Shown here one piece after another: positions 1 through 34,204 of a stretch of 34,204 nucleotides of DNA. The DNA lies in NCBI GenBank assembly GCA_001657315.1, contig LYSV01000086.1, positions 1-34,204 of the forward strand, read 5' to 3'. Position 1 is the stretch's first letter. Every line of letters begins with the position of its first letter. The notes under the pieces were generated by a model, which worked only from the letters and a program-made list of their open reading frames with translations, was not told the DNA's origin and did no database searches. The DNA comes from Flammeovirgaceae bacterium BBD 1991-12 (GTDB lineage: Bacteria > Bacteroidota > Bacteroidia > Cytophagales > Cyclobacteriaceae). The translations under genes were made by a program, and so were the position numbers.

Positions 1-456
1 TCATCTCTTTAACACACACCTGCCTTGTTCTCCAAGGCTTTTCCCTGACCGTTCACCACCGAAACCTTACGGGTTCAGCAGCGCAGGGTGGCTTGACAAC
101 CCAGTCCTGTACTGTGTTGCCGATGAGCCACTTTTTTTTCCCATCATCTTTAAAAGAACTTCATGGCACAAACAAAGAGACACTAAGTCTTTCCAACCCT
201 CTATTCGAATACAGTTCCTTAGTGGATCCTTTGTGTTCCTACCAACTTGGTTGAACTTCAATAAAAAAGGGCCATCCAGTATATGGATGACCCAATCCGG
301 TTGGAGAAGTAAGTTACCGGATTTACAGTTCCTGCAGGCATTGCACCTGTTTGTCACAGGTATGGAATACCAGGTCCGGTATGTCCCCGCTTTGCAAACA
401 AAGGACGGATTTCCGGGGGATCCCGCTATTGAAAACTACCCTCTGCTAATCTCCGG
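1..456. other. Intergenic stretch, no supported gene
   Basis: No convincing coding sequence was found on either strand; the short open frames here lack recognisable motifs and plausible starts. A 6-bp hairpin lies at 22-38 (arms GCCTTG and CAAGGC around a 5-base loop), followed on the plus strand by TTTT. It could be a weak terminator for a plus-strand gene left of the window. A much stronger terminator for the minus strand lies at 262-293 and is listed separately. The 3' end of the neighbouring T9SS gene is at 457, so 294-456 is most simply its 3' untranslated region. Confidence 0.5.
262..293 (-). terminator. Rho-independent terminator downstream of the T9SS protein gene
   Basis: Read on the minus strand, a 10-bp stem (GGGTCATCCA with TGGATGGCCC, one G-T wobble) closes a 5-base loop and is followed directly by six Ts. 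It lies about 165 bases after the stop codon at 457 and is the first strong stop signal downstream of that gene. Confidence 0.8.
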
Positions 457-2124
457 CTAGTCTTCTTCCTTAATGAATCTTCTTTGTATGAGCTTTCCGT
501 CTTTTGTTCTCACCTGAATGATGTACATACCCCTGGGAATATCCTTTATATCCAGTGTAGTGCTTTCAGCATCGCTGATGGCGCTCTTAAGCAGTACCTT
601 GTTGGTGGTGGCATGGAGCAATTCCACCTCACCACCATTAAAGTCAGTGGTAAAGGTTAGGTTAAGCTTATCCTGACCGGGATTTGGAAAAACCTTGACC
701 GGATCATTTTTTGTTTTGTCAGTTTCAGCAGCCCCCAGTCCGAAGGTAGTGCAACGGTCTTCTGCATATTTGATCCTTTTATAGTTTTTCTTCACTGGCT
801 CCCATCGTTCCACATACACAAACTGAAGACCTTCTGTAGTACAGGGGTCTTGTTCTATTTCCTTCTGTTCGATTTCCCTCTCACATTTATCACTGTTGGA
901 TTTACCATTGATGTCCGTTTCTACAAAGTATATGTCTGAGCTGCCCACACCCAGGGAGGTGGTATAACCGGTAAAGGCGAAACCGGGATCCAGGTTTTTT
1001 GTTAATTCATATCCCAGTTCGTAGCCGTCAAGACCATAGGACCGGGTCCAGAGTAAGTTCCCCAAAAAGTCTGTTTGAAACATATAGGCATCATATCTGA
1101 AGTTGGGATCACTGTTGGTATATCCCAGCACGGTATAATAAAGATCTCCGGCAGCATCTTCATGGGATGTAAGGGATATACCGGCCTCGGCATTTTCCAG
1201 ACCATACGTCTTCATCCAGTTGAAATTCCCGGCCGGATCAAGATTGAGCAGGAAAGCATCACCATTGTTACTTGCCCCAAAGGTTCGTGTGAGACCTGTA
1301 GCGGTAAACGACTCATCACGATTCTCAATGATGCTGTAAGCTACATCAAAATCGTCAAAATCGGCTCCACCGAAGACACGTGTCCATACTATGCTCAGGT
1401 CCGGGTTGAGTTTTATGACCAGAATATCACCTCGGTTGGTGGAAAAGGGATCGAACGTACACCCATCGGTAGTAGATCCTGCTATGATGAAGCCTCCGTC
1501 CCTTGTCTGCTCGATCCAGTAGCCCCGCTGGTCGCCCTCTCCTCCGATCACTACCGACTGAATAAGATTACCGAAGGGGTCCGTCTTAATGACATATACA
1601 TTGCTACCGGGATACAGACTGGGAAAGCTGTATGTTTCACCTACAATGACCAAAGCCGGACCGAACTCGGGATCGCGTATCGGTTGAATGCAGTAGCCTA
1701 TATCGCGGTTATCACCACCAAAGACCGAACTGAACAGGGGCGTGCCATTCAGGTCAGTTCCCACAAGATATACATCCGATGATCCGAAGCCAAAACTATT
1801 GGTATATCCCGTAGCTACGTACGCCGGAAAATTTGGATTCTCCCCCAGATGCCTTACCGAATAAAACAGATCCGGTCGTTGGCCACCGTAGACCGCAGAC
1901 CAGATCGGATTGCCTGAATCATCCGTTTTGATCAGCGTGGCATCCCCTGAACCAAGAAAATTCTCCGCTGTGTAACCTCCAAGGACGTATCCCTTATCAA
2001 AACGGGTGAAATCCAGTGAAAGACCGTAATCCGACCTCTCCGTACCATACGAACGCTGAAACTGCGCCAGTCCACTGTTGGAGAGCAGAATGGCGAGAAA
2101 AATGGTAGAATAAAAGCTTCTCAT
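457..2124 (-). CDS. Secreted seven-repeat beta-propeller-like protein with T9SS sorting domain
   Basis: This 555-residue protein is predicted to be exported by Sec and then by the type IX secretion system. Residues 1-21 form a signal peptide ending near GLAQ. Seven repeats of about 56 residues follow, each opening with a variant of W-x-x-x-Y/F-G-G (near residues 22, 75, 131, 189, 247, 303 and 359) and containing G-Y/E-T plus an x-K/T-T-D-x-x-G-N turn. Seven repeats suggest a seven-bladed propeller. After a charged Cys-containing linker (about 410-475), residues 476-555 match the type A T9SS C-terminal domain, beginning KVFPNP and ending with GMYIIQV and a basic/acidic tail. The ATG at 2124 gives a complete signal peptide. 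The gene appears monocistronic, with a terminator at 262-293. Ligand or substrate is unknown; the sorting-domain call is strong, the propeller is inference. Confidence 0.85.
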   Translation of the reverse strand: MRSFYSTIFLAILLSNSGLAQFQRSYGTERSDYGLSLDFTRFDKGYVLGGYTAENFLGSGDATLIKTDDSGNPIWSAVYGGQRPDLFYSVRHLGENPNFPAYVATGYTNSFGFGSSDVYLVGTDLNGTPLFSSVFGGDNRDIGYCIQPIRDPEFGPALVIVGETYSFPSLYPGSNVYVIKTDPFGNLIQSVVIGGEGDQRGYWIEQTRDGGFIIAGSTTDGCTFDPFSTNRGDILVIKLNPDLSIVWTRVFGGADFDDFDVAYSIIENRDESFTATGLTRTFGASNNGDAFLLNLDPAGNFNWMKTYGLENAEAGISLTSHEDAAGDLYYTVLGYTNSDPNFRYDAYMFQTDFLGNLLWTRSYGLDGYELGYELTKNLDPGFAFTGYTTSLGVGSSDIYFVETDINGKSNSDKCEREIEQKEIEQDPCTTEGLQFVYVERWEPVKKNYKRIKYAEDRCTTFGLGAAETDKTKNDPVKVFPNPGQDKLNLTFTTDFNGGEVELLHATTNKVLLKSAISDAESTTLDIKDIPRGMYIIQVRTKDGKLIQRRFIKEED

Positions 2125-2349
2125 AGTATTAGGGTTTTAGTTACTGGATTTAGTGCCCTGGAATACCAGAAGTAACCTTATATAATTAAAAAAAATAATA
2201 TAAATTTTATAATTTACTGAAAATCAAGTTGCTATACACAGCGTTTTAATGACTTTTTCTAATTCGAAAGCTTATTGCATAAAATACTGGTCAATGGCTT
2301 TTTATAACCTTTGTGCAAGGAAGAACGGCTATCATATTTCAGTACAAGT

Positions 2350-2378
2350 AAAAAAGGCCGTCCCTTGCGGAACAGCCT
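2350..2378 (-). terminator. Rho-independent terminator of the Nfu-like gene
   Basis: On the minus strand a 10-bp stem (AGGCTGTTCC with GGGACGGCCT, two G-T wobbles) closes a 4-base loop GCAA and runs into a T tract of about six. It starts about 30 bases after the stop codon at 2408. The plus strand also reads a few Ts after the stem, but no plus-strand gene uses it. The DNA between here and the T9SS start at 2124 is very AT-rich (about 2180-2215) and probably holds the promoter of that gene. Confidence 0.8.
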
Positions 2379-2407
2379 TTTAGTTAATGTTTTTGTGCCC
2401 TGGGGGC

Positions 2408-2986
2408 CTATACGCTTTCTGCCTCTACAGACTGGATCTCCGGCAGCATACGCTTTAGCAGATTTTCTATGCCTGCCTTGAGTGTAACGGTAGAGGAAGG
2501 ACAGCCACTGCATGAACCCTGCAATTGCACTTTAACTATTCCATCCTGATAGGACTGGAAGGCAATGGCACCCCCGTCCTGTTCTACTGCGGGCTTGATA
2601 TATTCATCCAGTATCCCCTTGATCTTTTTTACCGTTTCAGAATCATTTTCATCGAACAAGGGATCTTGTGTAAGTTCTGAAATGATAGGCTTACCTGACT
2701 CCAGATAAGACTGTATATGTTCTTTAAGGGTGTTCCTGATCTCTTCCCATTCCACATCTTCCTTCTTGGTCACGGTTACAAAATTACTCATGTAGAATAC
2801 CCTTTCTACAAAATCGTATTCCAGTAGCTCAGAAGCCAGTGGAGCCTTTTCAGCGCTGGCCTTGTTGGGGAAGTCATGACTCGCCCCTTCCGGTAAAAGC
2901 ATGAAGTTGGCAACAAACTTTAGTGAGTTCGGATTTGGATTTGCCTCCAGATACAGGTTTACCACTCTTGAATTTTCTACTTGCAT
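2408..2986 (-). CDS. Nfu-type Fe-S cluster carrier (Nfu_N + NifU domains)
   Basis: This 192-residue cytoplasmic protein is predicted to carry and deliver [4Fe-4S] clusters to apo-enzymes. Residues about 8-95 match the Nfu_N scaffold domain, with the typical NPNSLKF motif near residue 18. Residues about 118-187 form the NifU C-terminal domain, with VEQDGG and the cluster-binding C-S-G-C at Cys159 and Cys162. This is the NFU1-like architecture, not the degenerate A-type fusion of E. coli NfuA. The ATG at 2986 starts just before the Nfu_N domain. The gene is separated from its neighbours by more than 100 bases on each side and followed by a strong terminator, so it is probably transcribed alone. 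Confidence in the family is high; the client enzymes cannot be told from the sequence. Confidence 0.92.
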   Translation of the reverse strand: MQVENSRVVNLYLEANPNPNSLKFVANFMLLPEGASHDFPNKASAEKAPLASELLEYDFVERVFYMSNFVTVTKKEDVEWEEIRNTLKEHIQSYLESGKPIISELTQDPLFDENDSETVKKIKGILDEYIKPAVEQDGGAIAFQSYQDGIVKVQLQGSCSGCPSSTVTLKAGIENLLKRMLPEIQSVEAESV

Positions 2987-3097
2987 AACTTCTCTGTTGT
3001 GTTAGAATGAAAACAATATTCGCCAAAGTTAGTTCCTTCGGTATCTATGTAAAATCAGGGTAAATTTTCTGCGGCTAAATCACATTCCCCATCGGTT

Positions 3098-4510
3098 TTA
3101 AGAATATTTGGTAAGCTCTCCTTCTGATTTTGCAACCAGTGTTGATACAGTAGCATCGCCGGTTACATTCACCACCGTGCGGCACATGTCCAGAGGCCGG
3201 TCAATGGGAAAAATAATGGCTACCCAAGCCGGATTCAGACCTACGGACTGCAGCACAATGATCATCATGATCAAACCTGCGCTGGGTACAGCTGCTGCTC
3301 CTATGGAAGCCAGTGATGCGGTGAGCACGATCGTTAGCTGTTGGCCGATCGTCAGATCCACCATGTGCAGCTGAGCCATGAAGATAACGGCTACCGCCTG
3401 ATGTAAGCTGGTACCATCCATATTTATGGTAGCACCTATGGGCAATACAAAACTTGAAATACTTCGGGGCACACCCATATTATCCTCCACACACTCCATG
3501 GTCACCGGCAGGGTTGCTGCGCTTGAGCTGGTAGAGAATGCAAGGAACTGGGCCGGGCTTATATTTCTGAAAAACTCCTTGTAAGTGATCTTTGGGACGA
3601 ACAGCTTCAGGATCAATGGATAAAGAATGAAGGCCACAAAGAACAACCCGGCAAGCAATGTTATGGCATAAGAGCCCAGGCCAAGGAAAATTTCAAAAAC
3701 CTCAGTGGGAGTATCAGCCATTTTGGCGATCACTCCTGCCAGCAGAGCAAATACAAAGAAAGGTGCGGCGCGCATGACAATATCCACCATTTTTAGAAAA
3801 ATAGAATTGACGCCCTCCACAAAAGCAATGACCGGAGCTGCTTTTTCCTTTGGGATGAGAACAATGGTAATACCAAAGAAGATCGCAAAGAATATTACCT
3901 GCAGCATCAATTGGTTATTCGAAATGGAGAACAGGATATTTTCAGGAACCATATCCACTATAAATTGCAGGGGTTTGCCTTCTTTCTGCGCCTGCGCAGC
4001 ACTTACTTTCTCCTCCAGATCGCTCTTTTGGGTTTCGTTGAGTTGCTGTGCCTCTTGCCCCGGCGACAGGTATTTGGCATATTCCGGATCATTCAAATAC
4101 GATTTCCCATCCTGAGACGCACCCATCCGGTTATCCTGGAGCCATACTTCATAGGACAATCTGTTTTTTATCCTTTGCTCTTCATCGATATGAGCCCCTG
4201 GCCGTACTATGTTGACGAAAAGCAAACCAACACCAATGGCCAGAAATGTGGTTGTCATATAAGCGCCAAGTGTTTTACCGCCCAGCCGGCCTAATTTGGA
4301 TACATCACTCAGTCCTGAAACTCCACTAATAATGGAAAACAGAACAAGAGGAATGGCAATGAATTTCAGCAATCTTATAAAAATGGTCCCAAAAGGATCG
4401 ATCCAGTTGATCGTGAACTCGTTCCATCCCAGAAAGCTGGATAAAAAGGCCCATATGACGCCGAGGATAAGCCCAAAAATGATCTTTACATGAATTGGAA
4501 ATTTTTTCAT
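3098..4510 (-). CDS. Dicarboxylate/amino acid:cation symporter (DAACS family), copy 1
   Basis: This 470-residue inner-membrane secondary transporter of the GltP/DctA family is predicted to take up glutamate, aspartate or C4-dicarboxylates with Na+ or H+. Family hallmarks are visible: the serine-rich re-entrant loop FSTSSSAATLPVTME, the PIGATINMDGT motif of TM7, and the C-terminal DRPLDMCRT...NVTGDAT segment that forms the substrate site. Between the first hydrophobic segments and the VDMVPEN motif there is a hydrophilic loop of about 80 residues, roughly 37 longer than in the neighbouring copy. The gene follows its paralogue by about 43 bases and aroC lies upstream, so an aroC-symporter-symporter operon is likely. 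The exact substrate and coupling ion are not deducible. Confidence 0.93.
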   Translation of the reverse strand: MKKFPIHVKIIFGLILGVIWAFLSSFLGWNEFTINWIDPFGTIFIRLLKFIAIPLVLFSIISGVSGLSDVSKLGRLGGKTLGAYMTTTFLAIGVGLLFVNIVRPGAHIDEEQRIKNRLSYEVWLQDNRMGASQDGKSYLNDPEYAKYLSPGQEAQQLNETQKSDLEEKVSAAQAQKEGKPLQFIVDMVPENILFSISNNQLMLQVIFFAIFFGITIVLIPKEKAAPVIAFVEGVNSIFLKMVDIVMRAAPFFVFALLAGVIAKMADTPTEVFEIFLGLGSYAITLLAGLFFVAFILYPLILKLFVPKITYKEFFRNISPAQFLAFSTSSSAATLPVTMECVEDNMGVPRSISSFVLPIGATINMDGTSLHQAVAVIFMAQLHMVDLTIGQQLTIVLTASLASIGAAAVPSAGLIMMIIVLQSVGLNPAWVAIIFPIDRPLDMCRTVVNVTGDATVSTLVAKSEGELTKYS

Positions 4511-4553
4511 ACTTTCTTCGACTGTTTTTATGGGTCTTCAGTTTGGTTTAATA

Positions 4554-5867
4554 TTATTCAGCGAGCTGTGTTTTACTGAAATCAGGATCCAGTTTGCCTT
4601 CTGTAGAAGCTACAACCACAGTGGTTGAAGCATCTCCGGTAATATTGACCATGGTCCTGACCATGTCAAGAATACGTTCCGGCGCCATAATAAGTGCAAT
4701 TCCGGCAGCAGGAATACCAACGGCCTCCAATACGATCACCAACATGACCAGCCCGGCCCCGGGAACACCGGCGGTACCTACAGCGGCCAGTGTGGCAGTA
4801 AGTACTATTGTAATTTGTGAGCTAAGCGACATCTCCAGTCCCATAGCCTGCGCAATGAACACTGCGGAAATTCCCTGGTAAAGGCTGGTGCCGTTCATAT
4901 TGATAGTAGCACCCAGCGGAAGTACGAAGCTGGTGACTTCTTCCGCCACACCCAGATGCTTTTCCACCCGTTCCATAGTGACGGGTAGGGTAGCGGTACT
5001 CGAGCTTGTGCTGAAGCCTAATAGCATGGCAGGTCGTATGGCTTTGAAAAATTCCATATACCTGATCTTAGAGAAATATCTGATCAGAATAGGATAAACA
5101 ATGATCATCATCAGGAACATACCTGTAATGACAGTTACTGTATACCAAAGAAGAGCATACAACAATTCCCATGCCTTGTCCGGATTATCTCCTGCAATTT
5201 CAATGATAAGGGATGCGATCAGTGCAAAAACACCATATGGAGCGATTAACATAATGTATTGCACAATTTTCACAATAACATCGTTGATGCCATTGAAAAA
5301 ATTGAGCACGGTTATCCCCTTTTCCTTAGGCACCTGCAACAGGCCCACGCCGATCAATATGGCAAAGAATACTACCTGGAGCATTTTGCTGTTTTGTGTC
5401 GTAGCGGAAAAGACATTGTCCGGTACCATATCTACCAGAGGCTGCAGGGGTCCCCTCGTTTTCACCTCTTCCGCTGCTGAGATCCGATTCTCTGCATTGG
5501 TATTATACAGGCTCATAAGGTTTTGCCGTGTCTCCTCAGGGAGTTTATGACCGGGTTTCATCACGGCCACCAAAGACAGCCCCACTGTAATGGATATTAT
5601 GGTAGTGATCACAAAAATGCCGAGGGTTTTACCTCCCATTCTTGATAGCTTCGAAACATCGCCAATATTTGCAACGCCTATGATCAATGACGCCAGCACC
5701 AGAGGGACAGCGACCATTTTCAGTGACCGGATGAATATGGTTCCAACAGGTTTAATGAAGTCGATCGTAAAACCTGCGAGAGCTTCAAATTCAAGGCATA
5801 TCATGCCAAAAATCAATCCAAGCGTCATACCGATCAGGATCTGCGTGTGCAGTGCGAGTTTTTTCAT
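4554..5867 (-). CDS. Dicarboxylate/amino acid:cation symporter (DAACS family), copy 2
   Basis: This 437-residue paralogue of the downstream gene has the same DAACS core: FSTSSSTATLPVTMERVE, LPLGATINMNGTSLYQG and APERILDMVRTMVNITGDAS near the C terminus. The loop before the VDMVPDN motif is the normal short length, so the extended loop of copy 1 is an insertion there. Two substrate-site residues differ visibly between copies (NMNGT here against NMDGT in copy 1; ERILDM against DRPLDM), which hints at different substrate or ion preference. The ATG at 5867 is 13 bases from the aroC stop codon, so the two are probably co-transcribed. Family assignment is strong; substrate is unknown. Confidence 0.93.
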   Translation of the reverse strand: MKKLALHTQILIGMTLGLIFGMICLEFEALAGFTIDFIKPVGTIFIRSLKMVAVPLVLASLIIGVANIGDVSKLSRMGGKTLGIFVITTIISITVGLSLVAVMKPGHKLPEETRQNLMSLYNTNAENRISAAEEVKTRGPLQPLVDMVPDNVFSATTQNSKMLQVVFFAILIGVGLLQVPKEKGITVLNFFNGINDVIVKIVQYIMLIAPYGVFALIASLIIEIAGDNPDKAWELLYALLWYTVTVITGMFLMMIIVYPILIRYFSKIRYMEFFKAIRPAMLLGFSTSSSTATLPVTMERVEKHLGVAEEVTSFVLPLGATINMNGTSLYQGISAVFIAQAMGLEMSLSSQITIVLTATLAAVGTAGVPGAGLVMLVIVLEAVGIPAAGIALIMAPERILDMVRTMVNITGDASTTVVVASTEGKLDPDFSKTQLAE

Positions 5868-5880
5868 TTTGTTAACAGGG

Positions 5881-6957
5881 TTATTCAGATTTGCTTACTT
5901 TATTTATCAAATAGTGATCCGCTATTACCAATGCGGCCATAGCTTCTACAATAGGCACGGCCCGCGGTACTACACATGGGTCATGACGTCCCTTACCGCT
6001 AACGGTGACGGGCTCACCCTGCTCATTTACACTTTCCTGATCCTGCATGATCGTGGCTACCGGCTTAAAGGCCACATTGAAGTAGATATCTTCTCCGTTG
6101 GAAATACCCCCCTGAATACCTCCTGAAAAGTTGGTTTTTGTTCTCACCTTACCCTTTTCCTCAAAAAATTCATCATTGTGGGCTGAGCCCCTCATTCGTG
6201 TACCCTCAAAACCACTACCATACTCAAAACCCTTGACAGCATTGATGCTTAACATGGCTTTACCCAGTTCGGCATGGAGCTTATCAAATACCGGTTCTCC
6301 CAGACCCGCCGGCACTCCTGCAGCTATGCAGGTGACCACGCCACCTATGGTGTCCCTGTCCTTTCTCACCTTATCGATCAATTGGATCATTTTTTCTGCG
6401 GTATTGGTATCAGGGCAGCGAACAATATTGTCTTCTATGAGGGAGAGGTCCATTTTTTTGTAGTCCGGAGCTGAGATGTCACCTACCTGGCTTACATAAG
6501 CGGTTATTTCCATCCCACTTTCCTTCAGTAGCTGTTTGGCTATGGCACCGGCTGCCACCCGCGCCGCGGTCTCTCTTGCGGAACTGCGGCCACCGCCACG
6601 GTAGTCACGCACACCATATTTTTCATGATAGGTAAAATCTGCATGAGATGGCCTGAACTTGTCTGCTATATGGGAATAGTCCTTACTTTTTTGATCCTTA
6701 TTGTAAATAACAAGTGAAATGGGCGTTCCTGTGGTTCTGCCTTCAAATACGCCAGATTGTATTTCAAAGCGATCATCCTCTTTTCTTTGTGTTGTGATCC
6801 TCGACTGACCGGGCTTACGCCGGGTAAGCTCGTCCTGGATAAGATCTTCGTCGATCGCAAGGCCTGCCGGACAACCATCTATGATTACCCCTATTGCTGT
6901 TCCGTGGGATTCACCATAGGTAGTGATCCTGAAAAGTCGGCCAAATGAGTTTCCCAA
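5881..6957 (-). CDS. aroC: Chorismate synthase
   Basis: This 358-residue enzyme catalyses the last step of the shikimate pathway, conversion of 5-enolpyruvylshikimate-3-phosphate to chorismate, and requires reduced FMN. It starts [19 protein letters not shown], the standard start and first signature with the conserved histidine. The second signature is seen in [21 protein letters not shown] (residues about 116-136), and the third in [18 protein letters not shown] near residue 325. The length is normal. It is the first gene of a tight minus-strand series with two DAACS symporters 13 and about 43 bases apart. The functional reason for that pairing is not obvious. No regulatory element was recognised upstream. 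Confidence 0.97.
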
Positions 6958-7105
6958 TATTGAAATCTGTTAAAAAGAGGGCTAAGATACTCATATCGGG
7001 GGGTATAGCAAAAATCTTTGTGTCCAACAGTCATCTACCAACTGTCGACCTCGCATTCTTTGCGTATCTGCAGGTCTGCTTCACCGCGGAATGGTAGGTA
7101 TGCTC

Positions 7106-7344
7106 GGGTGCATTTCAAATTGTCGCGTTTGCATTGAACCCGTTAAGTCATATCGCAACGTAGTGAAGATATCTTTGCCACAAAGAAAAGACACGTTACC
7201 TGCTTCGGGGCAAAGATCTCTCCGTTTACACTACGAGATGACTAAAAAAAAGAATGTTGCACTAATTTTCCCATTTTCGATCATGAGCTACATATTAGAA
7301 TAAGTGCTTATCTGATTGAAGACGCGACAATTTGAAAGGCATCC
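7106..7344. repeat. Candidate MITE-like fold-back element
   Basis: The 406 bases between aroC and batD hold no credible gene but do hold a symmetrical element. Its ends are inverted repeats of 22 bp with 20 matches (7106-7127 and 7323-7344), including a perfect 15-bp core, TTTCAAATTGTCGCG at 7113-7127 and its complement at 7323-7337. A 7-bp direct repeat, TATGCTC, lies just outside (7099-7105 and 7347-7353; two extra bases on the right side) and could be a target-site duplication. Inside is a second fold-back: GTAGTG plus ATCTTTGCC (7160-7179) against GGCAAAGAT plus CACTAC (7209-7234). No transposase is present, so mobilisation would have to be in trans. A chance or REP-like structured spacer is the alternative. 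Confidence 0.5.
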
Positions 7345-7363
7345 GTTATGCTCAATGGATACT

Positions 7364-8818
7364 TTACTTTTTCATAAAGATATACGCAGAGGTAAGCAGC
7401 ATTCCGAGGATCAAAATGTTTGCAAGGATCCTTGTCCATTCGAAACTGTCAGAGCTGCCAAGTGTATTATCCTCAAAGGCTATGCGATCATAGAAGGAGC
7501 CAAGGTCAGTGGACTGAATAGACTCGTTCTTTTTACTTTCACCTGTTACTTTCACGCTGATACTGGATTGAAGCGTATCGTATTTTGCTGTTTTTGGGTT
7601 AAAAAATACCCAACTGAAGTAGTCTTTAAGATCGTAGGTGCCAGGCTCCTTGGGTATACCAAAATAGCTGAATGATTTTGATCCTGTTACCCGATTGTTC
7701 CTGCGATTGATCTTTTGAGTGACATTGGGATCATAAAAATCAAAATTATCGCCACCATCCGTTACAGGCTTGTTGACACCAGCTATATTGCCCTCACCGT
7801 AGATGTTGAATTCGTAGGAGAAGCTTTGACCGGTTTGTAACTCCTCCGTACTGGTTCGCTCATCCAGCAGATAGTCTCCCACAGCCACTTGATCTTTCAG
7901 CGGGTGTGGTGGCAATTCCTTAACCTTAACCGTTCTGGGCCTTGAGTAAAACGTTTTAAAGTCCTCCTGTCTGTTCTGACCAAAAAAAGATGGGTTTTTT
8001 GCCACCTTGTATTTGATCATTTCGAGTCCTACGGAAGGAAAGGTGATGTCCTCAGCATTTAGGGGATAAAACACGCCCTGATATACCTTGTACTGTGTAT
8101 ATCGCTTGTTGTTGATCTTTACCGGCTCTCCATTAATATTTTCAATATTGAAGTTTTCCTCCCAGCAGTTTTCCGGTCTTACCTTCTTCAGGATGTTGGA
8201 AAGCTGCTTGCCCAGCTCATAGAATTGCAAAGGAGCCCGGTTGTTATCCGCCACATAAAATGAAAGGGTGGTGGTGAACCCTTCCCCGGCATATACTTCA
8301 TATTTACTGGTAGTAAGTGCGAGGAAGGCGTCCTCCTTTACATCTACAAACTCTGTCTCACCGCGGTCGCTGAATGCATCAAAAGGGTCCCGGTCAAACA
8401 GATTATGGAAGGGATCCCTACGCTGAGAGCGCTGCACTGCCGGCCCTACTTTAATAGCGGTGCCCTGAGATCTTACTGTTTTACCATTTACCTTCATAGC
8501 GAAGGGACGCAATGTGAAAGTGCCCTGCCGTGTAGGGGCATAGGTCATGGTAATGCTCTGTGATGATGATATCTGTCCGTTGATGATCTGGGTGCTGGAT
8601 GATGAGGACGTCCCACGCTTGCGGAAACCCTCGATATCCGGAAAATCATCATACTTCTTTAATCTTTCATTGGAAACAGTGACAGTGATCGTCCATGCCT
8701 GATTCTCACCGATCTCATTGGGCCCCAGCTTGATACTGACCTCCTGCGCTCTGCCCAATGTGGCCATCATTATGAACAGGCCTGTCAACAAATACATTTT
8801 TTTCACAACAGCTTTCAT
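7364..8818 (-). CDS. batD: BatD-like membrane-anchored protein
   Basis: This 484-residue protein resembles BatD of the Bat (Bacteroides aerotolerance) system. It has a signal peptide (residues 1-24, ending GRAQ), then the BatD start with a QAWTITVTVSNE segment, an FPDIEGFRKRGTSSSSS segment and YAPTRQGTFTLRPF, followed by further Ig-like strands. A single C-terminal transmembrane helix (about 462-481) ends in KK, so most of the protein is periplasmic. BatD proteins are commonly longer, carrying a region after this helix; here the gene stops at the helix. The usual batA/B/C neighbours and the MoxR ATPase are absent, so this is an orphan paralogue or a relocated gene. Its molecular function is not established for the family. 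Confidence 0.85.
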   Translation of the reverse strand: MKAVVKKMYLLTGLFIMMATLGRAQEVSIKLGPNEIGENQAWTITVTVSNERLKKYDDFPDIEGFRKRGTSSSSSTQIINGQISSSQSITMTYAPTRQGTFTLRPFAMKVNGKTVRSQGTAIKVGPAVQRSQRRDPFHNLFDRDPFDAFSDRGETEFVDVKEDAFLALTTSKYEVYAGEGFTTTLSFYVADNNRAPLQFYELGKQLSNILKKVRPENCWEENFNIENINGEPVKINNKRYTQYKVYQGVFYPLNAEDITFPSVGLEMIKYKVAKNPSFFGQNRQEDFKTFYSRPRTVKVKELPPHPLKDQVAVGDYLLDERTSTEELQTGQSFSYEFNIYGEGNIAGVNKPVTDGGDNFDFYDPNVTQKINRRNNRVTGSKSFSYFGIPKEPGTYDLKDYFSWVFFNPKTAKYDTLQSSISVKVTGESKKNESIQSTDLGSFYDRIAFEDNTLGSSDSFEWTRILANILILGMLLTSAYIFMKK

Positions 8819-8978
8819 AGAATTAAGGATAATCCTGGACTTTTGCTGAATCTTTCCATACGTTATGAACGTACAAATTTATGGCAATAACCAAATAAAG
8901 CCGTTACAATTTCGTATATTTAACATTATACGGTGTAAGTAAGAGAATCGTTAACCCCATTTCTAATCCACTTATGCT

Positions 8979-9164
8979 ATGCTGGAATACGTGAAAACCA
9001 TCCTTGTAAAAGTAAGTTTCGATAAAAATCTGTTTGAAAAAGAGTTAAGAAAGGCACTGGCATCACTTATAGATGAAGACATCAATGAATTGAGAAGGTG
9101 GTGTTATGCCCAATTCTACGATACCTATCCACGGGTTCTGGAGCGCTGTTTTGTAGCGGCCTAG
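8979..9164 (+). CDS. Conserved small protein, 61 residues, function unknown
   Basis: A small soluble protein with no signal peptide or membrane segment. It is rich in alternating charged residues (EKELRKAL, DEDINELRRW) that fit two or three amphipathic helices, and ends in a Cys-containing tail. From memory it resembles a short conserved Cytophagales protein of unknown role; that recollection could not be checked. It is transcribed divergently from batD. The 160-base gap holds a short dyad at 8859-8873 (TACGTT-3-AACGTA) and another at 8913-8932 (CGTATA with TATACG). An earlier ATG at 8973 is out of frame, which supports the ATG at 8979. It stands alone and is followed by about 148 bases of spacer with nothing recognised. 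Confidence 0.7.
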   Translation: MLEYVKTILVKVSFDKNLFEKELRKALASLIDEDINELRRWCYAQFYDTYPRVLERCFVAA

Positions 9165-9312
9165 TAAAGTTCCTTTTATTGAGTGAACCGAGTTATTAAG
9201 GTGACCTAATTGCCGGGTTATCCTGATTGTACATTACTTTGAAAATGGCCAGACCAGAAGGATCAACCCTATTAAGCTTCAAGGCTTGGGTAAGCTTGCG
9301 TCGTGTATCCCA

Positions 9313-10251
9313 TCAGGAAGTGCCTGTGAATTTGATATTCCGTTTCAACCCTTCATATTTGGTCCGTTTTACCGCTGACTTTCTGAAGAGTTCATTGAAC
9401 AACTCCTGTGTAATTTCTTCCCAATCCGACCGGCTCATGTCCGGCAGGTTGGGGTGAGGTTCAAAGGATTCCTCAGTATGTGGTGTACTGAAACGGTTCC
9501 AGGGGCACACGTCCTGGCATATATCACAGCCAAAGATCCAGTTTTCAAACTGTCCTTTGAATGTGGAAGGAATCTGTTCCTTTAGCTCTATGGTGAAATA
9601 GGAAATACACCGGCTGCCGTCCACAACATAGGGTTCCGGGATAGCGTCCGTCGGGCAGGCATCCATACAGGCTGTGCATGTACCGCAGTAGTCCTTTACC
9701 GGTCCGTCATATTCCAGGTCGAGGTCCGTGATCAGTTCAGCAAGGAAGAAGAAGCTGCCATTTTGCCGGTTAAGTAAAAGACTGTTTTTACCGATCCATC
9801 CCAATCCGCTTTTTTGAGCCCACTGCCGCTCCATAACGGGAGCACTGTCCACAAACGCCCGGCCGTTGATCTCGCCGATATGAGTGGTCAATGTTTTCTT
9901 GAACGTCTTCAGCTTGTCCCTGATCACGAAATGGTAGTCTTTGCCGTAGGCGTATTTGGCTATTTTGTAGTTATTCTCCTTTGCCAGATCTTTTTGTGGA
10001 TAGTAGTTGTACGCCAGTGAGATCACCGACCGTGCGCCGGGTACAAGCAGAGTAGGATCCAGGCGCTTATCAAAATAATTAGCCATGTAGGCCATTTTAC
10101 CGTGGCGGCCCGTATTTAGCCATTTTTCCAGACGGGGGGCTTCTTCCTCCAAAAACTCCGCTTTTGAGATGCCACAGTACATAAAGCCCAGCTCACGGGC
10201 AGTTTTTTTGATCAGTTCGGTGTTTTTTGACTTTGCAGAATGTACTGGCAT
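9313..10251 (-). CDS. queG: Epoxyqueuosine reductase
   Basis: This 312-residue cobalamin-dependent iron-sulfur enzyme reduces epoxyqueuosine to queuosine in the tRNA wobble position, the final step of Q synthesis. Two [4Fe-4S] motifs are complete: Cys189, 192, 195 and 199 ([12 protein letters not shown]) and Cys242, 245 and 249 ([11 protein letters not shown]), with Cys215 between them. The conserved [20 protein letters not shown] segment contains the proposed catalytic aspartate (Asp135). The frame is open upstream to a TTG at 10308, which would add 19 residues and overlap the next gene by 11 bases. The ATG at 10251 gives the usual family length and is preferred. C-terminal HEAT-like repeats found in longer QueG proteins are absent, as in many short homologues. 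Confidence 0.95.
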
Positions 10252-10297
10252 CTTCCACAAAGATACAGGCTTATTTTTAGGGTCTCTGACTGCTGGT

Positions 10298-10507
10298 CTA
10301 TCTGTCAAGGGGTTTTAGTACTATTTTGGTGGACAGGATCACCAGCTCGGTGAACATAGGCACATATGGCTGCTGCTTCACAGCCGTTGGTCGGGCGGGA
10401 GCCGCTACTTCCGGCTGAACGGTGGTTAGGCACACGTAGTTGCCTATGAGTAAAGCTACTATCAGTCCTAAAACGATTGTCAGCTCTTTGAGATGCTTTT
10501 TAACCAT
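10298..10507 (-). CDS. Small single-pass membrane protein, unknown
   Basis: A 69-residue protein. Residues about 8-27 form one hydrophobic helix after a basic KKHLKE start (cytoplasmic N terminus), followed by a short proline/alanine-rich stretch ([10 protein letters not shown]) and a second moderately hydrophobic segment near the end. It starts at an ATG preceded by TAAAGG, a fair ribosome-binding site. It is divergent from the ECF sigma gene and shares with it the dyad-rich spacer at 10529-10595, so joint regulation is possible. It lies just upstream of queG and may be co-transcribed with it. No family recognised. Confidence 0.55.
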
Positions 10508-10528
10508 TGCCTTTAGGTTTTGTTTAAC

Positions 10529-10595
10529 AGGTTAGTATCTTCATTTTTTATTTTCTTACAGATTGTAAGAAAATATTTTTTTCATCGACTAACCT
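10529..10595. promoter_or_regulatory. Concentric perfect inverted repeats in the divergent promoter of the sigma operon
   Basis: The 100 bases between the divergent genes contain a 12-bp perfect inverted repeat with a 3-base centre (TATTTTCTTACA at 10549-10560, complement at 10564-10575). A second perfect 8-bp pair (AGGTTAGT at 10529-10536 and ACTAACCT at 10588-10595) surrounds it. Both pairs share the same centre at base 10562. The structure ends 13 bases before the ATG of the sigma factor, and the inner stem is followed on the plus strand by a T run. It may be an operator, a cruciform or a leader hairpin that limits sigma expression. No binding protein can be named. Confidence 0.6.
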
Positions 10596-10607
10596 TTAGC
10601 GTTGTAA

Positions 10608-11087
10608 ATGCGATCGGAGACCTTTTTTAAGGAATTTATAGAGGACAACAGGGCCACGATCTATAAAATCTGTCGTATTTATGCCAATGATGCTGAGGAA
10701 CTTAAGGATTTCGTACAGGAAGTGACTATTCAGTTGTGGAGGTCGCATCAAAACTTTGAAAACCGATCGAAACTATCCACTTGGGTCTATCGTGTAGCAT
10801 TGAACGTTTGTATGACGCTTTCCAAAAGAAAGAAAAGAGGTATAGACACGGTTTCGCTGCTGTCCACAGACTGGTATGATGATGACAATGAGGTGGAAAA
10901 AGAGCAGTTAGAGGCGCTGTACACTGCTATACGCAAGTTAAGTGAATCGGAGAGAGCTATTATTTTGTTGTACCTGGAAGATAAAAGCTACCGGGAGATC
11001 TCGGAAATCCTTGGAATTACGGTTACCAATGTTGGAGTGCGGGTAAATCGTGTAAAAAATCAACTAAAAACGCTCACCAATGGCTGA
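10608..11087 (+). CDS. ECF-type RNA polymerase sigma factor
   Basis: This 159-residue sigma-70 family protein has only regions 2 and 4. Region 2 (about 12-72) carries the core-binding and -10 recognition features (YKICRIYANDAEELKDFVQEV, FENRSKLSTWVYRVALN). Region 4 (about 105-155) has the helix-turn-helix YLEDKSYREISEILGITVTNVGVRVNRVKNQL. It should direct RNA polymerase to a small regulon, probably including its own operon. Its last 8 bases overlap the start of the next gene, a membrane protein, which suggests translational coupling and a sigma/regulator pair. A large dyad lies just upstream. Target promoters cannot be predicted from this window. Confidence 0.93.
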   Translation: MRSETFFKEFIEDNRATIYKICRIYANDAEELKDFVQEVTIQLWRSHQNFENRSKLSTWVYRVALNVCMTLSKRKKRGIDTVSLLSTDWYDDDNEVEKEQLEALYTAIRKLSESERAIILLYLEDKSYREISEILGITVTNVGVRVNRVKNQLKTLTNG

Positions 11088-11661
11088 GCTGGATATTAAA
11101 GACATATGGCAGAAGGGTTCAGGCGCTCTGGGCGCTGGCACTGCCCTGGCTCCACCAGCCGAAAATGTGCGATCCAGAAATGTTTTGTACTGGCTTCGGG
11201 TGATCCTTACCATTGAATTCTGGCTGAACAACATAGGCACACCCATTGCCATTTATTATGAGTTTCAAAGAGATTCAAGAGCTACCGCCATTTTTCTTAT
11301 TGTGGTAGGGGTGGTCTACTTTTTTTATTACCTGTTCCTGATCCGGCAGATCCGGTCCTTCGATTTTTCCGGCAACGTCAGGGAAAGTCTGACCAGGATA
11401 TACCACTATCTTAAGTTTTATGTGCTGCACTACAAGGTGGTATTCTTTGCTTCTCTGTATTTTGGGGGCTTTTATGGCTATTATGAGGCCATCACCGAAA
11501 AGGGGCCTTTCGTTCCTGATAAAGATACTCTTTTGCCTCTGTTACTGGTGGCAGTATTGCTTATACCCATTTACCTTATCTTCCATTTCCTGATCAACCT
11601 GATCTATGTACGCAAGATCAAAAAGATCAAAAAGATCATCGAAGGCCTGACCGATGAGTAA
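11080..11661 (+). CDS. Four-helix membrane protein coupled to the ECF sigma factor (possible anti-sigma partner)
   Basis: A 193-residue integral membrane protein. The first 35 residues are soluble and cytoplasmic-looking (MAELDIKDIWQKG..., Ala/Gly-rich), followed by four hydrophobic segments at about 36-60, 67-88, 118-138 and 149-175, and a strongly basic tail (RKIKKIKKIIEG). The ATG lies inside the end of the sigma gene (8-base overlap), so translation is probably coupled. By position it is the likely regulator of that sigma factor; small membrane proteins fulfil this role next to many ECF sigmas. No recognised anti-sigma domain (zinc-binding or FecR-like) is visible, so this is a positional inference. 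Confidence 0.7.
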   Translation: MAELDIKDIWQKGSGALGAGTALAPPAENVRSRNVLYWLRVILTIEFWLNNIGTPIAIYYEFQRDSRATAIFLIVVGVVYFFYYLFLIRQIRSFDFSGNVRESLTRIYHYLKFYVLHYKVVFFASLYFGGFYGYYEAITEKGPFVPDKDTLLPLLLVAVLLIPIYLIFHFLINLIYVRKIKKIKKIIEGLTDE

Positions 11662-11706
11662 GAACTGATAGGTATAACCTGTTTTCATTCACACTTAATA
11701 AAAACT

Positions 11707-11768
11707 GCCATACTGCCAGGCTTGTTGCAGCAAAGCTATTCTTCATGAGAATTCACAGCAGGTATGGC
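11707..11768. other. Structured spacer with nested inverted repeats
   Basis: In the 161 bases between the sigma operon and the DUF2314-like gene, GCCATACTGC (11707-11716) can pair with GCAGGTATGGC (11758-11768, one bulged base). Inside are a near-palindrome TTGTTGCAGCAA and a small hairpin ATTCT-5-AGAAT (11738-11752). No T tract follows, so it is not a classical terminator. It could be a stabilising 3' end for the sigma operon or a leader for the next gene. Confidence 0.35.
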
Positions 11769-11822
11769 CATTATTCCTGACAATAGAATTATTTTTATCT
11801 GCAGATCAAATTTTGAAAGTAC

Positions 11823-12326
11823 ATGAATAGTAATCTGATCATTAATATTGTTGCTTTTTCCGTAGTAGGTGTGATCTTGTTTTTTTACCTAAAAAAAGAA
11901 AAACGGAAGACAGACAAATACCTTGGAAAAAAGGTAAAACTCACCAGAAAGGAACAAAGTATACTTGACAGCTACAGAAAAAACTACGAACCAGTACCCG
12001 ATGACACAAGATATGCTTCTATTGACAAGGATGGTTATGAGCTGATTGATGTAGCCATGGAGGCCACGGAAGTTTTATATGATAATCCACTTCCCACTAA
12101 GAAAGAAAGGAGTGAATTGAAAGAAGGCGACCATGTAAAGTTGAAATTCATGGACCCTGAAGGCGATGTGGAAAGGATGTGGGTGGAAGTTGAAAAAGTG
12201 GAGCCGGGCATATTTAAGGGCAGGTTACGGAATGATTCAATGGATTCAGAAGCTCTAAGAGAAGACAAAGTAGTTTGGTTTCATCCCAATCATGTCTTTC
12301 TTATCGATACTGGTTCAAAGACGTAA
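11823..12326 (+). CDS. Membrane-anchored DUF2314-like protein
   Basis: A 167-residue protein with one N-terminal helix (about 4-22) followed by a very basic stretch (KKEKRKTDKYLGKKVKLTRKE), giving an anchor with the rest in the cytoplasm. The C-terminal part (about 98-160) resembles DUF2314: EGDHVKLKFMDPEG, then ERMWVEVEKVEPGIFKGRLRND and VWFHPNHVFLID. That domain is small, widespread and of unknown function. The ATG at 11823 is the natural start of the helix. It is convergent with the WecA-like gene, with 46 bases between stop codons. Family assignment comes from the ERMWVEV and GxLxND patterns and is moderately sure. Confidence 0.7.
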   Translation: MNSNLIINIVAFSVVGVILFFYLKKEKRKTDKYLGKKVKLTRKEQSILDSYRKNYEPVPDDTRYASIDKDGYELIDVAMEATEVLYDNPLPTKKERSELKEGDHVKLKFMDPEGDVERMWVEVEKVEPGIFKGRLRNDSMDSEALREDKVVWFHPNHVFLIDTGSKT

Positions 12327-12372
12327 GGGTCCGGGGGTTGAGTTATCGGGTAGCCTTTGCAACTAAAAAAAC

Positions 12373-13428
12373 TCAGGATCGATTAAGCTTCCTCACAATC
12401 AAAAAGTCTAAGGTCAGGCTCAGGAGCACCGAAAAGATCAGTACTGCCGGGAGTAAAACAGCATCTTCCACATTCTTGCCGAACAGGGCAATAGCCACAT
12501 AGACCAGGTTCAAAGTCCCGAGGGAAAGTGCTGTTTGCGAGTGGGTCATTCCCATTCTCATCAGGGCATGATGCATATGGTTTTTATCCGGGGTGAATGG
12601 CGATTGTTTTTTTGATAATCTTAAAATAAAAATACGAAGTGTGTCGAACAGAGGAATGATGATGATGCAAATTCCCGTAGTAACAGAGGCTTGGAATTTG
12701 TAAATATTGTCCTCCGGCAGATTATGGTTGGCATCAATGAATTTGATAGCCATCACTGCAAACAAAAAACCGATAGATAAAGCACCGGTATCCCCCATAA
12801 AAATCTTGGACGGATCCCAGTTAAAGGTCAGGAATGCAATAATTGCACCGGTCATACTCAATGCCAGCAGGCTGGTCCATTCATCTCCTACCAGATAAAA
12901 CCAAATGCCAAAGGTAGTAAGGGCGATGGTGGCTATGGTGCCCGCCAAGCCATCAAGGCCATCAATAAGGTTGAAGGAATTGGTGACAACAATGATGGTG
13001 AATATACTGATCACCTGGATGAGGAAAGGATTCAACTCCTCCACTCCAAAAAGTCCATAAAAAGAATCAAGCTTGATGCCTGCCAGATTCACAATCATGG
13101 CTGCTGCTATCATCTGGGCCAGGAGTTTGTAAAATGGTTTTAGGGGGACCACATCGTCCCGCAAACCGATAAAAAACAAAATAAGAATACCTCCCAAAAT
13201 AAATTTGAACTGTTGAAAGGCCTCAAAGGGCAGCCATACAATAAGTGCAACTACCAGGCCCATGAGAATGCCTATCCCCCCCAAAGAAGGGGTAACTTTT
13301 TTATGGATCTTCCTCCTACCAGGTACGTCCATCATCTTCTTTTTCCGTTTAGAAAATTTGATGATAACAGGGATCACCAGGAAGGTAATGATGAAAGAAG
13401 TAGCTATGGCCAGGAATATTGCGGTCAT
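12373..13428 (-). CDS. WecA/TagO/MraY-family undecaprenyl-phosphate sugar-1-phosphate transferase
   Basis: This 351-residue polytopic membrane enzyme transfers a HexNAc-1-phosphate (typically GlcNAc-1-P) from its UDP-sugar to undecaprenyl phosphate, priming surface-polysaccharide synthesis. Family motifs are complete: DVPGRRKIHKKVTPSLGG near residue 34, the Mg2+-binding Asp91-Asp92, NLIDGLDG (Asp156, Asp159), FMGDTGALSIG (Asp213) and the carbohydrate-recognition histidines in HMHHALMRMG (284-287). About ten hydrophobic helices are seen. The motifs and the locus fit WecA/TagO better than MraY. It sits at the left edge of the polysaccharide locus, divergent from a glycosyltransferase that may add the second sugar. 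Its base composition still resembles the housekeeping region, so it may predate the cluster beside it. The exact sugar is not deducible. Confidence 0.92.
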   Translation of the reverse strand: MTAIFLAIATSFIITFLVIPVIIKFSKRKKKMMDVPGRRKIHKKVTPSLGGIGILMGLVVALIVWLPFEAFQQFKFILGGILILFFIGLRDDVVPLKPFYKLLAQMIAAAMIVNLAGIKLDSFYGLFGVEELNPFLIQVISIFTIIVVTNSFNLIDGLDGLAGTIATIALTTFGIWFYLVGDEWTSLLALSMTGAIIAFLTFNWDPSKIFMGDTGALSIGFLFAVMAIKFIDANHNLPEDNIYKFQASVTTGICIIIIPLFDTLRIFILRLSKKQSPFTPDKNHMHHALMRMGMTHSQTALSLGTLNLVYVAIALFGKNVEDAVLLPAVLIFSVLLSLTLDFLIVRKLNRS

Positions 13429-13533
13429 TCAGAGGTATTTGACGCGCAAAGGTAGACATTAATGACGACGATGAAAATGAAAAAATTTGAATGTTTGCCC
13501 TCTTCAGGCTACTTTTGATCTTATTGTCAAAGC

Positions 13534-14748
13534 GTGAGAATTCTTTTTTTATCAGATAACTTTCCTCCAGAATACAACGCACCTGCTACTCGTACTTACG
13601 AACACTGTCGAGAATGGGTAAAGTTAGGAGCTAGTGTTACTGTGATCACCTGCTTCCCCAATTTTCCTCAAGGGAAAATTTTCTCCGGCTACAAAAACAG
13701 GCTATATCAAAAAGACTATCTTGATGGTATTGAAGTCATAAGAGTTTGGAGTTTCATCAGTTCGAATAAAGGTTTTTTTAAAAGAACCATAGATTTCTTA
13801 AGCTACGCTTTCATGGCCTTTTTCGTTGGCCTTCGTGTTAAGACTGACGTGATCATAGCCACATCTCCACAATTTTTTACGGCCGTTTCGGGTTTTTGCC
13901 TTTCCGTGTTTAAAAGAAAAAAATGGATCATGGAAGTGCGTGATCTTTGGCCTGAATCTATATCAGCAGTAAATGCCGTAAAAACCAGCATAATCTTAAA
14001 GTGGCTGGAGAAATTAGAACTTTACCTATACAAGAGATCAACTAAAATCATTGTCGTCACTGATGCTTTCAAAGAAAACATTACCGGAAGGGGAATCCCT
14101 GAAGGCAAAATTCATGTAGTGAAAAATGGTGCTAATTTGAGCTTGTTCAAGCCACGGAGTATTAATGATTCCATAAAACAAAAGTTAAACATCAATGGTA
14201 GTTTTATAATTGGATATATAGGAACACATGGACTAGCACATAGTCTGAACTTTATTGTGAGATCCTTAAATAAAATTAATGACGATGGCATTAAATTCCT
14301 TTTCGTCGGTGATGGAGCTGAAAAGGAAAATGTTGTGCAATTGGCGAAAAAGTTAGCGTTAGACAATGTAATCTTCTCGGATCCTATCGAGAAGAATGAA
14401 GTACCTAACTACCTATCGGTTGTGGATGTAGCTTTAGTGCCTCTTAGGAGATCCAATACGTTCAAATCAGTAATTCCATCAAAAATCTTTGAATCAGCCG
14501 CTATGGGAAAGCCTATCTTGTTAGGAGTTGATGGAGAATCAAGACGTATTATAGAAAAGTACAATGCGGGATTATTTTTTGAGCCTGAGAACGAGAATGA
14601 TTTTGTTAAAAAAGTAAAGCAAATTAAGGACAAATCTGCAACTGGTCAATTTGTAAAAGGTTGCGCGGACCTTGCAAGTGATTTTGATAGGAATAAACTC
14701 GCCCAGGAAATGTTTTATGTGATTAAAAACGTTAGAGGATCATCATAA
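13534..14748 (+). CDS. GT4 glycosyltransferase, WbuB-like
   Basis: This 404-residue GT-B enzyme is predicted to extend a lipid-linked saccharide at the inner face of the membrane. The N terminus MRILFLSDNFPPEYNAPATR with a following FPNFPQGKIF segment is the WbuB-type start. The C-terminal half has the nucleotide-sugar motif VIPSKIFESAAMGKPILLG. Translation starts at a GTG (13534), chosen because it begins the conserved first strand; no ATG is available there. It is the only intact plus-strand gene of the polysaccharide locus and is divergent from the WecA-like gene, with about 105 bases between starts. Codon use is visibly more AT-rich than in the genes to the left. It converges on the decayed heparinase copy. 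WbuB-type enzymes often transfer an amino-deoxysugar; the substrate here is unknown. Confidence 0.88.
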   Translation: MRILFLSDNFPPEYNAPATRTYEHCREWVKLGASVTVITCFPNFPQGKIFSGYKNRLYQKDYLDGIEVIRVWSFISSNKGFFKRTIDFLSYAFMAFFVGLRVKTDVIIATSPQFFTAVSGFCLSVFKRKKWIMEVRDLWPESISAVNAVKTSIILKWLEKLELYLYKRSTKIIVVTDAFKENITGRGIPEGKIHVVKNGANLSLFKPRSINDSIKQKLNINGSFIIGYIGTHGLAHSLNFIVRSLNKINDDGIKFLFVGDGAEKENVVQLAKKLALDNVIFSDPIEKNEVPNYLSVVDVALVPLRRSNTFKSVIPSKIFESAAMGKPILLGVDGESRRIIEKYNAGLFFEPENENDFVKKVKQIKDKSATGQFVKGCADLASDFDRNKLAQEMFYVIKNVRGSS

Positions 14749-14756
14749 ATCTATGC

Positions 14757-15765
14757 AGCATGTTAGAGCATTCTGAAAGATAATTTCTACCATAATTGCC
14801 TTTCTTGACTTGTTAAACCTTCACAATAAAGGTATTCTTTTAGTTTAAAGGTTGAATAACCTATAAACCGGATTAGATAGAACCCGCTCTCAACATTTCT
14901 AAATCCATTTTAACTTATACACCTGAATGAAAGTGCAAGTAAGAGATCGCTTGGATTTCTTTACTACCTTCAACTGTGTCTTTTATTATTACCCCAGTGT
15001 CAGTGTAATGCCAAAACCTTTGCATGGTTACACCGAGGCCTTGATACCCAATCATATGCTGCCGTGATGTTACCTGGTTCTTCTGGGCGTTTAACTACCT
15101 TAGTACGTTTACCAACTCTGCCCACATACATTGCTTTGGTTTTTACCATTTTATTGTAATGTATTATGAGATGACGTTGACCTTTCTAGTTGCCTCCGTT
15201 CGTTTTTTCTTACTTTGAAATGCCGGTATCCATAATGAGTGGGTTTTCAATTAAAATAGCAGATAAAATTGAATGTGTCGCTATGCGTATGTCCAGGGAT
15301 ATAACCATCTCCAATTTCACCGACATCAATCACAATTCGTAATTAGACATCCTAATCATGCCATAACCATTCTTGCTAAGACAGCCACGTTTCCATGAAA
15401 TGCCTAATTTTTCGTCGTAACTCAAACAATTGTCGAGAAAAGGACACAAGCCCCTGCATTGAATCATTTACATATGGGATCGTACCATCCTTAAACGTGA
15501 TCATAGCTAGCCATCCTAGCATCATAGAGGCCTTTTCCCTCACAAGTTCTCCTAGTCCTTCATCAATCCAGAAATTATGCTTGACCAAGTTGGTGCAATC
15601 TAACAACCGAAACAAAATAATTTGATGATACATGGGAGAGAGTTCGAAATGACCCCATCATTCAAAACCTTGCTTGGTTATAAAACTTTATCTAATTGAT
15701 GCTTCTCAATGAGATGGAACAGGACTCTAAGCCATCTTTAATTTGTTCAGTACTCTCAATGTGTT
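14757..15765 (-). pseudogene. Decayed heparinase II/III-family gene
   Basis: A ruined second copy of the intact heparinase-like gene at 18526-20097. Segments in several frames match it in order: KDGLESCSISLRSIN (intact KDGLESYPISLRNIN) near 15730, the 258-base open stretch 15376-15633 (MYHQIILFRLLDCTNLVKHN, then MLGWLAMITFKDGTIPYVNDS), IDVGEIGDGYIPGHTHSDTFNF near 15300, QLERSTSSHNT near 15195, and LKEYLYCEGL near 14840. Stop codons and frameshifts separate them. The first about 115 residues are missing, and a further internal deletion removes about residues 147-217. The left end is placed where similarity to the C terminus fades. No product is expected. Confidence 0.85.
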
Positions 15766-16301
15766 CTTATTAACCCCAAACCCATCACAACTACAGTTTC
15801 GCCGAAGGTGGGATTATATAACCGAATTCCCCCGCAGGCCTATGGCTCCTAGGACTGTATAAGCTGCTTCTCGATTTGTCACTTCTTCATAGATTTTAGC
15901 TAATAAATTTTGGTACATTTCCCACTTCAGTATGTGGTCAGCTGGACGCTACGCTACCCTATCACTCATGACGAACTCGGTAACATCTCTACCTAAACCA
16001 ATAACCTTACCTACTTTACAATAACCCAATAAAAGTGGTTGATTTAGTTTATTGAAAACCGCATCAATCATAGGTTTAAAACCATCGGTTTTAATCTTAC
16101 CAAATACCTTCCTGACTTTTTCTGGTTGCTGGTGCGCTTTATCTAAATAGTGTGATTCGCCAACTCAACCAAGATTCTCTCCTTTCCTAAAAACATTAAA
16201 CTTTCCGTAGTTTGTATTAAACATGGATATCTTTTATTGAGCGGAGGGATTTCTTCGATTGGAGGTTCACCCGACTTAAGGTTGTGAACAATTTGCTTCA
16301 T
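15766..16301 (-). pseudogene. Truncated, decayed copy of the two-domain dehydrogenase gene
   Basis: A remnant of the first about 178 residues of the gene intact at 20087-22207. The ATG at 16301 begins MKQIVHNLKSGEPPIEE (intact MRQIVQNLKSGETVLEN). The frame breaks at a TAG near 16145, continues in another frame with DKAHQQPEKVRKVFGKIKTD and NKLNQPLLLGYC, and later with LLAKIYEEVTNREAAYTVLGAIGL and NPTFGETVVVMGLGLI. There it joins heparinase sequence directly, so the whole second half of the dehydrogenase and the start of the heparinase were lost in one deletion near 15765. The order and orientation match the intact pair. Its start overlaps the end of the upstream methyltransferase gene. Confidence 0.85.
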
Positions 16302-17016
16302 TTTTTTTTTGCCAATTTGCAATCAATAAGATTTTATATCTATCTAGGGACAGGCTATTAACAATTCTTTCATAAGCTATGCCGAATAAATAGGTAAAAG
16401 CTGAAATACGAAGATACTCTGGTCGACCTTCTATAAATCTAATCTCTGAAATTGTAAAATTCGTTCCTGATGCCTGCTTTGTTTGTTGACTACAACTGTT
16501 TAATTTATAATACGTGGGGAAAGTATCAACTTCCTGTCTTCCCCTTAATTTATTATAAAATTTATGAAAAGATGTGGGTGTATACCGGGCAATAAGAGAC
16601 ATATAATGATTCCTATTTGGCGTCTTAGATATGAATCTACCACCCACTTTTAAAACCCTATTCACTTCTTTTAGAAAAGGCAATGGTCTCTCAACGTGCT
16701 CCAAGACATTGTCACAAAATACTACATCGAACTTATCATCTTCAAAAAACTTCATATCCTCTCCAAATCCTATAAAACTAAAATCCAAATAGAGGTTATG
16801 TTTAACTCTATTATCCGGGTCCACGCCATAAACCTCCTTGGCAATACCGCGAAAATTCATTTCGCTTATAATACCTGCTCCGGCGCCAATATCCAAAATC
16901 ACAGTATCGGGATTTATGAAGTTCAAAAGGTAATCTCTATATAATTTGTCGTCCCAGTTATTAGAAAAGTGAGGATAAAGGATTCTGTCTATAAGTCGTA
17001 CTATTCTTCCTGCCAT
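16276..17016 (-). CDS. Class I SAM-dependent methyltransferase
   Basis: This 246-residue cytoplasmic methyltransferase has the Rossmann motif I VILDIGAGAGIISEM (about 39-53), GVDPD for the acidic cofactor residue, DVVFCDNVLEHVERPLPFL (motif IV area) and RVLKVGGRFISKTPNRNHYM. The family fits sugar or lipid methylation in polysaccharide loci. The last residues (NEANCSQP) come from translating through ten consecutive As into the start of the decayed dehydrogenase copy. With one more A the frame would end NWQKKK-stop in an ATGA overlap with that gene, so a slip in the homopolymer probably extended the C terminus. The protein core is intact and likely functional. Upstream lies about 490 bases with only a transposase relic. 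Confidence 0.85.
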   Translation of the reverse strand: MAGRIVRLIDRILYPHFSNNWDDKLYRDYLLNFINPDTVILDIGAGAGIISEMNFRGIAKEVYGVDPDNRVKHNLYLDFSFIGFGEDMKFFEDDKFDVVFCDNVLEHVERPLPFLKEVNRVLKVGGRFISKTPNRNHYMSLIARYTPTSFHKFYNKLRGRQEVDTFPTYYKLNSCSQQTKQASGTNFTISEIRFIEGRPEYLRISAFTYLFGIAYERIVNSLSLDRYKILLIANWQKKNEANCSQP

Positions 17017-17302
17017 ACTTTAAACATCGTTAAATGGTATAATTTTAAGCTAATTTAGATCCAAACCATTTGAAAAAGACCGCTTAACCATATCAAAATG
17101 CATTTTGTAGGTCGTCGTTTTAACTTATTAATATTACTCATCATGCCAAATTTAATCAACTTCTTATTTTGCAACAGGTGAAATCAGATTAAAGATTGTT
17201 TGAATTATTAGAAGGTTATTTTCGGTACATCTTGTTCGACCTTATTCAATCATTGTTTCAAAGGATTAAAAATTCTGTATCATATGCTTTTAGAGCATTA
17301 AG

Positions 17303-17507
17303 TTGTATATCGATATTAACCTTTTGAAGTTCGTTGATTTTTTTGATAGCAATGAGACCTATTCAGCCTACTTGGCAAAGTACAAACACACCGGGCAATA
17401 TCAATGTAAAAAGTGCGAGCATGATCACGACTGGAATAAGCAAAAATGGCCAGAGTATACAAACGAGTCCGTAACAGCTAACACTAAGTTGGTCTACGGA
17501 AAGCGTT
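17303..17507 (+). pseudogene. Fragment of an IS1595-like transposase
   Basis: An open stretch on the plus strand encodes LKFVDFFDSNETYSAYLAKY followed by a zinc-ribbon half-motif CKKCEHDHDWNKQKW, and after a degraded part NTKLVYGKRF. This resembles the N-terminal zinc-ribbon and following segment of IS1595-type transposases (typical pattern CxxC...W, then a SKLPYRYW-like motif). The second CxxC is lost and there is no DDE catalytic domain, so it is only a relic. Its frame runs on into the 3' end of the opposing methyltransferase at 17508. The remaining spacer 17017-17302 is AT-rich and shows nothing else; no terminal repeats were found. Confidence 0.5.
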
Positions 17508-18422
17508 TTACATCCTCTTTAGTTTTCCAACTACCGCCATTTTATTTTTAATTTGACTTATTTTTATTAATTTTTTCACAATGGAACTCAAAAAATCCAC
17601 AAAGATACTATCTTTTATCATCTTCTTAAGATAGTAATCCGTTGGGAATGACAATTCATGAAAAATAGAAAAATGCAAAACATCAAAGTTATAATCGAAA
17701 AAAAGAGTTTTGATGTCATTCTTTGAGAAAATCTGTTTGTGGCCGAAAGGATGGTCGGAGTACATGATATTTAAGAAACTGGGGAATTTACCAAAAGACA
17801 GTTTATATGACAATTCTCCAAATTTGTGATAAAAGGTATCCCTGCAAGGTGTATCAATAATCAATAACCCGTCATCTTTCAACAACTTTTGTGAAAAATC
17901 AAAGATTTGCCTGGGAGAATTAACATGCTCAATGACGTCCCAAAGAGTTATGATGTCAAAACTTTTTCTATGGTTATCCATCCAAAATTCAGACTGCAGG
18001 GGATATGGAAATATATTTTTTAGACCATACTCATCCACCGAAAATTTAAGTCTTTTTTCATCCAACTCGATACCGTAACAATCCATTCCCATGGCCTTCA
18101 TTTTTGAAAGGAAAATTCCTCCACCGGAACCAATGTCAAGTATTTTTATCTTATGCTTGCTCTTTGACGCTGGTAGGTACTTATTAACAGTAGAGCAATG
18201 ATTTTCAAATCTCTCGTTGTTATGCTGGAGTTGATTTCTCAAATAGGCACTTAATTCCTGGGGTACATTTATTGATTCTACGTTAAAATTCGTTTTTTTT
18301 AATTCCTCCTTATCCAGGTACCTTGAATAATGAAAAGAGCAGTTTTCGCAAACGAACAAATTGGCATTTACCAATCGGTATGTAATATCCTTATTTTCAT
18401 AAGAGCAGATTTTACACTTCAT
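17508..18422 (-). CDS. Class I SAM-dependent methyltransferase with N-terminal zinc-ribbon-like motif
   Basis: This 304-residue protein begins with a CKIC...CENC pair (Cys3/6 and Cys25/28), a small metal-binding module common in methyltransferases of surface-polysaccharide loci. The Methyltransf_23-type core follows: motif I ILDIGSGGGIFLSKM near residue 94, acidic GIELDE, FDIITLWDVIEHVNSP and LLKDDGLLIIDTPCRD. The C-terminal about 100 residues are helical and rich in Phe and Lys. It probably modifies a sugar nucleotide or lipid-linked glycan; C- or O-methylation cannot be told apart. It is separated from the heparinase gene by about 103 bases. Its 3' end abuts the transposase relic. Confidence 0.87.
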   Translation of the reverse strand: MKCKICSYENKDITYRLVNANLFVCENCSFHYSRYLDKEELKKTNFNVESINVPQELSAYLRNQLQHNNERFENHCSTVNKYLPASKSKHKIKILDIGSGGGIFLSKMKAMGMDCYGIELDEKRLKFSVDEYGLKNIFPYPLQSEFWMDNHRKSFDIITLWDVIEHVNSPRQIFDFSQKLLKDDGLLIIDTPCRDTFYHKFGELSYKLSFGKFPSFLNIMYSDHPFGHKQIFSKNDIKTLFFDYNFDVLHFSIFHELSFPTDYYLKKMIKDSIFVDFLSSIVKKLIKISQIKNKMAVVGKLKRM

Positions 18423-18525
18423 AATAATCGAAACTAGAAATTAGAGCACCTCAGTAGCAGGTGATATTTCATGAAAAAAGCATATGTATAAAAGTCACTG
18501 ATGGATTCAATCCTTCATGATAATT

Positions 18526-20097
18526 TCAATGCAGTGATTTGATTGAACAAACTAAATTGTTAGTGAATTTGATCTCAGTTTTTCTTGCTTTCTTGGTTTT
18601 ATTGAATCCCTCGCAATAATAATAGTCTTTCAAAGATATACTATCATGACCATTGAAACTAATCTCCACGGGAAATACCTGTAATGTATTTGACTTTAAA
18701 ATAGGAGTTAAACCTGGATGGAAATGAAGGAACGCCATGGCCATGAAGCTTTCTTTCATGCCTTGAATTTCATCTATTATCGTAATTTGATCATTTGAAT
18801 ACTTCCATGTTCTACTAACACTGACTCCAATAATTTCGTAGCCATCGTGGCATGATTTAATCTCATTGTCTTTCTCTATTAGCTTTATGATTTTAGCTCT
18901 TTTTCCAACCCTGAAGCCCCCCCACACATCGCTTTGGTTTCTACCATTTACTTCCACGGTGTTATGAGACGAAGTTGACCGCTCTATTTGTCGGCGTTTG
19001 TTCTTTTCATAGGTCGAGATACCCGTATCAACTATTACCGGGGAAGCATTGACATGTAGAACAAAATTGAATGTATCACTATGTGCATGCCCGGGTATAT
19101 AATCAGGACCAATATTACCAACATCAATGAACAACTCATATACAGATCTTCTGACCATACGATAGCCACTTTCCCCCAGTTTGGTCTCTTTCCATGGAAT
19201 TCCCAATCTTTTTGCATACTCAAATAATTCTTGTGAAGAAGGCGCAATTCCTTCAGTCGAATCATTTACCCATGGGATCATGCCATTTTGGAAGGTGATC
19301 ATAGCCAACCAACCCAACATTTTAGAGGCTTTTTGTTCCATGAAATCATATAATCCATTGTCTGGCCAGGAATTATGTTTCATCAGGTTAATACAATCCA
19401 TCAACCTGTACAAAATGACCTGGTGGTACATAGGAGAAAGCTCAAAATGGCATCCATCTTCAAGCACCTGTTCCTCCAGTTCTGTTTTTACTATTTTAGC
19501 AGCCTGTTTTAATAGACTGGTGTCTCTGAAATAATATGCACCGAACAGCAATGAGAAACCATTTTCAATAAGGTGATTACCTAATAGGTGGTATTCAAGA
19601 TTCTTTGTTAGGCGTAAATAGGTTCCATATAGAAATGAATCTATAATATTAGTAGAACCGTACTTAGAAAGAAATTTAATCCAATTAATATTTCTGAGTG
19701 AGATAGGATAGGATTCTAAGCCATCTTTCAGCTTTCCTTTACTCTGTATGTAGTTGTTGATTAAGTTAAACCCTTCTCCTTTGGAGATATCCAATTGATT
19801 TAGAAAATCAAAATAATTCAAATTATAGCACCACAGTTTGCCATATTCAGAAAAGTTCCAATCGATCTGTTTAAAATATTTAGACCGATTCAGAAAAGTA
19901 AATTCGTTTTGTTCATAAAGTTTACCCATGGCAATGGGTTTATAAAAAGTCAATTTTACTGATTGAGGTATATTTTTAGCCTTTAGAAATAGATTTTTTG
20001 TTAGTTTGCTTTTAAACAAATAGAGTCCCCGATAAAAAAATTGTATTGGCTTCAGGTAATATATTGTATTTAATACTCTATTTGTCTTACTCCACAT
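18526..20097 (-). CDS. Heparinase II/III-family protein of the polysaccharide locus
   Basis: This 523-residue protein has an N-terminal alpha/alpha-barrel-like half (about 80-320, including FELSPMYHQVILYRL with Tyr224 and His225) and a C-terminal heparinase II/III beta domain with IPGHAHSDTFNF (336-345), VIVDTGISTYE and RSTSSHNTVEVNG (373-385). In characterised relatives these Tyr and His residues act in beta-elimination at uronic acids. No signal peptide is visible, unlike catabolic heparinases, so it is probably cytoplasmic or membrane-associated and may tailor or edit the lipid-linked polymer. A TTG at 20100 is in frame, but the ATG at 20097 is preferred; it overlaps the dehydrogenase gene by 11 bases. 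A decayed duplicate lies at 14757-15765. Its role in synthesis is inferred from context. Confidence 0.88.
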   Translation of the reverse strand: MWSKTNRVLNTIYYLKPIQFFYRGLYLFKSKLTKNLFLKAKNIPQSVKLTFYKPIAMGKLYEQNEFTFLNRSKYFKQIDWNFSEYGKLWCYNLNYFDFLNQLDISKGEGFNLINNYIQSKGKLKDGLESYPISLRNINWIKFLSKYGSTNIIDSFLYGTYLRLTKNLEYHLLGNHLIENGFSLLFGAYYFRDTSLLKQAAKIVKTELEEQVLEDGCHFELSPMYHQVILYRLMDCINLMKHNSWPDNGLYDFMEQKASKMLGWLAMITFQNGMIPWVNDSTEGIAPSSQELFEYAKRLGIPWKETKLGESGYRMVRRSVYELFIDVGNIGPDYIPGHAHSDTFNFVLHVNASPVIVDTGISTYEKNKRRQIERSTSSHNTVEVNGRNQSDVWGGFRVGKRAKIIKLIEKDNEIKSCHDGYEIIGVSVSRTWKYSNDQITIIDEIQGMKESFMAMAFLHFHPGLTPILKSNTLQVFPVEISFNGHDSISLKDYYYCEGFNKTKKARKTEIKFTNNLVCSIKSLH

Positions 20098-22207
20098 CAA
20101 TCCAAGATTTTCCCTTTAGACTGGAGATGGCAGCTAAGCTTGCCCTAGTGACATTTATTATTTCGGACAAGGGAATTAGCTCTTCTCCGCCGGCTAAGAG
20201 GAACCTGTTATATTGTGCAAATTGATCCTTGTGGCCTTTGTCCTGCCTCGTACTTATATTCTTCACACTTTTAAAACCGTAAAAATAGGTCTTACGGAAG
20301 TTATCAATAATAGCGGTTCTCTCATTTGAGAATACCTCGATTCTTTCTTTTGAATAGGCTTTACTGCCATTGGCAAAATAATTTATTACGCCATTTGAAC
20401 CGTTCTTAAACTGGAGAAGTATTGAAACATTATCTGTATTTTCCTTCGGATTGCGACCTAAGGCGTTCATGCATATAGATGATACTTCGCTGCCGGTGAG
20501 ATACACTAATAAATCGATAAAATGACATGCTTCACCTATAATTCGCCCACCTCCGATTTCCATATCCTGTACCCACATATCCGGAGGGATAAAACCTGCA
20601 TTCATAGTAGCAGAAATATTAATAGGCCCGGGTTGACTCCCCAACGCTTTTTTAATGGCAATAGCGTGGGGAGAAAATCTCCTGTTGAAGCCTACCATTA
20701 TATTCTTCCCATTCTTACCCTGTACCTCAATAACACTTTCCAGCTCAGCTTCATTTAGAACCAAAGGCTTCTCTACAAAAATGTGTTTACCCCTATCCAG
20801 TGCCTCAATCCCCAAGAAGGCGTGGCTATTATGCTTTGTCGTAATAATTACAGAATCCACTTCTGGATCGTCCAATATGAGTTTATAATCTGTAGTGGAA
20901 TTTGCAACCTTGTATTTCTTAGCCAATGTAGTTCCTGATAATCCACCTGCACTAGCTATATATTTGATCTTAGCGCCATCTTTTGTAAGGCTTGGCAATA
21001 TCATAGCGGACGTGAAATTACCAGCACCAATTATGCCAATGACTCCATGAGTTTTCTCAAATGATTGCCGAGCGGTTATTACGGTATGGTTCAGTTCAGC
21101 ACGTTCATCATATGTTATGAGTGTAGCGATGGCCTTACTGGAGGATATATTGTCATAAACAGGGACTACCTGGTCCAATGGGATCTCTTCGCTGATTAGC
21201 GGGATGACATCAAGAGATTTGTTTGCCATAGCCTGGAGTACAGCTTGGAAGTTTCGTTGCTCAGTCCATCTTACATAAGGAAGAGGGTAATCATTACCTT
21301 TTAATTCATACTCATCATCATATCGGCCCGGACCGTAACTACACGATACTTGAAAGGTTAGCTCTTTTTCATAGAAATCAGAACGATTAATATCAAGACC
21401 TATAACACCAACCAAAATAATCCGCCCTCTTTTGCGACTCATATTGGCAGCCTGGGAAATTATATCATTGCTTTTGCTGGAAGCAGTGACTATAACACCA
21501 TCGACTCCAACCTGGCCGGTAAGATTTAAGACGGTTTTTACAGGATCTGAACCATCTGACACGGCAATAGCAGTGATGCCTTTGTTATTGGCTAAAGATA
21601 CTTTGGCTTTATCGAAATCCAAGCCTATCACCTGGCAGCCATTCGCCTTTAAAAGCTCTGCTGTAATGAGCCCTATGAGACCGAGCCCAACTACCACAAT
21701 CGTCTCTCCAAAGGTAGGGTTACATAATCGTATGCCTTGTAAGCCAATAGCGCCAATCACAGTAAAAGCTGCTTCACTATCATGTACATTATCGGGAATT
21801 TTGGCGACAAGATTCGTGGGAACATTCACAAATTCTGCATGAGGCCCGTTAGAAACCACCCGGTCACCCACTGAATAGCCTGTCACTCCTGCACCTGTAG
21901 CCATTACTTCGCCCACATTGCAATACCCTAAGGGCATGGGCTGATTGAGTTTATTGACAACAGCATCAATAGTAGGTTTCACACCATCCGTCTTCACCTT
22001 ATCCAGTACTTGCTTCACTTTTTCTGGCTGTTGGCGTGCTTTATCAAGAAAATTAGCCTTACCAAAGGTGACAAGCATTCGCTCAGTTCCTAACGAAATA
22101 AGGCTTTTGGTAGTTTTTATTAAAACATGTCCAGCTTTCGCTTTAGGGGCTGGAACGTTTTCTAACACCGTTTCCCCCGATTTAAGGTTTTGAACAATTT
22201 GTCTCAC
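20087..22207 (-). CDS. Two-domain oxidoreductase (MDR dehydrogenase + Gfo/Idh/MocA)
   Basis: This 706-residue fusion has two NAD(P)-binding units. Residues 1-about 365 form a medium-chain dehydrogenase with the glycine-rich VVVGLGLIGL (171-180). The usual catalytic zinc Cys/His ligands are not evident at the N terminus. Residues about 388-706 form a Gfo/Idh/MocA-type sugar dehydrogenase with GIIGAGNFTSAMI (391-403) and the conserved EKP (479-481) followed by GFNRRFSP. It could catalyse a coupled oxidation-reduction on a sugar or sugar nucleotide. It starts at GTG (22207), which begins the conserved MRQIVQNLKSGE, and overlaps the heparinase start by 11 bases; an asparagine-synthase-like gene lies 9 bases upstream. 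This fusion recurs beside heparinase genes in polysaccharide loci. The substrate is unknown. Confidence 0.9.
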   Translation of the reverse strand: MRQIVQNLKSGETVLENVPAPKAKAGHVLIKTTKSLISLGTERMLVTFGKANFLDKARQQPEKVKQVLDKVKTDGVKPTIDAVVNKLNQPMPLGYCNVGEVMATGAGVTGYSVGDRVVSNGPHAEFVNVPTNLVAKIPDNVHDSEAAFTVIGAIGLQGIRLCNPTFGETIVVVGLGLIGLITAELLKANGCQVIGLDFDKAKVSLANNKGITAIAVSDGSDPVKTVLNLTGQVGVDGVIVTASSKSNDIISQAANMSRKRGRIILVGVIGLDINRSDFYEKELTFQVSCSYGPGRYDDEYELKGNDYPLPYVRWTEQRNFQAVLQAMANKSLDVIPLISEEIPLDQVVPVYDNISSSKAIATLITYDERAELNHTVITARQSFEKTHGVIGIIGAGNFTSAMILPSLTKDGAKIKYIASAGGLSGTTLAKKYKVANSTTDYKLILDDPEVDSVIITTKHNSHAFLGIEALDRGKHIFVEKPLVLNEAELESVIEVQGKNGKNIMVGFNRRFSPHAIAIKKALGSQPGPINISATMNAGFIPPDMWVQDMEIGGGRIIGEACHFIDLLVYLTGSEVSSICMNALGRNPKENTDNVSILLQFKNGSNGVINYFANGSKAYSKERIEVFSNERTAIIDNFRKTYFYGFKSVKNISTRQDKGHKDQFAQYNRFLLAGGEELIPLSEIINVTRASLAAISSLKGKSWIDVE

Positions 22208-22216
22208 TAATAGTAT

Positions 22217-24109
22217 CTATGGTTTGTTATTGTGAAATTGAGAAATCCAGCTATCTATTGCTAGTAAAGCCCAAATGGTATAAGAAGCATCAATTTCCCC
22301 GGCATCATTCCGTTTAACCAGGTCATGAACATTCTTAAAGTCAAAAAGATCGTGTTTTCTAAGTCGTTGTATTGAGAGCCTTTCGTTTATAAGTGGTTTT
22401 AAATCATGAGATATCCACTTTCTTACAGGGGCACCAAAACCAGCCTTGCTCCTATAGATCACATCATCCGGGAGATACCTTTCAGCCAGCTTTTTGAGAA
22501 TATATTTTGTTTCAGTTCCTTTTAATTTTAGTCCAGGGGGGATGGAATAACTGAAATCCACCAGGTCATTATCTAAATAAGGTACTCGTATTTCTACCCC
22601 TTCCGCCATACCCATTTTGTCAGTATAATTAAAATTATGATCTACAAGAAATGAGTTCATTTCGAGGTACAAAAGTTTATTCAATTCGTTTCTTTCATCG
22701 GGAATATCTTTTAGCGTTTCTCGAAAGTAGTTAAAAGGATCTTGTTCTTTGAGAGATATCCTGATATCACGCTGGAACAGTTTTAAAACCTCTTGCCATT
22801 CCAGCCATTCGAATAAGGCAAGTATTTGGTCTTCATTTTTATACTGGATTATTGAAATTAGTTTCTGAATTCTTCTATAATTCGGATTATTACTGTCGAA
22901 TTTCTGGCTGATGCTTATTAGCACTGATCTCAAGACGTTAGGTATGTGTTTAAGGTATTTGGTTAATCTCAATGCCTTATGTCTCGTATACCCGGAAAAC
23001 ACATCATCTCCCCCGACACCTCCAATCAGTACTTTATACCCCATCTCCTTTGCCCTTCGTGATATGTTTAGCACGTTTAAAGGAGCTGAATCTGCCTGGG
23101 GCTCATCCAGATGCCATATCATTTTATCAAAATCCCTAACTATATCTATATCAGCCTTGATGACCTCCAAATGTACGTCTAAATGAGAGGCGACATTTCG
23201 TGCATAATAGAGGTCATTGCTCAAACCTTCTGATTTACTGAGTTCTTCGGTTTCAATGGTAAAACATTGAAGTTTTTGACTGGAGTTTATTTTTTTTGCT
23301 ATCGCAACCAGCAGGCTGCTATCAAGGCCACCCGAAAGAAAAAATCCTACAGGTGTATCAGAAAGTAGCTGCCTTTTTACCGCTGTGGTAAGGTGAATTT
23401 CTAACGCATTTACTAAATCAATCTCACTCTTATCAGAATAGTCAGAAACAAATCCAGGGTAGAAGAATCTTGTGGTCTTATGTGATGAAGGGTTAGTGAC
23501 ATCGATTTCCATGAACCTTCCCGGCAACAATTTTTTTATTTCCTGAAAAGGGGTTTTGGTGCCGGGAGCCCATAAAAATCTCAAATAATCCGCCAGAGCC
23601 TCGGCATTGAGGCTCAATTGAGACGGGTAAGGCGCTGTTAACGCTTTTAATTCTGAAGAAAATCCGAATGTTTCTTCTGATTGAAAATAGTAAAAAGGCT
23701 TTACCCCAAATCTATCACGTGCTACCACTAGCTTTTCAGCCATTTTATCATAAATAGCGAATACGAAGATGCCGTTTAATTCAGCAATTATATCGGTTCC
23801 ATAGACCTGATAACCCTGGAGAATAACTTCTGTATCTGAGGTAGATTTAAAATTGCGACCCTGAACCTCAAGTTGCTTGCGGATTTCCCATTGATTATAT
23901 ATTTCACCATTAAAAATTATGATATAATTTTCATCATCGGAGATAAAAGGTTGATGAGCATTTTGAGAAAGATCCTGAATTGAGAGCCGGACATGCCCGA
24001 GATTTACCTTTGCGTCACTATAAATTCCTTGGTCATCGGGGCCTCTATGGCTGATCAGGTCTAATCTTAATTGATCAGGAATATTAATAAATCCAAGTAT
24101 ACCACACAT
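22217..24109 (-). CDS. asnB: Glutamine-hydrolysing asparagine synthase-like amidotransferase
   Basis: This 630-residue protein has an N-terminal class II glutaminase with nucleophile Cys2 (MCGILGF), Arg41, FNGE (66-69) and SDTE (91-94), all key residues present. The C-terminal ATP-pyrophosphatase domain has the P-loop SGGLDSS (259-265) and GGVGGDDVFSGYTRHKAL. It is complete and should be active. In a polysaccharide locus such proteins more often amidate a sugar carboxylate, as proposed for WbpS in Pseudomonas O-antigen loci, than make asparagine. The pairing with a two-domain dehydrogenase and a heparinase-like protein supports a uronic-acid-containing polymer. It lies 9 bases upstream of the dehydrogenase and about 57 bases downstream of a glycosyltransferase, so one transcript is likely. 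The symbol reflects the family, not a proven role. Confidence 0.88.
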   Translation of the reverse strand: MCGILGFINIPDQLRLDLISHRGPDDQGIYSDAKVNLGHVRLSIQDLSQNAHQPFISDDENYIIIFNGEIYNQWEIRKQLEVQGRNFKSTSDTEVILQGYQVYGTDIIAELNGIFVFAIYDKMAEKLVVARDRFGVKPFYYFQSEETFGFSSELKALTAPYPSQLSLNAEALADYLRFLWAPGTKTPFQEIKKLLPGRFMEIDVTNPSSHKTTRFFYPGFVSDYSDKSEIDLVNALEIHLTTAVKRQLLSDTPVGFFLSGGLDSSLLVAIAKKINSSQKLQCFTIETEELSKSEGLSNDLYYARNVASHLDVHLEVIKADIDIVRDFDKMIWHLDEPQADSAPLNVLNISRRAKEMGYKVLIGGVGGDDVFSGYTRHKALRLTKYLKHIPNVLRSVLISISQKFDSNNPNYRRIQKLISIIQYKNEDQILALFEWLEWQEVLKLFQRDIRISLKEQDPFNYFRETLKDIPDERNELNKLLYLEMNSFLVDHNFNYTDKMGMAEGVEIRVPYLDNDLVDFSYSIPPGLKLKGTETKYILKKLAERYLPDDVIYRSKAGFGAPVRKWISHDLKPLINERLSIQRLRKHDLFDFKNVHDLVKRNDAGEIDASYTIWALLAIDSWISQFHNNKP

Positions 24110-24166
24110 GTATTTATAATAATGGGTGTAAAGATAGAGTTAATTTGCAAAAAGTGATATGGAACT

Positions 24167-25267
24167 TCAGGCTTCCAGGATCTTCCTGAAGTTCGTCAGA
24201 GCTTTGGCTGTGGTGTAGCACTCTAACACGGTCTTTTTGGCATTTTTTGCCAATTTCAATCTAAGGTCTGGCTGTTCTATTAAAGTGGAAATATTAGTGG
24301 CCAATGTAACTTCATCTTCTGATGGAACGATCAGTCCATTCTGTCCAGAAGTTATGATATCCGGTATAGCACCGACATCTGTAGCTATCACCGGCAATTC
24401 TGAGATCATAGCTTCTAGTAAAGCATTTGGAAATCCTTCACGGTGTGAAGGTAAAACGTAAATATCTGCTTTTCTTAAGACACACAGTTTCATTTCAGGA
24501 TTTGCCCAACCTTCTAATTTCACATAGTCAGATAATTTTCTTTGGACAATTAATTGTGCTGCTTGTTCGGCTAAACTTCCATCTCCATAAATACCTACAT
24601 GAATATTCTTATTGGCCGGAGATAGTTGACTTATGGCATTTATGAAATCTATTATCCCCTTAAATGATTCTAACCACCCTATATAGATGATATTTATCGT
24701 GTCACTATGGAGTTTTGTTTCGTAAGATAAGGTGTTGTCAGAATATTGAGATTCGTCAATCCAATTGGGCTGAACAATAAATTTTTCTGGATTCTTATTA
24801 TTCACCAATTGAAGAAATTCTTTTTTCCAGATCTTACTCTGGCAGATCACTATGTCACATTTAGTAAAAACGTGCTTAATGAATCTCATTAAACCACCAC
24901 CCTTTTCAATATCATCTTTTAACATACCGGACCTTGGGGCTAATATCACTTCTTTTCCTACCATCTTAGCCATTAGTGCCATGAGCCCCTTCTCCATAAA
25001 ACTTGTTCCATCTGCAGTAAATATGAGAGCCTTGTCTATATTAGAAAAGACTAAATGATATGCGAATCGAAATAACCTGAAGAGTACGTATGGAAGCCTT
25101 TGAATTATGGGTGGTGGAGGTACTGATATAGAAGTGGTATCTATCAGGATAAAATTAATAGTTTGATTAACTGATGAGTTAATTAATGTTTTACATGCAA
25201 ACATTTGGCCGCCTGTACTACCATCAGGAGCGTCCTTAAAAGATCCTACGAATAAAACTCTCTTCAT
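24167..25267 (-). CDS. GT4 glycosyltransferase
   Basis: This 366-residue GT-B retaining glycosyltransferase begins MKRVLFVGSFKDAPDGSTGG, where the glycine-rich loop binds phosphate or acceptor. It continues with EVILAPRSGML and IYIGWLESFKGIIDF, and carries the donor-binding motif SHREGFPNALLEAMISELPV (E-x7-E) near residue 275. No membrane helix is predicted; it should act on the lipid-linked acceptor at the cytoplasmic face. Its ATG overlaps the stop of the WD40 gene in an ATGA (4 bases), so the two are translationally coupled. Sugar and linkage are unknown. Confidence 0.9.
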   Translation of the reverse strand: MKRVLFVGSFKDAPDGSTGGQMFACKTLINSSVNQTINFILIDTTSISVPPPPIIQRLPYVLFRLFRFAYHLVFSNIDKALIFTADGTSFMEKGLMALMAKMVGKEVILAPRSGMLKDDIEKGGGLMRFIKHVFTKCDIVICQSKIWKKEFLQLVNNKNPEKFIVQPNWIDESQYSDNTLSYETKLHSDTINIIYIGWLESFKGIIDFINAISQLSPANKNIHVGIYGDGSLAEQAAQLIVQRKLSDYVKLEGWANPEMKLCVLRKADIYVLPSHREGFPNALLEAMISELPVIATDVGAIPDIITSGQNGLIVPSEDEVTLATNISTLIEQPDLRLKLAKNAKKTVLECYTTAKALTNFRKILEA

Positions 25268-26196
25268 TTGTGGATTTTATACAAATTAATTTTTTCATCT
25301 CGGCCAGAAGTTAGTAGAAAGCCGTGAGACTCTACTACTAATGATGACAGGATATAGTCTTTATGATCATTTAATATTTGAGACGGTTGTAAATCCAAAT
25401 TCCAAACTTTTGCCTTGTGGTCCCATCCTGAGCTAATAAGAAAATTTTCTTTCTTTAAAATATGTATATTGGAAATTAACCCATTATGCGCTTGATCAAT
25501 TTCCTTTAGATCTTCTTTATTAAGATCATAAATGGCTATACCTCCTTGGATAGTACCCCAGACAATTTTGTTTTGATGAACATCAAGAGCTGTAACCGGC
25601 CCTGATGTGGCAATTTGCATAACAGGTTCACTTTCTGATAGCCTCCAGATGTTGATAATACGATCAAAGCCCCCGCTTATCAAAGAGTCTTGACTGGCAA
25701 ATCTAACCTTTCGTACAAAGCCTTGGTGACCTTTTAGCGTTGTCTTAGAATTTTCATGGATATTCCAAATTATTATATTCCCATCATTTGATGCAGAGGC
25801 TAGTAATTTTCCATTCGTACTAAATGACAAGTCGTTTATTCTACCCGTATGGCCGGTAAGTGTATTTATTTTCTTCTGCCTGTAAATATCCCATAGATAA
25901 ATGTTATTATCTTCATGATTTGCCTCCACGAGAAGTTTACCATCTCGACTAATTTCAAAACTTCTTATAGGTGCTCTATCAGCAATGATCTTGATTTGAT
26001 TCATTTCGGGAAGCTTGTAAAAATGAATCTCATTGTCATTGACATTTATTAAGCCCAAAATATTTTCCGAGCCGCCGACTGCTAAGTACCTTGAAACCAT
26101 TCTCTGGTTTATAGGATAGTCATGCCTTTCAAAGGTCTGCGACCATGAAGTATAAGCATACAATAGACTATGTAGTAGTAGGATGGTTCTTTTCAT
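25264..26196 (-). CDS. Exported WD40-repeat propeller protein inside the polysaccharide operon
   Basis: A 310-residue protein with a signal peptide (MKRTILLLHSLLYAYTSWSQ), then about seven WD40-like repeats. The best ones are GHTGRINDLSFSTNGKLLAS...IIIWNI, GHQGFVRKVRF...INIWRL, AHNGLISNIHI...AKVWNL and DHKDYILSS...INLYKI. Seven repeats fit one closed propeller, probably periplasmic or surface-located; no lipobox Cys follows the signal. WD40 proteins normally scaffold other proteins and have no catalytic role. The gene overlaps the ligase gene upstream by 29 bases and the glycosyltransferase downstream by 4, so it belongs to the operon rather than being a chance neighbour. A role in organising polymer assembly or ligation is inference. 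No other WD40 gene is in the window. Confidence 0.88.
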   Translation of the reverse strand: MKRTILLLHSLLYAYTSWSQTFERHDYPINQRMVSRYLAVGGSENILGLINVNDNEIHFYKLPEMNQIKIIADRAPIRSFEISRDGKLLVEANHEDNNIYLWDIYRQKKINTLTGHTGRINDLSFSTNGKLLASASNDGNIIIWNIHENSKTTLKGHQGFVRKVRFASQDSLISGGFDRIINIWRLSESEPVMQIATSGPVTALDVHQNKIVWGTIQGGIAIYDLNKEDLKEIDQAHNGLISNIHILKKENFLISSGWDHKAKVWNLDLQPSQILNDHKDYILSSLVVESHGFLLTSGRDEKINLYKIHK

Positions 26197-27355
26197 CTCG
26201 GTGAAGAAGACAGTAAAAGAGTGAAAAAAATACGATGCCTTTTTGAGTATTGAGCAGATTTTCTGTAATAAAAGCCACAGCTATCAGAAAAATAAAGCTG
26301 AGCAAGTAGAAATTATTGGTTGCCCAAGCATACCGTACTGAGTAAAGGAGCATAATAATCCATATCAGCAGGCCCAGCAATCCGTTAGAGATCAATATAT
26401 CTAAGTATTGGTTATGCGTATTGTAAGCTCTATCTATGGCTAGTTCAAGATCCGTAGTTAAATAACATAGATCAAGCTCGTACTGGGAATCACCTACACC
26501 AACTCCTATTAATGGATTTTGAATAAACACACAGGTAGCCGCTTTCCATTGATTTATGCGAAAATGAAGATCATCGGATGTATCCAGAAATCTATTGTAA
26601 AAATATTGCGCCCTCACAAATAATAATCCGCAGATTACTATTGTTAATACAACGGCTGAAAGCTTAAGAAAATACTGCTTGCCATTTGACGTGAAAATCA
26701 ATAACAGGCTTCCGGTTATCAAAATTACCAATGCCATCCTCGCCTGTAGAAAGAATATGAAAAACATCAGATAGATAAGCAAAGTGAATAAGACAGTTTT
26801 TTTTTTAATAGAAAGCCTCTTCCATGAGATAAGCGACAAATTCAAATAATATAAATGAATGAAAACAAGGTAAAGAGCGAGGTAAGCCGGATGGATGTTT
26901 ACCCTTTTTGTAAAATGCGAATAGTGCCAGGCATCTGCATTGTCGACACCCTGCAGCACTTCAATTATATTACTAAGGAATAAGAAGGCGGTTAATGCAA
27001 TACAGCTAAAAGTAAAATACTTGATGATACTACCAAATGGTACTGATCTTACCGAGCCTAGAATAATCGGTACAGCTAACAGCGCAAGCCTTTTCTCTAT
27101 TTTAAAGAGACCTTCGTCCAAATGGTAGCTGTAGGTCAGGCTTATAAGTGATAGAATAAAAAACCCAATGAGTCCCCGTTGTTCCCATGAAAATTTAATA
27201 CCTATATTAAACACAATTACTATTGAAACTACCGTAGCCAGAATAATGAATATTGAATTGATTTTTATTGACCATGGCAAACTAATTACAATAGCGATCA
27301 ATAATAATGTGTGAACTTTAAATAGGAAGGGCTGATATTTTTGAATAAGGGTCAT
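26168..27355 (-). CDS. O-antigen ligase/polymerase family protein (Wzy/WaaL-like)
   Basis: A 395-residue integral membrane protein with ten or more hydrophobic helices. The conserved region IQNPLIGVGVGDSQYEL (about 275-291) followed by YNTHNQYLDILISNGLLGL is the Wzy_C/O-antigen ligase signature, with the large periplasmic loop carrying the conserved His (NTHNQ). Proteins of this family either polymerise lipid-linked repeat units or ligate the glycan to an acceptor; sequence alone does not separate the two. The gene starts 4 bases from the end of a glycosyltransferase gene and overlaps the WD40 gene by 29 bases. It is the only such protein in the window, so polymerase is the simpler guess given the Wzx-type flippase nearby. 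Confidence 0.87.
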   Translation of the reverse strand: MTLIQKYQPFLFKVHTLLLIAIVISLPWSIKINSIFIILATVVSIVIVFNIGIKFSWEQRGLIGFFILSLISLTYSYHLDEGLFKIEKRLALLAVPIILGSVRSVPFGSIIKYFTFSCIALTAFLFLSNIIEVLQGVDNADAWHYSHFTKRVNIHPAYLALYLVFIHLYYLNLSLISWKRLSIKKKTVLFTLLIYLMFFIFFLQARMALVILITGSLLLIFTSNGKQYFLKLSAVVLTIVICGLLFVRAQYFYNRFLDTSDDLHFRINQWKAATCVFIQNPLIGVGVGDSQYELDLCYLTTDLELAIDRAYNTHNQYLDILISNGLLGLLIWIIMLLYSVRYAWATNNFYLLSFIFLIAVAFITENLLNTQKGIVFFSLFYCLLHRDEKNHPTTT

Positions 27356-27359
27356 TAGA

Positions 27360-28463
27360 TCAATTCTCCAGAAACAATTTCTCGTAATTATAAACCAATT
27401 TCTCTAAAGAGAAATTTTCCACTGCGGTCTTTCTGGCATTTTGACAAAGTGAAAATCTCTTTTCATGTGTGAGGTTTGAAAAATCCAGAAGTGCTTTTTT
27501 TAACGAGCTTACATTATCGGTCTCAAATAGAAATCCATTGAATTCATTTTTTATAATTTTAGGATGATCTAAAATATTACTGGCTATAACAGGACAACCC
27601 ATTGCCAAAGATTCAATAATTACATTTGGGAAGCCCTCACCTATCGATGTATGTACAAGGCAATCCGCTTCTTTGTAAAAAGCTGTCACATTATATTGTT
27701 TTCCGGTCCATGTCCAGCAGGATTCCATATTGAGATTCTTGATTAATTGTACGCACTCTTTGTAATAGTCATTTATTTTACCTATTCGATCATAATTGCG
27801 CCCTACCCATGTGACTTTGAATTTGTTTGGAAATTTTTGATTTAATTCTGCCATTGTCCGAATGAGTAGTTTCGGATTTTTAATATGATTTACATGACCT
27901 ACCGCTAGGATATTAATTCCTTCTTTGTCTGCTAAACTATAGGTTGGTGTATATTCTAAGAGGTCTATTCCATTCAATATAGTATGGATCTTATCATTAC
28001 ATTTTGGGAATTTTCTTCTTAGAAATTCATATTGATGATGTGAGTTTGTTACTATTTTATCAGCTAAACCGTACAAACTGCGAGTTATTTTTGGTGTAAT
28101 CCCTCTTTCCAAACCATGATAACTTCTTTCTGAAACTACAACCTTAGTGTCTTTTAGAAAAGGTTTTACCAATAGTGCCAGAATGCTCGGCCGGAATAGA
28201 TAGGCACAAAGTATATCCGGATCTATACCCCTGATAGCCTTTCGTAGGTGTATGAATAGCCCTGCATATTTAAGGGTGAAGTTTTTCGGTATCTCGATAA
28301 TAGGAATTTCATGTGCTCTAAGAAAAGCCTGAAAATGATCCCCTAGAGAGTATGTCATTATATGTATATCATGCCCCTTTTGTTTTAAAGCCTTGGCCAG
28401 GTTAACTATCTGACGTTGTGCTCCACCTGAATCCAGATTGTCGATTAGTAACAGTATTTTCAT
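27360..28463 (-). CDS. GT4 glycosyltransferase
   Basis: This 367-residue GT-B enzyme starts MKILLLIDNLDSGGAQRQIV, the typical GT4 start with the SGGAQR loop. Further motifs are VVVSERSYHGLER, ILAVGHVNHIKNPKLLI and the donor-site TSIGEGFPNVIIESLAMGCPVIAS (E-x7-E). The C terminus ends with the usual ENFSLEKLVYNYEKLF helix. The ATG overlaps the stop of the upstream GT-C-like gene in an ATGA, and the ligase gene begins 4 bases after its stop, so this is a compact co-translated block. It should add one sugar of the repeat unit; specificity is unknown. Confidence 0.92.
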   Translation of the reverse strand: MKILLLIDNLDSGGAQRQIVNLAKALKQKGHDIHIMTYSLGDHFQAFLRAHEIPIIEIPKNFTLKYAGLFIHLRKAIRGIDPDILCAYLFRPSILALLVKPFLKDTKVVVSERSYHGLERGITPKITRSLYGLADKIVTNSHHQYEFLRRKFPKCNDKIHTILNGIDLLEYTPTYSLADKEGINILAVGHVNHIKNPKLLIRTMAELNQKFPNKFKVTWVGRNYDRIGKINDYYKECVQLIKNLNMESCWTWTGKQYNVTAFYKEADCLVHTSIGEGFPNVIIESLAMGCPVIASNILDHPKIIKNEFNGFLFETDNVSSLKKALLDFSNLTHEKRFSLCQNARKTAVENFSLEKLVYNYEKLFLEN

Positions 28464-29893
28464 GTACTTTTTAAAAGTAAATAAAGAATAAAACCTGCAA
28501 ATCCTGTTATTGCACTAGCACTAAAAAAATGAAGAAATGACAACGGGTAACGAATAATATAAGCCACTACAAATAGAATAATTAGAGGATGAAGAAAATA
28601 TAAATGCCGCGGATTTCCAGATGTCATTGAAACGACTATTAATGAAATCACCAACGTTACAACAACTGCATGTAAAATACTTCGAAGTGACTTATCCTTG
28701 GTAAGTTGAAAGTACCCTCCTATAAACACTGGGGCAACTACGTACCACAAGATATTTCCAACACCCATAAATACTGTTTTTAAATTAAAGGTCTTTATGA
28801 ATTCTGGAGGTACTGGACTTAAATAGGTATATACCAAAAGCAATAAAAAGATAATAGGATTATTGGATTGTTTCAAGATCGAACCAAACGAATCGTTGGA
28901 AGCTTGTTCTAATGAATGAGCCTGGTAAAAATTAACTGTATTTACTATTCGTTTAAATAGATCCACATCAGAATTTTTCAAAACGTTTAAATTTCCACTT
29001 ACAAGATATATTGATGTTGCTAAAACCAAAATTATCATGACAATGCTCAACCATTTATTATAAATAGTTATTTGCTTGATTCGCAAGGCCGATGCCCAAT
29101 ATGTGATCATGAATACAATCGCTAGTGCCGCTGATGCTCCTCTCAACTCAAAAAGAAGGCTAAGTAGAATGGTTATACTAATAATCTTCACTTTAGAAGA
29201 ATATGAAGATATGGTAATAGAAACGATGGAAAGAAAAATAGTTCCTATTAAAGTATCTCTTATAATTATTATTGAATAGAATATGACCGGAGTATAGAGC
29301 AAAACAATGAAAGCTGAAATAAGTCCAATTTTTATTGTAAATAGTCTTTTGGCTATGATGAAAGTAAGAGATGGAATAAAAGCCCCAAACCAGCAATTAA
29401 TCAAATTAAGGTGAAAGAAATGCTCACTTTCAATGTTGAGGAATTTTAAAAACTTTAGCCAAAATCCAAAAATTAAAATGTATGCCTTATAGTTAATAGA
29501 TTCCCAGGTTACACCATACGTATTAAATGCTCGTTGATCGAAAGTGGTTGTATCATTAGCCCAATACTTCGTTAAAATAAAGAAGGTCTGATCATCAGCT
29601 ACTCCGTTAAATGGAAGGCCAAGAGAATATTCAAAATAAAAAATAAAAACAACTGACAATATTATATTCAATGAAAACGATTTGATAAAGAATATCAATG
29701 AAGTGTATCCTGATGAAGCTAATATGATCAAACCCAGCGAACTAAATACCGCAACCGTGAAAAAAACAGAAAAGACGTCATAGTGAATTGAATGCACCAA
29801 AAGAAATACATTTGATACAAAAAACAGTGATGCCACAAGGTATGAGTATGGATACCATAAATACGTTTTTTTCCTGTACAAGACTTTGTCCAT
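28460..29893 (-). CDS. Polytopic membrane protein, GT-C/GT39-like
   Basis: A 477-residue membrane protein with about eleven hydrophobic helices. Between the first helices lies a periplasmic loop with the acidic pair GVADDQTFF and then a WANDTTTFDQRAFNTYG stretch, which fits GT-C enzymes that use polyprenyl-phosphate sugars (acidic residues in the first external loop). Downstream segments such as IIIRDTLIGTIFLS and FELRGASAALAIV also recall that family. An open frame extends to a TTG at 29917; the ATG at 29893 (MDKVLYRKKTYLW) is preferred. The stop overlaps the next glycosyltransferase by 4 bases. Alternative: a Wzy-type polymerase of low similarity. Family placement is moderate. Confidence 0.65.
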   Translation of the reverse strand: MDKVLYRKKTYLWYPYSYLVASLFFVSNVFLLVHSIHYDVFSVFFTVAVFSSLGLIILASSGYTSLIFFIKSFSLNIILSVVFIFYFEYSLGLPFNGVADDQTFFILTKYWANDTTTFDQRAFNTYGVTWESINYKAYILIFGFWLKFLKFLNIESEHFFHLNLINCWFGAFIPSLTFIIAKRLFTIKIGLISAFIVLLYTPVIFYSIIIIRDTLIGTIFLSIVSITISSYSSKVKIISITILLSLLFELRGASAALAIVFMITYWASALRIKQITIYNKWLSIVMIILVLATSIYLVSGNLNVLKNSDVDLFKRIVNTVNFYQAHSLEQASNDSFGSILKQSNNPIIFLLLLVYTYLSPVPPEFIKTFNLKTVFMGVGNILWYVVAPVFIGGYFQLTKDKSLRSILHAVVVTLVISLIVVSMTSGNPRHLYFLHPLIILFVVAYIIRYPLSFLHFFSASAITGFAGFILYLLLKST

Positions 29894-29948
29894 TTTTCTA
29901 GCGTTGTGGAATAGCAATTTGGTTTCTCCAAATAATGAAACTTAACCC

Positions 29949-31406
29949 CTATCTATTCAGATAGCCAATAAATGTTTTCTTAATGCTTAATTGTTGCGCA
30001 TGATCAAATAATAGTTTAAAAGCGAGAATAGGAAAAACTATCAAAATTATTAGCTTTACGAACATCGGGACATTATAAAATTTAGAGGCTAATGCTAAAC
30101 CGAATGAAATACCAGTGAAGATTATAACTGATGATTCAAATTCTAAAGCATAATACTTCTTTGATATTTGTGCAGAAATTATACACATCGAAGCTTTAGC
30201 AATTAGAACTGATAGTGCAGCACCTATTAATAAATAAGTAGGAACCAAGAGCAAATTAGATATTATTAGAATAATCAACCCTGATGAATATACAAAGAGG
30301 TTGTATGTAGTGTTTTTTGACCAATATATTCCTAGCATTGTAAATTCCATCACCCCTGTACAAATCCAGCTGGCTGCAATCAGTGGGTATACATTCAAAG
30401 ACTGAGTATAACTATCATTAGCGATTATAGCTATCAAGCCATCTCCAAAAAAAGTATATATCATCAAAATATAACATAACCCAATGATGTAAAGCTTATA
30501 TACTTTAGAGAATATACCTGTGGCAAGATCACTATGCCAATTTGAGTAAGCATAAGGCCCAAAAGCTATAGAAAATGCTGAAACAATAGCTGCCATTACC
30601 GCTCCCATTTTTACCCCTATGGAATACTCAGCTATCAATTCGTAACTCACTTCCTTTTGTAGAAAAAATCTGTCTATTGTAGGTATTAACATTCCAGCCA
30701 TCATAATTACCGTAAATGGAAGACCATACCTGGTCATTTGTTTCCAGGCATACAATTCCTTCCGTTTAAACACTGTAAACTTAAGCTTCTTCCTATTTAG
30801 TATGATACCTACGATTGCAAATACATTTGCTGCTATAATAAGTGACAAAATGGCTCCGAGTATACCCATTTTAAAAACCTTTAAAAAAAGGTAGACCGAT
30901 CCCAATGTGGTAACCAAATTGCCTACCGTCATCAGGATATATTTATTGCGACTAAACGTCCATTTAAATAAGTTTATTGAGAAAAGGTAGAATACCTGCC
31001 CAGGGATGACAAAAAGAGCAATTTTCCAAAAAAATATAAGCTGGTTACTCGAAGGATAGATTAATGAACCTATAAAGTCTCCAAACAGCAAAAAGAATAG
31101 AAAAAAGAATACGGTGAGGATCACTTGTATAAAAAAACCAATCGATACAATAGTGTTTCGGTAGTCATCATCCTCTTTTCTATCGTAATAAAAGCGCGCA
31201 ATAGCCGAATCTTGCCCCAACACTACAATACCCGTAAAAATTGAGCTAAATACTATAGTTAAATCGTAGATGCCGTACTCCTCTTTCGATAGAGCTTCTA
31301 CAATTATGGGTATTATCAGTAAGTTTCCAAATTTTGAAAGGCCGCCTGTAATACCATATATCAAACTGTCCTTAAACAGTTGAGATATCGCATTTTTAAA
31401 TTTCAT
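29949..31406 (-). CDS. Wzx-type polysaccharide flippase
   Basis: A 485-residue protein with 12-14 transmembrane helices and the MATE-like start FKDSLIYGITGGLSKFGNLLIIPI, typical of the polysaccharide-transporter (PST/Wzx, MVF) family. It is predicted to flip the undecaprenyl-diphosphate-linked repeat unit from the cytoplasmic to the periplasmic leaflet. The polar residues in TM1 and the segment YGLPFTVIMMAGMLIPTIDRFFL, with Asp and Arg in the middle of the protein, match the central motif of this family. It overlaps the upstream glycosyltransferase by 11 bases and is 55 bases from the GT-C-like gene. Together with the ligase/polymerase it defines a Wzx/Wzy-like export route. Confidence 0.9.
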   Translation of the reverse strand: MKFKNAISQLFKDSLIYGITGGLSKFGNLLIIPIIVEALSKEEYGIYDLTIVFSSIFTGIVVLGQDSAIARFYYDRKEDDDYRNTIVSIGFFIQVILTVFFFLFFLLFGDFIGSLIYPSSNQLIFFWKIALFVIPGQVFYLFSINLFKWTFSRNKYILMTVGNLVTTLGSVYLFLKVFKMGILGAILSLIIAANVFAIVGIILNRKKLKFTVFKRKELYAWKQMTRYGLPFTVIMMAGMLIPTIDRFFLQKEVSYELIAEYSIGVKMGAVMAAIVSAFSIAFGPYAYSNWHSDLATGIFSKVYKLYIIGLCYILMIYTFFGDGLIAIIANDSYTQSLNVYPLIAASWICTGVMEFTMLGIYWSKNTTYNLFVYSSGLIILIISNLLLVPTYLLIGAALSVLIAKASMCIISAQISKKYYALEFESSVIIFTGISFGLALASKFYNVPMFVKLIILIVFPILAFKLLFDHAQQLSIKKTFIGYLNR

Positions 31407-32583
31407 CTTTTAACTCTATAAGCTCACGATATTTTTCTATGGGCTCCTGTATAGCATATTTGAAAAGCCATTTTTTCCCTTCCTCTCCTACTCTCCTTAG
31501 TCGATCAGGATCTTTCGAAAGAGAAACTATACCGTTTTCTACTTCGATGTCGTTATGAGCTGATACCATAGGGTATAACTTGGGATAGAAACTTTCATAA
31601 TTTTTATCAATACGATAATGCATTAGTGGGCAACCCATGGCAAGAGTTTCGTAGACCACACCATACGTCATCCAACTATATGAAAGTTCTCCAATTACCA
31701 TATCTACATAAGTGAGACAAAGCATAATCTCCTTTCGCTTTAATGGAGGCAGCCATATAACAAATTTTTCTAAATTTAGATGAGCAATTAATTTTTTTGT
31801 ATGCACCACGTCAGGGCCATATTCAACTAATATTAGCTTAACCTTTTTTTCGGCATGATGGGTTATGAATCTTTTAAATCCCTTAATGAGTTTATCATTT
31901 CCTTTGGCATTCCATTTGACCGCTGGCTTGCTTTTCCAAAGCTGCCTGCAGTATTGAAATAACAATATTTCATTTTCGGTTCTAAGCGTGTTCAACTCAC
32001 ACAAAAGAGATGTATTTTCAAAATGATTTTGGATTGTGTCATCAGTATATGTTTTATGGTAAAACATGGGCATCCCTAATTGAATACGTTTATTTTTCAA
32101 GCCCATTTTTAACAACAATTGTTCAAGTTTCGTATCTGCTCTATCCAAATGCAGATAATTTGATTTTTTAATACCCATCCTTTGATGTCTACTCAAACTG
32201 AGATAAGTAAATAATCTTTTAGGGTGGACAAATTGAAAAAAAGGAAGTTTATATATATCTGAACCATAAGGCGCAAAAATATCAAGCTTTCTATCTATTT
32301 TGTTAACAAAAGCCGGGCTAGTACCACATCCTATTAGAAAATCAAAGGTTTTTAAATCATCTTCTACCTTCTCAAAGTCGATATTTTGAAAACTCTCTAA
32401 ATCTCCCCAATTTAACTGAATTGTAAAATTTGTATATTCATCTGTGAACGTATCGTTATGAGGTAAAAAGTGATCTGTCTCATTGTTAAACAACAATAAA
32501 TGGGCATTAATACCTATATCTCTTAAATATCGTGTGATAGCAAAGAAGTTGTTGTTCATATTGCCGATTAGCGCTACCTTCAT
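31396..32583 (-). CDS. Putative GT-B glycosyltransferase, diverged
   Basis: A 395-residue soluble protein with a two-Rossmann GT-B pattern: the start MKVALIGNMNNNFFAITRYL, IFAPYGSDIYKLPFF in the middle, VKLILVEYGPDVVHTKKLI, WLPPLKRKEIMLCLTYVDMV and MTYGVVYETLAMGCPLMHYR, the equivalent of the GT4 donor site with one Glu (YETLAMG). The second Glu of E-x7-E is replaced, so it is only distantly related to GT4. It resembles surface-polysaccharide glycosyltransferases of unknown specificity. A GTG at 32589 would add two residues and overlap the upstream stop; the ATG at 32583 is preferred. It overlaps the flippase gene by 11 bases. Confidence 0.72.
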   Translation of the reverse strand: MKVALIGNMNNNFFAITRYLRDIGINAHLLLFNNETDHFLPHNDTFTDEYTNFTIQLNWGDLESFQNIDFEKVEDDLKTFDFLIGCGTSPAFVNKIDRKLDIFAPYGSDIYKLPFFQFVHPKRLFTYLSLSRHQRMGIKKSNYLHLDRADTKLEQLLLKMGLKNKRIQLGMPMFYHKTYTDDTIQNHFENTSLLCELNTLRTENEILLFQYCRQLWKSKPAVKWNAKGNDKLIKGFKRFITHHAEKKVKLILVEYGPDVVHTKKLIAHLNLEKFVIWLPPLKRKEIMLCLTYVDMVIGELSYSWMTYGVVYETLAMGCPLMHYRIDKNYESFYPKLYPMVSAHNDIEVENGIVSLSKDPDRLRRVGEEGKKWLFKYAIQEPIEKYRELIELKDEI

Positions 32584-32588
32584 CCCCA

Positions 32589-33374
32589 CTATAGTTCACT
32601 TGGTTTGTTAGCTATTATTTCAATTAATGCCTTTTTCTTTCCTTCTAAACTATTGTAAAATATAATATCCGGTGTAGGTGAAGCACTGTTCGCTACAAAT
32701 GAAGCATACCCTTCTAGTTTTGAATCTATGTTTTCAAAGCCAGCGTTTTTTACTTGTTTCAAAAACCACTTCTCTGAAAAAAAATATTTTTTCGACATGG
32801 TAATCTGTAGAATAGCCATTTTCAAAATACTATATATACTCCTGGCATCTTTTCGTATCATTCTAAGATACCAAGGCCATAAGTCGGTCATTACATAAAG
32901 CTTCCCCCCGGGCTTAAGCACACGATTAAACTCTTTTAAGGATTTTTTAACACTAGTTAACATGATCACACTATAACAAAAAACAGCATCAAATGAATTA
33001 GCCTGGAATGGAATCTCTTCCAGGGATGCATATTGAAAGTTAACTTTAGATTCCAATTTCGTTGATTTGATTAGTTCATTTGCTACAAATAATCTTCCAC
33101 TATCAACATCAATTCCTTCGACCTTATTATTGAGCTTCGCAAAAGCGACGGACCATTGCCCCATTCCACATCCAGCGTCTAAGACTCGGTCACAGTTTGT
33201 AATTCCCAAATGTTTGATTCTCTTTAGATAATTCTCACAGCTACGTTTTTCTGTAAATTCATTTGAGACAAAATCTAAATCTCTTTTCGACAAAAGTGGA
33301 AACAATTCCATAGGAAAGGCCCAATCGCTTTTTTTTAATTCCTTGATTAAAAGATTTCTTTCTGTGTCAACCAT
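32589..33374 (-). CDS. Class I SAM-dependent methyltransferase
   Basis: This 261-residue protein has the Methyltransf_11/25-type core: motif I RVLDAGCGMGQWSVAFAKL (about 63-81), GIDVDSGRL for cofactor binding, ASLEEIPFQANSFDAVFCYSV (motif IV) and FNRVLKPGGKLYVMTD. A helical C-terminal part (about 160-261) probably forms a substrate lid. It sits 5 bases upstream of the diverged glycosyltransferase gene, so it is in the same operon. It may methylate a sugar of the repeat unit or act as a chain-modifying enzyme. It is the third methyltransferase of the locus and shares little with the other two outside the core motifs. Confidence 0.88.
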   Translation of the reverse strand: MVDTERNLLIKELKKSDWAFPMELFPLLSKRDLDFVSNEFTEKRSCENYLKRIKHLGITNCDRVLDAGCGMGQWSVAFAKLNNKVEGIDVDSGRLFVANELIKSTKLESKVNFQYASLEEIPFQANSFDAVFCYSVIMLTSVKKSLKEFNRVLKPGGKLYVMTDLWPWYLRMIRKDARSIYSILKMAILQITMSKKYFFSEKWFLKQVKNAGFENIDSKLEGYASFVANSASPTPDIIFYNSLEGKKKALIEIIANKPSEL

Positions 33375-33470
33375 ACAAATACTTGATCGTTAAGTGGCCT
33401 TTTCATACCAAATTCATGAATTAGATAAAGCTTTTTTTAACATATATTGATTTTTAAAAAAATCGCTTTC

Positions 33471-34193
33471 CTATTCATAAAAATGATTATCAAAATAAGT
33501 CTCCGGATGGATAAGAGAATATAAGATTTTATGACCTGCCTTGACATGTTCACCTAATGAGTCATTGTTACCAGGTATTAGCCGTCCTTTATCATAGCAT
33601 TTCCATCTTACCCATTCAGAATCAGATATATAAAAAGATTCTTGAAATAAGTTGAATGCTGGTTCCTTATCATAAGCTTCATAAAGCAAGTCATATTCGG
33701 AAGCTCTTTTATCTTGCCAGAAATCAAGATTGTTAAGTCCAGTCATACCACCATGACTTGCTATACCTTTCACTTCTATTTTCAGCATCTCATTCATTAT
33801 TTTAAGGTCACGCAAGAGGCAATCTTCGGCATTTTCCTGCCAGATGACAGATTGATCTATAATCTCTGAATGATATCCGATCTCGTGACCACTATTGACG
33901 ATGAATTTTAAAATACGATAATTTTCAAATGAAAATGGATTATATTCAGGGGCATGGAGTCGAATGAAAAAAGTGGCTGGAATATTCAATGTATTAAAAA
34001 TTTTCGCCAGCCGTTCAGCCTTTTTTATAGAAACATCTACATCAACCCTGTTGATAAGTACTTTGTGACGTGCTTTACGTTTTTTGTAATCTATATAATC
34101 GACACATCTTATTACTTCATAACTATTATTAATTGCAGCTACAAATTGTTCTTTAATATTACTAAATGTAAAATGAAACTGATTTGACATCAT
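33471..34193 (-). CDS. NodB-like polysaccharide deacetylase, possibly 5' partial
   Basis: A protein of at least 240 residues with a polysaccharide-deacetylase pattern. The metal-binding Asp is in NRVDVDVSIKKAERLAKIF, followed by IPATFFIRLH and the HxxxH motif in SGHEIGYHSE; HGGMTG and LIHPETYF lie near the C terminus. It should remove acetyl groups from an amino sugar of the glycan, or act on a related amide. ATGs at 34193 and 34190 are good starts, but the frame is open to the window edge (34204), so the gene could begin outside. The 96-base gap to the methyltransferase gene holds only an AT-rich mini-palindrome (GATTTTT...AAAAATC near 33450). No signal peptide is visible at these starts. 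Confidence 0.8.
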   Translation of the reverse strand: MMSNQFHFTFSNIKEQFVAAINNSYEVIRCVDYIDYKKRKARHKVLINRVDVDVSIKKAERLAKIFNTLNIPATFFIRLHAPEYNPFSFENYRILKFIVNSGHEIGYHSEIIDQSVIWQENAEDCLLRDLKIMNEMLKIEVKGIASHGGMTGLNNLDFWQDKRASEYDLLYEAYDKEPAFNLFQESFYISDSEWVRWKCYDKGRLIPGNNDSLGEHVKAGHKILYSLIHPETYFDNHFYE

Positions 34194-34204
34194 CAATAGA
34201 TATA

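Follow-up and report, generated by a model that had tools for sequence, protein, structure and literature searches.

A 1.5-kb stretch of the window (the whole 34,204-nucleotide piece of DNA analysed, which is one entire contig, LYSV01000086.1, of the Flammeovirgaceae bacterium BBD 1991-12 genome) is the remnant of a dehydrogenase-heparinase gene pair. The stretch is homologous to a pair that stands intact 2-6 kb away, it carries two large deletions and broken reading frames, and it corresponds in position to an intact pair in a related bacterium. We consider it likely (probability of about 0.7) that the remnant is a decayed resident pair and that a related second pair came to lie 2-6 kb from it. 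The features on which this rests are the following.

12373..13428, minus strand: WecA-like gene (PF00953, profile match), the anchor of the locus
13534..14748, plus strand: GT4 glycosyltransferase gene (PF00534/PF13439), intact, putatively resident, tail to tail with the remnant
14743..14745, minus strand: stop codon of the old heparinase gene, probably still preserved (by eye), within a 6-base overlap with the end of the glycosyltransferase gene
14752..15671, minus strand: heparinase remnant, codons 211-520, after deletion 2 (frameshift-aware alignment)
15674..15763, minus strand: heparinase remnant, codons 117-146 (tblastn E 2e-6; 17/30 codons identical; 1 stop)
15764..15767, minus strand: junction of deletion 1 (between the ends of two alignment blocks; the exact breakpoint is beyond resolution)
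15768..16301, minus strand: dehydrogenase remnant (bi-domain oxidoreductase), codons 1-178 (frameshift-aware alignment)
16276..17016, minus strand: methyltransferase gene immediately upstream of the remnant (PF08241; ORF and sequence)
17508-18422: methyltransferase gene directly downstream of the intact pair (profile and ORF list)
18526..20100, minus strand: intact heparinase II/III-like gene (PF07940, E 6.5e-40; also PF16889)
20087..22207, minus strand: intact dehydrogenase gene with zinc-dehydrogenase and Gfo/Idh/MocA domains (PF00107, PF01408)
22217..24109, minus strand: asparagine-synthase-like gene (PF00733), next to the intact pair on its upstream side

Frameshift-aware alignment reads the minus strand from 16301 to 14752 as dehydrogenase codons 1-178, then heparinase codons 117-146 and then codons 211-520, in the gene order and on the strand of the intact pair at 18526-22207. 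The alignment scores were 480 for the dehydrogenase and 774 for the heparinase, as compared with 28-41 and 33-47 for eight shuffled proteins per gene aligned in the same way, which rules out chance similarity and bears out the proposal of an earlier note, made from the sequence alone, that the same two genes lie here in the same order and orientation. The best pieces found in the remnant by tblastn with the intact proteins had E values of 2e-60 (heparinase) and 9e-36 (dehydrogenase), and at the DNA level the remnant has two matches to the intact pair, one 575 bases long (68%, E 4e-49) and the other 263 bases long (70%, E 6e-27). When the remnant was searched as DNA against the 282 contigs (8.6 Mb) of the genome it comes from, the matches at E 0.001 other than itself were three pieces of the intact pair.

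The remnant carries 13 frameshifts, 4 stops and 2 large deletions in total. Three-frame protein-DNA alignment of the dehydrogenase part with the intact copy gave 108/175 identical codons, 4 frameshifts and 1 stop, the latter in an inserted codon; the heparinase block of codons 211-520 is identical to the intact copy in 166/302 codons and has 9 frameshifts and 2 stops. At deletion 1, the dehydrogenase breaks off after codon 178 and the heparinase sets in at about codon 117; assuming that the resident pair was as long as the intact one, this deletion took out approximately 1.9 kb (dehydrogenase codons 179-706 and heparinase codons 1-116). Deletion 2 removed about heparinase codons 147-210 (approximately 0.19 kb). 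Both lie where the earlier note had placed them, one near 15765 and the other inside the heparinase. If the stop seen by eye at 14745-14743 is genuine, the remnant ends about 14 bases past position 14757, the end proposed previously. Its protein identity to any intact allele compared is at most 68%, and this divergence together with the load of lesions appears far beyond what sequencing error would produce. With homology that is colinear yet interrupted by stops, frameshifts and deletions, the stretch qualifies as a pseudogene.

An intact counterpart stands at the same place in Fulvivirga imtechensis AK7, a member of the window genome's genus. There (record NZ_AMZN01000046.1), an intact dehydrogenase gene (2982-5102) and heparinase gene (5092-6672) are followed by an opposite-strand GT4 gene (6675-7940), which ends 2 bases after the heparinase, and next by a PF00953 WecA-like gene (8000-9055). 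The GT4 proteins of the window and of F. imtechensis are 73% identical and the WecA-like proteins 70%. The F. imtechensis pair occupies the position of the remnant, tail to tail with an inverted GT4 gene and then the WecA-like gene, and the two cassettes agree in genes, order, GT4 orientation and WecA-like neighbour; they differ in that the pair is intact in F. imtechensis and reduced to a 1.5-kb remnant in the window. The upstream neighbours also differ, being a Gfo/Idh-type gene in F. imtechensis and a methyltransferase gene in the window.

The value of the inverted GT4 gene as a marker was seen from 21 heparinase loci outside the window, six of them named loci and 15 chosen from 43 other genomes with matches in an order-level search that covered 390 genomes (one named locus, L017, is also among the 43, as G309 by coordinates). 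A GT4 match stands beside the heparinase gene in 20 of the 21 (L016-L021 and L111-L125, with L021 as the sole exception), and in most of these loci a dehydrogenase gene lies upstream. The GT4 gene runs in the same direction as the heparinase gene in 19 loci and in the opposite direction only in F. imtechensis (L016). Fourteen of the 20 GT4 matches are weak (21-26% identity) and of a general kind, and among the six with more than 50% identity the orientation is split 5 to 1. The inverted GT4 gene is uncommon, and the remnant shares it with F. imtechensis; by position, this makes the remnant the resident. On this evidence the remnant probably represents the original pair of the locus and the intact one (18526-22207) the extra copy, which reverses the "second copy" label that the remnant had been given. 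In contrast to 20 of the 21 other loci, no glycosyltransferase gene follows immediately on the intact pair. At one of the loci, L118 (G342:C1, 5661-7813), the dehydrogenase matches as two adjacent pieces (47% and 62%) and is perhaps split or broken.

Within the genus, a full-length heparinase was found in 2 of 15 genomes, the window's own and that of F. imtechensis (G002), and a full dehydrogenase in the same two. In the 14 other genomes of the genus, the WecA-like protein has best matches of 42-91% identity; the nearest relatives by this protein, G012 (91%) and G013 (85%), have neither the pair nor a glycosyltransferase better than 30%. Stretches beside the WecA-like gene were compared for 8 of the 13 remaining genomes (L074-L081), and no dehydrogenase or heparinase match was seen in them at E 1, the only matches being two general glycosyltransferase matches in L074. 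Seven of the eight stretches are informative, as the contig of G001 (L078) ends approximately 0.8 kb past the WecA-like gene on the relevant side. The five genomes outside this comparison are G003, G005, G008, G010 and G011, four of which have a best WecA-like match of 42-47%; the one in G005 is at the end of a contig. The arrangement of the remnant was found in only one other species. The comparison of this locus in close relatives, which the earlier note had proposed, gives an intact counterpart at the same place in F. imtechensis and no trace of the pair in the eight other stretches. For the suggestion that the module is repeatedly gained and replaced here, these results are indirect support only; they bear out a turnover of the locus content, but not a repeated gain of the module.

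Remnant and intact copy differ at about 0.6 of their third codon positions, close to saturation. The copies are old and divergent, as had been claimed, and a recent tandem duplication is ruled out. With synonymous sites saturated, the comparison of the copies yields neither an age nor a pairwise dN/dS. At second positions, with Shiella as outgroup, 22 changes are specific to the dehydrogenase remnant versus 2 to F. imtechensis (p 4e-5), and four other outgroups gave 18-21 versus 2-5, so that in this part loss of constraint is clear against F. imtechensis with all five outgroups. Against the intact copy the count was 22 to 7 (p 0.008; significant with 4/5 outgroups). Such fast change at second positions is as expected for a gene free of constraint. 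For the heparinase remnant we counted 31 own changes to 15 in the intact copy (p 0.026 with Shiella; significant with 3/5 outgroups), and against F. imtechensis there was no significant second-position excess with any of the five outgroups.

The two halves of the remnant disagree in their relationships. In the dehydrogenase tree (23 rows, 175 columns) the remnant groups with F. imtechensis (96/89), with which it shares 119/175 codons, and a tree made to join it with the intact copy is 3.9 log units worse (AU p 0.095). In the heparinase tree (22 rows, 329 columns) it groups with the intact copy (100/97), and forcing it to F. imtechensis costs 8.3 (AU p 0.043). L118 was left out of both trees, its dehydrogenase being matched in two pieces; for L018, L021, L116 and L121 the stretch examined contained no complete dehydrogenase match, L126-L130 were taken as dehydrogenase-only loci, and L030 (G025) was used in the codon alignment and is absent from the trees. 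Where intact copy and F. imtechensis differ at first or second positions, the dehydrogenase remnant matches the intact copy at 9 and F. imtechensis at 27, and the heparinase remnant at 115 and 58, respectively; Fisher's test for the contrast between halves gives p 9e-6, with the reservation that sites within a codon are not independent. With Shiella added as a fourth row, the informative first and second sites joining the remnant to intact copy, F. imtechensis and Shiella number 2, 7 and 4 for the dehydrogenase and 33, 14 and 14 for the heparinase. Third positions, in the same order, show no clear preference (10, 11 and 8; 19, 23 and 19). The longer branch is that of the intact copy for the dehydrogenase and that of F. 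imtechensis for the heparinase; the remnant thus joins the shorter branch in each tree, which is the opposite of the pull expected from long-branch attraction. Taken literally, these results describe a mosaic, but one history that places the remnant beside the intact copy in both genes is compatible with the data at the 5% level.

The disagreement is a hint that alleles may have been mixed before decay. It is conceivable, if somewhat doubtful, that the remnant is a mosaic, with the dehydrogenase half stemming from an F. imtechensis-type allele and the heparinase half from one resembling the intact copy, recombined before the pair decayed. If so, polysaccharide-cassette alleles would recombine as a pool at this locus, whose fixed end would be the glycosyltransferase gene.

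The intact dehydrogenase and its F. imtechensis counterpart are sisters (98/93), which makes the intact dehydrogenase one of Fulvivirga type. An asparagine-synthase-like gene lies directly upstream of the dehydrogenase gene also in L112, L126 and L129. One clade of these three with the intact dehydrogenase, a grouping made after the synteny had been seen, was rejected (p 1e-6). Among the matches listed in the 14 other genus genomes, the asparagine-synthase-like protein is at most 36% identical, and in G006 there was no match at E 1e-60. This neighbour points to no donor in our sample.

We propose that the ancestral cassette consisted of the dehydrogenase, heparinase and GT4 genes beside the WecA-like gene, an arrangement that F. 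imtechensis keeps intact. A second, related pair, which has an asparagine-synthase-like gene upstream, would have come to stand nearby, either acquired from a related bacterium or produced by an old duplication; the intact pair would be the later one. The resident pair presumably became redundant and would have accumulated the deletions (approximately 1.9 kb and 0.19 kb), frameshifts and stops, and the resident GT4 gene would have been retained and may now work with the newer pair.

Displacement is favoured because an intact positional counterpart stands at the same spot in F. imtechensis. Several points speak against the proposed sequence of events: a simple story of resident and newcomer does not predict that the heparinase remnant groups with the intact copy; no outside donor is visible, the intact dehydrogenase being sister to F. 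imtechensis; the heparinase remnant shows no significant second-position excess over F. imtechensis; and the arrangement was seen in just one other species, with pair and glycosyltransferase both lacking in G012 and G013. The sister relationship of the intact dehydrogenase is compatible with transfer from a relative as well as with old duplication. The main rival, which we regard as unlikely but well worth weighing, is an old duplication in the window's own lineage after its split from F. imtechensis, with the remnant copy decaying and the other moving upstream beside the asparagine-synthase-like gene. It would account for the sister grouping of the two heparinases (100/97), the same grouping of the dehydrogenases is compatible with the data (p 0.095), and the intact dehydrogenase is of Fulvivirga type. 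Yet the dehydrogenase remnant prefers F. imtechensis (96/89; 27 vs. 9 first- and second-position sites), near-saturated third positions exclude any recent tandem copy, two methyltransferase genes separate the copies and their upstream neighbours differ. That the similarity is due to chance, or that an intact pair is broken only by sequencing error, is extremely improbable, given scores at least 10 times those of shuffled proteins and two deletions, 13 frameshifts and 4 stops lying between intact neighbours. Of the earlier choice of an old duplication or displacement over a recent copy, the exclusion of the recent copy stands and the F. imtechensis synteny favours displacement; an outside origin of the intact pair is not sustained by its dehydrogenase.

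The methyltransferase gene at 16276..17016 did not serve as a marker of origin, as a search of 57 other genomes gave no relative at E 1e-20. It ends with a stretch that includes ten consecutive A and spans the old dehydrogenase start (16276-16312, by eye); the gene's frame reaches 26 bases into the remnant, and a slip in the A run may have changed the C-terminus of its product (by eye). Between the two methyltransferase genes, 17017-17507 (approximately 490 bases) holds no ORF of note. A further decayed gene was considered there and rejected, as six-frame reading gave one 47-residue hydrophobic stretch on the minus strand with no Pfam match. The gap may be the border of older and newer parts of the cluster.

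By its gene content this is a surface-polysaccharide locus; profile matches among the neighbours include asparagine synthase, glycosyltransferases, a Wzy_C protein and methyltransferases. Within the cluster we also observed a WD40-repeat beta-propeller protein gene (PF00400, E 1e-31; 25264-26196, minus strand) that overlaps the ends of its neighbours. The intact heparinase belongs to family PF07940 (137.6 bits; curated cut-off 24), falls below the NCBIfam heparin-sulfate lyase cut-offs (32 bits vs. 600-700) and shows weak sequence similarity to heparinase III chains of solved structure, for example 5jmd (E 2e-4). It matches the PF07940 heparinase II/III-like proteins but sits in a biosynthesis-type cluster. 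No obvious signal peptide was seen by eye, which suggests polysaccharide making rather than digesting. To judge from their families and neighbours, the likeliest task of the enzymes is to make or modify a uronic-acid-type sugar in an exported polysaccharide. The three-gene order of bi-domain oxidoreductase, heparinase-like protein and GT4 recurs in Bacteroidota polysaccharide loci, and a narrow search of open-licence literature found no published description of it.

Gene remnants at capsule and O-antigen clusters are a general phenomenon, and turnover with leftover pseudogenes is well known there. The remnant described here is a pseudogene fossil of such polysaccharide-locus turnover, ordinary in kind, with the cassette and the possible mosaic as modest extras. 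It offers a placed example of how these loci change: resident genes die in place, a related pair is intact nearby and one shared enzyme is kept. As in capsule and O-antigen clusters, broken leftovers of a former cluster lie beside the successor, near a conserved anchor gene; the difference is that here one locus holds the same two genes as divergent alleles, one pair left over and the other working.
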